Below, piece by piece: positions 1 through 58,769 of a stretch of 58,769 bases of DNA. A program made the translations under genes and the position numbers. This stretch comes from a virus: positions 1 through 58,769 of IMG/VR virus record IMGVR_UViG_3300006802_000107, one strand, 5' to 3'. The notes under the pieces were generated by a model. It saw only the letters and a list, made by a program, of their open reading frames with translations, had not been told where the DNA came from and did not search any database. Each line of letters opens with the position of its first letter. The first letter of the stretch is position 1.

Positions 1-4
1 AAGA

Positions 5-1033
5 ATGAGATGGAACCCCAACGGTGATGATAGTCGTCCACTCATTGAGGACTACCTCGCTGAGACAGGCCACGAGGAGGAGGCCGAGTCCTACCGCATG
101 AGTACCTATGCGTGGAGTCCACTGCTCACGCCCGACAAGAAACTGCGGGTCACCAAGTCAAGCCTCGGTACCTTCGGTTGGTGTCGCCAGCAATACTACC
201 TTGAGAAGTTCAAGGGCTTGCGTGGAGAGACAGTCGCTCACCACATTCGTGGGTTGAATGTCCACGACATGATGGAATGGTTTTGGGCAAACTTCACTAC
301 TGAACAAGAGGTTGAGGTATTGGCACTGGCTGATGATGTACCCAAGGCTCGCCAATTGTTTTACGCCGCTATCCCTACACCACCCGAACCTTACATTTAT
401 GGTGAGGATGAGCAGATTGCTCAGTGGACTGAGTGGCAGTTCCAACGCCTCCTGCACACTGGTGGTAAGCAATGGCGACCTACGGGAGTTGAGGCCAATG
501 TCCACGCTACACGGTTTGTAGAAGTGGACGGCGAGGCTATTCCTATTCACATCAATGGATTCATTGATACGCTGTTTGCTGATGATGACGGCTTTGCTCT
601 CATGGAATTGAAGACGGGTAAGTACAAAGCCCGTAGCAAAGTCCCATCCATGCGAAAAGAAATGGCGTTTTACAAAATGATGCTGGAACACAGCAAGCAC
701 GCTGAGTTCCTACCCATCACCCATTGGGGGTGGGAGTTTCCGGGTGGGGGCATCAATGGGGGCGAAGGCCCAACGATTTACTACGAGCCTACTGAGAAGA
801 AGTGGGCGGCGATGAAGTCTGTGGAGAAGGCACTTGAAAAACTGGTGAAGGCTCACATAGACATGGACTTCCCTCCCGACCCATGGATGGGTAGGAAGCG
901 AGAAGATGAAACACTTGAGGACTTGTTGGAACGCAACGGCATGAAATGTTCGTGGTGCGACCACAGGGAACACTGTTCCTTTTGGTCACTAACTGATGAG
1001 TTCCTTGACGATATAATGGAGGAAAAACAATGA
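5..1033 (+). CDS. Cas4/RecB-like PD-(D/E)XK nuclease with iron-sulfur Cys set
   Basis: A probable single-strand-specific exonuclease of the Cas4/RecB type, acting in viral DNA replication, recombination or end processing. Residues that fit the family are Cys60 in a short CRQQYY box, H87, D188, the E201-L-K203 core (MELKTGK), Y223, and a C-terminal cluster C315, C318, C324 (CSWC then C). The four cysteines match the 4Fe-4S site of Cas4 and AddB-type nucleases. The 342-residue length is somewhat longer than free-standing Cas4. No cas1 or cas2 lies nearby, so a CRISPR adaptation role is unlikely. The frame is open to the left edge, so the true start could lie outside the window. It overlaps the next gene by four bases (ATGA). 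The family call is secure; the substrate is inferred. Confidence 0.85.
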   Translation: MRWNPNGDDSRPLIEDYLAETGHEEEAESYRMSTYAWSPLLTPDKKLRVTKSSLGTFGWCRQQYYLEKFKGLRGETVAHHIRGLNVHDMMEWFWANFTTEQEVEVLALADDVPKARQLFYAAIPTPPEPYIYGEDEQIAQWTEWQFQRLLHTGGKQWRPTGVEANVHATRFVEVDGEAIPIHINGFIDTLFADDDGFALMELKTGKYKARSKVPSMRKEMAFYKMMLEHSKHAEFLPITHWGWEFPGGGINGGEGPTIYYEPTEKKWAAMKSVEKALEKLVKAHIDMDFPPDPWMGRKREDETLEDLLERNGMKCSWCDHREHCSFWSLTDEFLDDIMEEKQ

Positions 1034-1338
1034 GAAATGCAGTGATGCTATTGGAAAAAGTGTTGAACGACACAGTGAACGAAGAGAAGTACAGGGTGCG
1101 AGTCCAAGTGACGAAGCAAGGCAATTTGCCAAACCGTGCGGCTTTCATCCGAAAGTCGTACAGGCAAACAACTTTGCATCAATTCATGGACAGCGGTATT
1201 GGTGAAACACCACACACCGTTGGCCCACTGGACATCATCTACACCGTGCAAGCATGGTACATGAAGAGTGAAAACATTTCCGATACGCAAGATAGTTTGA
1301 AGAAAGATTTGAACGAATACCTGTTTAGCCTACGGTGA
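1030..1338 (+). CDS. Small hypothetical protein of the replication operon
   Basis: I do not recognise this 102-residue protein. It is basic in its first half, has no cysteine cluster, no membrane segment and no obvious nucleotide-binding motif. The central part could form a small alpha/beta domain, followed by a charged C-terminal helix. It is stop-start coupled on both sides: ATGA with the Cas4-like nuclease upstream and a GTGA overlap with the primase downstream. Its product is therefore probably made together with those two replication proteins. An accessory or DNA-binding role is possible but nothing in the sequence shows it. Confidence 0.7.
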   Translation: MRNAVMLLEKVLNDTVNEEKYRVRVQVTKQGNLPNRAAFIRKSYRQTTLHQFMDSGIGETPHTVGPLDIIYTVQAWYMKSENISDTQDSLKKDLNEYLFSLR

Positions 1339-2432
1339 TTGTAGTGCCCTTCGTGCCCATTGATTATCCTCGTGAGGTGCTTGAGTTATCAAGCACTGGG
1401 GATAAGGGCTGGCGGCGCATGGTAAAAAACGCTGAGGAATTAGAATCCTATTGGCGAGGCAAGAGTGGTAGCGGTAATGTGTACTTCACTGCCTACGGCT
1501 ACACAGCGACACAGGCACCAAAGCACCACCGTGTGGACTACAACACACCACTCATTCATCACTTTGTGATGGACTTTGATTGCAAGGACTTTAACAACAA
1601 AGGTGCTGATGTAGCGTTTGATGTACCACAGGAAGAGGTACGCCGCCTGCATCAATATCTTATGAGTAGCAACACCCTACACTACATTTGGTTTAGCGGT
1701 GGTGGATTCCATGTATGGATTCCGTTGGCTGAAACACTCGTACCGAAAAGTGGTAGCGAGGTTTCTCGCATCAAACAGTCGGGGCGGGTGTTGATTAAAT
1801 CATGGGAAAAAGAAATTGGGCCGTTAAACTGTAACGACCCAACTGTGATGTTTGATACCAGTGGTATGATTCGCATACCCAACTCGTACAACGCCAAGCG
1901 CGGTGCGTGGTCTGTACCACTCACCAGTGAAGAGGTGATGACCCTCTCGTTTGACGGTTTGATGGACAAGGGTATGGAAGCACACAGTGGGTACATCGCC
2001 CACGGCGAAAATAAATTACTGATGAATTTAATTGAAAATAAGTTTGCTGTCAATTATGACCTCAAGCCGGTGGACTTGCCTACCGTATCACTCAACGACA
2101 TTCACATCCTCCCTTGTTTATCTCAAGCGGCCATGGGTGGGGGCAACCCACCGCACCGGGCAAGGTATCATTTCGCATCGTACTTGGCTGACCGTTTCCG
2201 TATGTTCTTCCCTGCTTGGCGTGTAGGAAACGAAGAGAAGGAAGAACACATAAGGAACATCGTGAGTATCTGTGAACAACAGGAATGGGTGGACTACCGA
2301 TACGAGAAGACTGAGGAACAAGTGAGGAGCATTGTCATGACAGGATACTCTCATGCCACCTGTTCAACATTATATACTGAAGGCTTCTGTATGGGAAAGT
2401 GCAAGTATTACGATGGTACGGGTGTGAATTAA
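1335..2432 (+). CDS. Archaeo-eukaryotic primase: PriS-like catalytic domain fused to PriL-like Fe-S domain
   Basis: Predicted replicative primase making RNA or DNA primers for viral DNA synthesis. The N-terminal half carries the three AEP motifs: the DFD metal pair at D80/D82, an SGGGFH box at 121-126 (the SGxxGxH pattern), and a third acidic residue around D174 before IRIPNSYN. The C-terminal part (about 255-360) resembles the iron-sulfur domain of the large primase subunit: a PC motif at C261, an HRAR stretch, then C343, C352 and C356. Cellular archaea normally encode PriS and PriL separately. One-chain versions are known from some archaeal plasmids and Nanoarchaeota. The start is GTG at 1335, overlapping the upstream stop (GTGA). 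At 365 residues it is a compact fusion. Confidence 0.85.
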   Translation: MIVVPFVPIDYPREVLELSSTGDKGWRRMVKNAEELESYWRGKSGSGNVYFTAYGYTATQAPKHHRVDYNTPLIHHFVMDFDCKDFNNKGADVAFDVPQEEVRRLHQYLMSSNTLHYIWFSGGGFHVWIPLAETLVPKSGSEVSRIKQSGRVLIKSWEKEIGPLNCNDPTVMFDTSGMIRIPNSYNAKRGAWSVPLTSEEVMTLSFDGLMDKGMEAHSGYIAHGENKLLMNLIENKFAVNYDLKPVDLPTVSLNDIHILPCLSQAAMGGGNPPHRARYHFASYLADRFRMFFPAWRVGNEEKEEHIRNIVSICEQQEWVDYRYEKTEEQVRSIVMTGYSHATCSTLYTEGFCMGKCKYYDGTGVN

Positions 2433-2645
2433 ATGAGGAATAAATGGGTTATCAAGAGATTAACTAAAATGCTCTACGAAACAAATGGTGCTGTTTCAAT
2501 TGAAACACTGTACGATGGGTGTCTCAGTTTGAAACAATCACCAACAAGACAGCACATAGGCACAATCCTCTCATCCATGAAGAATGTAGAGTTTGTAGAA
2601 GAAGGTGTATGGAGGTTAAAGGATGAAACCCCAACTGATAATTGA
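2433..2645 (+). CDS. Small winged-helix-like protein
   Basis: A 70-residue protein whose ATG directly abuts the primase stop codon. The pattern of a basic first helix, a short helix after ETLYDGC, a recognition-like helix after SPTRQHIG and a terminal VEEGVWRL beta-wing resembles a small winged helix-turn-helix. It may bind DNA as a regulator or replication accessory, but the fold is inferred from pattern only. Its last 23 bases overlap the start of the XPF-like nuclease gene in another frame, which couples the two. Confidence 0.6.
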   Translation: MRNKWVIKRLTKMLYETNGAVSIETLYDGCLSLKQSPTRQHIGTILSSMKNVEFVEEGVWRLKDETPTDN

Positions 2646-3321
2646 CAGCAATGAGCGTGGCTTGCTTTGCGAATCCGTAGAGCGCAAGGCCACTAAAGCA
2701 GGATTAACCGTGGCACGCCAAGTGTTGGTGGTTGGAGACTACCAACTTGGTGGGGCGTGCGTTGAAGCCAAGAGCATAGGTGATTTGTTTCAGTCAAGCC
2801 ACAGTGGACACCTGTGGCGACAACTGGATAACATGGATGCCAACTACGAGCGTTTCTTCCTTGTCGTACACGGCGACATCGCCAAATACATCGCCATGGC
2901 GAAAAGGAATGGGCGAACAAAAATTTCATATTCAAAAGTGCAAAATGAATTGATAGGCACAATGGCTCGGTTGATGGCTGATTTTGATTGCCAAGTGTTT
3001 TACTGCAACAATGTGAGTGAAGCCGCATCGTTCATTGTGCGTTTGCATGGTAAACTACACAAGCCAGCGAGCAAGCACGGAGCGCAGGCGATACGCCGTG
3101 TAGCCTCCAATGACTTACGCCTTGACATGCTGATGACTGTACCGGGTATCGGACAGGAGACAGCCGAGAAGTTGCTTGAGAAGTGTGGGAACATTGAGGA
3201 GATGTGCTTCCCCGAATCCATCAAGCAGGTGAAAGGGCTTGGAGAAGTGAGAAGAAAGATGCTTGTTGATGTACTAACGAGTGAGGAGCCTGTGCGTCAA
3301 GAGCGCAGGGTTCGTCGTTGA
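2623..3321 (+). CDS. XPF/Hef-type ERCC4 nuclease with C-terminal helix-hairpin-helix
   Basis: Predicted structure-specific endonuclease for flaps, forks or branched DNA. Residues 1-140 form an ERCC4 nuclease core: D8 and E11 in IIDSNER, then VGDYQLGG with D39, and E48/K50 in VEAKS, a variant of the family's GDxnERKxxxD signature in which the usual Arg is Ala49. Two helix-hairpin-helix motifs follow, VPGIGQETAEKLL near 173-185 and VKGLGEVRRKML near 203-214, the DNA-binding tandem (HhH)2 of XPF, Mus81 and archaeal Hef. There is no helicase domain, as in short crenarchaeal XPF. It probably acts with the neighbouring primase and helicase during fork processing or resolution before packaging. Confidence 0.87.
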   Translation: MKPQLIIDSNERGLLCESVERKATKAGLTVARQVLVVGDYQLGGACVEAKSIGDLFQSSHSGHLWRQLDNMDANYERFFLVVHGDIAKYIAMAKRNGRTKISYSKVQNELIGTMARLMADFDCQVFYCNNVSEAASFIVRLHGKLHKPASKHGAQAIRRVASNDLRLDMLMTVPGIGQETAEKLLEKCGNIEEMCFPESIKQVKGLGEVRRKMLVDVLTSEEPVRQERRVRR

Positions 3322-3322
3322 G

Positions 3323-3330
3323 TATATAAA
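3323..3330 (+). promoter_or_regulatory. Archaeal TATA-box candidate
   Basis: The octamer TATATAAA lies right after the XPF-like nuclease stop and about 19-26 bases before the ATG at 3349 (28-35 before the alternative ATG at 3358). This is the only clear TATA element I see in a gap of the replication operon. The spacing suits archaeal TBP/TFB initiation producing a leaderless or very short-leader mRNA for the ATPase, exonuclease, thermosome and zinc-ribbon genes. Confidence 0.5.
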
Positions 3331-3348
3331 TCGGCAAAGAAAGAGGGG

Positions 3349-4755
3349 ATGAAGAACATGTTACTCAAAGAATACCGTGCCGTTGAACGATTCCCCATTT
3401 TGAAGGCTTACCTTCATCACTTTTCACAGACCTCAATGAAGAATGAGATGCCGGGTTTGCTGTCATTCTTTTTCATTCAAGGACAAACTACACTACCATA
3501 CCTCCGGTTACCTACTGGTGATACTCACCTTGACTTGCGAGTGCATGTCTTTTGGATTCAACCGTCCCGTACAGGGAAATCAATCGCTTGGAACTTTATC
3601 AGTGACATTATGGAGCAGGCTGAGATTCCCTTTGAGTTGTTTGCATCGGGTACTGATGCAGGTTTGATTGGCTCAACCAACGCTATTCTTGATGACAAAG
3701 GAAAACCTACTGGTGATGTAGAAACTGTAGAGGGTCTTCTTGCGGGGCGTAAGGGTATCAATTTTGACGAAGGTTCCATCCTTCTTACACCCAACAAGCA
3801 CAGCCAAGAGACAGTATTGTACCTACAGACGGCGTGCAACCCTGTGGGTAGCGGCAACAACACACTCGTGAAGCACATGAAGGGAAACAAAATTGAGTGT
3901 CCCTCAATGGTGTCGTTGTGGATTACCACTTACCCACCAAAGGGTGTCAAAGATTATGTTCTCACGAAGGGTATCTTTCAGCGTGTGCTGTTGTACTATC
4001 GCCACTGGGACATGGATGAGCGACAGGAGGTAAGCAATCGCCGTCTTGGTACATTCTTTGGCCGACCGCCCAAGAATGAAATCACCAAGGATGATTTGTA
4101 TGCGTACTTCAAGGATACAGACAAGCGTATTCGTGACCGCCTACTTGACATGGGTGAACTCACCTTCACACAGTGGTCGGAGATGAGCGGTGATGACAAA
4201 GAGATAGTTGTACAGGAGCACATGTGGGAGATGTTTACCCCATCCGACGATTATCAAACGGCTTTGTATCAAGCGTCCGATGAGTTGTACGACCTGTTGC
4301 GAAACATGAGTCCATCCATGTCCGAGATTGTGGCATCGTTTACTCCCGCCATTGAGAACTACTTGGGTATCTTCTCAGTACACATGGCTATCCTTGATGA
4401 GAAGTGGGAGGTCACTGCGGAGCATGTGGACTTGGCTCACGAGATTTTGATTGACTTATTCCAAAACCTCATCGCATGGCTTGAGGATTCAGTTGAGGTT
4501 GGTGGCAACAAGCAGAAAGAGTCTAAGGCTCATGAGGGTATGATTGCCGCTTACAATGAATGTCAAGCCTACGAGATTGATGGGCATGGCGACGGGTGGC
4601 GATTACGCTCCATGTTCTTCAACATCTACATGGAGAAAGCCAAGGTGTCCAAGAGCACCGCCGAAAGACACTTCAAGGATTACGGTGGCTCCCTGTTTAA
4701 GAGCAAGAAGAGCGGTGGGCGTGTGTTCATTCGCAAGGTAGGCGATGCACAATGA
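3349..4755 (+). CDS. AAA+/DUF3987-like P-loop ATPase, probable replicative helicase
   Basis: A 468-residue P-loop protein. Walker A is QPSRTGKS (71-78), Walker B INFDEGS (137-143), a sensor-like stretch WITTYPP sits at 191-197, and GIFQR places a possible arginine finger at R212. This order fits DUF3987-type or MCM/SF3-like virus helicases better than RecA or UvrD types. The C-terminus (about 395-465) looks like a winged-helix DNA-binding domain containing SKSTAERHF. Placed between primase/nuclease genes and an exonuclease, it is the best candidate for the viral replicative helicase. An ATG at 3358 (residue 4) has an AGAGGGG sequence upstream and is an equally good start. It ends in a four-base overlap with the exonuclease gene. 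Confidence 0.62.
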   Translation: MKNMLLKEYRAVERFPILKAYLHHFSQTSMKNEMPGLLSFFFIQGQTTLPYLRLPTGDTHLDLRVHVFWIQPSRTGKSIAWNFISDIMEQAEIPFELFASGTDAGLIGSTNAILDDKGKPTGDVETVEGLLAGRKGINFDEGSILLTPNKHSQETVLYLQTACNPVGSGNNTLVKHMKGNKIECPSMVSLWITTYPPKGVKDYVLTKGIFQRVLLYYRHWDMDERQEVSNRRLGTFFGRPPKNEITKDDLYAYFKDTDKRIRDRLLDMGELTFTQWSEMSGDDKEIVVQEHMWEMFTPSDDYQTALYQASDELYDLLRNMSPSMSEIVASFTPAIENYLGIFSVHMAILDEKWEVTAEHVDLAHEILIDLFQNLIAWLEDSVEVGGNKQKESKAHEGMIAAYNECQAYEIDGHGDGWRLRSMFFNIYMEKAKVSKSTAERHFKDYGGSLFKSKKSGGRVFIRKVGDAQ

Positions 4756-5354
4756 GCGACATACTGGCACTGGATATTGAAACTGCGAACTTTTCTCATG
4801 AAATAGGTGGGTGGCACAACACTCACTTGTTTGAGCCATCGGTGGTCGCTACATGGGACGGGCACGATGGAACGATTTACTGCAACGAGGGATTGGATGT
4901 GGACAACAAGGTGAAAGCCTTGCACCCACGCACCCTCGGTGACGATTTAGCCAACCATGTGGAGAAGGGTGGTAAAATCCTTGGACACAACATAAAGGCA
5001 TTTGACTTACCAGTGCTGAGGGATGCACTGGATTGCTGGACAGCCAGCGACTTGATGAAGTCGGATGCTGTCGTTGATACTCGCAACTTGGTACGCAGTG
5101 CCGCATTAAGTGTTGGGAGGGTGGATACATCGCTTGGTATGCTTACCAAGCACACCTTCAACACCAATAAGTTGATGAACAGTGCGGATGCACCCGTGGC
5201 TTGGAGAGAAGGCCGGTATGATGAGGTGGCGAAGTATTGCTTAAGCGATGCTCAACTTACCTACGACTTGTATCAGTTTGGAAAAGCCGAGGGACATGTC
5301 CTCTCAAGGAGCCTTGAGTCGGGAGAAGTTGTAGAAATAGAAGTGGAATGGTGA
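4752..5354 (+). CDS. DEDDy-family 3'-5' exonuclease (DnaQ/PolB-exo-like)
   Basis: Predicted 3'-5' exonuclease of the RNase H-like fold. Motif I is LALDIET (D8, E10), motif II is GHNIKAFDLPVL with D85, and motif III is YCLSD (Y162, D166), the Tyr-x3-Asp pattern that defines the DEDDy subfamily used in B-family polymerase proofreading domains. At 200 residues it is a stand-alone exonuclease domain, with no polymerase domain attached. It could supply proofreading in trans or trim DNA ends. It overlaps the ATPase by four bases upstream and the chaperonin downstream. Confidence 0.82.
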   Translation: MSDILALDIETANFSHEIGGWHNTHLFEPSVVATWDGHDGTIYCNEGLDVDNKVKALHPRTLGDDLANHVEKGGKILGHNIKAFDLPVLRDALDCWTASDLMKSDAVVDTRNLVRSAALSVGRVDTSLGMLTKHTFNTNKLMNSADAPVAWREGRYDEVAKYCLSDAQLTYDLYQFGKAEGHVLSRSLESGEVVEIEVEW

Positions 5355-6865
5355 AGAACATGACAGAAAAAGATAGCGCAAAAGGCGGAAAAGCACAGAT
5401 ACACAACATTCGGGCGGCGAAGACGGTTGCAGAAACCGTCAAGACAACGCTTGGCCCGATGGGTATGGACAAAATGATGGTTGATGGTGGCGGTAATGTC
5501 ATCGTCACGAATGACGGAGCAACAATCCTGCGAGAGTTGGATGTCTCCCACCCCGGTGGGAAGATGATTGCAGAAGTCGCTCGTACCCAAGAGTCGCTGT
5601 GTTACGATGGAACAACAAGTACGGTCGTCCTTTCGGGACAACTGCTCGGCAACAGCGAGATGCTGTTTGAGAAGGGGTTGCACCCCAATGTGATTTGCCG
5701 TGGTTATCACGAAGCCGCTCAAATGGCGGTGAAGTATCTCGTTAATGAGGTAGCCCAAGACAGCGATGACCGTGACAGGCTCGTGCATGTAGCCAAGACC
5801 GCCATCACTGGTAAGACCCTTGAAACGGCTCTTGATGCCGTGGCGGAACTGTGCGTGAGCGCAGTGGAGAAGGCTGGCGATGCTGAAAGTGTCAAGGTTG
5901 TTTCGTTCCCCGGTGGCTCACTTGAGGACTCATACCTGTACAACGGTGTGATTGTCAACAAGGACTTCGTGCTTGAAGGTGACAACGATTACCAAAGCAT
6001 GTTGCTCATCAACACGGGTCTTGAGACTGAGAAGGCTGAGGACAATGTGCAGGTGCAACTTGATGCTAAGTCGTATCAGTCCTTCAAGGGTGCAAGTAAA
6101 GCCGACTTGGTGGCCAGTGCAAAGCACATCGTAGATGCCATGCCCAAGGGCGGTGTCGTGTTCGTGCGTGATGGTGTGAGCGACATGGTGTGTTCGTACC
6201 TCAAGAAGAACGGTATCATGGTCGTGCGTCGTATGCCTGAATCATCCATGCGTGCCTTGGGTCGCATGTCCGGTCTTGACATCGTGCAGGTGCCCGAAGA
6301 GATTGAAGGTGCCGCCGATGTTTCAATTACTCGTGAAAGAAAAAATGATATTTGGTATTTATTTGTTGGTAGCGAACAAGAGAATGAAGAGGCCACGCTG
6401 GTCTTGCACGGTGCTACCTCGCACACGCTGGAAGAAGTTGAGCGTGGGTTTGATGACGCACTGGGTGTTGTCTCGCTGGTCATGAAGAGTGGGCAGTTCG
6501 TCGTTGGTGGAGGCAACGCCTATGTGCGTATGGCCACGCACCTGCGCCAACATGCCGCCTCAGTGGGTGGACGGGCACAGATGGCCATTGAGTCGTTTGC
6601 TGATGCCTTGGAGGTCATTCCTGCCACCATCGCTGAGAATGCTGGTCATGACCCACTGGACACGATTCTCGCTATGCGCCACGAAATCCTACAGGGTAGG
6701 GTGTCGGTTGGCCCGGATGTCACCGAAGGTGGTGTGCGGGACTTGCTGGCTGATGGTGTGATTGAACCTGTAGCATTGGTGCGTCAAGCCGTGCTGAGTG
6801 CTGGTGAGGTCACTAACGCTATTCTACGCATTGATGACATCGTGGCTCGTCGCCCTACGCAGTGA
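5348..6865 (+). CDS. thsA-like: Group II chaperonin (thermosome subunit)
   Basis: A cytosolic ATP-dependent folding chamber subunit, probably used to fold abundant or very large virion proteins. The family pattern is clear: GPMGMDKMMVDGGG, NDGATIL (55-61), a YDGTTS phosphate-binding loop (86-91), the catalytic Asp in DDALG (D370), GGRAQMAIESFADALEVIP, and a C-terminal ILRIDDIV. It is short (505 versus about 540-550 residues) and divergent: the usual Gly of GDGTT is Tyr86, the Glu after GGG is replaced by Tyr392, and there is no Gly/Met-rich tail. ATG at 5348 overlaps the exonuclease; ATG at 5360 has a GGTGA sequence just upstream and is probably preferred. It may form its own ring or co-assemble with host subunits. 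Confidence 0.95.
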   Translation: MVKNMTEKDSAKGGKAQIHNIRAAKTVAETVKTTLGPMGMDKMMVDGGGNVIVTNDGATILRELDVSHPGGKMIAEVARTQESLCYDGTTSTVVLSGQLLGNSEMLFEKGLHPNVICRGYHEAAQMAVKYLVNEVAQDSDDRDRLVHVAKTAITGKTLETALDAVAELCVSAVEKAGDAESVKVVSFPGGSLEDSYLYNGVIVNKDFVLEGDNDYQSMLLINTGLETEKAEDNVQVQLDAKSYQSFKGASKADLVASAKHIVDAMPKGGVVFVRDGVSDMVCSYLKKNGIMVVRRMPESSMRALGRMSGLDIVQVPEEIEGAADVSITRERKNDIWYLFVGSEQENEEATLVLHGATSHTLEEVERGFDDALGVVSLVMKSGQFVVGGGNAYVRMATHLRQHAASVGGRAQMAIESFADALEVIPATIAENAGHDPLDTILAMRHEILQGRVSVGPDVTEGGVRDLLADGVIEPVALVRQAVLSAGEVTNAILRIDDIVARRPTQ

Positions 6866-6869
6866 TACC

Positions 6870-7094
6870 ATGGGAAAACTGATGGACAAGTTGAGGCAGA
6901 AGTGCCCTGTGTGCAAAGCGTATGAGATACCTCGCCGCCTTCGTGGTCGCTTCATTGACTACGGTAGTGAGCGTGTGTATCTCTTGCACTGTCGCAAGTG
7001 TGGCTTCTTTTGGCTTGACCCATCAGTGAAGAAACTCAAGCCGTATCGTTTGAAGGGTATTTATTTGCACCCGTCAATGGACGAAGAGGAGTAA
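6870..7094 (+). CDS. Small zinc-ribbon protein
   Basis: A 74-residue protein with two CxxC knuckles, CPVC and CRKC, about 26 residues apart: a rubredoxin-like zinc ribbon, flanked by basic stretches and an acidic DEEE tail. The ATG at 6870 lies four bases after the chaperonin stop; longer upstream extensions would run inside the chaperonin gene and are less likely. The product may bind nucleic acid or a transcription or replication partner, but the exact job is unknown. Its TAA stop touches the stop codon of the first minus-strand gene, so this is the last gene of the rightward block. Confidence 0.75.
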   Translation: MGKLMDKLRQKCPVCKAYEIPRRLRGRFIDYGSERVYLLHCRKCGFFWLDPSVKKLKPYRLKGIYLHPSMDEEE

Positions 7095-8285
7095 TCACTG
7101 CAACCGCACAAAAGTCGGGTCGGTGGCGTGGCTTACCGTACATACAAAGCGTGCATACCCACCGTCAGCGTCAGCGGTATCACCAATGGCTGATGTGGTA
7201 GAGTTGGTCAGTGCGAAGGTGCCGGTATTTGAACCATGAGTGTTTTTTATCTCAATGATGTAACCAGCAGGGAATGGGCCACTTGTAGTAACTGCAAACG
7301 ACCCACCGGGTGTTAGCACGAGGATGTTTGCATCAGCCGAGGTGATGTCAATGCTCGTGGCTGTGCTGGTCAACACACGGTCAAACACGGAACGGGTAAA
7401 GCGGGCGGCGTGGGTGCCGCTGTAGTACAGTACATCTTTCGCACTATCGCCAGCAGTTGTGCTTCCAATTTGAGAGCCGAATGATTGCCACAACGCACCA
7501 AAGCGGCTTGCGGTGAAATTACCTGTATCTTGGTTGTAAGCATCAAGTTCAGTGTGTATGTCCACAGGGGTTGTAGCACCTACGGCCCCACTGGTCACTG
7601 GTGAAAGGTACATTGGGGTAGGGCGCACAAACACTCGCTTGTCATTGCTTTCACTGATGGACAACTTAAGGTCGCCACCCGATGCAGAATAAACAACACG
7701 AAGAACTGCAAGCACAACACTTTGCTTTACATCAAGACTTGCTAAAGGAGTGCTAAGAAATGCCGAAGGTGTAGTGGGATAGGTGTTAGATGATGTAGCC
7801 ACAGGTGTGCCCAATTCCCATGTGATGCACTCTTCCGCAGTGTTGGTGCTTACATACACGACAATCAAGGCTTCCTGTCCACTGGTCAGTGCACTGTAAT
7901 TTGAAGTGCTGGTATGGCTCCCTTGACGAGCATGATGGCTACTTGTTTGCAACTCCACATCTTGGGAAGAACCCGGCCCACCTGCAAACTTGTACAACAC
8001 TCCATCAAGCACTGCGTGACCACCCGCTACCCGCACAGTGTATGTGTTTGTGACTTGTTCACAAACACCCGGTAGGTCTTCGGGATTATCACGAATGCTT
8101 GCCGTACCTGCTGTGTCTTCTTCAAGGATGATACCGTTCCCATGCACACCCTCAAGCATGTTTGTGAGGGAGGGGCTGGTGATATGTTCACCGTCTTCTA
8201 AACTGTCTGTAAAGACCCCGCTACCAGTCATTGCTGATGCGTGGTTTGCCGCTGTATGTCCCGATAATGGATTGCCTGTCATCAT
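7095..8285 (-). CDS. Ser/Thr-rich distal virion protein (putative tail fibre or baseplate)
   Basis: The last gene of the leftward block, 396 residues, rich in Ser, Thr, Gly and Val and predicted to be almost all beta strand. Residues 70-115 have a short beta segment with VLDGVLYKFAGG, common in fibre-attachment regions. The C-terminus (about 310-396) looks like a small trimerising beta domain with GSFAVTTSGPF and GYIIEIKNTHGS. No enzyme motif is visible. It starts in a four-base overlap with the 114-residue protein gene and follows hub-like and giant adhesin genes, so a host-facing tail-tip role is likely. This is inference from composition and position. Confidence 0.55.
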   Translation of the reverse strand: MMTGNPLSGHTAANHASAMTGSGVFTDSLEDGEHITSPSLTNMLEGVHGNGIILEEDTAGTASIRDNPEDLPGVCEQVTNTYTVRVAGGHAVLDGVLYKFAGGPGSSQDVELQTSSHHARQGSHTSTSNYSALTSGQEALIVVYVSTNTAEECITWELGTPVATSSNTYPTTPSAFLSTPLASLDVKQSVVLAVLRVVYSASGGDLKLSISESNDKRVFVRPTPMYLSPVTSGAVGATTPVDIHTELDAYNQDTGNFTASRFGALWQSFGSQIGSTTAGDSAKDVLYYSGTHAARFTRSVFDRVLTSTATSIDITSADANILVLTPGGSFAVTTSGPFPAGYIIEIKNTHGSNTGTFALTNSTTSAIGDTADADGGYARFVCTVSHATDPTFVRLQ

Positions 8286-8626
8286 GCCACCTCAATTGCG
8301 ATTTGGATTTTTAATTCATTTGCTGATGATTTAGTTATAGGGGAAATTGTGTACCGAGCCACGGGCGTGAAATCGCTTGTATCACGGAACTGGATGTACA
8401 CCTCCTTTATTTGGTCAGCAAATGTAGTGTCATAGGGTAGTTTGGCCTCAACGAGTAGAGAGGTGTCGTCCACGATGGTGATGGTGGGGGTAAGGGTGAT
8501 AGCAGGGCGACCCGCCGAGCCATCGTCAGTGGTGGCTGGTGTGCCGTCAAAGCCCAAAATCACCTCGTTGATGTTGCTGGCGAGTGTGTCAAGCAACAAC
8601 CTTCGCATGTAATCGCTAATCGGCAT
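8282..8626 (-). CDS. Small distal tail/baseplate protein
   Basis: A 114-residue protein. A short helical N-terminus (ISDYMRRLLLDTLASNI) is followed by a beta domain rich in Thr, Ile and Val. This layout resembles small baseplate or fibre-connector proteins that sit between hub and fibre, but I do not recognise the family. A strong Shine-Dalgarno sequence (GGAGG, seven bases upstream) precedes the ATG at 8626. It overlaps the hub-like gene by 11 bases upstream and the next gene by four bases. Confidence 0.55.
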   Translation of the reverse strand: MPISDYMRRLLLDTLASNINEVILGFDGTPATTDDGSAGRPAITLTPTITIVDDTSLLVEAKLPYDTTFADQIKEVYIQFRDTSDFTPVARYTISPITKSSANELKIQIAIEVA

Positions 8627-10031
8627 AGATGTTCCTCCTTTCCACTGTCTTGTTTACTCCAATAGGCAAGCCATTTCCGCCTATCAGTCCACGATTATGT
8701 GTTCCCTTCACACCACCGATAAGGTATGCTGTGTTAAATACTCCTCTTTCCTTAACGACCGATACGATACGCAACTCCACCTTGCCAAACAAGGCCAAGT
8801 TCTGTTCCACCACCTGCACATAGGTGGCGGGGTTGCTGTCGTTTGCGCCCACGCTACTGCCCTCGGCCACGCCCTGTAGGATGCCCTCAATACCCGTATC
8901 TAAGTTCATCATTGTGAGGTCGCTCATGTTCTTCATTGGCATGTGTTTAACCTCAGTAACTACTTTGTTACCACCGTCATACTTGACAGTCATACCGGGA
9001 CGCAGATTGAGTAGGTTGAGGTGGCCAGCACTGGATATAGAGCCACGGATGAGCGAGCGTGATTTGAGTACCTGCCGTGCTACACGACGGGCGGCGTTGG
9101 TGGTGCGGGCGGTGTTGTCCACGATAGGTGCGCTGTCCTCTCGCACTTCCTCTACCTGTCCTTCTACATCGTCCACCGTGACAATCACCAAGTCATTGAG
9201 AGCCAACGGCTGGCCTTGCACAGTGACACGGTTAGCGATGTTCTCAATCGGGTTATCGGTCTTGGCACCGAATCGCAGGTTCTTGTCCACGAACACGCTT
9301 GCCTCGCTGAATGTGATGGGAATGTACAACAGGTTGCCGAAGCGGTCAAGCAGGAGCATACGGCTGTCGTGACGGCCAAGGAAGCGCAGAGCGGTCATGA
9401 GGTTCATGTTGTTGAAGTCTTGACCCACGAAGCGTGTGCTATGCTTGCGTGCTGATGATGCGGTGACATTCTGTGGGCGTGAGATGTTCACGCTGGTTGC
9501 ACCGCTGTTGATGGACTCACCAAGGCGCACAGCCAAGTCTGTGGTACGCAGGCCCACATCCACAGGCTGGCCGAGTTTGACAGTGCGACCAGTGAACCCG
9601 ATACCATCCAGCGTCTTACCCTTCATGTTGCGTAGGTTTACCAACACACCAAACGATGATGATTCAACCGTGTGCGGCAACAGGCGTTGCGCTGATGCGT
9701 CAGCGTTGTAGATGAGCATGGGGCTGTTGGTGCTGGAAATTAAATCATCAGCAAAGAAAGGGGCAGTATTGAGTGAATGACCGGGGGTATTGTTATGCGA
9801 CAACTGGATGTACGATTCACCCTCAAGGATGCGGTAATTGCGTTGCGGCATCACTTGTAAATTACGAGTGTTTTTCTTTTCTACCGTGACCTTAGCCTTG
9901 TTTGCCTTCTGCACGCTGATGCGACCGTGATGAATGGCGTTGTCCACGAACACGGGCTTACGCACATGCGTCATGACCTCATCTGCATCAGTGCTGTACC
10001 GACCAGTCCTTGTGTTCTTGAGGACGGTCAT
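8616..10031 (-). CDS. Putative baseplate hub / tail-tip protein
   Basis: A 471-residue protein of mixed beta character. The middle and C-terminal parts, with NRVTVQGQPLAL, a long polar DDVEGQVEE stretch, a run of Arg-rich helix (AARRVARQVLKSRS) and LRPGMTVKYDGG, resemble the layout of phage hub proteins of the gp27/late-control D type, where a beta barrel is followed by a helix and a second barrel. The resemblance is by pattern only. It has a GAGGT Shine-Dalgarno six bases before ATG 10031. Its place after the giant adhesin gene and before two small distal proteins supports a tail-tip role. Confidence 0.42.
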   Translation of the reverse strand: MTVLKNTRTGRYSTDADEVMTHVRKPVFVDNAIHHGRISVQKANKAKVTVEKKNTRNLQVMPQRNYRILEGESYIQLSHNNTPGHSLNTAPFFADDLISSTNSPMLIYNADASAQRLLPHTVESSSFGVLVNLRNMKGKTLDGIGFTGRTVKLGQPVDVGLRTTDLAVRLGESINSGATSVNISRPQNVTASSARKHSTRFVGQDFNNMNLMTALRFLGRHDSRMLLLDRFGNLLYIPITFSEASVFVDKNLRFGAKTDNPIENIANRVTVQGQPLALNDLVIVTVDDVEGQVEEVREDSAPIVDNTARTTNAARRVARQVLKSRSLIRGSISSAGHLNLLNLRPGMTVKYDGGNKVVTEVKHMPMKNMSDLTMMNLDTGIEGILQGVAEGSSVGANDSNPATYVQVVEQNLALFGKVELRIVSVVKERGVFNTAYLIGGVKGTHNRGLIGGNGLPIGVNKTVERRNIYAD

Positions 10032-10040
10032 GGCTTAACC

Positions 10041-10373
10041 TCAGCAGTTCCATCGCTTCAAGGATGCTCCCTTTGGTGTGAGTTTACCACCTTTACTGGT
10101 CGGGCCTTTGACACCCGACATGCGAGCGCAAAACGATTTACGACGCTTTGCCTTCTTTGAGCCGGGTTTGAGTTTGCTTGGTTTGGTTGTCACGGGAGGT
10201 TTGAGGTTTGCACCACTCTTACGCTTGGCGGCGGCACGACCTTTAGCGTTCAGTCCACCTTTCTTACTGTGCTTATTTGGGTTATAACCATGAAATGGCT
10301 TACTTTTTTTGGCCTTCATTACAGCAAAGGCTAATTCAGCAGGCGAACAACAATCACAAAAATCGTAATCCAT
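10041..10373 (-). CDS. Lys-rich small protein, DUF6321-like
   Basis: About 110 residues, strongly basic. After a Cys-rich start (FCDCC) it reads GLNAKGR, then LKPGSKKAKRRKSFCARMSG, and ends LKRWNC. This pattern matches what I remember as DUF6321, a small family seen in many marine phages with no known function. The charge suggests binding of nucleic acid or of an acidic partner. The start is either GTG at 10376 (GTGA overlap with the giant gene) or ATG at 10373 (TGATG overlap); the ATG is given here. The domain name is from memory. Confidence 0.7.
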   Translation of the reverse strand: MDYDFCDCCSPAELAFAVMKAKKSKPFHGYNPNKHSKKGGLNAKGRAAAKRKSGANLKPPVTTKPSKLKPGSKKAKRRKSFCARMSGVKGPTSKGGKLTPKGASLKRWNC

Positions 10374-13300
10374 CACGAAGCATCACCACTATGGTCATTT
10401 GAATTGTAGGAGACATCTCCTTTATGTCCTTTGGGATGCAGGGATTGGGAGAAACGAGGCTGGACGGTGTAATCCATGCGCTCTTCCTTGCTCTCGCCCT
10501 CTTGATGGGTGCGGCGGCGAGCGGCATCTGCACGGTAGTGTTGCAGGGTGTTTTCACTCATCACGACACGAGTAATCTCGTTGTCCAATAACGATGAATC
10601 AAAGCCCGTGGCGGCGGTGCCGATGATTTTCGGGCCTTGACTCATTGGCACAGTGTCACTTGTACTGATGTCCATGTAGTATGCGGGCGCATAAGGTGGG
10701 TTGGTGTCGGGGTTGGTGCTACGAATGTAGGAGCCTGCCGATGCTTGACCGTTGGTTGTCTCGTACACATATAGCCCGTACTTACCACCAGCGGTGGCAC
10801 CGAAGTAGTTGCTACCATACTGTGGGCTTGATGAGTGCAAGTTGAGGTTGGAGCGGAACATCTCGGCATGTTGTTTGTCCAGTAAACGAACTGGGCGCAA
10901 CATGTAGGAAATGCGCTTGTCGGTGAGGTTGGTACGCTGGTGCCCGTTGGTGTCGGTTTGATATGGGTTGCTGGACTTCCATTGTGAAACATTGTTTGTG
11001 AATCCGTATTTTTCCGCAAGGTAGCCTTCTACTTGTTGTCTTTCTGTTGTACTCATAGCCCGATTATACTGAATGATTTCTGCAATTTTACCTTTTAATT
11101 CAAACGAACCTACATGGCCGATACCATATGGGTCTTCATCAGCCACATACCAAGCACCAGTGCTACTTCCTACACTAACACCTTGTAAAAATAGTTCAAA
11201 GTTAGCGTTGCTACCTGCGCCATCTCCACCTGCTATGGTTCCAGTAACCAATTCTGCTTGATTAACGACTACAGCATTACTTGGGGAGTTTACAACAGTG
11301 TAAGTAGTGTCAGCACCACCTCTCCACTGCCACTTGTCGCTTGAATCCCACCGAATAAACAACGAATGACCAGCACGGGTTACTGGGCTGTTTGCGAATG
11401 TTTCCAAAACCCCTTGAGCATTTCCATCGTCGTCATCCGACCAAGCAACGACAAAGAGTGTTACATCGGTAGTGTTTAAGCGAGCATCAAATGGTGTACT
11501 CATAATGTCTGTTCCATCACAATCTACAACTGGCATGTTGTTCACATTGGATGATGACGCAATATAGACTGGTTGTTTGGATGCAGTAGATTGTGTGAAC
11601 TCAAAGCCATGCGGCCCGCTGTCTTTCCATGATGTTACAGCCGCCCCGTCTGCCAAATCAAGGCTATCGGCTTTGAGCCACAACGCCATGCCGGATGTGG
11701 GAATGCCGCCCCATTCAGTATCGTCAATAGGTGATACGAAGTTGCGGGCTTCTGCAATGTAGGTACCGCCGAGTGGGTTGAAGTTGGAGGTATGGGAGAG
11801 TCGCATAGCACCACCCTGCGGCTGGCCGCTGAAGTCAAGGGCGGTGAGGTCGTAATGGCCAATCGTCTGCGAGCCTGCTTGCATACCACCATGCACGATA
11901 ACACGCTGGCCTACACCACGGTCGGAGTGTAGGCTGTGAGCCTCGGTGTTGATGGCAATGAGGTTATCATCCACACCCTCTACATTCTCAGTGTCAAGTC
12001 CAATGCGGGGTGCACTGCGGCTTACAGCGTCTTTGTGTGGAGAGTCACCGCTCACGGTTTCTACACGGTCGCTTACCACGGCTTCCGGCTTGAGCAAGCC
12101 GTCTTCTGCGATGTCAAGGCGTGCGCTGATACCACGAGGCACCTCGTCAGCCTGCAACACATCGTTGCGAGCACGGATGTAGCCGTCGTTCATGTTCGGC
12201 TCAGCGGTGTGATGAGACAACACAACACCCGATGCGTGATACGGCTCGTCAAGGGCTGTCAACACATCCTCGTTAAAGGCAGTAGGGTATCGCAAACCAC
12301 GCCCGTGCCCGTCGTCGCCAACACGGTGAGCGTTGGTGGGGAAGTACACATCCACAAGTTCAGTAGCGTCGTTAGAGTTTACATTGTTAAGCCGTCCAGC
12401 AAAGCGTGGTATAGTAAAGCCCGTCGTGACACTGATGTTGCCCGAAGCATCTATCAACGCTTTCGTATTCATGATTGGGAAGCCACCGTTGTAGATTCTG
12501 TCAAACGGTGTTTTGTTGCCGGTGCGGTCATATTCGTACACATCACCAGCATCCCACGCAGGGCGAATACCGAAACCACGAACAGGGTGACGGCGTACTT
12601 CTTCACCACGGGTGTTACCCCACCAGTCCACCAAATAGTACGCTACAGCCTCATCCAACTTGTAGATGCCCTTTCCTTCTCCATCTCCCCACCAATCTCG
12701 TAGCACGCCGCTTGCGTTGCGTAGTGTGCGTACAGGACAACCGAAAGCACGAGCCATACGCATTCCATCACTGTAGCGCACCTGCCATTCGGGTTTATCC
12801 ACACCGAGCATACCGGAGAAGTTGGTCTGCCGTTCCATAATACCGAGTTGAGTGTTGGGGTATGTGCCATTGGAAAGACCGCTACCACCTGCGTATGTCC
12901 ATGTTTCAGTCTCGCCTTGCACAAGTGGGCCGTGTGGATAACCCACGCTGGTGTTTGTCCCAGTTACAGCGGCTTCTCGGAATGCACGCATACCATACAA
13001 CGACCATTGTGGTTTGTTGTAGGGTTGGCGTAGGCCAATACGATAACCGAATGGTCGGGTGCGTGTTTGTACAGGAGTGAATGTGAGCGTGCCATTCGTC
13101 ACAGACCCACCCGTGGTGGACGCACTCAACTCAAAGGTCGTAGCGTTGGTGATGGATGAAACCGTGGCACTTCCCGGTATGCCTGTGCCACTTACTCCCA
13201 TACCGACTACAAGTTTTGCCGTAGAATCCATGGTGATGGTCGGGTCATTGTTGTAGTCGCATGTTGCATCGGTAAACGCATCGTATGTGGATTTGACCAC

Positions 13301-16300
13301 ACCGTTGGTGACAACATACGAACCGTCATCGTCTTGGTCAGCCCACACCGGGCCGTCAAAGGTGTATTCTCGTGGGAAGTCCCATGAGGTAGAAACATAC
13401 CCATACCCGTCAAGTCGGCTGATGAGTGGGCCACCACGACTACCACACGGCCAGTAGTGGTTGAGATTGGTTTTGGTTGCGGCATCGGAAGCATCGGCCT
13501 GCCCACCCTGTGGGTCAAAGTTACCAGCAATTATCGGACTACCAAAGGTGGTGTCAAGTACATCGGCTGTTAGCATACTTCCGATAGCGTGTGCCATTAT
13601 GGTAGAACCAATTGGTATGGTAGCGACTATTGGTTCAATAACAGGCATAACACCAAGTACATGATTGTCAAATACACTACCACCGTCGTCTTGTACCGTG
13701 TAAGCGATACCATCAATCATTATTTTTGTTCCACCGACAAGTTTTGCAGTTCTGCGAGTTGTGGTGATGAGTTTATTGGGAATATCTACCGATACTACAG
13801 TAGATGGCACATTAGTTCCAACTGAGGCGTGAGCAATGATTTCGTATGGAGGGGCCGGCGTTTTGCGGTCAAACGCAAACGGGCCGAGGCTGGCGTAGTA
13901 TGCCGCATCATGGTAGTGTACAGTCTCAAAGTGTTCGGGCATACTGTTCAATGGTTTTTGGGCAACAGCACGGTCAGTCAACGGGTTGAGCCATGTACGG
14001 CTGGAATCCGAGTAGAAGGTGTGTGGTCGGCCAAGGTTGGGGTGCCATAGACACAGGAAGGCATCGGCCACATGTAGGCTGTTGGTATCTCGGCTACCCT
14101 GTAGCATCTGCGGTAAAATGCGTGTCACCATGCTGGTCTTGGAGTCTGTAAAGATGGCACCAGCAGGGCGGAAGTCGTAGGCACGGGTAAGGCGCAATTT
14201 TGTGCCAGCGGTCAGATTGCTGGTGAAAGAAGACTTGGCTGTGATGGTAAACTGCTTTGGTTTGTTCATGTTGCTTGAATCGTACCCGCTACGCTCAGTG
14301 TAAGTGTGTGTGCGTCGTACACCGTTTACATCCGTGTATTCCAACTTGTTGCCGTAATACGGTTTCTGTGGGAAGCCACGAGCATCATCAACAGTGATTT
14401 GAGTTGTAGAATCAACGCTTACTACAGTACACACAGGATTGAGGCTGATGTTTTCAAGCACCTCGTGGTAGATGTCGGGGTAAATGCTTGGATAACCTGC
14501 GAGTGTGATTTGACACGCTATGCTTCCTGTGCTTGCACGAAGGAACTCGTAGTAGTTGTCAAGTCGGTGATGGTTGAGATGGCGGAACCCTGTAGCGTCA
14601 GCGTGGTCGGGGCCGTCTTTATGGACAATACTCCACCATGGTATGTTGGTCGTCATACCCGGTGTAGCGTTATCAAACATTTGTGGTTGATATGGAAGTG
14701 AACGCTTGACAAAGGCGGGGCTTTCGGTTGCCTGTACACCCAATGCGTTGTACAGCATCAACGGTGGGATGTTGGTGAATTGGCTACCGTGGTCGGGGTC
14801 ATGGTCAAGAATCAACTCATTGACAAACACCTCACAGCCTCGTACATCGGCCATCGTAGCCTCAGCCAACACAAGACCAACAGCACCCGTGGCACTGTCG
14901 GGTTCTCGTAGGCCAATAACCAGTGCAACCTGCTGGCTGGTCAATTCATTAACCGAACCATCGGGTAGTGCTGTTGCTCCACCATTGGCGTGATAACCCA
15001 TGAGTTGTGATTTGTGGATGTTAGGTTGAATGACGATTTGGTATGCTCCCACTTCACTTGGGTCGGGGAAGTGATGACGCAGGGTGTAGGTAGCGGCGGC
15101 TTCCAACACGATGGTGTGTCCACCAGCGGCATTGATGACACCAGCCTGTCCTTCGGATGCCAGCACACCGTATCCGTCGCTACGAATCTTGGACTCAAAC
15201 ATCAGCGTGAAAGCCCCACCGTGTATGTCGCTTGGCCCACTGGGTGTGGCCGTGAGCGCACCGAAAGTATGCAGGGTATCGTAACCGTGTAAATTGTTTG
15301 TGAGTGTTGTTGAGATGTCAGTCTTCAAATTGCTCATGGTTTGCTCTTCCATCAACAAGGTTTCGTGCGGTTTAACCGTAGCAGAACGGATTGCTCGGTG
15401 TTTGTTGTACAACCCTTGGTATGCAGGATGAGCGAAATGGCCGGGGAGCATGGCCATTGTAGGGTTGACAAAGTGATGCCCCATTCTTGGTAATGCCATT
15501 GGTGTCATTTTCGGCCTTGAATAAACCGTATGACACAACAAAGCGTTGAGGGTTAATCCTGTGATATAGGTGCTGTGTACAATGTCGGGACTGTTGCCAC
15601 TCACTTCCGCATGGTCACGCAAGCGGCGTGATGCAAAGAAGCGAGTGCTACCAGCAGGGATGTAATACGAAGGTACGACCTTGAGCGTTGTGATAGATGA
15701 CTTGACCAATTCGGCAAAGTCGGCATCACCTACACAACCTGTGAAAGTAGAACTGCTGATACCCGTGAACGATGCAACTCCACCTTTATCGGTTGTGGGG
15801 TCATACAACCGTAGGAATTTGCGGCCATCACGAATAGATTCGTTAAACAGCGAAGCGTTAGGAGCAGTGTTGACAGTGAGAGTGGTGCCGCTAAACGATA
15901 CAGCCGTCAATTCAGCGTTGACTACACCACCCGCATGTGTGTAGAAAGTTGGGTGGCGGTGGCTGTGCGTGTTGCCGTTCTTCGTGATGTGGAAGAACAG
16001 TGTGCGGTCGTGCAATTCGTAGGATGTTTCAAGTGGTGCGTTGCCCGTGGCTGTTTCCCATCCTGCGTATGTCGGGTCGGGGAACGAACCTTGGCTGATG
16101 TGTTCCCAGTTGTGGTCGCTGAATGTACCACCAAGGCGTGGCCCCTTTGTATCATCAGTAAACAAATGCTTGATGCTACTGCTTGACATTGGGCGCATCA
16201 TACCGCCAGTGCCCATGCTTTCGTTTTGGTAGGCTTGCAGGCGGTCAAATCCAGCACGAATGAGAAGGTTGCCGGGGATGCTATCGGGATGGGGCAGACG

Positions 16301-19300
16301 CACTTTGAGGTTAGGCTCTACACCACTACCTGCGGTTGCAGGCGCAAACCCTTCTGCGCTACGGTCGGACACGGCGTTGAAGGTGCGAATAATCGTACCG
16401 AATGGCGAGCCGCCCTCAATGATGTGGATTTGGCCCGTGTCGTCTTCAACTTGCATCTCTTCAAACTGCAATTCCTCATTGGGGATGGCCAATACATTTC
16501 GCAACTCATCGGGATGTGCGGCGGCGATTTGTGGGTGTGCCAACTCTTGCGCCTGTATGATGGGGAACATGGCACTGTTGGTTGTTTCAAACGAGAATCG
16601 GTTGATACCGTACAATTTCTCTCCCATCGTATGCGGTGTGTTACTCAAGACACGAGTGACAAATGGAACAGCACCAAGACCACGAGCATTGACGGCTGGT
16701 AACGATAGATTACCTCCATCCATACGCTTCCACACAACATGCTCAACGGAGAAGTTCTTGGCGGGTGAGCGTTGATTCATCTTGAAAGCGTTGGTGTCGC
16801 CAAGCCAGTAGTTGGCATCGTCGCCATATCGGTCAAGTTCAGCACTGGTACTCGTTTTGAGGTCTGTAATGAGGTTGCGCTCTACACTGGTAGCGTCTTC
16901 CAAAAAGAAACTACCGGGGCTTTCATCAAGGTCAAAGAATAAATCACCAGTCTTTGCATAGCATGGTTCAGCGTTAAACAGTTCAATATCAGCGGCAAGA
17001 GGCGCATTGAACAAAAATGGGTCTGCTGGTATATCATCAGCAGGTAGAGACAAATTGGTCACAAGAGCCTCAATGTTTGGCCCACCGTGAGCAGGTGCAA
17101 CGAACCTGTCAACACTGTGGATTCGCTCGTCCCACTGTGCAGTACCAGCAAAGGTGATGGCTGTAGCGGCGGCTACACCACCAGCAGTTTTGTTGACAAC
17201 AGCCAACCAATCACCCATAGCAGTCACACCGTCACGGTCACGCTTTGCTACAAGACCCAATTCACCCTCATACGATATGACAAGGAAGGCACGACCAAAG
17301 ACACCTTGTGGGTGATGAAGAGCACGAGGCACTGCATCTGCATCACCGATGTGTACGGGATTAGCGAAGTAGTCCGAGTGTTCCGCATCTGTTTTATCAG
17401 TATTATATGCAGGATTTGTATTTGTAGAAGCGTAAGTCCATGAGTAGGGTGTAGTGAGCATGGTTTCATCGTTATCTGTTCCACTTATTGGCCCACTGGC
17501 TTCGGGTGAGTTTCGCATTGGTGCGTAGTGTGGTAAATGGCTGTATGTACTCATTACACTTGATGCTGGCCCGTAAGGTGAGAAGCCCAATTTAGCGTGC
17601 CATGCACCCAAGCCCGCACCGTACAGGTTCGTGGTGAAGGTAAGCGTACCGTTTGTCACAGCCCCACCAGTTGTGCTTGCTGATAATTCAAAGGTCGTAG
17701 CATTGGTGATTGAAACCACAAACGCACCCGCTGGTATGCCTGTTCCGCTCACCAGCATGTTTTTCTTGAGTAAAGCAGTTGAGTCCATTGTAATGGTCGT
17801 AGCGTTGTTGTAATCACAAGTCGCATCGGTAAATGATGAAGTTGTAACTTTCAACGAATTAAGGTATGAGTATCGCTCACCCGACCAGCCCATTGCACCT
17901 ACGGGTCGTGTGCGGTCTATGGCATCCACAAGGCCACTAAAGTGAGAACGAGTCATGTGGTCACGAGGTGTGTCGTAAGCGTTGTTGTGGTAATGTACGC
18001 CCGACTTGCTCCACACATACAATTTAGTTGGAAGGTTTGGTGGCACAGCCGTGAGGTCAAAGTCGGGCACAGTTATACCCGCACTTTCACACCTATTGTG
18101 CCAAGTTGTCATGTCCTCAAACTGTGCTTTACCAGTAATTTTGTTTGGTGCCAACCAAAATCGCACAGTCAGCACACCAGCCTTTTCATAAATTTCACGA
18201 GAATGATATGGAGCAAATGCAGGACAGGAATTATTTGGCGCAGTGGACGGGTGGCTTCTTCCACCCGTATCGGTACGAATCCAACCACATGCTGGTATTT
18301 GCTCTAAAACATCTCTTGTTGAACCCGCAATTGAACCTTCAATGTATGATTGTGAACTGCCACCAGTGGTAGCATTTTGATAAGAATTTGATGGGTCACC
18401 ATAGTCCATTTCAATCCAACCGTAGCGGTCTTGGCGTTGAGCGTTGCTCATGCTTGGCATAAAGGTACCACCCATGGCTTTGAGTGCGCCCTTGCCGGGA
18501 TTTTCGTTAATGGCTTGGCCGATGATAGTCGCTAACTCTTCACCGTTTTGACAGCGTGTGCCATCTACGACAATTATTTCACGGTCAAAGTCTGTCGCTG
18601 TTTCACCCAATGAACCAGCAAGCACGCTTTTGGCAATCACACCCGACACACGGTAAGCCGTAGGTTGTACAGCGTTTGCAAACAGTTTACTGATTTGCAA
18701 GTCGTCCTTTTCCATGGGTGGGTTGAATGCCATTTGGTTGTCCATCCATGAACCACCGGGGTGGTAGCCACCGTCCATGTGGAAAGTCATGTCAGCACTC
18801 ATAGCAATGCCGTAGTATGCCATGGCGCAATGTTGGTAGGGATGTGCTTTCTTGTAATCAGCCTCGTTGTTTGCTACCACTCTACCACTTACGGGATTCA
18901 TGAAATGCTCACCGTAATGGTAGCCGTGTTCGGGTCGTTGTTTCAACCCATAACCACTCGCTCCTGTGTCGCCAATGTTTGGTGTCCCTTGTGCTGGCGA
19001 CCAATTCAATGTTGTTTGCCAGTGGAAACGATTCCGTCTTGATTGGTAATTAGCATCGGGTGGGCCGTAATCGTTGTCGTTGTTGGTAATCTCGTTGGGT
19101 AGGTTCTTGCTGTGAGGTACCTTACTCCATGAGTTTCCTGTTGTGACAACATATCCGGGGTGAGGCTCTACAACACCGAGGTTGCTTGCTGTTTCATTGA
19201 ATGGGAAGGCTTGACCGGGGCCGTAGATGAGGTAAGTCGTGAAATACGGCGTGGCGGTCTTGTGGTCGGTATAGCGTGCCGTTTGATGAGGCATACGCAT

Positions 19301-22300
19301 GATGAGTGGGATTGGACGCTGGCGTACAATTCCCGCAGTGTAGCGTGCTGTGACATGCGAAGGTTGACCCGATGCCAAATTGGGTAGAGTTCCACTGTCA
19401 ATATCGGCAGATAGCACATTGTTTTGATTGTAGGCTGGTGGGTTGATGCTACCACGATGTTGATTGAGATATGGGGTACCGGGGAAGAAAGCAAGCAGGG
19501 CGTTGCAATCCATCAACGCATACGCTGTGCTGATTTCGTTAGCGTTCTGTATGCCTGCTGTACCAGTCGGGCCGTTGGAGTATGGATGTGTGTAGAATGA
19601 CGAGTAATCGTTTTGCGAACCGTCGTTGACATCCAACACCACACCGCTAAATCCACCACCAAAGTAGAGTGGAACGCTGTGGTCGTTGCTGTCACGCCCG
19701 TTCTTGAAGTAAGTAACTGGTTCACTCTCAATGCTTCCATACAAACGATAACCGCTGAAATCCTTGTCAGCATGAAGCATCAACAAAACATCGGCCCTAT
19801 CAGCACTTGCTCCGTACAATGTATTCCATTCTTCGTTGTAATTTATTGCAACAACTTTCAGTTTGGTTGCAGAATTAGCACCTTGAACAGAAGTCACAGT
19901 AGCGAACCTGTTGCTTCCCGACCAAATGACCTTTGCATCACCGAAAGAAACCAACTTGGTAAGGCTGTCAAATGTAGCCGCTTCTTCCCCTGCCGGAACA
20001 AGTATATGTGTCGTTGTTTCACCGGAATTTGTAGTAAAAACATCATCACTGTGGGTAAAGTCTGTAGTCACCAAGGCGTTGTCAAGAGCGGGTAAAATGT
20101 GGTCGCCGCTACGAGAAGTGTAAGTCAATCCTTTGAGGTTATTCGCCCAAGTCTTGGTAGGCACAGGGTCGTTATAGGAGTCAACAAGAATGGGTGTGGG
20201 TGTGTTGGTGTGATAACCACGGGCTTTTGTGCGAATCTGTAAGACAGTGTGGGGTAAGTAGCCGCAATCTACTTTGCGGTGATTGTCTTCAATATCAGCA
20301 TCCGATACAGGTTTGTTGAAAGCCGCCGGTGCCGTGACCGTCCATTGACTGTTTGATGACTGGTCAAGTTTTTCGTACTCACCAAATTCAAGATGTGGTG
20401 CCTCAATACCCAAGTCTCGGTGCAGTGATGCCTCAAACATTGTGGACAGTGGGCGTGCGCCACGCTGTGGGTTGTGGGCACGGATTCGGATGGCATCAGC
20501 GGCCACACCCCACTCTCCAAAGGTACGCCCGTCAACCGCATACATGTGTCGGCAATCAAACGGAATGCCTTCGGGTGTGTTTGGGTCGGCCATGTTGATA
20601 GCCTCGGCAGTGACAGCCGCCATCAACTCATCAGTCATCAGCGTTGTCCAATTGATTCGTGGTGAAATAAGTGCTTTGATGATGCGGTCTGTAGATGCGT
20701 TAAACATTGACACCGCAGTATTGGTGAGAGAAGTTGCCGTAAGACCGGTCAATGAGTGAGATGCTGTAAACTCACTTCCTCTCACACCGTAGAATGTGTG
20801 AACTCCCGAATCACCAGCACTGTTCAGTTGTGTACGGCTTTCGTAAGAGATGACATTCCCCACAGTTCCCTTATCCGTTGTACCAGTCATCGGGTCAGTG
20901 ATTTGAATGACACCGTTTTGACGAGGGAAACCGAGATAACCAAGAATGTCGGGGTGGTTGCCAAGTTCTTGCCCGCTATCAAACGGCGCACCAAGTTGTA
21001 CCGTAAGCGTGGTTGCACTTGCATCCCAAGAAATAGCACAATCAATTCCAGCCGAAGGAGCATACACCCCTCGCCATTGATTCCCTCGCCAACTGTTCAT
21101 CGTGACAGTAGTGACATCCAATCGCCCTGTAGCATCACCAAAGCCAAGCATGTGCTGTCCAATGGTAAAACCACCCTTAGCCACATCCCCATCGTTAAAG
21201 TAAACGCAAATCTCATCATCAAGTGTAGAGGGTATGGTTGTCAAATCGTTGGCAAACGCTTCATCCATTTTGCGATAAATGAAACGCACACCGTAACCTT
21301 GTCCTCGGTGGTCGTTAAAGCGGAAACCGTACAATGGTGTGTCTCCTACCGCATCGTCTGTTATTTCAGCAGTGTTTACATGTCCACTGTATGAAGTGAT
21401 GGCTGTAGGGGATGTGCCCGCTTTGGGTAAGCCTTCGTTGTACAACTTGTCAAACTCGTCATCACCCTTGCGCCCAAGCCCATGCTTACCAGCGATAGGT
21501 GAAAATCCCGGTACCCCCGACGCTACAAGCCCACCGAAGTTGATACGACCAGTTGCTTGTTTGCCCATTCGCAATCCCTTAACCAACGCAGTGGACGGGC
21601 TTTGTGTTTCAAACGATTCGTCGTTTACGCTGTTATGTGCGATACCACCAAGATGAGCGGAAATGTTTCGTCCCTTGGGGTTAGCCGTTTCATTACGGCG
21701 TGGGGTAATATCGTGATTACTGGTGAAAGCCTCATCCGGTTCTTCTTGTGCTACGAACTCACGCAAAGTAGAGACTGGTGCAAATGGCCTTCCATCCTTG
21801 TTAAGCGGCATAGGGGCAGGGTGCATGTTTTCACTCAGTATTTCATCGGGTTGTGCCCAAAAATTGCGGAAACGACCACCATGACCGATGAGGAATTGCG
21901 GTTGATAGGAAGATTGCCCTTTGCTGTTGTCAAGCCACACACAGAAGTTGCGACCCGATGCACCGGGAATAGTAGAGTGAATAACAATGCTATAGCCCTC
22001 GTTGCCGTTGATGTCTTCAACAACCCGACCCATGTGCGCCCGAACATAACCCATGTGTGAACCACGGTCATGTGAGTCAAAGGCGATGTCTCCATACCAA
22101 AAGGGAGCAGGGTCATAGGTAGAGCCTGTAGCCGCAAAATCAGCGTTGATGTGAGCGGAGGTTGGGTCTTTGTTCGGGTCTGCTGTGTCTTGTCGCACAC
22201 CAATACGAGTGAGGTCAAGCCGCTCACTTTCACCGGGGTATTGTTGTGATGGACGACGAGCATGTGTGCGACCGTTAAGCGCACCCCCTTGATTGATGAG

Positions 22301-25300
22301 GCGCACCATTTCTCGTGCCGCCGCCTCAATATCCGTGACACCTTCCTTCACACCAACTTCACCCAAATCAAGTGTCATGCGGCGTACAAAGTCCATCTGT
22401 GTCCAATGTTTGAGGTGTTGCAAGCGAGACTCTTCATGGCTGGCAAGTTCAAGTGTAGTGTTTCTTTTCCCCTTCAAACAAAGGAATGCTGAGATAACAC
22501 GAGTACCATCGGGTGTGTCAAAGAGCGTGCTTGCATCTTTCAAAGAGTGCGTAGCGGGGTTTTGAGTTGCACGGTGTAATTTTAGTTCACGCAACAACAA
22601 ATCTCCTTCTTTTGCTTTGCGAATCAACTTGTGAATTTCATTTGCGTAATACACTGATGCCACAGCAGGTTGTACACGAGGAAGCACGCTATCACCCACA
22701 GTATGTGTGTTCCCTGTTTCTTCGTGATATAATCCAGTATGTACAAAGTGTCCGTGTCCCTTACCTCGCAACAACGGATTGTTCCCAAGGCTACTTGGGT
22801 CTTGTAGGGTGTATTTGGTATCGGAGCCGGGTGTGCCGTCCACGAGGTCTTGTGATGCTGTATTGGGCACATTGTGTGCGTAGGCACTCTCAATGAATTT
22901 TGATTGTTGCGTAGAGCGCACATACTTGTTCTCCGATGGGAACCCATTGGCTACATCTATCTGCGTAGTGAAGTAATGGGGAGCACCGCCGTTGACACTG
23001 ATAAGATGCTTGTCAAGTTTGATGGTGCCACCTTCGTATGCGATGTTGCGAGTAAAACCAATTGTTGGTGTATCGGCACTGGATTGCACTTGCATGTGAA
23101 GGTCGTGAAAGGCAATGAACTCACGGTCATGTCCCACATCAAACAAAAGGACACGAGCATTACCGTCAGTAGAAAGGTATGGGTCAATGTAGGCCACGGT
23201 GGGAGCCTGCGTTGCGTCCAGCCCCATAGCCTCGTAATTCATCTCCACTGTCTTGTTTACATGCTGAGCAAAGTTTTGCGCTGTTTCAAGACACGAGTTG
23301 CCAATCAAGAAGTTTTCAAGCGGAATAGAATCTCTTGGACGATTTGCCAGTGCCCCTTCGCCACCGTTAAATCCACTCCAAACAAAAGCCTCATTCATTA
23401 CACCTCTACTTTTGGCGAACAACCCTTCCACAGCATGTGGATTATTGATGGTCATGTTCATCCAAACGGTATCTCCATCTCGTAGTCCACCTTGAGCGAA
23501 TGGATAGACCCAACTTCGGTTGAGAATGGCATCAGCGTCATTCTGCACAACGGTGCCTACACCTATACGCACATCGTCGCCATTTGCTACAGCAACAGCA
23601 TTTGCGGCCACAAGCGTGACAACTGTGTGTGCCCCGCTTGTCAAATTGGACTTTACATCTGCAACTTCACCCACATATTTTATGACATTGCTTGAATCTT
23701 CAAGGAATAACAAATCACCAGTACGAATGTTCGTACCGATGGTGTTAGCATGAGCAAAGCGATTATTTCCGTTTGTGATGTTTAGCGTTGTGGATGCACC
23801 TGCTGATGTGGCACCTACAAATGTCCACTGCTCGGCTGATGTAGATGGATGGAAAGTAGCCGTTTGCAACTCTTGGTTTTGCATGTTTGCGGGATTCACT
23901 ATGGATTGGAAGGCGTTTCCTGCTTTTACAAGTTTAAACTCAGCCCCAACGAAGTCTCCAACAGTCAGCGAAACATTTTTTGGTGTTGTTACCAATACAG
24001 AATTTGCACCTGCTATTGAATCCAACTTGCCTAAATAGTACACTTCAAGCGGAGTGTCTGTGCCAATTTCAGCAATGTAGGTTAAATCGCCTTGTTCAGC
24101 GATGCTGTTATTATTGCTGTCCCTTGAGTATGGAACATCGGGAAAAAGTGAAGCATCATCAAGAATGATGTTGAATTGAAAGCCATCGGTTGCATTACCA
24201 CTTATTTCTTGTACTTGCATGATGGTTGATTTTGCTCGTTTTGATATGGTGCGAGGTGCGTGTGGGTTGGCCAATGGGCCAGCCTTGAACTCCACGGCTG
24301 AAACATACTGGCGCAGGCCGTAATCAAGGTTCCCACCTTGCGTTTTCATGTTTGCCGCATCGTAATAAAATGGTGAGCGGCCTTCCAAATCCGACGATGG
24401 TAACTCAGCATCGGAGTCAATCGGCATGAGCGTTTCATTTCGGAAGCCGCCACCTGTATGGATTTTTGCCCCAACAATGGCGTTTTGGAAGAATGTCTCG
24501 GAATACCCATCAAAATAACCTCCTGTAGCATTGATTGGAATTGACAAAAACCCATCCAACGCTGGATTATTGTCATACACAGCCCATTCTCCGCTGGTGA
24601 GAAATACCCTGCGTAGGCGGTTAATCCCCTTGAGATTACCCACATCATCAGCCGCTACAATTGTAGGCGTAGCATCGGAAGAGTTTGTGGCATCGGGGAA
24701 CATGTTTGGATGAGATACAAAAATGTGGAAGTGGTTGGTGTAAGTCGTGCCTCCTGTGCCTGTGCCTGTGCTTGTGTGTTTGTGGCTTGCAGTAGCATCT
24801 TCAATACGAAGAATGGTAGCCGACTCAATGTAATTTTGATTATTGATAGTGTACGAATACGCTGATTTTGCGCTCTTATCCGCTGTGGCAACATCGTTTG
24901 CTCTTCTACCCACTGGTGTTGGGTTCCATGTGTGAGCGGTGTAGGTAGCATCTACATGCACTTTCATGCTGTTATCGGGGCCGGGGAAAATACCAAGGTC
25001 GGTGTGGTCAAAGAATTGCTGAGGAAATATCGGTATCTCAACCATGGCACGGGTACTGGCATATTGAGTGCCCAACTGATAGTCGTGCGTTACATCGTCA
25101 AGCGATTGGAACAAGCGGTCATTGACGGTGCTACCGTCCTGTGTCAATGAGTCGTTGTCAAAGTCTCCATCGTTGAAGATGTAAACCGAGGTCAAATAAG
25201 TGCCTGCTGAGCCTTGACTGATGATACCTGTGGCGTTACACCACTCGTGGAAAGTCGCATACGCCGTACCTGCACCATCCAAAAATGTTCTACTGGCCAC

Positions 25301-28300
25301 TGCATTGCTTTCACTGAAATAGAATCCTGCGCCCGTTTTTTCTGTGTATGCCGCACTTGCACCGTCTTCAAGGAATATGCGCCCTACCTGTGGGAAACAA
25401 ATAGTTCCCCATGATTTAAGGTCGGGGGAGTCGTTGTTGAGCGGTGTGACGCTCATGCTAAAGGCACCAGTGGTGGTGACTATTCGTGCCTGTGTAGCGC
25501 AACTGCGACGAGTAGAACCCGGAAGTCGCATCAGCGGGCTTGGGTCAAAGGTAGGCTTGGTGTTCACACCGCCCTGCCCCGGCCCACCAAGCGTGACCGT
25601 GACCACGGGTGCGTTGGGTTCAATCTCCTTTACCACATGCGAGTCGGGCGAGCCACTACCAACAGCAGAGACATTCTCATTCACGAAGGAGTCAGCGATG
25701 CCCGAAGCAGTGATAACCACCGTGGTCATGTTGGTTTCGGGGCTTTCTTGCTTGGATACTCCACGCACACGACAGCGGCTCATGAGGAACATGATGCTGG
25801 CGATGTTGGGTGAATCACCTGCGCCAAGGGAACGCACCAGCGACAATTGATTTACTCGTGATTTAACAGACGGCTGAACGAAAATCTTCGCCATGATGCC
25901 CGCTTCATCAGTAATCAAAACATTGTCAATGATGTTAAACATCTCAAAGACACGACTTGAATGTGTGGTGGGGCCGAGGTCAAACACACCTGTGCCCGAC
26001 TTGTCGGTGGTGGGCTGGCGTGTGCGTTTGCCTGCGCCTTCGTCGGTGATGGTGTCGCTTTGACTGGACGACATCGCTTCAATGGCAAGACGGTGGTACA
26101 CGGATTCGTGCGTGCCTCCGTTGTGGGAACGAGCGACGGCCTTTGGTGGGCCTGCTGGTTCAGCATTGACATCGTTTGGTGGTGTGTACAATGCAGGTGT
26201 ACGGCTAAGGTCAAGTTCAGTGTCGCTGTCCTGCCCGCCCGTGTTGTCACCAATCAGCGTGTGTGACTCCTGCATGAGTGAACCGTAGCCACTGATGGCG
26301 TTTGACAGGTAAATCACACCACCGGGCGAATAGAGTGTGGTGTTGGCAAGGTCGGAGGTGATGACATCCAACACCCGTGTTGTGCCAGTGAGAATGTGAG
26401 AACCTGCTGGTACGGTCTTGGTGACCATGAGCATGGGGGTGGATTGTCCCATGCTTGCTCCTGTGAGGTCTATGGCGTTGTAATGCACCTCAACATACGG
26501 GGCAAGGTCATGCGAAGTCCTCAAGGCAGGGACATGCAGAAGGGCCACACGGCTTTCGCTTTCGGGTGTAAGGTGGAAGAGGCGGTTGTTCTCGTCAATG
26601 TCGCCTGCTTCGGGCACCGGGCCTTTGAGCATAAACGGAGCATACTTGAAGCCGCTACCGCCAATGGCGATGAGTTCCTTCTTGCTGGCAGGCATACCGT
26701 TGTTGACGATGGTAGCAACGCTGGACGAGTTCTCAATGCGAGCGATGGGTGCTTCCAGTGTTTCGCTGTAGAAGTCAAGAAGTGAGTTCATTGGGAACAT
26801 CTCGTCAATGTCACGAGTGTTGGAGTCATACGCCATCTGCACGATGTCAGCGGAGCCGTCAGCCTGCTGGTCAATGATGAGTTCACTGGGCTTGGGATAG
26901 CGGCGCATGTACTCGTGGCCGATGATGTGCGAGAAAGTGTGCCGCCCACTGTGTCCTACTTGGAACAGGGTGTCAAGAGTGGCTGGCCATGTCACGGCGT
27001 AAGGGTTGTTGGTGGTGTCAGTGGCCATCTGCGAAGAGTACACCAGCCCGTGATTACTGGCATTACCTTCGTCAAGCACCATCTGTCCCGTCTTGTCAAA
27101 GATTTGAGTGCCGTAGTGCGGAGGTTGGTATGGCTTACCCGTGCCGTTGTCAATGAGCAGGTCGGCCCCGATGACCACGAAATAATTGTCCACATTGGCT
27201 GTACGGCTGTGCAAAGCACCTCGCAGACCACTTGTACCGTTGATGAAATCTACATGAATGCTGTTGAATGTCACAACACCCGTGTTTCCATTGATGCTTT
27301 CCAGTCGTACCCTTTCGGGTGGGGATTGGTTGGGCTTCTGCGTGTTGCGATTGATGGCACCGGGGTTGATGAGTAGGTTGTAAGGTGTGTGCGCTACGCT
27401 TAGGGTAGCGGCTGTGCCACTGTTAGTGTAGTAGTCCACGACCTTGTAGTTGCCCATGCTATACGGTGTGCTTGTGAATGTGGTTGTTGGTGAAGTAGCG
27501 TCGTATGCCTTGCCGGTCAAGCGAGCGATAAGCGTCTGTGCATCAGCCGCCGTCATGGTTAGCGTTTTTGTTGTTCCATCGCTGGCCGCTGTAAATGCAG
27601 AAAACTCGTAAGTTCCCTCTACGATGTCTATTGGCTCTTCAAATCGGAAGAGTGCCGAAGTTGTATTACCCTTGATGGCCATAGATGGTTGAAGCATATT
27701 CTCATCAAATTCGTTTGAGAAGTGAATGGCTTCAATTGCACCACGGAACTCACCACCTTTACCACCGAGGTACACATGCTCAGTAGAGCGTGCAAGGCGT
27801 GTTTCGGGCGGAATGTCTTGTTGAGACACAATTTCACCGTTGACAGCCAAGAACACACGGTTCTTTTGAATACCAGCCACGACATGATATAGCGGTCGGT
27901 TGTTGAAGTTGAGGTTGGTGGCATCACCGTAGTTGCTCTTGTCGTAGCGATTGTACGAGTCGTGGATGCCGCCGTGTTCTTGCTGTGGGTACACGATACC
28001 GTCCCATCGTGTACTGGCATCGTAGGCAGTAGCCAAGCGGAAATACGATGGGCCAGCGATAGATTCAACATTAACGCTGAACACAGCGGGGCCGGGAGTA
28101 TCCACGGTACCCATTTCAAGTGTAAACTGCCCCTCTCGGTGAGCAATCACACCGCCACAGTCGGGTACAACCCATGCCTCAATTACGAAGTCTCCCGCCG
28201 CCTTATCGTTGATTGTGGCAGAATCTCCAACTCCTTGCAGTGTCTTGGTCATGACCTTAGTACCACTACTGTCCTTTACACCCGTCTTGGTGAAGCGTCC

Positions 28301-28372
28301 TTGAGGGATAATCACTGAATCGCTCACGCCATCAAAGAAGAAGGCGTGACTACTGCGACCGATTGCAACCAT
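10373..28372 (-). CDS. Giant 5999-residue adhesin-like virion protein with LamG/concanavalin domains
   Basis: One uninterrupted 18-kb reading frame, the largest gene in the window. The N-terminus (about 10-235) is a LamG/concanavalin-type lectin domain: FFFDGVSDSV, VIEAWVVP, LYHVVAGIQ, VFLAVNGE. A second one near 5553-5791 has GMALWLKAD, SWKDSG and the typical closing YNRAMSTTERQQVEGYL. Two copies of a 65-70 residue beta module sit near 3512-3580 and 5033-5100. The rest is Gly/Asn/Thr/His-rich beta-type sequence with many HP-, NP- and YG-rich stretches. There is no signal peptide or membrane segment. The gene lies between tape-measure/distal-tail genes and the hub-like gene. A receptor- or glycan-binding fibre on the tail tip is the likely role. 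Confidence 0.7.
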   Translation of the reverse strand: MVAIGRSSHAFFFDGVSDSVIIPQGRFTKTGVKDSSGTKVMTKTLQGVGDSATINDKAAGDFVIEAWVVPDCGGVIAHREGQFTLEMGTVDTPGPAVFSVNVESIAGPSYFRLATAYDASTRWDGIVYPQQEHGGIHDSYNRYDKSNYGDATNLNFNNRPLYHVVAGIQKNRVFLAVNGEIVSQQDIPPETRLARSTEHVYLGGKGGEFRGAIEAIHFSNEFDENMLQPSMAIKGNTTSALFRFEEPIDIVEGTYEFSAFTAASDGTTKTLTMTAADAQTLIARLTGKAYDATSPTTTFTSTPYSMGNYKVVDYYTNSGTAATLSVAHTPYNLLINPGAINRNTQKPNQSPPERVRLESINGNTGVVTFNSIHVDFINGTSGLRGALHSRTANVDNYFVVIGADLLIDNGTGKPYQPPHYGTQIFDKTGQMVLDEGNASNHGLVYSSQMATDTTNNPYAVTWPATLDTLFQVGHSGRHTFSHIIGHEYMRRYPKPSELIIDQQADGSADIVQMAYDSNTRDIDEMFPMNSLLDFYSETLEAPIARIENSSSVATIVNNGMPASKKELIAIGGSGFKYAPFMLKGPVPEAGDIDENNRLFHLTPESESRVALLHVPALRTSHDLAPYVEVHYNAIDLTGASMGQSTPMLMVTKTVPAGSHILTGTTRVLDVITSDLANTTLYSPGGVIYLSNAISGYGSLMQESHTLIGDNTGGQDSDTELDLSRTPALYTPPNDVNAEPAGPPKAVARSHNGGTHESVYHRLAIEAMSSSQSDTITDEGAGKRTRQPTTDKSGTGVFDLGPTTHSSRVFEMFNIIDNVLITDEAGIMAKIFVQPSVKSRVNQLSLVRSLGAGDSPNIASIMFLMSRCRVRGVSKQESPETNMTTVVITASGIADSFVNENVSAVGSGSPDSHVVKEIEPNAPVVTVTLGGPGQGGVNTKPTFDPSPLMRLPGSTRRSCATQARIVTTTGAFSMSVTPLNNDSPDLKSWGTICFPQVGRIFLEDGASAAYTEKTGAGFYFSESNAVASRTFLDGAGTAYATFHEWCNATGIISQGSAGTYLTSVYIFNDGDFDNDSLTQDGSTVNDRLFQSLDDVTHDYQLGTQYASTRAMVEIPIFPQQFFDHTDLGIFPGPDNSMKVHVDATYTAHTWNPTPVGRRANDVATADKSAKSAYSYTINNQNYIESATILRIEDATASHKHTSTGTGTGGTTYTNHFHIFVSHPNMFPDATNSSDATPTIVAADDVGNLKGINRLRRVFLTSGEWAVYDNNPALDGFLSIPINATGGYFDGYSETFFQNAIVGAKIHTGGGFRNETLMPIDSDAELPSSDLEGRSPFYYDAANMKTQGGNLDYGLRQYVSAVEFKAGPLANPHAPRTISKRAKSTIMQVQEISGNATDGFQFNIILDDASLFPDVPYSRDSNNNSIAEQGDLTYIAEIGTDTPLEVYYLGKLDSIAGANSVLVTTPKNVSLTVGDFVGAEFKLVKAGNAFQSIVNPANMQNQELQTATFHPSTSAEQWTFVGATSAGASTTLNITNGNNRFAHANTIGTNIRTGDLLFLEDSSNVIKYVGEVADVKSNLTSGAHTVVTLVAANAVAVANGDDVRIGVGTVVQNDADAILNRSWVYPFAQGGLRDGDTVWMNMTINNPHAVEGLFAKSRGVMNEAFVWSGFNGGEGALANRPRDSIPLENFLIGNSCLETAQNFAQHVNKTVEMNYEAMGLDATQAPTVAYIDPYLSTDGNARVLLFDVGHDREFIAFHDLHMQVQSSADTPTIGFTRNIAYEGGTIKLDKHLISVNGGAPHYFTTQIDVANGFPSENKYVRSTQQSKFIESAYAHNVPNTASQDLVDGTPGSDTKYTLQDPSSLGNNPLLRGKGHGHFVHTGLYHEETGNTHTVGDSVLPRVQPAVASVYYANEIHKLIRKAKEGDLLLRELKLHRATQNPATHSLKDASTLFDTPDGTRVISAFLCLKGKRNTTLELASHEESRLQHLKHWTQMDFVRRMTLDLGEVGVKEGVTDIEAAAREMVRLINQGGALNGRTHARRPSQQYPGESERLDLTRIGVRQDTADPNKDPTSAHINADFAATGSTYDPAPFWYGDIAFDSHDRGSHMGYVRAHMGRVVEDINGNEGYSIVIHSTIPGASGRNFCVWLDNSKGQSSYQPQFLIGHGGRFRNFWAQPDEILSENMHPAPMPLNKDGRPFAPVSTLREFVAQEEPDEAFTSNHDITPRRNETANPKGRNISAHLGGIAHNSVNDESFETQSPSTALVKGLRMGKQATGRINFGGLVASGVPGFSPIAGKHGLGRKGDDEFDKLYNEGLPKAGTSPTAITSYSGHVNTAEITDDAVGDTPLYGFRFNDHRGQGYGVRFIYRKMDEAFANDLTTIPSTLDDEICVYFNDGDVAKGGFTIGQHMLGFGDATGRLDVTTVTMNSWRGNQWRGVYAPSAGIDCAISWDASATTLTVQLGAPFDSGQELGNHPDILGYLGFPRQNGVIQITDPMTGTTDKGTVGNVISYESRTQLNSAGDSGVHTFYGVRGSEFTASHSLTGLTATSLTNTAVSMFNASTDRIIKALISPRINWTTLMTDELMAAVTAEAINMADPNTPEGIPFDCRHMYAVDGRTFGEWGVAADAIRIRAHNPQRGARPLSTMFEASLHRDLGIEAPHLEFGEYEKLDQSSNSQWTVTAPAAFNKPVSDADIEDNHRKVDCGYLPHTVLQIRTKARGYHTNTPTPILVDSYNDPVPTKTWANNLKGLTYTSRSGDHILPALDNALVTTDFTHSDDVFTTNSGETTTHILVPAGEEAATFDSLTKLVSFGDAKVIWSGSNRFATVTSVQGANSATKLKVVAINYNEEWNTLYGASADRADVLLMLHADKDFSGYRLYGSIESEPVTYFKNGRDSNDHSVPLYFGGGFSGVVLDVNDGSQNDYSSFYTHPYSNGPTGTAGIQNANEISTAYALMDCNALLAFFPGTPYLNQHRGSINPPAYNQNNVLSADIDSGTLPNLASGQPSHVTARYTAGIVRQRPIPLIMRMPHQTARYTDHKTATPYFTTYLIYGPGQAFPFNETASNLGVVEPHPGYVVTTGNSWSKVPHSKNLPNEITNNDNDYGPPDANYQSRRNRFHWQTTLNWSPAQGTPNIGDTGASGYGLKQRPEHGYHYGEHFMNPVSGRVVANNEADYKKAHPYQHCAMAYYGIAMSADMTFHMDGGYHPGGSWMDNQMAFNPPMEKDDLQISKLFANAVQPTAYRVSGVIAKSVLAGSLGETATDFDREIIVVDGTRCQNGEELATIIGQAINENPGKGALKAMGGTFMPSMSNAQRQDRYGWIEMDYGDPSNSYQNATTGGSSQSYIEGSIAGSTRDVLEQIPACGWIRTDTGGRSHPSTAPNNSCPAFAPYHSREIYEKAGVLTVRFWLAPNKITGKAQFEDMTTWHNRCESAGITVPDFDLTAVPPNLPTKLYVWSKSGVHYHNNAYDTPRDHMTRSHFSGLVDAIDRTRPVGAMGWSGERYSYLNSLKVTTSSFTDATCDYNNATTITMDSTALLKKNMLVSGTGIPAGAFVVSITNATTFELSASTTGGAVTNGTLTFTTNLYGAGLGAWHAKLGFSPYGPASSVMSTYSHLPHYAPMRNSPEASGPISGTDNDETMLTTPYSWTYASTNTNPAYNTDKTDAEHSDYFANPVHIGDADAVPRALHHPQGVFGRAFLVISYEGELGLVAKRDRDGVTAMGDWLAVVNKTAGGVAAATAITFAGTAQWDERIHSVDRFVAPAHGGPNIEALVTNLSLPADDIPADPFLFNAPLAADIELFNAEPCYAKTGDLFFDLDESPGSFFLEDATSVERNLITDLKTSTSAELDRYGDDANYWLGDTNAFKMNQRSPAKNFSVEHVVWKRMDGGNLSLPAVNARGLGAVPFVTRVLSNTPHTMGEKLYGINRFSFETTNSAMFPIIQAQELAHPQIAAAHPDELRNVLAIPNEELQFEEMQVEDDTGQIHIIEGGSPFGTIIRTFNAVSDRSAEGFAPATAGSGVEPNLKVRLPHPDSIPGNLLIRAGFDRLQAYQNESMGTGGMMRPMSSSSIKHLFTDDTKGPRLGGTFSDHNWEHISQGSFPDPTYAGWETATGNAPLETSYELHDRTLFFHITKNGNTHSHRHPTFYTHAGGVVNAELTAVSFSGTTLTVNTAPNASLFNESIRDGRKFLRLYDPTTDKGGVASFTGISSSTFTGCVGDADFAELVKSSITTLKVVPSYYIPAGSTRFFASRRLRDHAEVSGNSPDIVHSTYITGLTLNALLCHTVYSRPKMTPMALPRMGHHFVNPTMAMLPGHFAHPAYQGLYNKHRAIRSATVKPHETLLMEEQTMSNLKTDISTTLTNNLHGYDTLHTFGALTATPSGPSDIHGGAFTLMFESKIRSDGYGVLASEGQAGVINAAGGHTIVLEAAATYTLRHHFPDPSEVGAYQIVIQPNIHKSQLMGYHANGGATALPDGSVNELTSQQVALVIGLREPDSATGAVGLVLAEATMADVRGCEVFVNELILDHDPDHGSQFTNIPPLMLYNALGVQATESPAFVKRSLPYQPQMFDNATPGMTTNIPWWSIVHKDGPDHADATGFRHLNHHRLDNYYEFLRASTGSIACQITLAGYPSIYPDIYHEVLENISLNPVCTVVSVDSTTQITVDDARGFPQKPYYGNKLEYTDVNGVRRTHTYTERSGYDSSNMNKPKQFTITAKSSFTSNLTAGTKLRLTRAYDFRPAGAIFTDSKTSMVTRILPQMLQGSRDTNSLHVADAFLCLWHPNLGRPHTFYSDSSRTWLNPLTDRAVAQKPLNSMPEHFETVHYHDAAYYASLGPFAFDRKTPAPPYEIIAHASVGTNVPSTVVSVDIPNKLITTTRRTAKLVGGTKIMIDGIAYTVQDDGGSVFDNHVLGVMPVIEPIVATIPIGSTIMAHAIGSMLTADVLDTTFGSPIIAGNFDPQGGQADASDAATKTNLNHYWPCGSRGGPLISRLDGYGYVSTSWDFPREYTFDGPVWADQDDDGSYVVTNGVVKSTYDAFTDATCDYNNDPTITMDSTAKLVVGMGVSGTGIPGSATVSSITNATTFELSASTTGGSVTNGTLTFTPVQTRTRPFGYRIGLRQPYNKPQWSLYGMRAFREAAVTGTNTSVGYPHGPLVQGETETWTYAGGSGLSNGTYPNTQLGIMERQTNFSGMLGVDKPEWQVRYSDGMRMARAFGCPVRTLRNASGVLRDWWGDGEGKGIYKLDEAVAYYLVDWWGNTRGEEVRRHPVRGFGIRPAWDAGDVYEYDRTGNKTPFDRIYNGGFPIMNTKALIDASGNISVTTGFTIPRFAGRLNNVNSNDATELVDVYFPTNAHRVGDDGHGRGLRYPTAFNEDVLTALDEPYHASGVVLSHHTAEPNMNDGYIRARNDVLQADEVPRGISARLDIAEDGLLKPEAVVSDRVETVSGDSPHKDAVSRSAPRIGLDTENVEGVDDNLIAINTEAHSLHSDRGVGQRVIVHGGMQAGSQTIGHYDLTALDFSGQPQGGAMRLSHTSNFNPLGGTYIAEARNFVSPIDDTEWGGIPTSGMALWLKADSLDLADGAAVTSWKDSGPHGFEFTQSTASKQPVYIASSSNVNNMPVVDCDGTDIMSTPFDARLNTTDVTLFVVAWSDDDDGNAQGVLETFANSPVTRAGHSLFIRWDSSDKWQWRGGADTTYTVVNSPSNAVVVNQAELVTGTIAGGDGAGSNANFELFLQGVSVGSSTGAWYVADEDPYGIGHVGSFELKGKIAEIIQYNRAMSTTERQQVEGYLAEKYGFTNNVSQWKSSNPYQTDTNGHQRTNLTDKRISYMLRPVRLLDKQHAEMFRSNLNLHSSSPQYGSNYFGATAGGKYGLYVYETTNGQASAGSYIRSTNPDTNPPYAPAYYMDISTSDTVPMSQGPKIIGTAATGFDSSLLDNEITRVVMSENTLQHYRADAARRRTHQEGESKEERMDYTVQPRFSQSLHPKGHKGDVSYNSNDHSGDAS
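11000..11715 (-). other. C-terminal LamG/concanavalin domain within the giant gene
   Basis: Encodes about residues 5553-5791 of the giant protein. The start (GMALWLKADSLDL), the central SWKDSG with a following PVVDCDG, the LFVVAWSD strand and the closing YNRAMSTTERQQVEGYL are the usual order of LamG-type sugar-binding domains in bacterial and viral surface proteins. It is the second such domain; the first is at the N-terminus. Confidence 0.7.
13074..13275 (-). repeat. Beta module copy 1 (in giant gene)
   Basis: Encodes a roughly 67-residue unit beginning DATCDYNN, with TITMDSTA, VSGTGIPG, SSITNATTFELSAST and TGGSVTNGTLTF. It is about 75% identical at protein level to the copy at 17633-17840 and clearly related to one in the tail-tube gene at 33633-33820. 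Confidence 0.85.
17633..17840 (-). repeat. Beta module copy 2 (in giant gene)
   Basis: The same unit as at 13074-13275: DATCDYNN, TITMDSTA, VSGTGIPA, VSITNATTFELSAST, TGGAVTNGTLTF. The DNA is diverged but alignable along its length, which suggests an old internal duplication or recombination rather than a recent copy. Confidence 0.85.
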
Positions 28373-28381
28373 CCATTCAGC

Positions 28382-29557
28382 TCAAAATATCCAATCAATC
28401 GGTGCAAAGTTGATGGTGTAAGAATAAATCGGCTCACCACCAAGTTGAACGAATGTAGCGTTGGCTACAGTACCTTTGATTGCTGTGTATTCATCCCCTG
28501 TACCAGTGTATTCCGAACCTGCAACTACAGCGTTATCTGCTGTTTTATCATCTGTTTTCATAAAACCACCAGTTGGCATATAAAACAAAGATTCGTTGCT
28601 ATTAACATTTGAAGAAAATGGGATTTGAATTGCGATGATATAATCACCGTATTTACTGTTTTGTAAAGCCAAAGCCGCCGCTAATCCAGCACCGCCACCT
28701 TGCACTGCTAACGCTCCACCGCTTGCGGCACCTGCTAACAATGCACCGCCGCCCACTAAAGCCGCTCCTCCTACAAAGGCTCCTCCTCCACCGTTGTTGC
28801 TGTTGTTAAGCACAGCATACAATTCAGCCACTTTGTCGCCAGCACTTTTGTTGGTGGTAGATGATGAATCACGACCTCCCGAATACTGAGTGTGATATGG
28901 TTTGAAAACATCCACCCCTGCATCATAATTTGGAAATGAAATGGTTTCATTATTTCCTGCTTTTCCTTTGTTTACATTTGTCAAAGTCACCGCAGTGTTA
29001 GTAGCACCGCTAATTGGTGAGTTAATTCGGGTTGCTGTTAATTCAAATGTACTACTGTATGTAGTCACGAGGGCAACAAGGCTGGCCGCAATATCCGATG
29101 CGCTTCTTGCAGAAGTATTGTTGTGAACGGCAATGTAATACCTCCCCGAAGAAAGTCCTTCGGTGGTACCGGAAGAAGTTTTTACCAAATAAACCTCATA
29201 AGAATTGTTGATTTTGATGGCATAATCGGCATCTGCTATAGCACCATTTCCATGACCACTTACCAAAGCGTCTATTTTTGTAGGCCAGTCCACTGTTGTT
29301 GAATTAAAAGCCTGTGAAAAATCAATTGTAGCACTTGCTTCTTGTTGGGAACTCGTATTTACCAATTGGTCATCAGTCATCACTCCCTCAATGGTGATGA
29401 GGGATTTGGGGAGGTTGAGGTCAAAGGCAAAGCGAGAGCCACCAGCAAAGGGCATAGGAAGGGGTGTAACGCCCCTGTCCACATTCATGGTCATCGTGGT
29501 AGCCATCAACTCAATGATGCCGCCATCGTTGCGTACAAGACGAATTGGCGTGCCCAT
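28382..29557 (-). CDS. Putative distal tail protein with Gly/Ala-rich hydrophobic segment
   Basis: A 391-residue protein directly after the tape measure, joined by a TGATG overlap. The N-terminal 60 residues (IRLVRNDGGIIEL, then a FAFDLNLPKSLITIEG strand pair) look like the start of a distal-tail or tail-tube-like beta domain. Residues about 253-298 are a striking Gly/Ala-rich, uncharged stretch containing GGAALVGGGALLAGAASGG, hydrophobic enough to insert in a membrane. The C-terminus returns to beta sequence ending YTINFAPIDWIF. The order fits the Dit position, but homology cannot be shown here. Confidence 0.5.
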   Translation of the reverse strand: MGTPIRLVRNDGGIIELMATTMTMNVDRGVTPLPMPFAGGSRFAFDLNLPKSLITIEGVMTDDQLVNTSSQQEASATIDFSQAFNSTTVDWPTKIDALVSGHGNGAIADADYAIKINNSYEVYLVKTSSGTTEGLSSGRYYIAVHNNTSARSASDIAASLVALVTTYSSTFELTATRINSPISGATNTAVTLTNVNKGKAGNNETISFPNYDAGVDVFKPYHTQYSGGRDSSSTTNKSAGDKVAELYAVLNNSNNGGGGAFVGGAALVGGGALLAGAASGGALAVQGGGAGLAAALALQNSKYGDYIIAIQIPFSSNVNSNESLFYMPTGGFMKTDDKTADNAVVAGSEYTGTGDEYTAIKGTVANATFVQLGGEPIYSYTINFAPIDWIF

Positions 29558-30810
29558 CAGTACCGCCCCCTCATGGTGGTGCCGCCGATGTTGCGGGCCA
29601 TCTCTTGTTGAATCATGTTACCAATTTCACGAGCAAGTGTGCGTTTGTCCGTGCGGTCGGTAATGCCGCTGGCGTTGACGGTGACATTGACCGTTCCACC
29701 ACCCATGCCTACACCACCGGGGTTGTTACGCTGTGAAAGCGGGACAACGGCTTCCGGGCCGTCTTCACCAATCATAGCGAGTGTGGGCTTGTTCACGATA
29801 CCACCCTTAGCAAGTTCGGGTATTTTCCAATCGGAAAGGTCAAAACTGTATTTTTCACCACCGATTAAAGGCACCCAATCGGGAATATCAATACTGAAAT
29901 TAACAGCACTAAACGCCGCATTGATACCGGAAATCAACAAGTTGAAAGGTGCTTTAACGATGTCTCCAAGAGTCAAACCTTCAAACAATTCAGTGATTCC
30001 CTTCCCTACATCTGCAAAGGTGCCGAGTGGGTCATCAACCAATTTCTTGATAAAGTCCCACGCATCACCAACAAGGTCAATACCGAAGTCAATGTAGTCT
30101 CCAATGGAGATACCAAATACCCCTTGGAACAGGTCAGCGATGAACTTGAATGGCTGAGGCAACGCCCCAATAGCCAAATCCAATCGGTCGCCAATGCTGA
30201 ATCCAGCAAACGGCCCATCTCCCGTCAAGAAGTCAATGGTGGTGAGAAGCCAGTCGGGGAGGTTAAAGGCGAAGTCAAGCCTGTCGGACAGGGAGAAGCC
30301 TGCAAACGCACCGTTTCCAAGAATGAAATCAACGGAGGTTTGCAACCAGTCGGGAAGTTCAAAAGAGAACATAGCACCCCAGTCGGGGCTTTCAAAAGTG
30401 AACAAATCAATCCAGTATTGTGCCGTTAAAAAGTCGGGCAATTCGGGTAACATGTCCCATATCGCACCAGCCCATCCATTGACAGTTTCACCTATACTCT
30501 CAAACAACCCTGTCCAAAATTCAAGTGTAAACACTGCTGGTAATTCTTGTAGCAAGTCCCACAGTGTGCCAAGAACACCAAGCGCAGTTTCTCCTATACT
30601 TGTAAAAACCGCACCAACCATCTCTTTGAGTGCATCCCATTTTTCTCCTACACTATCAACTGCATCACGAATGGGTTGAATGACGGTATCGTTGAACCAA
30701 GACGCTAAGCCTTTGAGAGCATCCATCGCCATCGTTCCAGCCGCTTTAAAGCCGGGGCCAATTTGTGACACCATGCTGGACATGGACGAAATCATGGAAA
30801 TTAGCGACAT
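29557..30810 (-). CDS. Short tape measure protein
   Basis: Sets tail length and is likely ejected with the DNA. The diagnostic C-terminus is present: LAKGGIVNKPTLAMIGEDGP with EAVVPL, a short Gly stretch, TVNVTVNASG and a final helix TLAREIGNMIQQEM, typical of siphovirus and myovirus tape measures. The N-terminal 120 residues are amphipathic helices rich in Met and Trp. The middle (152-247) has three imperfect 31-33 residue repeats of LPDW...DFL.G.GPFAGFSIGDRLD type. At 417 residues it is very short; at about 0.15 nm per residue it would measure roughly 60 nm. A GGGAG-type Shine-Dalgarno lies just before ATG 30810. Confidence 0.78.
   Translation of the reverse strand: MSLISMISSMSSMVSQIGPGFKAAGTMAMDALKGLASWFNDTVIQPIRDAVDSVGEKWDALKEMVGAVFTSIGETALGVLGTLWDLLQELPAVFTLEFWTGLFESIGETVNGWAGAIWDMLPELPDFLTAQYWIDLFTFESPDWGAMFSFELPDWLQTSVDFILGNGAFAGFSLSDRLDFAFNLPDWLLTTIDFLTGDGPFAGFSIGDRLDLAIGALPQPFKFIADLFQGVFGISIGDYIDFGIDLVGDAWDFIKKLVDDPLGTFADVGKGITELFEGLTLGDIVKAPFNLLISGINAAFSAVNFSIDIPDWVPLIGGEKYSFDLSDWKIPELAKGGIVNKPTLAMIGEDGPEAVVPLSQRNNPGGVGMGGGTVNVTVNASGITDRTDKRTLAREIGNMIQQEMARNIGGTTMRGRY
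30070..30357 (-). repeat. Three tandem ~32-residue repeats inside the tape measure
   Basis: Encodes residues 152-247. Units 1 and 2 share LPDWL, a hydrophobic TxxDF, G(N/D)G(A/P)FAGFS and DRLD; unit 3 keeps LPQPF and GISIGDYIDFG. The repeat is seen at protein level and is only partly kept in the DNA. Repeat number could tune tail length. Confidence 0.7.
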
Positions 30811-30814
30811 TCTT

Positions 30815-31090
30815 TCACTCCCAGTCTAAAAACGAATAATCCAATGGTACGACTTCCCTATCTCCGGCTTTGGCCTGTTGCTTCTTACGCTCAATCTCCT
30901 TATTGTTCTCTTCGGTTGATACCATAGCCCAAACAAGCGATTGCTTGAACAAGTGAGGGGGCATTGAGTAAACTTCCATCAGTGAAATACCAAAGTGTTT
31001 TGCGATGATGTAAGCCCACAGTTCAATCTGTGTGCTTATGTCCTCCACCGAATTGTACTTGTCTTTCTTGAGGAAACTCTCTACCCTCAC
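30815..31090 (-). CDS. Putative tail assembly chaperone, second (T-like) reading frame
   Basis: A 91-residue, mostly helical and charged protein directly before the tape measure. It begins at GTG 31090 in a GTGA overlap with the previous gene, and has no clear Shine-Dalgarno of its own. The frame is open upstream of that GTG, in the -1 frame of the preceding gene, so it could also be made as a C-terminal extension by frameshifting near 31105-31113. In many tailed phages the position just before the tape measure is held by a G/GT chaperone pair of exactly this build. The call is positional, with no sequence match I can name. Confidence 0.5.
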   Translation of the reverse strand: MRVESFLKKDKYNSVEDISTQIELWAYIIAKHFGISLMEVYSMPPHLFKQSLVWAMVSTEENNKEIERKKQQAKAGDREVVPLDYSFLDWE

Positions 31091-31458
31091 TCGGTCGGCT
31101 TGGTAAACCCCCCTTGCAGTGCCTCCGCCAACTCCTGTGGCTGTGGGAGCACCTTGCAGACCTGTTCTCCGACATGTCCTTTGAGGGAAAGTAATTCATC
31201 AGTGGTTAAACTGGGGTTGGTCTTGGTAATCCAATTGGAGAAGGCAAATGTCCAGTAGCCTGCCAAGTCAAGTGTCACATCGCCCTTTTCAACACGAAGC
31301 ATGTGTTGTGCGGCGGCTTGTATGTCAAGGAAGGATATGTCTCGTATCCATACCTCAATGACCTGTGATTCATCGTCGGGGTCAATCCCAATCACATGCT
31401 TGGTCGTATCGTCATTCTTCAATAACAGGCTCTTGTTTGTCACTACTGTCTTTTTCAT
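31087..31458 (-). CDS. Putative tail assembly chaperone, first (G-like) reading frame
   Basis: A protein of 123 residues with a beta N-terminus (VIEVWIRDISFLDI) and helical C-terminus. ATG at 31458 has a GGAGAGGA sequence a few bases upstream and is preferred over an in-frame ATG at 31473, which would lengthen the overlap with the SAP gene. It lies between tail tube/SAP and tape-measure genes, the usual place of the G-type tail assembly chaperone. The last codons contain a G6T3 run (31105-31113) that may allow a -1 frameshift into the following gene, giving a product of about 214 residues. Confidence 0.5.
   Translation of the reverse strand: MKKTVVTNKSLLLKNDDTTKHVIGIDPDDESQVIEVWIRDISFLDIQAAAQHMLRVEKGDVTLDLAGYWTFAFSNWITKTNPSLTTDELLSLKGHVGEQVCKVLPQPQELAEALQGGFTKPTE
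31105..31113 (-). other. Candidate -1 ribosomal frameshift site (G6T3)
   Basis: On the minus strand the sequence is AAGGGGGGTTTACC, read CAA GGG GGG TTT in the zero frame. A -1 slip gives GTT TAC CAA GCC GAC CGA GTG, entering the next gene's frame with no stop codon. The site is not a perfect X XXY YYZ heptamer because the base before the G run is A, so the call rests on position (tail chaperone pair before the tape measure) and the open -1 frame. Confidence 0.4.
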
Positions 31459-31900
31459 TTGTTTCCTCTCCATTGGATGCGGCTACCTCATCGGTAGGGG
31501 CTTCCGAATCGCCTTCAAGGGCCGCTTCTTCAGCAGGGCTTTCGGGGTCTTCTTCGGGAATAACGCCTCCGTCATTCTGCTTAAGGCGCAGGATGATTTC
31601 GGCCTTCGTACCGTACACAGGTAGGCCACGCTCTTTGCAAAGCGCACGCAGTTCTGCGACGGTCAATGAATCGTATTCTTGGATGTCAGTAGGGAAAGGG
31701 TTCACGACATCCTCTTCCACCAGCGGTGCTGGCTCGTTAGCAGGAGCAGGGGAAGATTTCTCAATCACCCATCGTTCAATGGAATGCCTATCCATGAGGT
31801 CAATCATTTCTTCGCTAAACTCCACTCCATTGTTTTCACACAACCAGCGGGCATAACCGAGCGCACCCATTCGTCGGTATTGTTGAAATGATGTTTTCAT
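31412..31900 (-). CDS. SAP-domain protein
   Basis: A 162-residue protein. The central part (about 78-110) reads LTVAELRALCKERGLPVYG followed by TKAEIILRLK, a clear SAP motif, a helix-extended loop-helix that binds DNA. The N-terminus is helical (YRRMGALGYARWL) and the C-terminus is a long acidic, probably disordered tail. It follows the tail-tube gene and precedes the chaperone pair. A SAP protein here could bind packaged or ejected DNA, or bridge DNA and tail proteins, but the role is inferred. Confidence 0.72.
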   Translation of the reverse strand: MKTSFQQYRRMGALGYARWLCENNGVEFSEEMIDLMDRHSIERWVIEKSSPAPANEPAPLVEEDVVNPFPTDIQEYDSLTVAELRALCKERGLPVYGTKAEIILRLKQNDGGVIPEEDPESPAEEAALEGDSEAPTDEVAASNGEETNEKDSSDKQEPVIEE

Positions 31901-31909
31901 GTTAATCCC

Positions 31910-34012
31910 TCAGTATTTAACGATGGTATCTCGTGAAATTACCTTGATGGTCTTTGGCATGATTTTAAGTTGCGATTTGACCATACCTTTGTCTTCGGGG
32001 ATTTGCAGTGGTGCCTCAATGATGTAGTAGTCATCAATGATAAGCATCATACGCTCAGTGGTTCCCGAAGTGGTTGTCTTTTCAAAATTGATGCGTATTT
32101 GGTTGGTAGTAGTTCCGTCTTCACTTGAACTGAACTCAGTAGTGGAACGCATTTTGTGGTAAAAGAGCGGGTCATCCACACCAATTTCCATGGTCATCTC
32201 GTAGGAAGTCTGCCCTTCAACCATAAGAGAGGTGTTGCGAGAGCCACCAAATGGAACTTGACTTGTAGCACTGGTTTGACTGTTTTCACCGTTGATAACA
32301 TGGAATGCCTGCATACCTGTTTGGCCAGTGAGGGAGAAATTAAGCACCTGTGCGACTTGCACACCAGCCATGTTGATTGTACCGTTGTAAAACATGAATG
32401 GTTTTTGGGTCTTTGGCCCAATACCGCTTTGAAACCTTTTGATGTCCGTGTTAGCGGTATCATTGAACATACGATGGGAAGCATACCTTGAGGTGCTACC
32501 TTCCAAACGGGCAGTGTCCGTATAGCACAAAGCGGCGTTGAAGTTCACAGCCAAGCGAAGAGCGGCATCGTTGTCGGTCGTGAGGGTAAAGTCGGTGACC
32601 TTACATCCACGGAACACACGAGTCAACTCTTTGGAGTCTGTTGCAGTACCATCTACTGCTCCATCGTCTGTATCAACATCACGACGGCGTTGCGACACCT
32701 CAAGAGCAAAGGAGGGTTGGTGAGTATGTGTGAAAAGTAAGTGTGTTTGTGCATCTGCAATAACACCAGTGGATGAGACTGTGGGCGGGTTTGTATTGGG
32801 AGCATCATTAAAGTCAATGAATTGTACAGCCATGTTATCCCCGTGAGGGAAAAGAAGGGGTTCATCCAAGTAAACTTTGGTGCCATCCATACCGATGACA
32901 CGACGGACTTCACTACGCAATGCGGTGTCAAAACGAGTGTCCGTAAATGACCCATCCCATTGTAAAGCGGCATCCGATATATCTGCCTCGTGTGTTGTGG
33001 TCACAGGGACATAAGTTGTGTCCACAATGAGTACATAATGGTTAGCGGCCAAATTACCATGGTCGTCAGTGAGAGTGATAAACGACTGTCCTGCTTTTGT
33101 TGCACCGTCAAGCGTCGTGAAGTGATTTGCTTCGGGGTTTGCCACTGGGTGAGCCAATTCACCACCAAGGCAGTATTTGAGCCAACGAGCAGAGTGCATT
33201 GCTACTTCAAAAGAGCCACCTTCCGTAATCAGTTTACCGGGCACTTGCACGCTGGTGTCTCGTCCAAGACCAACAACATGGAACCGCTTCAAATCTACCT
33301 TGGTTTCGGGAACGGTAAGAGCGTTAGCGATACCAAGAAACTGGTCAGTCAATACTGATTCTTCCGCTACTCCACCCGTTTTAGACTCATTCATAGTTGT
33401 GTCAAATGGTGGAGTTTTGTAAGGTAGAATGTGAAGGTCAATAGCGGCGGCACTAAGAGTTGCACCTCCTGTTTTCATTGCTGGTGAAATTTTGAGAGTT
33501 CGCCCATCGTTCTCCACGATAGTAAAAACACCAGCAGTGTCGTTTGCATCAATAGTTGAGCCAGTATCAGTCCACTTGACTTGAGAACCCACAAGCATGT
33601 TTTTTGGGTAACGAAGTGCATTACTTAAGAAAGTCAATGTAGCACCCGAAACAGCACCACCTGTTGTGGAAGCGGATAATTCAAATTCTGTAGCCGAGGT
33701 TATGCTGGCTACCGTAGAAGAGGCTGGAATACCAGCACCACTTGATGTGACTGTCATCCCTACTCGGATTTGGGTACTGGCATCGGAAGCGTGTGTGATA
33801 GTTGGGTCATCGTTGTAAGCACCGCTTCCAAGAGTAAAAGAAGGTTTGAAGAGTACGGCGTTAGATTGTGCGGAAAATGTGATGGTGGTAAAATCGTTGC
33901 CTGCAACTGTGGCAATGGTCATGTTTGCATCGGTATTTGCGTTAATTGAAACACCTACTTCGGGAGCGAAAGAAACCTCCGCCAAATCGCCCTTGTACAC
34001 TGTTGATGGCAT
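31910..34012 (-). CDS. Putative major tail (tube) protein with extra beta modules
   Basis: A 700-residue, beta-rich protein between the tail-terminator-like and tape-measure-side genes, the normal place of the major tail protein. It opens with MPSTVYKGDLAEVSFAPEVG, has a repeated beta module at 65-127 shared with the giant gene, then VPGKLITEGGSFEVAMH (around 255), and ends with ITVKVISRDTIVKY-like strands. It is two to three times longer than a minimal tube protein, so it probably carries decoration domains. AGGTGA lies six bases before ATG 34012. Sheath protein is an alternative, but no separate tube gene is visible. Confidence 0.58.
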   Translation of the reverse strand: MPSTVYKGDLAEVSFAPEVGVSINANTDANMTIATVAGNDFTTITFSAQSNAVLFKPSFTLGSGAYNDDPTITHASDASTQIRVGMTVTSSGAGIPASSTVASITSATEFELSASTTGGAVSGATLTFLSNALRYPKNMLVGSQVKWTDTGSTIDANDTAGVFTIVENDGRTLKISPAMKTGGATLSAAAIDLHILPYKTPPFDTTMNESKTGGVAEESVLTDQFLGIANALTVPETKVDLKRFHVVGLGRDTSVQVPGKLITEGGSFEVAMHSARWLKYCLGGELAHPVANPEANHFTTLDGATKAGQSFITLTDDHGNLAANHYVLIVDTTYVPVTTTHEADISDAALQWDGSFTDTRFDTALRSEVRRVIGMDGTKVYLDEPLLFPHGDNMAVQFIDFNDAPNTNPPTVSSTGVIADAQTHLLFTHTHQPSFALEVSQRRRDVDTDDGAVDGTATDSKELTRVFRGCKVTDFTLTTDNDAALRLAVNFNAALCYTDTARLEGSTSRYASHRMFNDTANTDIKRFQSGIGPKTQKPFMFYNGTINMAGVQVAQVLNFSLTGQTGMQAFHVINGENSQTSATSQVPFGGSRNTSLMVEGQTSYEMTMEIGVDDPLFYHKMRSTTEFSSSEDGTTTNQIRINFEKTTTSGTTERMMLIIDDYYIIEAPLQIPEDKGMVKSQLKIMPKTIKVISRDTIVKY
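33633..33820 (-). repeat. Beta module copy 3 (in tail-tube gene)
   Basis: Encodes about residues 65-127: YNDDPTITHASDAST, VTSSGAGIPASSTV, ASITSATEFELSAST and TGGAVSGATLTF. It matches the two modules of the giant protein and shows that two different virion genes share one mobile domain. Confidence 0.85.
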
Positions 34013-34022
34013 TCTTGTTCAC

Positions 34023-34475
34023 CTATGGTATCAGTTCCGCTAAAATTACGACTTCAATTTGGAATGTCATACGGAAAAGGAATTTGCTTCGGTCGCTTAA
34101 ATCGGTGCGGGTTTTGAACACGAGTCGGTCAAAGTTTGTACCGTCGCCTTTCCTCTTGGTATGTATCACCCTCCGAATTTCATTCTCAAGAGCCTGTAAA
34201 TGCTTACGCCCCTTAACTGTACGGACATCAACCGTGATATTTATGCGTGTCGTTACAAAGTCGTAAAACAGTTCGGGTGCTTCTTCGTTGTGGGCTGTTT
34301 CATACAGCAGGACATAATCGTGTTTGTCCAAGTCAAGACGCTTTCCTTTCTCGGCTGATGTATCAGCGATGTCAAGCACGACAGGGCGGTAGTTGCTGGT
34401 GTTTCCACGGTTCCAATCGGACTGAAAGAGGTTGATGAGAGCGTCCAGCCCTTCTGTCCATGTGGCTACCATCAC
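34023..34475 (-). CDS. Putative tail terminator / tail completion protein
   Basis: A 150-residue alpha/beta protein. Residues 75-150, with TTRINITVDVRT, RKHLQALENEIRRVI and a closing FLFRMTFQIEVV strand, fit the beta-helix-beta pattern of small tail terminator or gpU-like proteins that cap the tail tube at the head side. The N-terminal helix (WTEGLDALINLFQSDW) also suits this. It sits between connector and tail-tube genes and starts in a GTGATG overlap. The call is from pattern and position. Confidence 0.45.
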   Translation of the reverse strand: MMVATWTEGLDALINLFQSDWNRGNTSNYRPVVLDIADTSAEKGKRLDLDKHDYVLLYETAHNEEAPELFYDFVTTRINITVDVRTVKGRKHLQALENEIRRVIHTKRKGDGTNFDRLVFKTRTDLSDRSKFLFRMTFQIEVVILAELIP

Positions 34476-34840
34476 AGCCCCTCCTTCTCAATGATTTTCT
34501 TAAAGTCAATAGGGATGATAAAACCGTTGTCATGACGCATGTTGTACCGCTCAAGGTCGGGGTTTTGGCGTAGCATGGCCTTGTCCGTAGCGTCTTGAAT
34601 GAGTTTGTGTTCTATCTCACTGGCTGGCTCTCCGGTCTTGTTGTTGATAGCCACACCGTCTTGCATGGCGAAGCCCTTAGCACCAGCCTCAATGCGCTCC
34701 ATTTGCTCACGAAAAGCGGCAGGTTGAGTTGTGAATTGCTCACGAAACTGCGCCTGCATTTGCTTGTCTTTCTTGAATATCTCTTCAATCATACGCTGAT
34801 GAATTGTTTCACCCTGCTTGTTGAAGTCACGCTGATTCAC
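34472..34840 (-). CDS. Hypothetical neck-region protein
   Basis: A 122-residue, strongly helical and charged protein starting at GTG 34840 (GTGA overlap with the connector gene). It has a Gln/Glu-rich coiled region (MQAQFREQFTTQPAAF) and no cysteine. I do not recognise a family. Its position between the connector and tail-terminator genes makes a head-tail joining role likely. Confidence 0.5.
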   Translation of the reverse strand: MNQRDFNKQGETIHQRMIEEIFKKDKQMQAQFREQFTTQPAAFREQMERIEAGAKGFAMQDGVAINNKTGEPASEIEHKLIQDATDKAMLRQNPDLERYNMRHDNGFIIPIDFKKIIEKEGL

Positions 34841-36438
34841 TCAAACACCACCATCTCAATGTACTTTGGTAGTGTTCGCTCAATCTCGGCTTGGTACAGT
34901 TGTACCTTGCTGGCGAGGTCAATGTTCTGTGTGCCTTCGGGAATCAGCACGCTACGGTCGTCAGCCATCAGCAATTCAATGGCCACCATCTTCGTACAGA
35001 TGTCCTCAATGGCTTTCTCCACATACCGCTCACCGTAGATGTAGGCTACCTTGATGGCGTTCCACTCAAAGAACGGATAGGAGTTGTTGAAGTAAACGAT
35101 ACCCATTTCATGGTCAATCCACCAGTCTCGCAAACGACCTACATCGCCGCTACCACTGCCACCTTGCAAATCCACAAGGAAGGATTTCTGTGTAATCGTA
35201 CCAGTGATTGCACCCAAACTACCAGTGACAGCCACGCATCCTGTAAAAGAGGTAGCCGTTTTTCCTGTGTACCGGAATACATCACCACTTGCATCTATGG
35301 CTACACCAGCGTTCACAAAACCTGTGGTGGAGACTACATTGATGGTGGTACTATCAAGGCTTGAGAATGTCGTGCTGTTGTTTTGTACTTGGTCAAGTTC
35401 AATGTCGCTTGATGTGGTGACAATGCTACACACCTCACCAGCCTTGACAGGACGCATGGAAGTGACTTTCACCACTCCCGTACCATAGTCGCTGTTGGCT
35501 GATGCCAAGAACTCGTTGTGAACCGCTACGGCGTTTGTGCTACCCTCCAAGGTAAATGTGGTGGTTGCATCAGTTGGAGTAAAGAGAAAGTTCACAGCCG
35601 TCTTGTCCACCCTGTCCTCTTTGTTGATGAGGTCAGCGAGGTTTTGGGCTACGGTGGTAGCGTCAAAATCGTCACGCCACTGGCCCGTGCCTGTGCCTTG
35701 AGCGAGTGTTGCTACACTGCCGTTGCCGGGTGATAGGTAGATGGCGGCTGATGAAAGGCTTGACACATCGTTGAACTTGATGCGTGCCTCAGCCCCGCAA
35801 ATCTCACGGTAGTCATCACCTTGCCACAATTCTATGCGTAGCATTTGCTGGACATTGCGGAATAGAAGGGGACTGGTACCGACATAATCCGTATAATAAC
35901 GGCGGCGATATGGCTTGTAAGTGTCAAAGTTGATGTATTCAGCCGACACCAAATACGGTCGCCATGCGTTGCGTGTCATGTTGTCAATACGGTCTTGCAT
36001 TTTAAGAATAACATGCTCCACTTTTGCCTTGGTCACGCCACGAACACGCCCGTTGGTGAACGAGGCTTTGTTCTGCACATACCCGTTGTCAGCCACTTGA
36101 TAGTCCGATGCTGTCAGCGTTGCTCCACTAAAGGTGATTTTGACATGTCCAGCCTTGCTACTCGTGCCTTTACCGATGGCAGTGATGGTCAACTCCTCTT
36201 CACCCAGTGGGTCAGCATCACTGTACACACGGATTTTGTCGCCTACGCTAAAGCCTACTTGACGGTACTCGTTGCCTGTGACATATACTGCGTCCGTGTC
36301 AGCGTCAGCACTCATGAGGATAGCGTCTTGTGGGCCGATGTCCAGTAGGTCAGCGACTTGTTGAGCGGTGCAGTACACAACAGCAGTGGGGTCAAGAGGC
36401 CGGGTTTCCGGCTCACCGGGACTGAACACTACTGGCAC
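34837..36438 (-). CDS. Putative head-tail connector (adaptor) with large beta insertions
   Basis: A 533-residue protein. The first helix (CTAQQVADLLDIG) and the last 75 residues (YVEKAIEDICTKMVAIELLM then a long charged helix) look like the helical core of head-tail adaptor proteins that bind under the portal. Between them are several beta modules, including KITFSGATLTASDY and STTINVVSTTGFVNAG. The size is about four times a minimal adaptor, so the insertions probably face outward. GTG 36438 has a GGAGG Shine-Dalgarno eight bases upstream. The call is by position and end-helix pattern. Confidence 0.45.
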   Translation of the reverse strand: MPVVFSPGEPETRPLDPTAVVYCTAQQVADLLDIGPQDAILMSADADTDAVYVTGNEYRQVGFSVGDKIRVYSDADPLGEEELTITAIGKGTSSKAGHVKITFSGATLTASDYQVADNGYVQNKASFTNGRVRGVTKAKVEHVILKMQDRIDNMTRNAWRPYLVSAEYINFDTYKPYRRRYYTDYVGTSPLLFRNVQQMLRIELWQGDDYREICGAEARIKFNDVSSLSSAAIYLSPGNGSVATLAQGTGTGQWRDDFDATTVAQNLADLINKEDRVDKTAVNFLFTPTDATTTFTLEGSTNAVAVHNEFLASANSDYGTGVVKVTSMRPVKAGEVCSIVTTSSDIELDQVQNNSTTFSSLDSTTINVVSTTGFVNAGVAIDASGDVFRYTGKTATSFTGCVAVTGSLGAITGTITQKSFLVDLQGGSGSGDVGRLRDWWIDHEMGIVYFNNSYPFFEWNAIKVAYIYGERYVEKAIEDICTKMVAIELLMADDRSVLIPEGTQNIDLASKVQLYQAEIERTLPKYIEMVVFE

Positions 36439-36451
36439 TCATATTCCTCCC

Positions 36452-37132
36452 TCAAGACTTCATAGCACAATCGGTACACATACCCATTTCATGAATGAAT
36501 AACAAATCGTCTTCATCTTCCCGATAAATACCTTTGCGGCATCTTGGACAATGTGTATAGTATTCTTGCCCCTGCCAATCATACGGGTCATTTTTCAACA
36601 CACTCCAAGCATCACGAATAGCGACATCACGAGAAGTCATGATACGACGGAGGTGTTCAGCCTCAGCATCGGGGTTGAACTCTTCTTCGGGCGATTTACC
36701 TGCTTGCCATCGTTGCACTTTTGGGTCGCCATCATCCACTTTAGGGTCATCCGGTATATCATCACGGAGTTTACCTTGCTCATCAAAAATGTCGGGTATT
36801 TCGGGCTTTTCCGGGGCAAACTCTTGGTCAACAGCGGCTTGCTCGCCCTCAACATCGGGTTCACTCAACGACTCTTCCAAGGTTTGACCCTCAAAGGGCA
36901 CACGCTCGCCCATGAACTTGAGTCCATGCTCGTCGGGATTGGCTACAGCCTCACGCATGAGAGCGTCACGAGCCTGTGTGAATTGTTCACCACCGGCCTC
37001 TCCGCCAGCACCACGAAGAGCGGCTGATGCTGTTTTGTTTGCCCACTGTTGCAGGCGCATCTCTTGTCCGTCTTCAGTCAACACCTTTTGTCGGTGCGGT
37101 CGCATTGCTTTGATAAGTACCTTCATGTTCAC
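36452..37132 (-). CDS. Acidic protein with C-terminal zinc ribbon and AWxxLK motif
   Basis: A 226-residue protein: helical basic start, a long acidic Pro/Asp/Glu-rich middle (likely disordered), then RDAWSVLKNDPYDW around 184-197 and a C-terminal CPRC...CTDC zinc ribbon. The AWSVLK segment resembles short motifs in three other spots of this operon. It starts at GTG 37132 in a GTGA overlap; an ATG at 37126 is an alternative. I do not recognise a family. It lies between zinc-ribbon and connector genes, so a head assembly or scaffolding role is possible. Confidence 0.55.
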   Translation of the reverse strand: MNMKVLIKAMRPHRQKVLTEDGQEMRLQQWANKTASAALRGAGGEAGGEQFTQARDALMREAVANPDEHGLKFMGERVPFEGQTLEESLSEPDVEGEQAAVDQEFAPEKPEIPDIFDEQGKLRDDIPDDPKVDDGDPKVQRWQAGKSPEEEFNPDAEAEHLRRIMTSRDVAIRDAWSVLKNDPYDWQGQEYYTHCPRCRKGIYREDEDDLLFIHEMGMCTDCAMKS

Positions 37133-37428
37133 AGCCTCTTCTTTTCATCACGGTGCGCTAAGTTGTATTCCATTGGTTTACCGCAAGTAGCACATGTGGC
37201 TCTCCATAAGAAATGAAGAAATCCACAATGTACACAGCGTGTACCCGAACCAATGTTAAGGATGTCTCCTATTTCTTGATTACGGTTGCGCTGAGATTGA
37301 GTCACACCTGCAAGTGGGTGGTCTGTGTTGGATACGACCTCACTACCGTATTGATAGTCGGCTTTGCGACCTTGCTTACCAGCACGGTTAATGTCGCTCA
37401 AGTCTATGTTTCGGACATCAAACCCCAT
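37129..37428 (-). CDS. Small zinc-ribbon protein of the head module
   Basis: A 99-residue protein with a basic, polar N-terminal half and two knuckles, CVHC and CATC, 15 residues apart, forming a likely zinc ribbon, followed by a Lys/Arg-rich tail. It starts at ATG 37428 and ends inside the next gene's GTG. There is no nucleic-acid motif beyond the ribbon. It is one of several zinc proteins clustered among structural genes. Confidence 0.6.
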   Translation of the reverse strand: MGFDVRNIDLSDINRAGKQGRKADYQYGSEVVSNTDHPLAGVTQSQRNRNQEIGDILNIGSGTRCVHCGFLHFLWRATCATCGKPMEYNLAHRDEKKRL

Positions 37429-37443
37429 GCTAACCCCTCAACA

Positions 37444-37647
37444 TCATGCGAGTTGATAGGTCACCATGACGAAAAAATTGCCTAAAACAGGGAAGACCTC
37501 AGTATCAATCACCGAACTGGTGCTATTCGCATCAGCAATCGCTTGGATGTCTGCTTGAATAGCCGCTTGAAGGGTACCTGTGGCACTGAACTCCTTTGGG
37601 GAGAACGGGCCAAAGACCTTCACGCCAATCTTAGTCAGTGCCGCCAC
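37444..37647 (-). CDS. Small hypothetical head-module protein
   Basis: A 67-residue protein with one helix (TLQAAIQADIQAIADA) between two short hydrophobic strands and a closing FFVMVTYQLA strand. No Cys, no membrane helix and no recognised family. Its size and place among decoration and connector genes suggest a minor capsid or neck component. Confidence 0.5.
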   Translation of the reverse strand: MAALTKIGVKVFGPFSPKEFSATGTLQAAIQADIQAIADANSTSSVIDTEVFPVLGNFFVMVTYQLA

Positions 37648-37658
37648 GAGGAATCACC

Positions 37659-38198
37659 TCATCTCTTTCCAAGAATCCACCAGCGTCCATCGGATGTTGA
37701 TGTAGTAGCGGTTGCGCTCACTTTACCAACTTCAAACAACACCAAGTTGTTGGTTTCATCAACAGAAACATCAACACCAACCGATTTAAGAGTGATTGAT
37801 GGCTTGTGGCCACCAAGAACTGCTATTTCAGTGTCATCCAAAAGCGGTTGCTCAGTGCCCCCACCAACGGTAATGCTCGTATCGCTACCGATTGCGGTTA
37901 GAACACCAATTTTAAAACCTGTATCAGCAGCGTAAAGCGTCTGTCCGACTGTAAGTGCCGCTCGTGCGGCAACAGTATCTACAGTCATTGCGCCTGTTTC
38001 TCCGGGGTTGTACCCCGGCCCGTTGTTAATGAGAACACCAGTTCCAGTCACACTGGTCAAATGTCCACCTGCCGCAAAGACTTCGGTGAGTTGGTCAGTA
38101 AAATCGTACTGCGTACCACCATCAGTAAATGTGCCTGTAATCAACACCATGTCGCCAAGAACATGGAGCCTTGAGTCGTCTGTATTTCCGTATGCCAT
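37659..38198 (-). CDS. Beta-rich structural protein, possible capsid decoration
   Basis: A 179-residue, Gly/Thr/Val-rich beta protein without cysteine. It has regular strands (HVLGDMVLITGTF, VSVDETNNLVLFEVG) and looks like a secreted-type beta barrel or Ig-like module, yet has no signal peptide. GAGGTGA precedes ATG 38198 by about seven bases, suggesting strong translation. It sits three genes after the capsid gene; decoration or head-vertex protein is the best guess. Confidence 0.45.
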   Translation of the reverse strand: MAYGNTDDSRLHVLGDMVLITGTFTDGGTQYDFTDQLTEVFAAGGHLTSVTGTGVLINNGPGYNPGETGAMTVDTVAARAALTVGQTLYAADTGFKIGVLTAIGSDTSITVGGGTEQPLLDDTEIAVLGGHKPSITLKSVGVDVSVDETNNLVLFEVGKVSATATTSTSDGRWWILGKR

Positions 38199-38209
38199 AT
38201 TTTTTCACC

Positions 38210-38533
38210 TCATTCTGTGGGATTCAAATGCCCTTCTACAAGAGCGAGAGCGGCGGTTTTCGTAAGATACCCGCTACCCTTGCTAACTCCGTTGTCGGTC
38301 AACCACTTAAGGATGTCCTTTCGTGACCAACCTTCATCGGGGATGCCGTCATCGCCACCATCAACGGTGACTCCTTCATCTCCTTCAATGGAGAAATGTT
38401 TAGCGGGTAGCGTATGTCGCCATTCGTTTAACCACTCTTGCGTGACCTCTACTGTATCACCACGAATCCAAGAGGTAGGCGTATCACGCCTACGCCTCTC
38501 AAAGAAGGGGCCAGTGTAAGTCACATTGGGCAT
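38210..38533 (-). CDS. Small head protein with HeH/SAP-like C-terminus
   Basis: A 107-residue protein. The N-terminal half (TYTGPFFERRRRDTPTSW then VTQEWLNEW) resembles short phage proteins found between capsid and connector genes. The C-terminal 40 residues read GWSRKDILKWLTDNG, then SGYLTKTAALALVEGHL, a helix-loop-helix of the HeH/SAP/LEM kind that often binds DNA or protein. An acidic GDDG linker joins the two parts. The role is unknown; a virion protein contacting DNA is plausible. Confidence 0.5.
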   Translation of the reverse strand: MPNVTYTGPFFERRRRDTPTSWIRGDTVEVTQEWLNEWRHTLPAKHFSIEGDEGVTVDGGDDGIPDEGWSRKDILKWLTDNGVSKGSGYLTKTAALALVEGHLNPTE

Positions 38534-38543
38534 TCAATCACAC

Positions 38544-39008
38544 TCAGTTAAGCATCATTACGGTTACCGTTCCAGCACCGCCAGCCTCGCCGTGAAGGAC
38601 GATTGCTGGAAGGAGCGCACCAGTCTTTGCGGCAGGTGCGGCACCAGTGTTGGTGAAAGTTGCAGATAGAGTCTTGTCGGCCACTGCGAAAGTAGTACCG
38701 AGCACACCGATAATCTTTGATGCACCTGCGGTAATAACCAGCACTTGCTCATTGGCATCCGCCAAGGTAAAACCAATGGTCACCATTCGCATACTGCCCA
38801 CTGCGTTCCCGTCAGTGTTTTGAGCGGTGAAACCAGTAAGGGTGCCGGGGTATGAACCACCAGCGTTACCGTCCAACCAACCCGTTTCATCAACAGGGGT
38901 ACCAGTTCGCATATCCAAGTCCAAAAGAACTGATACAGTTCCAGTGGAGAAATCACCATCGTCAAATGAAATCGTCAAGCCTTTTTGTGTCTTCGTTTCT
39001 GTCGTCAT
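38544..39008 (-). CDS. Putative capsid decoration/stabilisation protein
   Basis: A 154-residue beta protein rich in Gly, Thr, Ala and Val, located directly after the major capsid gene. In lambda-like viruses a gpD-like trimeric decoration protein is encoded next to the capsid gene, on its other side. Features include GLTISFDDGDFSTGTVSVLL at the start and a closing AGTVTVMMLN strand. No cysteines or catalytic pattern. Identity to a known family cannot be judged by eye. Confidence 0.45.
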   Translation of the reverse strand: MTTETKTQKGLTISFDDGDFSTGTVSVLLDLDMRTGTPVDETGWLDGNAGGSYPGTLTGFTAQNTDGNAVGSMRMVTIGFTLADANEQVLVITAGASKIIGVLGTTFAVADKTLSATFTNTGAAPAAKTGALLPAIVLHGEAGGAGTVTVMMLN

Positions 39009-39042
39009 AATTTACACATCCATGTTTTTTTGTTTTCAACCC

Positions 39043-40143
39043 TCACTTGAGGTCACGGATTGAGCCGTGTCCACCGAAGAAAGTCGTCCATAGTTCTCCC
39101 ATGGTGCGGTACATTCCTTCTTGTCCGAGGCGGTTGATAGCGAATGGGTCGCCAGTTTCAATACCGCTCTCAAAGTATTGGGTTGGAATTGCAGTGCTGA
39201 AGTACAAGTAATCCGTGTCAAGGAAGTACATACGGCTCAAAGTGTCCGTTTGAATGTCCTTGGATGGGATGATTGGGACACCGTTGTAGGTGGCCACAAT
39301 GAAACCTGCTTCAATACCGGGAACACCTTTCACACCGTTGTAGGTAGGGGTGACACGCTTCTCTTCCATAAACCGCTGTTGGCTTTGGAGGAGTTGTTGT
39401 AGGCGCATCAAGGTGTCGTATCCAGTAAGAATAACCTTGGGGTTTCCACCACGAGTCCAAATCTTTTGGAACAGGTCATCCAACTGGTCAAGGGACAAGT
39501 TGCGGTCAGTACCACTGTTTTCATTGTGCTCAGCGAGCGACCACGAGTTTGCACTGCGGTCAATGGAGTACATGTCTTCAGTTGAACCTGCGGAAGCACC
39601 AACGGTCACACGGTCAAGGGATTCAAAGTCGTTCCCTGCAACGGTGGCTTTGTCGGTCGTAAGCATCTTGTTCACATGCTCAGCGTGGTGCTTACCCATT
39701 TCTTCCTTGAGAATTGCACGAATGTCGCCCAATCCATCGTCCTTGTCGGACAGGAACATTGCGGTTTCGCTCATGTCAAAGGTGTGAACCACAGTCTTTG
39801 GCTTGGCGGCAATGTGCTGGAAGGTTGGTTTGGTGGTGTCGGGGAGCGTAGCGTTTTCTGCAACACCGCCGCCAACCGTGAAGGAAGGACGCTCGGTGAT
39901 GACTCGCCAACCACTGCGTTCCCAAGGTCGCTTGGGAAGGATGGAGAAGGCGTTGAACTCTTGGTTCAACTGGCTCCAAACCTTGCGTCCATAGATGGCT
40001 TGGTAAGTACCAGCCGTGGTGGACAGCATTGGAGCGTCAGCCTTGAGCAACTCGCTACCGGAGTAGGAGTATCCCATTGCGTTGCCTGCGCCGTAGTAGT
40101 ATCGTTCCATGTCAGTAATGTTTCGGATGTAGTCTCTTGCCAT
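39043..40143 (-). CDS. Major capsid protein, HK97-fold type
   Basis: At 366 residues it has the length and position (immediately after protease-scaffold) of an HK97-fold major capsid protein. The N-terminus is helical (about 1-40), followed by WSQLNQEFNAFSIL and KRPWERSGWRV, the E-loop/P-domain region. A spine-helix-like segment contains MGKHHAEHVNKML. The A-domain part includes GGNPKVILTGYDTLMRLQQLL and GVPIIPSKDIQ. The C-terminus is beta-rich. There is no cysteine. A GAGGTGA Shine-Dalgarno sits eight bases before ATG 40143; an AT-rich AAATAAAT lies just upstream but is a weak promoter candidate. Confidence 0.8.
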   Translation of the reverse strand: MARDYIRNITDMERYYYGAGNAMGYSYSGSELLKADAPMLSTTAGTYQAIYGRKVWSQLNQEFNAFSILPKRPWERSGWRVITERPSFTVGGGVAENATLPDTTKPTFQHIAAKPKTVVHTFDMSETAMFLSDKDDGLGDIRAILKEEMGKHHAEHVNKMLTTDKATVAGNDFESLDRVTVGASAGSTEDMYSIDRSANSWSLAEHNENSGTDRNLSLDQLDDLFQKIWTRGGNPKVILTGYDTLMRLQQLLQSQQRFMEEKRVTPTYNGVKGVPGIEAGFIVATYNGVPIIPSKDIQTDTLSRMYFLDTDYLYFSTAIPTQYFESGIETGDPFAINRLGQEGMYRTMGELWTTFFGGHGSIRDLK

Positions 40144-40170
40144 ATCATTTCACCTCATTTATTTGTGTGT

Positions 40171-41550
40171 TCATTCCCCTCGCAGGGTGCGATGTGCAAG
40201 GGCGTGAACTTCGTCCCACCCCATGTTCGCCATGTCTTGCGTTGAGGGAATGTCAATGGATGCAACCGACTTTTGAATGGTCGTGCCTGCTCCTGCACCG
40301 ATGTTGTCAATGCGCTCGGAAAGAGCCTCAATGGACTTCACGATTTCCGTAAGTGGTGCTCGTGCGTCAAAGGCGGCTTTATCAGCCTCGGATTTAGCAA
40401 CTTCCATCTCGTTGTTGAAGCGAGCGGCAAAGTTGCCTTCAAGGTTGTTTCGGAAGTCTTGTTCCAAAGCGGCGGCTTTGTAAACTTCGTAAGCGGCTTC
40501 AAGGTCTGCATCACTCACATTTTCGGAGTTGAGGTAGCCCTTGGACAATGAGGCTGGCCCCATTGCTCCGGCAGGAGTTTTACCACCGGAAGCGGTGATA
40601 GCGTTGATTGCACCAGTGGAGGGAGAACCGTTCTCCTGTCCTCGGCCACGGACTTGACCACCGAAGTAGTCAGCACCGTCAACAGCGTCGGGGTTGTCAA
40701 AGCCACCAAGTTGGGCTTTCTCAAGTTGGTCAAAGTGGAGGCGAGCACCATCAGTGTCAACGCCAGCCGACTTGAGGGTGTTTTCCATCCAAGAAAGGTA
40801 TTCGGAGGAAATAACATCGGAGTATTCTCCTTTGTCCATGTACATCTTGTCATCGTCTTTCTTTTCGTCTTTCATTTCGTCACCTTCTTCTTTTTCGGGC
40901 TTTTTTTCTTCATCACTACCCTTACCCTTCATGTGTTCACGGAGTTGAGGAGGTAGTTCTCCCTTTTCCATGGCATCCAGTCGGCTTTCAAGTCGTGACA
41001 TAATTTCTGTCAAATCACTGTTTTCGTTTGTCATAGTGTTGTCCTCCTTCAAAATGCGGAACTGTGCTTCGGGGTTGATACCCTTTTCACAAATCGTCAC
41101 CTCATGCAACTCCATTTTTGAAATCTCTTGGTAGTCGCCTTTTTCCATGTCGGACTTTCGCACTCGCTTGAATGCTTGCCCTCCAATAGAAAATCCACGA
41201 AGGTTGCCCTTGCGGATTTCAGCGGCTACTTCACGAGCCTTCTCTATATCGTTGCGGAGTTTAACAACAACGAACAGCCCTGTGTCATCCGTTTCGGATT
41301 TCCACATGCGTCCGTTGGAATCAATGTACGAGTCAATGACTTCGCCAACTTGAATGTTGGAGTGAGCCAACTGTACATTGCGGTACTTTTCACCCTTCAT
41401 GAAGCCATCAAAGGCATCCTTTAGGGCGGAGCGAGTAATGAGGTCGCCTTGCTTATCTACAAGTTCAACTGATGCGTAGCCAGCAACAACCAAATCGTTA
41501 CCACTCTTGAGGAGAGTGATACCGTCAGTAGGTCGTTGAATGCTCAGCAT
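40171..41550 (-). CDS. Prohead protease fused to capsid scaffold (S78-type protease)
   Basis: The N-terminal ~165 residues are an HK97-type prohead protease: VVAGYASVELVDKQGD, catalytic His63 in QLAHSN, catalytic Ser121 in RGFSIGG, then ELHEVTIC. This is the herpesvirus-like serine protease fold that matures the capsid. From residue 173 on the chain is scaffold-like: a coiled helix, an acidic/Lys-rich disordered tract, and long helices ending in DMANMGWDEVHALAH. A strong internal Shine-Dalgarno precedes M173, so a separate scaffold of 287 residues is probably also made. It lies just before the capsid gene. A TATA-like CTTATACC about 25-30 bases upstream of the ATG is a weak promoter candidate. 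Confidence 0.88.
   Translation of the reverse strand: MLSIQRPTDGITLLKSGNDLVVAGYASVELVDKQGDLITRSALKDAFDGFMKGEKYRNVQLAHSNIQVGEVIDSYIDSNGRMWKSETDDTGLFVVVKLRNDIEKAREVAAEIRKGNLRGFSIGGQAFKRVRKSDMEKGDYQEISKMELHEVTICEKGINPEAQFRILKEDNTMTNENSDLTEIMSRLESRLDAMEKGELPPQLREHMKGKGSDEEKKPEKEEGDEMKDEKKDDDKMYMDKGEYSDVISSEYLSWMENTLKSAGVDTDGARLHFDQLEKAQLGGFDNPDAVDGADYFGGQVRGRGQENGSPSTGAINAITASGGKTPAGAMGPASLSKGYLNSENVSDADLEAAYEVYKAAALEQDFRNNLEGNFAARFNNEMEVAKSEADKAAFDARAPLTEIVKSIEALSERIDNIGAGAGTTIQKSVASIDIPSTQDMANMGWDEVHALAHRTLRGE
41032..41050 (-). promoter_or_regulatory. Internal ribosome binding site and in-frame scaffold start
   Basis: On the minus strand GAAGGAGGAC ends six bases before an ATG at 41034, with the GGAGG core eight bases from it. 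This ATG is residue 173 of the protease-scaffold gene, exactly at the boundary between protease domain and scaffold (followed by TNENSDLTEI). It would allow a free 287-residue scaffold, like lambda Nu3 inside the C protease gene. Confidence 0.65.
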
Positions 41551-41589
41551 TGAACTTCCGACTCCCTGTTATGGTATAAGAATGGTTCG

Positions 41590-44500
41590 TCAAGTCCGAG
41601 ACACCAACGGCTGGTCATTGTCGTAGTCTATAGAGAGTCTTTCACCCTCGTCAGTTTCTACTTGAATGTGATTCAGTCGCTCGGTTTTCTTCTCTTTCTT
41701 TTCATCAGTAATTTTTTTCTCACCGTCAAAATCCGGTAAGGTTGACTCGTGACGAAGTTGGGTTGGGCCACGGGGCGATTCCTGCGGTGTACCAACATCA
41801 ATACCCAGTCCCTTTGGCCCAGTCCATGTCATGCGCTCTTTGCTGATTTTATCCAAGGCTCGTACAATAACTTCCAATGCTTTCTTTGTTTGATTGGGTT
41901 TGAGAAGGCGATTTTCATCATCTTCTTCAAGAATACCCACGCTTTGCTCTTCAGTTCGTTTATCGCTCGGCTTCTTCGGCATTACATCACTTTCAGTTTG
42001 TTTACTGAGTAATCCTTTTACCATTAGTGGAGCAACCGACGACCAAAACGGCATAAGACTTTCAGCCAGCACCACAGGGTAATCGGTCTTGGTCAAATCA
42101 CCCATCGTGCTTTTTGGTGAATGCACACACCACACATCGCCTATTTCTTCCATGTTGTACACTACTGTGTCAACTCCCTTCAACACGATTTGAATCTGTG
42201 AGTCCGAGATTTCAATATCGTGAGGAATAAGAATTGGTGCGAATGCTTTGGTCATGAGGTCAAGAGATTCTGTGCTGGCCGCACCCTCTCCTTCACCCTC
42301 CCCTTCCAACTCCTTGACTTGTACATTGTACACAGGGCGGTTTTTGCGGTTTTTCTTGGAAATACCCGTGATGGATGCACGAACAATGTCGCCAACCTTG
42401 AACACCATACGCTGGTTATGAGCCGTACCCACATCCATGTAATGTTCACCATCATGCTCCACAGCCCTGTTTCCAAGCCCCTCAATCTCAAGGATAGGGC
42501 CAGCACCCAACTGATAGGTGTACGGGCCTTTGCCACGACGGTCAAGGATGATGAAGTTGAAGTCTCGGCTGTCACGGTAAACAATCCACTTTGGATGTCG
42601 TCGCTCTCCACGCATGTAGGTGGATTTGTTGTCTCGCAACAAAATGTTGTCGTGGTCGTCTTTGAGGTTCTTTACAGCGTCGGCCAGTCCCTCATCGTCT
42701 GTCATACGAGTATCGTGTGGGCCGGGTACAATCACAGGCTCTTGACTGTCAAACTGTGAGCGTAGAATTTTCAACCGCTCAAACAACTGCATTTCACCCA
42801 CATTGGTATCGTCGTAATTGATAATGTCAATGATGTTCAACTCTTCTTCACCAAGAATAGCGTCCAGCGTATAGTTCTTGTCGTTCATTTTTTCAAGAGC
42901 CTCTTTCGTGGCTTTGCGTAGCCCCTTCTTACGACCGTTTTCATCATACGCCGTAATCTCGTCATCACTGCGTACAATGATAATTCGCTTCCCATCATAC
43001 CACTTACTTACAACCCACGAGCCGCTGAAACCACGAAGGTGTTCAAGGTCGGCCAAATCAAAAATGCGGTGCATAGGGCGAACAGCAGGACTCCATTTCG
43101 CATCGTCGCTCTTGCTCAACAACACATCCGGGTCAAGTAGAGAGGTGATGAGTTCGGTCATCTCACTTGCCGCTACCGTAGTTGGAATCTCGCTTGCTGT
43201 TTCTGCTGTCTCCATGTTCATGCTTTGGTGAGGATTGTCGGGGTACTGAGGTGGTGGTGCATTTGCATAGACTTGTTGCGCTACTTCTTTTCCGTGAATC
43301 ATAGCGGTCAAATCCTCCGGCACAGAATGATACAACCCTGTGCCTACATTTGAACCGATGTGAATTGTACCGTCGTCGCCAAACTCAGCACCAAGTGTAG
43401 GTGTTGCTTCATACCCATGGTGCCACGCACCGCTGTCAAAGTTATCCGTCAACCCTGCGTGTGCGGGCGAAGGAATACCCAGTGGATACTGAGACATGCC
43501 TGCTGTTTCAGGAATTTCCAAGTCGGGTGTGAAGACACCTTCCTCTTCTTCAAGTACACGAGGGTCAAAGTGAATAATCGTGTCAAGGTGATTCTTGGTG
43601 TCGTTTGTTTTACGGGATTTTGATTGACTACCAAAGCCCTTTGCACCGTGAATATCACCTTTGACGGCACCAATACCAGCGGCTTTCATTGAGTCTTTGA
43701 ATTGCTGTGGGTTAAGTTTCATACCCATGGCTCGTGGAATACCGTGAGAAAGATGTCCACCCCATGCTTTTATGTCAGTTTGTTGTGCAAAGTGGTTAAT
43801 GGCTTGATGATACCCGTTTTCTCGTGCGTGGCGATAGAACGCCTCATGGTCGTCCAACTCCTCTTCGGGCTTGTTCATCATCTCTTCGTCGGTGAAATGA
43901 TTGAGGTCAAGCCCGTCAATGTTCGGGATTTTACCACTGAGAAGAATGTTCTTAATTGTAGAAACTTGTAACGGCGCACCTCTTTCACCCACCATATCAA
44001 TGAGTTCTTGGGCTTTCACTTTTGCAACAGGAGTTCGTTGGATTCCAAGTTTGTCCAACAGTTTGTCAGCATTTTCATCACCCTCAACCATTATACCGTC
44101 TGTGGACAAATGATTAGCGATAGTAGCGTGGAATGGATTTTGTGCCGCAGGGTCGGTGTCTCGTACAGAAGCCTGTAATCCATAATTGGTTGAAGAAACA
44201 CCGTGTACACTGTGAGGAACAGACACAATGTAGCGTTGAGCGTCACGCATCAGTTGATGGGTGTTTGCGATAAACTTCTCCGGCTCGTCGGGATTGAAAG
44301 CATCGGGGTCATGCTCAAGGTATTTTGGTAGAAGAACATCTCGTGCAACCTCAGCAATGGTTTGTCGGTGGCCACCAAACAATTGCTCCATACGAGTGGC
44401 ATCAAGTTTCCACATTGTGTTTTTACTCTTCTTTTGTGTGCTTTGCTGTACCTTTTCCAATTGTTGAGTCGTATCGTTGATTTCAGCCATCAACGGTTGC

Positions 44501-47376
44501 AATTCTTCAATGGGTGCGCCAGTGGTTTGCTTTTCAGTCAACTCTTGATTTAATTCTTCAAGCATTGTTGTGAGTTCGGATTCTTGTTGCGAAGCGGGTA
44601 ACATACCGCCGAATTGAAGCAAACGAGAAACGGCATCCTTTTCGTCAGCCGCCATTGTGGTTTTTGTTTTCTGTGTCTTTTTCTTCGCTTGCAGTTCCTC
44701 AGTCATGGTTTCCGTCATGCTTTGAAGAGAAGAAAGCAACTTCTGTTCATCAAACTCACCAAGACCTCGGCCCAACAAAGCAGTGTTTAATTCGGGATGC
44801 TTATCTGTAACGACACCGGGTGCCATCGGGAGAGTGTTTCTACCGTGCATAAGGTACTCAAGAATCTCCTTTGGGTCTTGTGTACCCAGTATTTTTGACG
44901 CTTGAGTAATGGCCGTCATAGCGTGATTCATATCGGGATTGGTCAACACTTGATTCTTCAACGCATTGAACGAAAAGCCACTACCACCGCCCCATCGCAT
45001 AAAATCAATGAAGTGTTCTTTGCTCTCCCCACCACTGAATGCCTCATCTCCACGAAGGAAGTCTTGAACTTTCATCAGTGATTTTTGTGCTGGTTGATGA
45101 GGGTGATTCATACGCCCGCCAAGCGTTTCAAGGAAGTGAGCCAGTTGTGCGTTCTTGTGCATATTGCTGTCCGAAGGAGATGCGCCGTAGGATGTGAAGG
45201 CACCCACATGATAGGTGGGAATAATTGTGTGTGGATATGTCAACGGTTTGAGATGGGTGCCAAACCTGTCCTTACGCTCTTTGTCCGTCATGTGGCGAAT
45301 CGTGTATTCGTAATCGGGGTTGAGTGTCGTTTTGTGTTCTGTGTAGTTGTTCTTGCCGGTTGAACCGTCCCGGTACGCTCGTTTTTTGGAATGCCCTACG
45401 GGAGAAAGCAAGTTTTGTAGCAACTCTTTTTGGTTGAAGTATGAAAAGCCCTTACCAGTAGAAACAAATTGCTGTGTGCTTGTGTTTACCTTTTTCATTT
45501 TTTCGCCAAACTCACCAATCAACTTTGTTTTTAATGGCATGAAGTGATGAGCGAGCGTTGTGTTATCGGGATTGGCATTGATGTAATTTGCACCAGCATC
45601 GCTTAGTTCTGTGAATGGCGAAAGACCGTCCTCATCAGCATGTGTGGCGTGAAGGATGTCATGGTAAGTTGCAAGCGTTATACCTGCTCCGCCCGTTTTT
45701 GCAAAGGCTGAGTCCCAAAAGCGACCGGGGCCGTAAGTGAAACCGTCACTGTGGTTTCGCCAGTAATTCGGTTTTTCCTCTGTTGGATGAGGGCCGTGTG
45801 GGGAAGTAAAAAAGGCCCGATGATTGCGAGCATCCTTGATACCAGCATGAAGTGAAGAGTTCGCCTTAGCCATGGATTCAATGTCGTCAATCAAGTCAGC
45901 GTTGACAATTGGTTCTTCCAATTTACCGTGAATTGGATGGTCGGTCATCAACTCCCGTGTCTTAGGGTCGTAGCCAGCCAAATAAAGCAAATCAGCCTTG
46001 CTCATTCGCACATCGTCAAGACTTCGCTTTCTTCCCTTTACTTTGAAGTGGCTTGCCATTGCATCTTTCATTTCGTCTTGGTCAAGTTCTCTCATTGGGT
46101 TCTTGTCCACATAAAGGCGTGGTAGAAACTTGTGATGCCCCGATATACCGTAGTTGTCTCGGATGCGTTCAAGAATAATTTCTGAGAGTGAATGACCATC
46201 AAATTCATCCATAGGCTCGTGAGCAAATCTACCCATAGCCTGTTGCAAAAACATGTTGCTTTCACCAGCAATGTAGTCGTTGTCATTGTTTTCTTGATGG
46301 TAGTGTGCATTTCGCCCCATATGTGTCATTGGACGCATAGCCCAATTCATTTCGGGAGTCATACGCATGAGGGCGTTGTATTTGAGGCGAGCAGAAGGAA
46401 ACTTTTGTCCGTTAGGTAGCGAAATCAAATCATGGTCGTCAAGACCCTTTTCACCGATATGCTCCATGATGGCTGTGCGTTCTTCGGGGTCAAACCATTC
46501 AAGGCCAAGCATGTAGCCAAGGTGCCCAAGCCGTGTTGGGTGTTCTTCATACTTGTCGCTGAGCATCATGTTGCTATCGTCATCAGCCTCCCACATGGCC
46601 GCTCGGTCAGCAAAGTGTTCTTTGCGAAGTTGCTCTTTCATCTCAGCGTTGTCCATACCTTCAGCCAGTAATTCCTCTTGACGATTCTTGTTCCGCTTTA
46701 ACCAACGGAAATAATCTCGCTCGTAGAGGTCATGCTGGTGATGAAGAAGTGTGCCGTTTGGACGGGTATCACCAAGAATGTTTACCTTCTTTCCTCCTTT
46801 TTGCTGAAACCCACCGACAAGAGGATGGTCTTTACCGAGAGTATCAAAGAATTGCTTTTCCATTTCCTTCTCGGCTTCACCATGCCCACCCAGTGCCCAA
46901 CTTCGTAGCATCTCTACATAGGCAGGCATCCCCGACACTGCGTTGGTACGAAGAAGCGGGTGGTTGACTTCGTGAAACGGGAAGTGGTGCCGCTGGTATG
47001 GATGTGTGCCGTCCTTTGGTTGGTAGTACGGCCACATTGCATGGCCGTGCTTTTTGTTTACAGGTGATTGAAGCCCGTCTTTCCATACATGGTTGGTCGG
47101 CTCGCCATGTGAGTGTTGAAGAGCGAACAAGTAGCCCATACCTTCGGGATATTTGTAATCGGTTTCACCGACTTTTACTGCATCTTTTTCTGCTTGTTCT
47201 TTATTCTTGTAAATCATCTCAGCCGTGGCTTTGAGAGATTTGAACAACGGTTCGCTTGGAGTCGTGTCAAGTGCTTCGTAGGCAAGAATGTATTCAGCCG
47301 CCGAATAAACAAGGTCAAGACCATCATCCAGTGATTTAAGCAGTTGGTTGCTACACACAAAGAAATGGTCGTTCAC
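41590..47376 (-). CDS. Giant 1928-residue head-module protein with DNA-ligase-like domain
   Basis: Most of the chain (1-1430) is an unrecognised, His/Met/Asp-rich region with a Gln/Glu/Lys coiled coil near 880-1010. From about 1435 to 1700 the order of an ATP-dependent DNA ligase is visible: SKWYDGKR near 1457-1464 (motif I is normally KxDGxR), LDAILGEEELNIIDI near 1500-1514 (motif III), DNILLRDNKSTYMRGE near 1574-1590 (motif IV), then an OB-like segment VGDIVRASITGISKK near 1660-1675. The Lys of motif I is one residue too far from DG, so adenylation may be lost. It starts at GTG 47376, with GGTGA just upstream. The place between the portal and protease genes suggests a capsid-internal or packaging-associated protein. 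Confidence 0.6.
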   Translation of the reverse strand: MNDHFFVCSNQLLKSLDDGLDLVYSAAEYILAYEALDTTPSEPLFKSLKATAEMIYKNKEQAEKDAVKVGETDYKYPEGMGYLFALQHSHGEPTNHVWKDGLQSPVNKKHGHAMWPYYQPKDGTHPYQRHHFPFHEVNHPLLRTNAVSGMPAYVEMLRSWALGGHGEAEKEMEKQFFDTLGKDHPLVGGFQQKGGKKVNILGDTRPNGTLLHHQHDLYERDYFRWLKRNKNRQEELLAEGMDNAEMKEQLRKEHFADRAAMWEADDDSNMMLSDKYEEHPTRLGHLGYMLGLEWFDPEERTAIMEHIGEKGLDDHDLISLPNGQKFPSARLKYNALMRMTPEMNWAMRPMTHMGRNAHYHQENNDNDYIAGESNMFLQQAMGRFAHEPMDEFDGHSLSEIILERIRDNYGISGHHKFLPRLYVDKNPMRELDQDEMKDAMASHFKVKGRKRSLDDVRMSKADLLYLAGYDPKTRELMTDHPIHGKLEEPIVNADLIDDIESMAKANSSLHAGIKDARNHRAFFTSPHGPHPTEEKPNYWRNHSDGFTYGPGRFWDSAFAKTGGAGITLATYHDILHATHADEDGLSPFTELSDAGANYINANPDNTTLAHHFMPLKTKLIGEFGEKMKKVNTSTQQFVSTGKGFSYFNQKELLQNLLSPVGHSKKRAYRDGSTGKNNYTEHKTTLNPDYEYTIRHMTDKERKDRFGTHLKPLTYPHTIIPTYHVGAFTSYGASPSDSNMHKNAQLAHFLETLGGRMNHPHQPAQKSLMKVQDFLRGDEAFSGGESKEHFIDFMRWGGGSGFSFNALKNQVLTNPDMNHAMTAITQASKILGTQDPKEILEYLMHGRNTLPMAPGVVTDKHPELNTALLGRGLGEFDEQKLLSSLQSMTETMTEELQAKKKTQKTKTTMAADEKDAVSRLLQFGGMLPASQQESELTTMLEELNQELTEKQTTGAPIEELQPLMAEINDTTQQLEKVQQSTQKKSKNTMWKLDATRMEQLFGGHRQTIAEVARDVLLPKYLEHDPDAFNPDEPEKFIANTHQLMRDAQRYIVSVPHSVHGVSSTNYGLQASVRDTDPAAQNPFHATIANHLSTDGIMVEGDENADKLLDKLGIQRTPVAKVKAQELIDMVGERGAPLQVSTIKNILLSGKIPNIDGLDLNHFTDEEMMNKPEEELDDHEAFYRHARENGYHQAINHFAQQTDIKAWGGHLSHGIPRAMGMKLNPQQFKDSMKAAGIGAVKGDIHGAKGFGSQSKSRKTNDTKNHLDTIIHFDPRVLEEEEGVFTPDLEIPETAGMSQYPLGIPSPAHAGLTDNFDSGAWHHGYEATPTLGAEFGDDGTIHIGSNVGTGLYHSVPEDLTAMIHGKEVAQQVYANAPPPQYPDNPHQSMNMETAETASEIPTTVAASEMTELITSLLDPDVLLSKSDDAKWSPAVRPMHRIFDLADLEHLRGFSGSWVVSKWYDGKRIIIVRSDDEITAYDENGRKKGLRKATKEALEKMNDKNYTLDAILGEEELNIIDIINYDDTNVGEMQLFERLKILRSQFDSQEPVIVPGPHDTRMTDDEGLADAVKNLKDDHDNILLRDNKSTYMRGERRHPKWIVYRDSRDFNFIILDRRGKGPYTYQLGAGPILEIEGLGNRAVEHDGEHYMDVGTAHNQRMVFKVGDIVRASITGISKKNRKNRPVYNVQVKELEGEGEGEGAASTESLDLMTKAFAPILIPHDIEISDSQIQIVLKGVDTVVYNMEEIGDVWCVHSPKSTMGDLTKTDYPVVLAESLMPFWSSVAPLMVKGLLSKQTESDVMPKKPSDKRTEEQSVGILEEDDENRLLKPNQTKKALEVIVRALDKISKERMTWTGPKGLGIDVGTPQESPRGPTQLRHESTLPDFDGEKKITDEKKEKKTERLNHIQVETDEGERLSIDYDNDQPLVSRT

Positions 47377-47388
47377 GCTATCACCGCC

Positions 47389-47535
47389 CTATTGGAGCGG
47401 TACAAATTGTGGACAAGCGTGCAAATCCATTCCGCCATGTTGCGGCAATTGACATCCTGTGCGTTCAACGCCTCCACACAGACCACAAATAACTGGTGCA
47501 CCGCTTTCACGCATTGCCGCTTTTGGGTTAGGCAT
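47389..47535 (-). CDS. 48-residue Cys-rich miniprotein
   Basis: A small frame that fills the apparent gap before the 1928-residue gene. ATG 47535 overlaps the upstream stop by one base (TGATG), and the stop TAG lies 12 bases before the GTG of the next gene. The product has CGLC at 17-20, then C28, H33, H39 and C41, a likely zinc knuckle. The coupling on one side and the tight spacing on the other make it a probable real gene. Confidence 0.55.
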   Translation of the reverse strand: MPNPKAAMRESGAPVICGLCGGVERTGCQLPQHGGMDLHACPQFVPLQ

Positions 47536-48050
47536 CAACGCCCACCCGCCGTGTCTTCTCGCTCAGCCCCTCGTCCCTCATGAGGATTCATACGAGAGCC
47601 GAGGCGTTGAGTGTCAATGGCTTCTTTGGGCTTCTTTTTCTTGGGAGCATCCTCAGTCTCAATGGTGCGTCCGTTAGTGGTAAAGTAACCACTTTTGGTT
47701 TGTCCACCCGATTCAGCGTGGAAAGAAGGATTGACATCGGTGATTTTCTCAGCCTTGAAGCCCGGTTCGGCTTTGGCCATTTTACCATGAGACTTGTTGC
47801 ATTGTGCCTTTTGCTTTTCCGAGCATTCCGAATACTTCTTACCGAAGTTCTTCATACAGTATTTATCTTTGGTAGCCATGTCAGCCTTAGCCATTTTGCC
47901 ACCGCAACCCATTTTCATACATTGGCCCATTTTGTTGAGTTTACCACCTTTACACTTTGGACAATCTTCACCTTTTAGCAATTCGTCAATTCGTTGTTCA
48001 AGTTCAATGGCCTTTGTCAAATATCCGTTTTCTACTGGTCGTGGTTTCAT
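47535..48050 (-). CDS. Lys/Cys-rich protein with multiple zinc knuckles
   Basis: A protein of 171 residues from ATG 48050, which has a GGAGGG Shine-Dalgarno six to seven bases upstream and overlaps the previous stop (ATGA); the longer form from 48098 is less likely. An N-terminal helix (TKAIELEQRIDELL) is followed by CPKCKGGKLNKMGQCMKMGC, a second Cys group (YCMKNF, ECSEKQKAQC) and a basic, disordered tail. The composition suggests a zinc-binding, nucleic-acid- or scaffold-binding protein. I know no family for it. Confidence 0.6.
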   Translation of the reverse strand: MKPRPVENGYLTKAIELEQRIDELLKGEDCPKCKGGKLNKMGQCMKMGCGGKMAKADMATKDKYCMKNFGKKYSECSEKQKAQCNKSHGKMAKAEPGFKAEKITDVNPSFHAESGGQTKSGYFTTNGRTIETEDAPKKKKPKEAIDTQRLGSRMNPHEGRGAEREDTAGGR

Positions 48051-48388
48051 TGTACACCCTCCTTTGCACCTAAAGCCAATTCGTGAATGTCTTCCCACGA
48101 CATGGCATGAATGTCCTCATTACTCATTGTGCCTATTTCGGGTGAACTCTTGAGAAGAGCACCACCTTCAAGAGCCATATCTCCCCGGAAAGGGTCAACT
48201 TGTAAGTCATTTGTGAAAGGAGTAGAGACATTGACAAGTCCCATTTTACGAAGAAGTTGTTGTGGGTTGTTGATGAGTCTTTTGAGAGCATCATTTTCAG
48301 CCTTAAGAATTGAAAGATTGGAATCCATAGACTCCATCTTATTGATGAGAACACCAATCAATTGTTCAGCATCGGATGATTCACTCAT
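48047..48388 (-). CDS. Coiled-coil protein sharing the scaffold's C-terminal motif
   Basis: A 113-residue protein with an N-terminal coiled coil (about 8-42), a short middle, and a C-terminus DIHAMSWEDIHELA. That ending matches the scaffold C-terminus DMANMGWDEVHALA in six of fourteen positions, with conservative changes at four more. The coiled coil plus shared tail suggests a second assembly factor binding the same partner, for example the capsid or portal protein. The function is inferred. Confidence 0.55.
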   Translation of the reverse strand: MSESSDAEQLIGVLINKMESMDSNLSILKAENDALKRLINNPQQLLRKMGLVNVSTPFTNDLQVDPFRGDMALEGGALLKSSPEIGTMSNEDIHAMSWEDIHELALGAKEGVQ

Positions 48389-48397
48389 TTAATCACC

Positions 48398-48748
48398 TCA
48401 AAGACGACGACCGTAGGAACCTGCGCTTCGTTTGTACTGTGGGCTGTGGCGGGAGGAAGACATAAAGCCGAGTCGCTGTCCTTCAATGGCGGGCTTAGAT
48501 GCTTCTTGTGGTTGCATTTTCAACACAGGGACACCGCCAGCAAAAATATCCCGTGGGCCTTGTGGGGTCACCACATCGGATTTAGCAATCTCTTGGTGCA
48601 AATCATCAGCCAAAAAATCGCTGAGTTTTTGTACTTCACTAAGGTGTTGCTTGGCCATTTGACCATCTCCACTTTCAAGAGCAGAAATAAATGATTTCTG
48701 TGCTTGTTCCATTTTTCGGGCCATCGGGTGCATTTTCAATAAGTCCAT
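48398..48748 (-). CDS. Small helical protein following the portal gene
   Basis: A protein of 116 residues from ATG 48748, which has AGGGAT about five bases upstream; an in-frame start at 48832 would overlap the portal gene by 38 bases and is less likely. Residues 1-60 are amphipathic helix (KMEQAQKSFISALESGDGQM), the rest is Arg/Ser-rich and ends SAGSYGRRL. It resembles small head-assembly or portal-associated proteins by position only. Confidence 0.55.
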   Translation of the reverse strand: MDLLKMHPMARKMEQAQKSFISALESGDGQMAKQHLSEVQKLSDFLADDLHQEIAKSDVVTPQGPRDIFAGGVPVLKMQPQEASKPAIEGQRLGFMSSSRHSPQYKRSAGSYGRRL

Positions 48749-48794
48749 GTTAATCCCTGCTATGTTCGCCTCATGCCTTTCGTCTTTAAGAGCA

Positions 48795-50576
48795 TTACTG
48801 TCCACGGGGGCGACGAGCATCCAAAAGTGCATTACTCAAGTTTTGTTGCATAGATGGTGCTGGCCCTCTTTGTTGTACATTCGTAAATGGTGCACCGCTA
48901 CCCATACTTCCTCGTCGTTGAGGAGTCGCTGGCCCACGGTTTCGTAATCCCACGCCTTGACCTCCGGGTTGTGGAGGTGGCATCACCTGTTGAGCGAGTT
49001 GTGGAGGCATTTGTGGGCCTCTTCCTTGCATCATAGGCATACCCGGAGGCATACCCGGAGGCATACCGGGAGGCATACCGGGAGGCATACCGGGAGGCAT
49101 ACCTCCTCCCATTGGTGGAGCACCACCCGGCGGAGCACCTTGTTGTGGTGGTTGAGGTTCGGGACGCTTGTAAGTGAAACGGATGTCTCGGTTGGCTGTG
49201 TCTTCAATGAGTTCGGGCATAAAGCCAAGTTGCGCCATGCGTTGTGCGACATTGAGTTCTTCCGAATCACGGCGTAGGCGTGTAATCTCATCTTCTTCTT
49301 CGTTGGGATAGAGCGTAAGTTTCCAATCATTGATGTCCATTTGTTTGAGAAGACGAGGGAACAGAACTTCTGTGTACACTTTTTGTCCAAACTCAACGGC
49401 TCGGTTTGTCACGAGAATCTGCATACCTTCATTGTTAAGACCGCCTTTTTTACCAGCATCCATCATGAAAACCGACGAAACACCGTAGAAAGCGGCAATG
49501 CGATTACGAATTTCATCACGCACTGCAATGTATTGCATTTCTTCCAGTGTGTCCATGAACTTAACCCAATTAACGCCACCACGACCTGTAGATGATTCAA
49601 TGCCAACCTTGGGCACATAGTGAGGGTCACGCTCCATTTTTTCGTCCACAGCCTTCCAAAATGACTTCATGGACTCCAAGTTATCTGTGGTGACTGATAC
49701 GATACCCTTTGGCATCCGTCGCTTTTGATATGCTGTGTAAATGTAATTGTCCATAGCCGTGAGTGTCATGGCTTGTCGCCACATGGTGTTGACAGGAGAG
49801 CGACCATACAGTTTAGACGCTTTGTACTTACTCACATGAAGAATTTCGCCTTCAACGAAGTATTGGGTTTTTCCGCTACCTGCCATGTTTACATAATGCA
49901 CATCGTGGAGGTCAGCACCGCACACTTCACATGTATCATCCTCAGCGTGTGTTTTGATTTGGTCACGATGAATTAAACATGTTTTGTAGCGTCCACCACG
50001 CACACCTCGCTTATCAGCAACGATACGCATGAAAATAGGGTCGCCACGCATGATTTCTTTAACACGGTAAAAAGCCACTTCTTTGCTCTTAGGGTCAATA
50101 AAATACTCCTTGACTAAAATCAAGAAAGCATCATCTACGATGTTGAGGTCAGCCTCTATTTCATTGAGTACAGTAATGAACGATTGCTCCATGCTGTTCT
50201 CTTGTTTAAGGAGCCACTTGGCGTAAGTCAATTCATCTATATCGGGTTTTCTTACAGCCCCGCCGCACTCAGCACATGTTTCCACTTCACTTTGATACTC
50301 CTCATCACACACCGTACATTTGCGTGCAAATTTCTTCTCCCAGTAGTAGCCACGACGAAACATCTCTTGGCGCAACTTGGCAAGCACTGTACGAAGAATC
50401 AGCGACTCGTTGCTTACAGCATACAACGCAGGGATGGTGATACCCTGCGCCATCACAGGCTCTTGAATACCACTTGTCCACAGCGGCATGGTTGGAGTGG
50501 GAGATTCTTTGCGACGGAAAGGCGTACCCAACGCTGAAAGAAATCGTGAAATTCTACCTTGTTCTTCAGCCATCAC
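48795..50576 (-). CDS. Portal protein with two inserted zinc knuckle sites
   Basis: The head-tail portal ring through which DNA is packaged. The portal core is clear: RTVLAKLRQEMFRRGYYW, ASKLYGRSPVNTMWRQAM, VNWVKFMDTLEEMQYIAVRD and AAFYGVSSVFM. Two metal sites are inserted: CTVC at 87-90 with CAEC at 101-104, and C200/H203 with CEVC at 216-219. I do not know portals with such sites as a common feature. The C-terminus is Pro/Gly/Met/Gln-rich, with a PGMP tandem repeat. The start is GTG 50576 or ATG 50573, both overlapping the upstream stop. At 593 residues it is somewhat long. Confidence 0.88.
   Translation of the reverse strand: MMAEEQGRISRFLSALGTPFRRKESPTPTMPLWTSGIQEPVMAQGITIPALYAVSNESLILRTVLAKLRQEMFRRGYYWEKKFARKCTVCDEEYQSEVETCAECGGAVRKPDIDELTYAKWLLKQENSMEQSFITVLNEIEADLNIVDDAFLILVKEYFIDPKSKEVAFYRVKEIMRGDPIFMRIVADKRGVRGGRYKTCLIHRDQIKTHAEDDTCEVCGADLHDVHYVNMAGSGKTQYFVEGEILHVSKYKASKLYGRSPVNTMWRQAMTLTAMDNYIYTAYQKRRMPKGIVSVTTDNLESMKSFWKAVDEKMERDPHYVPKVGIESSTGRGGVNWVKFMDTLEEMQYIAVRDEIRNRIAAFYGVSSVFMMDAGKKGGLNNEGMQILVTNRAVEFGQKVYTEVLFPRLLKQMDINDWKLTLYPNEEEDEITRLRRDSEELNVAQRMAQLGFMPELIEDTANRDIRFTYKRPEPQPPQQGAPPGGAPPMGGGMPPGMPPGMPPGMPPGMPPGMPMMQGRGPQMPPQLAQQVMPPPQPGGQGVGLRNRGPATPQRRGSMGSGAPFTNVQQRGPAPSMQQNLSNALLDARRPRGQ
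49036..49103 (-). repeat. 12-bp tandem repeat encoding PGMP units in the portal
   Basis: The plus-strand unit GGCATACCSGGA is repeated 5.7 times, giving a (PGMP)n tract near the portal C-terminus. The units differ only at one C/G position, as expected for replication slippage. Copy number may vary between related viruses. Confidence 0.9.
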
Positions 50577-51889
50577 AATCCCTCAGCGTATGTACCTATC
50601 GTGTCAGCATTTAAGCCCCACTTATCAAGAAGAGAAGCGGCTTTGTTTTTATGTTCTTTCCAATTGTTGTAGGTAACCAATTGATACAACTCAGTCTTTC
50701 GCATGGTGTCCTTCTCTTCAATGTAATTCAACACCGCTTTGGCTTGTAGTGATTTGAGTTTAAGGTGTGGAAGCACCCCTTTGAGTATTTCACGAATGTC
50801 ATTCTTTGATGAGAAAATAAGGCGATGAACGGGCTTAATGGTATTTTTTGCCAACTTTTGGTCGGACACAAGGCGACCACAACCAATCATTTTTTGCAAT
50901 TCTTCACAATGGCTGAAACCATTGTCGCCACTGGCTACAATCGTCACACGAGGGTCGCCACGCTCGGAGATGAAAATGCTTCCATCGGCATCAACAAAAC
51001 CAGCGGTGTATGCCCACATGTCTTTGATGATGAAACCATCAGTGCCTTGTTTGACAAAAGTTTGTCGTGCGCTACCTTTGTACACATCAACCTCTTCACC
51101 ATACATTTTGAGTAAAGAACTCATTTTACCGGCTGTCATGGATTTGTTAAGGGTTCCATAGCCTCTACGCACAATTTCACGACTTCCGAGAGCACCTTCC
51201 TTTTGTAAAAGGTCGGATGCGAAATGCAATGCGGCTACATCTGTCTTTTTTAACCCATCAATTTGATGCAGTGTGTTCTTCCACATCTTTTGGGCTTCTT
51301 TCTTCATGTCGTTTGCATCAACCCAGTTTTGCTGGTCGTCAGTGTTCCAATCCAACTTGTCGTTAAGGTGTTGAAGCACTGTAATTGCTTTGAGGTATTG
51401 TTGACATGATTTTTGTAAACTGATACCACGGGATTCACCAAATTTACGCAATGCTTTGAGTGAGCGGTCATCAAGTCCGATATTGCGTATGACATCCTCC
51501 ATACCATCAGCCCATGAAAGAGATTTGATGGTCAAATCAACCTCCATGGCTTTTACACGGCGTATGTCTTTGATGATGCCGTCATATTCATCCCGAAACG
51601 ATTTGTCGTGTCGGCGCATTTTGCGACACATGCGAATAATAGTGTTGGCATCGGTACCGTATTTACTTTCAAACCAGCCATCTCCGTTTTTTGCAAACCG
51701 TGATACTGCGTTGTCTTCTTTGATGACTGTATTTAAAGTCTTAAGGGGTACACTTTGTGGCTGAAAATGGGGATGTTGAGCAATACTTTTCAAAACAGTA
51801 TTGGAAAAATCATCTGCGACACGCAACGGTACATCGTACTCGTCACCGATAAACAGACTCCCCCACATATTGACCACTGGATTGACCAT
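50573..51889 (-). CDS. Helical morphogenesis protein with C-terminal LAGLIDADG domain
   Basis: A 438-residue protein directly upstream of the portal gene. The first ~290 residues are helical and unrecognised, with two short Trp/Asp-rich segments. From 291 a LAGLIDADG-type domain follows: YTAGFVDADGSI (294-305), then VTIVASGDNGFSHCEELQKM, a GCGRL beta turn, and a second helix block LPHLKLKSLQAKAVLNYI. One motif copy is seen, as in single-motif homing endonucleases that work as dimers. It ends at residue 438 without intein splicing residues. The catalytic Asp is kept. It could be a homing nuclease, a domesticated DNA-binding part, or a packaging-site cutter. Confidence 0.72.
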   Translation of the reverse strand: MVNPVVNMWGSLFIGDEYDVPLRVADDFSNTVLKSIAQHPHFQPQSVPLKTLNTVIKEDNAVSRFAKNGDGWFESKYGTDANTIIRMCRKMRRHDKSFRDEYDGIIKDIRRVKAMEVDLTIKSLSWADGMEDVIRNIGLDDRSLKALRKFGESRGISLQKSCQQYLKAITVLQHLNDKLDWNTDDQQNWVDANDMKKEAQKMWKNTLHQIDGLKKTDVAALHFASDLLQKEGALGSREIVRRGYGTLNKSMTAGKMSSLLKMYGEEVDVYKGSARQTFVKQGTDGFIIKDMWAYTAGFVDADGSIFISERGDPRVTIVASGDNGFSHCEELQKMIGCGRLVSDQKLAKNTIKPVHRLIFSSKNDIREILKGVLPHLKLKSLQAKAVLNYIEEKDTMRKTELYQLVTYNNWKEHKNKAASLLDKWGLNADTIGTYAEGL

Positions 51890-51893
51890 TCAT

Positions 51894-52277
51894 TTAATCC
51901 TTCTTCTTTTTGACACCGACTTTTTTCGGTTTGGCTGTGACCGCAATCACCATTACCATACCCTTCTTGCCTTTCATGTCTTTCTTTTTGTCTTTCATTG
52001 CTTTCACCACCGTTGGTTTGCCGCCAACGCCTTGCTTTTTTGCACGCTTGCGTTTGGTAGCGGCTTGTTTTTGACCTTCACTCATAGAGCCACTGGTCTT
52101 AGGAGTTTTACTTGATACTTTGACGGAGGGACGGCACTTTGGGTAGCCTTTGCTTCCCTTCTTCGCTTTAGAACGGCCACATGGAGGGTGTTTTCCGTCT
52201 TTGTTCTTACGGGACACATCCACCCATTTCTCCTTGAACCAACGGTTCAAGTTTTTCACGATGAGAACATCATTCAC
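51894..52277 (-). CDS. Lys-rich protein, DUF5872-like
   Basis: About 127 residues, extremely basic. It begins with LNRWFKEKWVDVSRKNKDGK, CGRSKAKKGS and YPKCRPS, then a PKTSGSMSEGQKQAATKRKR stretch and a Lys-only C-terminal tail. The W-K-E-K-W plus YPKCRP pattern matches what I remember as DUF5872, a small virus/bacteria family of unknown function. GTG 52277 is chosen (GTGA overlap, GGTGAGG upstream); another GTG at 52292 is possible. It may bind DNA or an acidic partner during packaging. The name is from memory. Confidence 0.68.
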   Translation of the reverse strand: MNDVLIVKNLNRWFKEKWVDVSRKNKDGKHPPCGRSKAKKGSKGYPKCRPSVKVSSKTPKTSGSMSEGQKQAATKRKRAKKQGVGGKPTVVKAMKDKKKDMKGKKGMVMVIAVTAKPKKVGVKKKKD

Positions 52278-52492
52278 TCTTTCCTCACCCACGCATCACA
52301 AATATGGTCAGCCATACAGTTGAAATCGTACCACTTACAAAAACCAGTCTTAGGGTCGTTTGTAGCAGAACTGTCCCATGCCTTACATGTGCCACAGTTT
52401 TTCTTTGCCTTCATCTCCTTTTCCGTTGCCTCACGGTAGTTGGGAGCATCACGCTTTGCTTTGAGAAAAGCCATAACATAATCAAAGTCCAT
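52274..52492 (-). CDS. Small Cys-rich (zinc or Fe-S) protein
   Basis: A 72-residue protein: a charged N-terminal helix, then CGTCKAW, GFCKWYDF, CMADHIC and DAW. The spacing C-x2-C...C...C-x5-C resembles small metal proteins with a CxxC...C...C pattern that are common among phage genes of unknown role. Five cysteines leave one possibly free. It overlaps its upstream neighbour by 11 bases and its downstream neighbour by four (from GTG 52277). Confidence 0.6.
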   Translation of the reverse strand: MDFDYVMAFLKAKRDAPNYREATEKEMKAKKNCGTCKAWDSSATNDPKTGFCKWYDFNCMADHICDAWVRKE

Positions 52493-52709
52493 CGTTTTTC
52501 ACCGCCTCAAATGGATTTACAGGTTCAACCGGAGATTGTTCGGGCACCATGGTGTAGCATCCTGCACACATCATATCACCGCCACTTCTCTTACGGTACA
52601 ACCCTCTCCCGCAATTGGGACAAGGTTGTTCGGGCTTTACACGAATCCAAGGGTCAGGATTTTCCGAATAAAACTTCAAAATATCCCAACTTTCTTCAAA
52701 GGGTTTCAC
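52482..52709 (-). CDS. Small zinc-ribbon protein with ESWDILK motif
   Basis: A 75-residue protein starting with MKPFEESWDILKF, a variant of the (D/E)(A/S)Wxx(L)LK motif seen in other proteins of this operon, followed by a CPNC...CAGC zinc ribbon and a Pro-rich tail with NPFEAVKND. It begins at GTG 52709 in a GTGA overlap. The motif-plus-ribbon layout mirrors the 226-residue protein at 36452-37132. Confidence 0.6.
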   Translation of the reverse strand: MKPFEESWDILKFYSENPDPWIRVKPEQPCPNCGRGLYRKRSGGDMMCAGCYTMVPEQSPVEPVNPFEAVKNDGL

Positions 52710-52897
52710 TTCTTCTTACCTCCCTTTTTCTTGCGGAATTTACCTCGGCAGTATTGAACAGCCCAACCGTTAGCATAAGCAGACGGGTACACCTTGAACT
52801 TCCGCTTAGCGGCGGCTTTACCTTCGGGACACAGTTTCTTTTCAAGAGCGTCCCAAGCAATCCCCATTCCAAAGCAATGTCCACATTCACAAGTCAT
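52706..52897 (-). CDS. Small basic protein with CxC..C motif and PSAYANGWA box
   Basis: A 63-residue protein: CECGHC near the start, then KRKFKVYPSAYANGWA, and a Lys/Gly-rich tail. The KFKVYPSAYANGWA box is one I remember from many phage and metagenome proteins of unknown function. The Cys residues may form half of a zinc site. It starts 29 bases after the terminase stop and ends in the overlap with the zinc-ribbon gene. Confidence 0.6.
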   Translation of the reverse strand: MTCECGHCFGMGIAWDALEKKLCPEGKAAAKRKFKVYPSAYANGWAVQYCRGKFRKKKGGKKK

Positions 52898-52926
52898 TCA
52901 AAACCCCCAGTCATCAAAAGGAAACA

Positions 52927-54417
52927 TCATGGAATCATCCACCCATCAGCATGATTGTGTTCTTTTGAGCGGTGTGGTTTACCACGAATCCACTCATCAA
53001 AGCCGGGTAACACATCGTCAAGCAGGACAACCGAGCCTTTGAACTCCTTGGTAGCCCAGTTTGCCAGTGCAAGTGACATAGCCAAGTCATCGTGAGTACC
53101 CACGCTTTCCAATTTACCATTTTTCTGCATACCGAAACGGTTGAGTTCAGTTTCCAATTTGTGAGTAAACTCACGGCTTCGTTTGTCACCGTATGGAGTT
53201 TGAATGCGGCCTTGCTCAAAAGCCATCAAAAGGGACATGAACAGGCTTTCCTTGCGTGTGCGTGTTGTCATGAAAGTCTTGATTGGAATGTCTTGGCGCA
53301 TTTCAAGGAGTTCGGCTTGGAACATACGCTGGAAGTTGTTGCCTTCCAACTCAATGAGGTCGGGTTGGAAACGGTTGTTAAGCATCATGATTTGATTTTT
53401 CTGCGCCAGTCCCGACATACCACGCTCGTGAACGATGCCAACGATTTGTTTGACATCCTCACCCGGAAGCATACGCATGACGGTCATAGCGGTGAAGTCA
53501 GCGTTTTTATCCGATGCAATGGCTGTGTCCCACCCAATGAAATGTTGACCGAAAACTCCCATTGGTTCTCCTTCAGCATCGTACTCGGTATCAGCACGGT
53601 CAAGCAACACGAGGTCTTTGTTGCGTGCCTTTTCCAAGATGTCGTTAGGAAACATACTGGCAACATCGTGGATAGGCTCACACAGGTACTCACGAGAAAA
53701 CTGAATGGCTGGCATGGTGAGTCGCCGCTCGTTAAGTGAGTCTAAATCCCATCGCTCCGGCCACAGGGCTTCGCCTTCTTTGTTGATAGCGGGGTATGTT
53801 TCCACTTGGAATGTTTCAGTTTGTTCCAACTGAGAGTACAAGTCGTTGTACGAAAACGGCGTACCCACCATCATAAGGCGACCCGTGTGGTGGAGAACAG
53901 GGAGCAGGACACCGTAGAACCAGTCTGCGGCACGCTGTAGTTCGGTACCCGTCGTACCCCACAGAATATCGTCGCACAACACAACATCCGGGTGGAAACC
54001 ACGAGTACCACCGCCGACCGACTTGGCCATGATACGGCTACCATTGCTGAACTCAAAGTAGGTCTTGCGCCATGGTCGGCCTTCGGGGATGAGGTAGCGA
54101 ATGGAGGGCGTGTTCTCAATGTTTTGACGGATGAAACGCATGTGTTCAAGCGTCTGTTCCAACGAGTGCGAGAAAATCATGATGTGCTTACCCGGCTGGA
54201 AAGCGGCAATCCACAGGGCGTAGGACATGAAGAACACGGACTTGCCGTGGTCACGAGATGCTTTCACGCAGTAGTATCGGTTGTCAGCCAGTCCTTTGTC
54301 CCACGACTTGTGATGGCCCGAATAATCAAAGCCCAAAATCTCCTTGAAGAAGTATTCAAACGACTTTGCAGACATCTTTCTGTCCATGTCGTGAATAAAC
54401 CCCTCCATGTCGCTCAT
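52927..54417 (-). CDS. terL: Terminase large subunit (packaging ATPase-nuclease)
   Basis: The DNA packaging motor and headful or end-cutting nuclease. ATPase motifs: Walker A ASRDHGKS (53-60), Walker B VVLCDD (145-150), coupling motif VGTPFSYND (184-192). Nuclease residues: D297 in FIGWDTAIASD, E356/E358 in LIELEG, and D443/D444 in THDDLAMSLALA, in the RNase H-like order. 496 residues is a normal length. GGTGA lies just before ATG 54417. No small terminase subunit is recognised; the three unknown genes upstream and the small basic zinc proteins downstream are candidates. Confidence 0.94.
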   Translation of the reverse strand: MSDMEGFIHDMDRKMSAKSFEYFFKEILGFDYSGHHKSWDKGLADNRYYCVKASRDHGKSVFFMSYALWIAAFQPGKHIMIFSHSLEQTLEHMRFIRQNIENTPSIRYLIPEGRPWRKTYFEFSNGSRIMAKSVGGGTRGFHPDVVLCDDILWGTTGTELQRAADWFYGVLLPVLHHTGRLMMVGTPFSYNDLYSQLEQTETFQVETYPAINKEGEALWPERWDLDSLNERRLTMPAIQFSREYLCEPIHDVASMFPNDILEKARNKDLVLLDRADTEYDAEGEPMGVFGQHFIGWDTAIASDKNADFTAMTVMRMLPGEDVKQIVGIVHERGMSGLAQKNQIMMLNNRFQPDLIELEGNNFQRMFQAELLEMRQDIPIKTFMTTRTRKESLFMSLLMAFEQGRIQTPYGDKRSREFTHKLETELNRFGMQKNGKLESVGTHDDLAMSLALANWATKEFKGSVVLLDDVLPGFDEWIRGKPHRSKEHNHADGWMIP

Positions 54418-54421
54418 GGTA

Positions 54422-55345
54422 TCACCGCATCACTTTGTCCATGTACACTCGGAAGGCGAGTAAACCAGCCACATGTGGGTCAGCCTTGTGGAGCATGTCG
54501 CCAAACTCGTTAAGCACTTGTTCTACAAAAGAGCGGAGAACAGGGTATGGTTGTCCAGTTGCCGGGTTAATTGTCCCTTGATAGTGAGTAAGACTGGCTG
54601 GTTGTAATGGATTAGCCGTTGAAGTAGGCTCTTCTTGATTATACATGGGTTGTACTGAACCATGTGTTGCTTGAATTATTTCGGGACTTACTGGTTGCTC
54701 CGATGCCACTGGCTGTATTGGTGGCGTTTGTTGCATATGGTCTGCTGGCGGCGTTGGTAAGTTTGCTGGTGGTGTTTGTGCAGGGACAGGAGGTGTTGGT
54801 AAGTTTGCTGGTGGTTGTGTTGCCGGTGTCGCAGAAGAGGAACCATAGGTGGGGGGTGCTACACCAACAGTAAGGTTGCCTTGTCTCGGTGGCGTGGCCT
54901 GTTGCATCATAGCGTTTTGAGCCATCGTTTGTTGTTGTTGGTTGAATGCCTCCGTAGCCATGTCTTGGGTCTGCTGTGCTTCAGTAGGTCTGTTCGCCGT
55001 CAAACCTTGCACATTCTGTGCATAAGTGTCTCCAACACTACCAAGCGCACCAACATTGCCTCCTTGTAGGCCGTATGCTGTTTGAAGACCCGTCAAAGCG
55101 GCGGCGAGTCCACGACCTGCGAGGTTAGCACCTGCACCCAATCTTTGCATCCTTGTAGGTGCGGCACCGGGAAGTTGTGCGCCGGGAATAAATGATTGAC
55201 CACCTTGTGGATTAAGGCCCATTGCTCCACCACGAACAGCGGCCAAGTCTTGCATCAAGCCACCTTGACCTCGCCCGCCTACCTCACGAGTGTACATAAT
55301 GCCGCCGCCACCGGCTTGCTTTCTCACTAAAATCGGTTTTTTCAT
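54422..55345 (-). CDS. Gln/Pro-rich low-complexity protein upstream of terminase
   Basis: A 307-residue protein. The first 110 residues are Gly/Ala/Leu-rich (RGLAAALTGLQTAYGLQGG), followed by a long Gln, Pro, Thr tract that is likely disordered, and a C-terminal helix region FVEQVLNEFGDMLHK and VAGLLAFRVYMDKVM. It starts in an ATGA overlap with the 659-residue gene and ends four bases before the terminase. The helical C-terminus next to terL could act as a terminase partner, but this is not shown by sequence. Confidence 0.6.
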   Translation of the reverse strand: MKKPILVRKQAGGGGIMYTREVGGRGQGGLMQDLAAVRGGAMGLNPQGGQSFIPGAQLPGAAPTRMQRLGAGANLAGRGLAAALTGLQTAYGLQGGNVGALGSVGDTYAQNVQGLTANRPTEAQQTQDMATEAFNQQQQTMAQNAMMQQATPPRQGNLTVGVAPPTYGSSSATPATQPPANLPTPPVPAQTPPANLPTPPADHMQQTPPIQPVASEQPVSPEIIQATHGSVQPMYNQEEPTSTANPLQPASLTHYQGTINPATGQPYPVLRSFVEQVLNEFGDMLHKADPHVAGLLAFRVYMDKVMR

Positions 55346-57321
55346 CGTCGTCCACCTTTTACAATTTGCATGACATCATCCATGGCTTTGTCCATGGACT
55401 TGTAATACTCGCTGAGAAGAGATTGCTGTGGGTCAGCCATGAGTCGCTGTGCCGCCGCTTCCATAGGAGAAAGCGGTGCATCGCTCATCGGCATGGGTCT
55501 GCGACGGCCCGATTGTTCAAGCAGTTGTCGGAACTGCATGGGGTCAAGTTGCCCAATTTGCGGTCGCAATTGTTGATATTGCTGTCTCGCAGTATGCGGG
55601 AAAGAAGAAGGTGCCGCCCGAACCGGAGTAGGAACCGGAGAAGTAGTACCCGTTACAGGAGAAACGGGCTGAACAGGTGAAGAAATGACCTGCGGTTCGG
55701 GCGACTGTGTAAGGGAGGGGTCAAACGCCTCCGTTGGTGCAAAATCATGGATTTCGTGAAAGTACGCATCCATGTGAGGGTCAAGAGGAGGCATGGAGTA
55801 TTCTCCTGTCTCGGTATTGAGTTCGGGGTAGCCGCCAATGGACATACCGGGACGAGCGGTGGTAGGGATGTCACCAATACCTCGCTTAACCTCGTGGCCT
55901 TGTGCGCTGGCTTGATGGTCAGCCAATGCTTCCAAAACATTTCGGAAACGGTCAACTTGACCCATAAGACCCTCACTGTGATACATACCCATGGCTTGAA
56001 GTTCATCAGCCGAGATACCGTGTTCACCAAATCGGCTACGACCTTCTTCACTACCCTCACCCGATGCACGGGCAAGAGCGAACATACGCTTAGCGGATTC
56101 GTGCATTCCCTTGCCGCCTTTTGCACCCGCTGAGAGGTACTTGGCCTGCTCACCTGCTGAGAGCATGTCTTCGGATGCACCATACTTTTCCATCATGTGG
56201 TCGTACAACTTTTTGAAATTACCTTGCCCACTACGACCAAACAGAAACATCATAGCAGGTACATGAGCCATGTCTTCTATCAGTTTATTTCGCAATTCGG
56301 GAGTTTGAAGGATTTCGTGAAGTGGTCGGCTTATCATGTTAGGGGCACCAAACGAACCAGTATTGACCGTGACATCTACATTGGGAATGTGTTCTATACC
56401 TTGTTGTAAAGCACTTTGAATCATTTTTGATGCCGCTTGATATAACCCATCTTTGTGTTCCCAAGAATGCTTTTTTCCTGTTTTTTGCATTTTTTCGTTA
56501 AGAGCAGGGTAAAAGAAAGCGTCGGGAAGGTGGTGCAAAACTTCCCATGTATGTACACCTTCTGTTTCACCAAAAAATCCTTCGGGGCCACGCCCCATCA
56601 TGCTCTCATCAATGTCAGCACCGTGTTGCTTTTGATTTGAAACGAGGAAGTTTTTAGGTGTAAGAAAGTGAGGTTGCATCCAAGGATAGTCAAGAAACTT
56701 AAGTCCTTGTCGTATTTCTTGTGTTGGAATACCCATATCCTCTAATTGGTGAGTTATGTTACGGTGAAATGGAATGTAGCCACCCTCAACGAATTTACCA
56801 ACAGGGGTGGACATGTGATTCTTATTGGTGAGCATCGTGATTTTTGTACCACCCTTTGTTCGTGCAGGCATGGTATTTTTTTCTCTTGTTGCATCCCCTC
56901 CGGGCATATCCGAAGCCCTAATTTTACGCCATTCGGGAGAGTCAAAACCCGCTAAAGCGTGTGCATCACCGTGAGAATGTGTGTCATTGAACTCGTTGAT
57001 AGCGTTATTGATGACTTCGGAGACTGGAATGTTGAATCCTCTTGCACGAAGGAAATCACCAAGTCGGTGTGCTACAGCGTCAATAGGATGATGAAAATCA
57101 CCGTAATCTGTTTGATATGTTTTTTGACCGTGTTCTCCGATAGCCCACTGGCCGGGAAGAAGGTTGCCCACACCATCGTGAGCATGTGCAGGAAGGTCAT
57201 CCTCTCCTTCGGGGCGGAAAGCCTGTGGTGGTGGGTTGCGAAAAATTTGCGCTCCCGCTGGCCCGTGCCCCACAAGGCTCCATGCCTTCTTGAGAGGACG
57301 ACCCACACGAATCATCATCAC
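55342..57321 (-). CDS. Unknown His/Met-rich morphogenesis protein (659 residues)
   Basis: I do not recognise it. The N-terminal 300 residues are His-rich (HSHGDAHALAG, YIPFHRNITHQL), the middle is helical with IQSALQQGIEHIPNV and NMISRPLHEILQ, and the C-terminal 130 residues are Pro/Gln-rich, ending SEYYKSMDKAMDDVMQIV. The His/Met-rich style resembles the N-terminal part of the 1928-residue protein, though no clear alignment is seen by eye. It is coupled at both ends by stop-start overlaps. It is probably virion-associated. Confidence 0.55.
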   Translation of the reverse strand: MMMIRVGRPLKKAWSLVGHGPAGAQIFRNPPPQAFRPEGEDDLPAHAHDGVGNLLPGQWAIGEHGQKTYQTDYGDFHHPIDAVAHRLGDFLRARGFNIPVSEVINNAINEFNDTHSHGDAHALAGFDSPEWRKIRASDMPGGDATREKNTMPARTKGGTKITMLTNKNHMSTPVGKFVEGGYIPFHRNITHQLEDMGIPTQEIRQGLKFLDYPWMQPHFLTPKNFLVSNQKQHGADIDESMMGRGPEGFFGETEGVHTWEVLHHLPDAFFYPALNEKMQKTGKKHSWEHKDGLYQAASKMIQSALQQGIEHIPNVDVTVNTGSFGAPNMISRPLHEILQTPELRNKLIEDMAHVPAMMFLFGRSGQGNFKKLYDHMMEKYGASEDMLSAGEQAKYLSAGAKGGKGMHESAKRMFALARASGEGSEEGRSRFGEHGISADELQAMGMYHSEGLMGQVDRFRNVLEALADHQASAQGHEVKRGIGDIPTTARPGMSIGGYPELNTETGEYSMPPLDPHMDAYFHEIHDFAPTEAFDPSLTQSPEPQVISSPVQPVSPVTGTTSPVPTPVRAAPSSFPHTARQQYQQLRPQIGQLDPMQFRQLLEQSGRRRPMPMSDAPLSPMEAAAQRLMADPQQSLLSEYYKSMDKAMDDVMQIVKGGRR

Positions 57322-58736
57322 ATGTGCCCCCTTCGGCTGTTGATGATACCAACAGGGTCAAGCCCGAAGGTCTTAGCATCTGTCTCAAGGTTCTCAGTTG
57401 GGCCTTGTGGGTCTTCGTCATCAGTCGGTTTGACACCAGCAGGATGACCGGGTAAATCTGCGGCATCTGTCGCTGTCAAGTTTTTCTTTATTTTCGCTTC
57501 ACGCTCTTTGGCTTGAATAAGCCGTCGCATGAGATTAAGCAACTCAATACGATGAAGACTGTTGCGAGCCTTAAGTATTTCACTTCGGTATCGCTCTTCA
57601 CTCATCATAATGCTGGAAGAAGGAGAAGGCATAGCAGGCACGCTGGATTGTGCCTGTGGCATCATAGGAGGAGAAGGAGGCATAGGAGCACGCATACGAG
57701 GCATACGAGGCATACGAGGACGACGCATACGACGAAGTGCCGGACGAGCCATTTGTCCACTTTGTCCAGCCATCAATCCACCGAGTCGTCCAGCACCCGT
57801 AGGGCCAGCGTAGTTGGAGCGGGCACCATACCTTGCGTGCGGTGAGAACGGTGTGCGAACATTGCCCAAGATTTTACGGGCCTCGGATTGTCCTTTGTAC
57901 TGCGTGTACTTCTGCGGGTCTTTGGATAGCGGTTGCTTGGTTTGAATACCACGGTGGCTCATCTCAACCGATAGGTGTGGCTTCATCAGCCCCGTCTTTT
58001 TGCCGCTTTTGATACCACGCATCTGTGCTTTGAAGCGGCGCATCGTTGCACCAGCCCCACCGCTCATACCACCCGGTGGTGTCTTGAATTGTCCAGTAGA
58101 TGGACGAAACTGTTGGCGTGCCTCACGCCGTCGTCGCCCTGCAATTGAGCGTGGAGTTTCACGCTTAAGCAGGCTACTCCAAGCATCCTCCATCGGCTCG
58201 CTGGCATTCTTTGTTCTAAAATCATCATCGGGTTCACCCATTTGGGGGCCAATGAGTTGTCCGAGATAATTCAAATTAGTGTACAAACCTGCTATATTTG
58301 CGGCTACTTGAGCATGTGAAGGTGCATCACTGAGCATCCTCGTCATATCCGCATTTTGATGTTGGTCAAGGAATTGTTGTGGTACAGTATCCCCCTTACC
58401 TTGCATCATTGCATCCAAAACCAACAAAGAATTACGATGCTCCATTACCATGTCCATTGATGCCTGTGGATGAAGGTTTTCTTCGTGCATACCGCTTAGC
58501 GTTTCTGCATCTCCATGATGGTGGTTTTTGTAACCCATTGCATCCATCATTCCGCTGTTGACCAAGTTCTGTATCATTGGCGTTTCCATACCCATAATTT
58601 GGTCATACCACTCGTGATTGGGTGATTTGAATACCTCGTTTAAATTGAATGAAAACGGCTCTTCATCCTGCTTTAACAAACTACTCCAAGCATCTTCCAT
58701 CGGCTCGCTCATGGCGATTGGGAGGCCGGGACTCAT
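57318..58736 (-). CDS. Unknown assembly protein with duplicated SEPMEDAWSSLLK motif
   Basis: A protein of 472 residues or more. It carries SEPMEDAWSSLLK twice, near residue 9 and near residue 180, each followed by a different region. The middle is Arg/Gly/Met/Pro-rich (RMRRPRMPRMPRM) and likely disordered. The C-terminal 100 residues are helical with SEERYRSEILKARNSLHRI and a charged, probably disordered end. The frame is open to the right edge, so the N-terminus may extend beyond the window; ATG at 58712 starts exactly at the first motif copy. No family recognised. Confidence 0.55.
   Translation of the reverse strand: MSPGLPIAMSEPMEDAWSSLLKQDEEPFSFNLNEVFKSPNHEWYDQIMGMETPMIQNLVNSGMMDAMGYKNHHHGDAETLSGMHEENLHPQASMDMVMEHRNSLLVLDAMMQGKGDTVPQQFLDQHQNADMTRMLSDAPSHAQVAANIAGLYTNLNYLGQLIGPQMGEPDDDFRTKNASEPMEDAWSSLLKRETPRSIAGRRRREARQQFRPSTGQFKTPPGGMSGGAGATMRRFKAQMRGIKSGKKTGLMKPHLSVEMSHRGIQTKQPLSKDPQKYTQYKGQSEARKILGNVRTPFSPHARYGARSNYAGPTGAGRLGGLMAGQSGQMARPALRRMRRPRMPRMPRMRAPMPPSPPMMPQAQSSVPAMPSPSSSIMMSEERYRSEILKARNSLHRIELLNLMRRLIQAKEREAKIKKNLTATDAADLPGHPAGVKPTDDEDPQGPTENLETDAKTFGLDPVGIINSRRGHM
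58164..58205 (-). repeat. SEPMEDAWSSLLK motif, second copy
   Basis: Encodes SEPMEDAWSSLLKR. The DNA is nearly identical over about 30 bases to the first copy at 58670-58712, with one silent C/T difference inside CATCYTCCAT, so the duplication is recent or held by conversion. Confidence 0.85.
58670..58712 (-). repeat. SEPMEDAWSSLLK motif, first copy
   Basis: Encodes MSEPMEDAWSSLLKQ at or near the protein start. Paired with the copy at 58164-58205. Similar shorter forms occur in two zinc-ribbon proteins (AWSVLK, SWDILK). Confidence 0.85.
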
Positions 58737-58769
58737 GGCTGAGCCTGTTCCACTCTTTGCCCCAGTAGC

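What the first reader, a model, noticed from the sequence alone, without database searches (positions are those of the whole stretch)
41590..47376. DNA-ligase-like domain embedded in a giant head-module protein
Residues about 1435-1700 of a 1928-residue protein between portal and protease genes show the order of an ATP-dependent ligase adenylation domain plus OB fold (SKWYDGKR, LDAILGEEEL, DNILLRDNKSTYMRGE, then VGDIVRASITGI). Ligases are normally free enzymes in the replication block. Here the domain is fused to a huge His-rich protein in the morphogenesis block. Either the virion carries a nick-sealing activity, perhaps repairing or circularising DNA after packaging or ejection, or a dead ligase domain was recruited to hold DNA ends or nicks. 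In motif I the Lys is one residue further from DG than in KxDGxR, which favours altered or lost adenylation.
Basis: partly seen in the sequence, partly recalled or inferred. Interest (0 to 1): 0.82.

Follow-up and report, generated by a model that had tools for sequence, protein, structure and literature searches.

The report
Dead ligase domain in capsid-module giant
A very large protein encoded among the capsid genes of a marine virus, probably one that infects archaea, contains a DNA-ligase-shaped domain that has lost its catalytic residues but is strongly preserved, so what has been listed as a replication ligase in these viruses is probably a repurposed head-assembly part.

Summary
The ligase-like domain is real. 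Residues about 1423-1700 of the 1928-aa ORF match PF01068, archaeal ligases by profile (E 1.1e-7) and Pyrococcus DNA ligase by predicted fold (Z 22.2, 266 residues, 3.0 A). The fusion is no accident: all 80 contigs kept from a portal search (the best 80 of 330 matches) hold a 1737-1987 aa ORF with this domain between portal and protease/MCP. By sequence it is catalytically dead: in 98 distinct cores the nucleophile column is W, H, L, Y, Q, M or F, never Lys; the motif III Glu and first motif V Lys are absent; the OB fold is lost in 12. Yet the domain is the most constrained part of the giant (dN/dS 0.014-0.044 in six pairs). A free ligase with intact motifs was found in 1 of 41 virus records. 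Published accounts list a magrovirus DNA ligase, one beside the prohead protease: probably this domain. Nick sealing is not supported. Best reading: a repurposed ligase fold used as a binding or structural module of a giant head protein; ligand and presence in virions are untested.

The parts
41590..47376 (-). giant head-module protein, 1928 aa, carrying the ligase-like domain
   Evidence: 122 ORFs of at least 1700 aa with the domain among 138 ORFs then held, 52 after redundancy removal, a few cut by contig ends
43792..47376 (-). N-terminal region, residues 1-1195, mostly helical, no recognised relative
   Evidence: AlphaFold mean pLDDT 76.4; no Foldseek match at E <= 0.001 in PDB or BFVD; no Pfam or PHROG family in more than 2 of 37 members at E <= 0.1, one member matching phrog_701 'virion structural protein' at 2.9e-4
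42562..43110 (-). ligase-like nucleotidyltransferase core, residues about 1423-1605
   Evidence: PF01068; hhalign; structure matches
42985..43008 (-). motif I region SKWYDGKR, residues 1457-1464; W1459 aligns with the catalytic Lys of ligases
42856..42864 (-). motif III equivalent, residues 1505-1507 (D-A-I opposite E-G-E of the archaeal ligases)
42574..42651 (-). motif IV-V block, residues 1576-1601; D1582, S1585, T1586, Y1587, G1590, E1591, H1594, P1595, K1596, W1597 identical in 98 of 98 cores
   Evidence: the script kept only cores containing STY followed by M or I, which dropped 1 of 293 ORFs
42298..42564 (-). OB-fold-like beta domain, residues about 1605-1693; missing in 12 of 98 distinct relatives
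41593..42279 (-). C-terminal region, residues 1700-1928: a second small beta part and a mostly low-confidence tail
40171..41550 (-). head maturation protease (context)
   Evidence: TIGR01543 1.6e-12, 47.8 bits, below its 59-bit cut-off
39043..40143 (-). major capsid protein (context)
48795..50576 (-). portal protein (context)
52927..54417 (-). terminase large subunit (context)

Best explanation
The domain is a repurposed, catalytically dead ATP-dependent DNA ligase core (nucleotidyltransferase plus OB fold) fused into a giant protein of the head module. Shown here: the ligase fold (predicted structure and profiles), loss of the catalytic residues in all related sequences examined, the constant place between portal and protease, and strong purifying selection. 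Inferred: the giant is made with the capsid proteins and built into the prohead or mature head as an internal or minor head protein, and the ligase-like domain works there as a binding or structural module, its work centred on the near-invariant motif IV-V loop (RDxxSTYMxGExxHPKW), without adenylation or nick sealing. I think a protein partner in the head is somewhat more likely than DNA as the ligand, because the OB fold is dispensable in one clade and the core is acidic on average. The DNA-gripping and injected-effector rivals below share the dead-domain core with this reading and differ in what it binds or where.
For: Fold: Foldseek E 2.5e-13 to Thermococcus ligase 4eq5; VIA Z 22.2, 266 residues, 3.0 A to Pyrococcus ligase 2cfm, in a model whose ten-residue blocks over protein residues about 1440-1700 have pLDDT 73-88 except one of 60. 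Sequence: 47 of 47 match PF01068; hhalign E 1.1e-7. Dead: nucleophile column W 75, H 7, L 6, Y 4, Q 3, M 2, F 1, K 0 of 98; motif III Glu 0 of 98; motif IV Lys column R 96, C 1, K 1; first motif V Lys 0 of 98, second K in 1 (columns assigned). Context: same gene order in 24 of 24 loci chosen from about 150 held, as far as each contig reaches; ligase-bearing giant between portal and protease/MCP in 80 of 80 contigs of the portal scan, and in 60 of 76 new loci of the MCP scan, these 60 being all whose span is complete. Selection: dN/dS 0.014-0.044 in the domain in 6 pairs, against 0.060-0.151 in residues 1-1399 in the 5 pairs that could be computed; the domain is the best-conserved stretch of the protein. 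No PF01068 match outside the giant's frame in 40 of 41 records.
Against: I saw no virion proteomics for this group, so presence in the particle is inference from gene order. Residues 1-1195 have no recognisable fold to support a head role, apart from one weak PHROG 'virion structural protein' match in 1 of 37 members. Part of the invariant loop, protein residues 1589-1594, has pLDDT under 50. Loss of catalysis is read from sequence; no assay and no residue-by-residue superposition was available. 17 of 98 keep a Glu at the motif IV Glu column, and G1462 and R1464 of motif I are invariant, so some ligand binding in the old pocket is possible.
Confidence: 0.7

Rival explanations
1. The dead ligase core still grips DNA: it holds genome ends or nicks inside the head, or rides in with the DNA and shields its ends from host nucleases.
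For: Ligase fold with OB fold in the window and in 86 of 98 distinct relatives; G and R of motif I invariant. P1 Dar proteins, DarB of about 2000 aa among them, are described as internal and co-ejected with DNA (PMC12810830, passages), and DarA and DarB as binding the transferred DNA (PMC5512222, passages).
Against: OB fold missing in 12 of 98; Pfam reports no ligase N-terminal DNA-binding domain for the protein at E <= 10, and the structural match to 2cfm begins at its residue 185 (residues 1196-1299 were in neither model). Net charge of the core averages -5 (range -19 to +8) in 98 sequences, against +0.9 (-5 to +9) in 16 of 24 archaeal ligases that could be measured and +7 for a free ligase of a related virus; the stretches compared are not quite the same.
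Confidence: 0.25
2. It is an active ligase, with the Lys one place further from DG acting as nucleophile, that seals or circularises virion DNA.
For: The window and 73 of 98 distinct cores have a Lys at that place; no other ligase was found in 40 of 41 records.
Against: That Lys is I, V, T, A, L, M or D in 25 of 98; motif III Glu and first motif V Lys absent in 98 of 98. One virus has the giant and a separate free ligase with intact motifs (L345).
Confidence: 0.03
3. The similarity is convergent or a chance beta domain, not a ligase relative.
For: The single-sequence Pfam score is below the curated cut-off, NCBIfam ligase models match only at E 0.028 and 0.096, and hhalign against the single free ligase L345 finds nothing (Prob 0.8).
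Against: Profile-to-profile E 1.1e-7, profile against PDB 3.3e-5 to 4eq5, predicted structure E 2.5e-13 with DNA ligases filling the top rows.
Confidence: 0.03
4. The giant is an effector delivered into the host with the DNA, and the ligase-like domain acts there, for example by competing for nicks or binding a host factor.
For: In related haloviruses the same slot holds large proteins with enzyme domains: HVTV-1 gp115 (1313 aa) matches Zeta_toxin 3.3e-20 and ADPrib_exo_Tox 1.4e-8, and HCTV-1 has a 1210-aa Zeta_toxin protein. Polyvalent proteins are described as injected with the DNA (PMC5512222, passages).
Against: No detectable similarity of the giant to HVTV-1 gp113 or gp115 (single sequences on one side); no effector domain recognised elsewhere in the giant.
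Confidence: 0.2

Closest known systems
Archaeal ATP-dependent DNA ligase (Pyrococcus 2cfm, Thermococcus 4eq5), PF01068
   Same: Nucleotidyltransferase core and OB fold in the same order; the stretch after motif III and the STYxxG...W loop align.
   Different: Catalytic Lys, motif III Glu and motif V Lys replaced; no N-terminal DNA-binding domain reported; a gap of 32 positions after the motif III region in hhalign; embedded in a protein of about 1900 aa.
Phage P1 DarB and other polyvalent or internal head proteins
   Same: Very large protein tied to the head, with domains of nucleic-acid enzymes (PMC5512222, PMC12810830, passages).
   Different: DarB carries methylase and helicase domains; no direct comparison with DarB was made here, and virion location is not shown for this giant.
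Druskaviridae HVTV-1 gp113 and gp115
   Same: Large ORFs in the equivalent slot between portal and protease of related viruses.
   Different: Zeta-toxin and ADP-ribosyltransferase domains in gp115 instead of a ligase-like one; no profile similarity.
Snurportin-1 cap-binding domain (recalled: a nucleotidyltransferase-like fold without catalysis that binds a cap)
   Same: A nucleotidyltransferase fold used for binding only; 10 of 47 relatives show a weak PF21974 match, best E 0.026.
   Different: The match is weak; the structural precedent is recalled and was not in the passages of PMC2736588 that I read.

Membership tests
ATP-dependent DNA ligase (catalytic) | nucleotidyltransferase core homologous to PF01068 | tested here: met
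ATP-dependent DNA ligase (catalytic) | motif I Lys nucleophile (KxDG) | tested here: not met
   0 of 98 distinct cores have Lys at the aligned column; alignment
ATP-dependent DNA ligase (catalytic) | motif III Glu | tested here: not met
   I, V, T or M in 98 of 98
ATP-dependent DNA ligase (catalytic) | motif IV Glu and Lys | tested here: not met
   window D and R; Glu column E in 17 of 98; Lys column R in 96, C in 1, K in 1 of 98
ATP-dependent DNA ligase (catalytic) | motif V Lys pair (KxK) | tested here: not met
   first Lys 0 of 98, second K in 1 of 98
ATP-dependent DNA ligase (catalytic) | OB fold after the core | tested here: met
   present in the window's model; missing in 12 of 98 distinct relatives
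ATP-dependent DNA ligase (catalytic) | ligation or adenylation activity | not testable with these tools
   needs an assay
Structural protein of the virion head | gene in the head module, conserved in order | tested here: met
Structural protein of the virion head | found in purified particles | not testable with these tools
   needs proteomics
Polyvalent effector (DarB-like) | effector domains of that class by family search | tested here: inconclusive
   none among the Pfam, PHROG and NCBIfam matches of the giant; PADLOC gave only weak matches, HEAT-ARM_XIII 0.0022 and PDC-S53 0.003; no comparison with DarB itself
Magrovirales (magroviruses of Poseidoniales) | HK97 MCP and portal related to Druskaviridae, chaperonin, PolB | tested here: inconclusive
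   chaperonin and Druskaviridae-like portal and MCP in the window; PolB in 9 of 10 related records, not sought in the window; no named magrovirus record could be opened

The most novel reading that the evidence does not exclude
A whole lineage of marine archaeal viruses has domesticated a DNA ligase into a non-catalytic, near-invariant component of the virion head that holds the packaged genome's end or mates the head to the packaging machine; a 'pseudo-ligase' as a head protein would be a new use of this fold.
Probability: 0.2. Interest if true: 0.8.

Novelty: new variant of a known kind. Interest (0 to 1): 0.6.

Why it matters
The ICTV profiles of two magrovirus families list an ATP-dependent DNA ligase among the replication genes and infer little, no or only partial dependence on host replication (PMC10768690 and PMC12999244, whole texts). 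If the gene meant is this domain, as the neighbouring prohead protease in PMC7318539 suggests, many of these viruses lack a recognisable working ligase and would need the host's. It also offers an example of an enzyme fold turned into a structural or binding part of a virus head, with a strictly conserved loop that can be tested.

Tried and rejected
Active virion ligase with a displaced Lys: rejected on conservation. Chance similarity: rejected on profile and structure. A Trp-stacking pocket as general mechanism: an early reading, since W1459 was W in 52 of 52, dropped when more distant clades showed H, L, Y, Q, M and F there.

Homology of the giant to HVTV-1 gp113 or gp115: not detected; those were single sequences, so this is weak. 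Known fold for residues 1-1195: none at E <= 0.001; VIA rows mostly covered a helical hairpin near 924-985. One long model may hide matches of its parts, and residues 1196-1299 were not modelled. A capsid-tail motif in the giant like the MxW[DE][DE]xH of two neighbours: not found. Cellular genomes: 24 stretches matched a pattern in genome contigs, none encoding a relative of the domain. PHROGs: no family for the window's giant. Annotated phage records: tblastn of the domain gave 3 weak matches at E 0.2-0.5, all in annotated phage DNA ligases.

Result against the picture that these viruses lack a ligase: one related record (contig of L235) has a free ligase with KFDGVR, FDGELY, an EG motif and KVK (L345).

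Rows dropped or limits: of 293 ORFs with the domain, one (L039, a broken frame) lacked a complete core by the script's patterns, and the other 292, many fetched more than once from the same contig, gave 98 distinct cores. Redundancy removal took 122 ORFs to 52. The 80 contigs have different names but were not dereplicated. L019 and L039 hold the giant in broken frames. Eight of 24 archaeal ligases could not be measured for charge.

Full report
OBSERVATION. The ORF at 41590-47376 (minus strand, 1928 aa, GTG start) is present as described. It lies between portal and head maturation protease, with three small ORFs between portal and giant. The window is a 58,769-base virus record. It also carries a Cpn60-family chaperonin and a large terminase, and its portal and MCP find, in the phage collection, 11 records each, headed by Haloarcula viruses of the Druskaviridae (portal 28%, MCP 34-36%). 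With published descriptions of magroviruses as Druskaviridae-related viruses, many with chaperonins (PMC10768690 whole text; PMC5332604 passages), I infer a magrovirus of Poseidoniales; no named magrovirus record could be opened to confirm it.

THE DOMAIN IS A LIGASE RELATIVE. On the single protein PF01068 gives E 2.5e-4 and 21.2 bits, below its cut-off; in the six-frame search it passes (28.3 bits with its neighbours in the frame). Of 47 sequences scanned, the window's among them, 47 match PF01068 at E <= 1 (best 3.5e-7). A profile of them finds Thermococcus ligase 4eq5 in the PDB at 3.3e-5. hhalign of 18 viral sequences (13 after its filter) against 24 archaeal ligases, taken from 28 loci, gives Prob 94.3, E 1.1e-7 over 251 columns. 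The AlphaFold model of residues 1300-1928, built with 47 sequences, has mean pLDDT 62.5 overall; over residues about 1440-1700 the ten-residue blocks have 73-88 except one of 60, and residues 1589-1594 are under 50. Foldseek ranks DNA ligases first (4eq5, 2.5e-13), and VIA-align gives Z 22.2, 266 residues, 3.0 A, 15% identity to Pyrococcus ligase 2cfm over core and OB fold.

IT IS CATALYTICALLY DEAD BY SEQUENCE. In the alignments the residue before Y-D-G in the window, W1459, takes the place of the ligase Lys. I gathered 293 ORFs with the domain; 292 have a complete core, the exception being the broken frame of L039, and they give 98 distinct cores. At the nucleophile column these have W 75, H 7, L 6, Y 4, Q 3, M 2, F 1 and K 0; no gaps occur in the eight motif I columns. 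The motif III Glu column has I, V, T or M in all 98. The motif IV Glu column is E in 17; the motif IV Lys column is R in 96, C in 1 and K in 1. The first motif V Lys is never Lys, the second once. Residues identical in all 98 include G1462 and R1464 of motif I and D1582, S1585, T1586, Y1587, G1590, E1591, H1594, P1595, K1596 and W1597 of the motif IV-V loop; cores were recognised by the patterns HRIF and STYM/STYI, which cost only the one ORF named. In 12 of the 98 (L233, L235, L240, L246, L248, L250, L256, L257, L258, L262, L267, L268) the OB part is missing and the sequence runs on directly (two further rows flagged, L091 and L095, are an earlier HPKW in the protein, not a loss).

IT IS CONSTANT AND CONSTRAINED. 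The gene order TerL, ORF 50573, portal, three small ORFs, giant, protease, MCP holds in 24 of 24 loci that I chose from about 150 then held, as far as each contig reaches. To avoid selecting on the domain itself I searched with portal and MCP profiles. In the portal scan, which kept the best 80 of 330 matches, 80 of 80 contigs have a complete portal-to-protease/MCP span and all 80 have a ligase-bearing ORF of 1737-1987 aa in it. In the MCP scan, best 80 of 558, 60 of 76 new loci have a complete span and all 60 have it. The two scans overlap in contigs, and more distant viruses are not covered. The ligase-like part is the best-conserved stretch of the giant. Between the window and six relatives its dN/dS is 0.014-0.044, against 0.060-0.151 for residues 1-1399 in the five pairs where it could be computed and 0.068-0.128 after residue 1700; several dS values exceed 1 and are rough. 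A dead domain under such constraint most likely has a function.

IS THERE ANOTHER LIGASE? PF01068 was searched in 41 virus records: the window's, 14, 12 and 14. Two of them (G007, G008) gave no match at E <= 0.001. In the rest the matches lie in frames of 1803-1982 aa, that is in the giant, with one exception: the 102-kb contig of L235 also has a free ligase of 379 aa, PF01068 2.6e-19 plus an OB domain, with KFDGVR, FDGELY, an EG motif and KVK. This serves as a positive control that an intact ligase is seen. PF01653 (NAD ligase) gave no match in 11 records at E <= 0.01 and in 9 at E <= 0.1, two records being in both, and PF04679 none in 12 at E <= 0.001. Records may be fragments, and some are the same virus; 16 of the 41 exceed 80 kb.

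RELATION TO THE LITERATURE. Both ICTV profiles list an ATP-dependent DNA ligase among replication genes (PMC10768690, PMC12999244, whole texts). PMC10160649 says almost all vOTUs encode DNA ligase and used Pfam hmmsearch among other tools (passages). [quoted passage not shown] I infer that the published ligase is, in most of these viruses, this domain. The primary papers (Philosof 2017, Zhou 2023, Prabhu 2025) were not read; look-ups for the first and last failed, the second was not tried. Three searches for a dead ligase or ligase-like head protein in phages or archaeal viruses gave no paper, within the open-licence library only.

HOW IT MOST LIKELY WORKS. Shown: fold, loss of catalytic residues, context, constraint. 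Inferred: expression with the head genes and incorporation in the prohead or head; a binding or structural role centred on the motif IV-V loop. Whether the partner is protein or DNA is open. Against a ligase-like grip on nicks are the OB loss in 12 of 98, the lack of a reported ligase N-terminal DNA-binding domain and the mean core charge of -5, against +0.9 for 16 archaeal ligases and +7 for the free viral ligase, over roughly matching stretches. In the related HVTV-1 the same slot holds a 1313-aa protein with Zeta_toxin and ADP-ribosyltransferase matches, and P1 DarB is described as an internal, co-ejected protein of about 2000 aa (PMC12810830 and PMC5512222, passages), so delivery into the host remains a serious rival. 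The N-terminal 1195 residues match no solved or viral structure at E <= 0.001, and family searches give only scattered weak matches, one to a PHROG 'virion structural protein' in 1 of 37 members.

VERDICT.

Noticed in passing
window 10373-28372 (-): A 5999-aa ORF; it contains stretches of about 70 residues 54-59% identical to ORF 31910-34012, which has a weak Phage_tube_2 match.
   Followed up: no
window 40171-41550 and 48047-48388 (-): The protease ORF and a small ORF after the portal share a C-terminal motif MxW[DE][DE]xH; possibly a common capsid- or scaffold-binding tail.
   Followed up: partly
L155:8623-12564 (HVTV-1 gp115): In a halovirus the slot between portal and protease holds a 1313-aa protein with Zeta_toxin and ADP-ribosyltransferase matches; HCTV-1 has a 1210-aa Zeta_toxin protein there.
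   Followed up: partly
L345:1222-2361: A free 379-aa ligase with intact catalytic motifs in a 102-kb relative that also carries the giant pseudo-ligase.
   Followed up: yes
L233, L235, L240, L246, L248, L250, L256, L257, L258, L262, L267, L268: Giants whose ligase-like core is kept but whose OB part is missing.
   Followed up: partly
window 50573-51889 (-): ORF beside the portal with an HNH endonuclease match in its C-terminal third (PHROG 2e-7).
   Followed up: no
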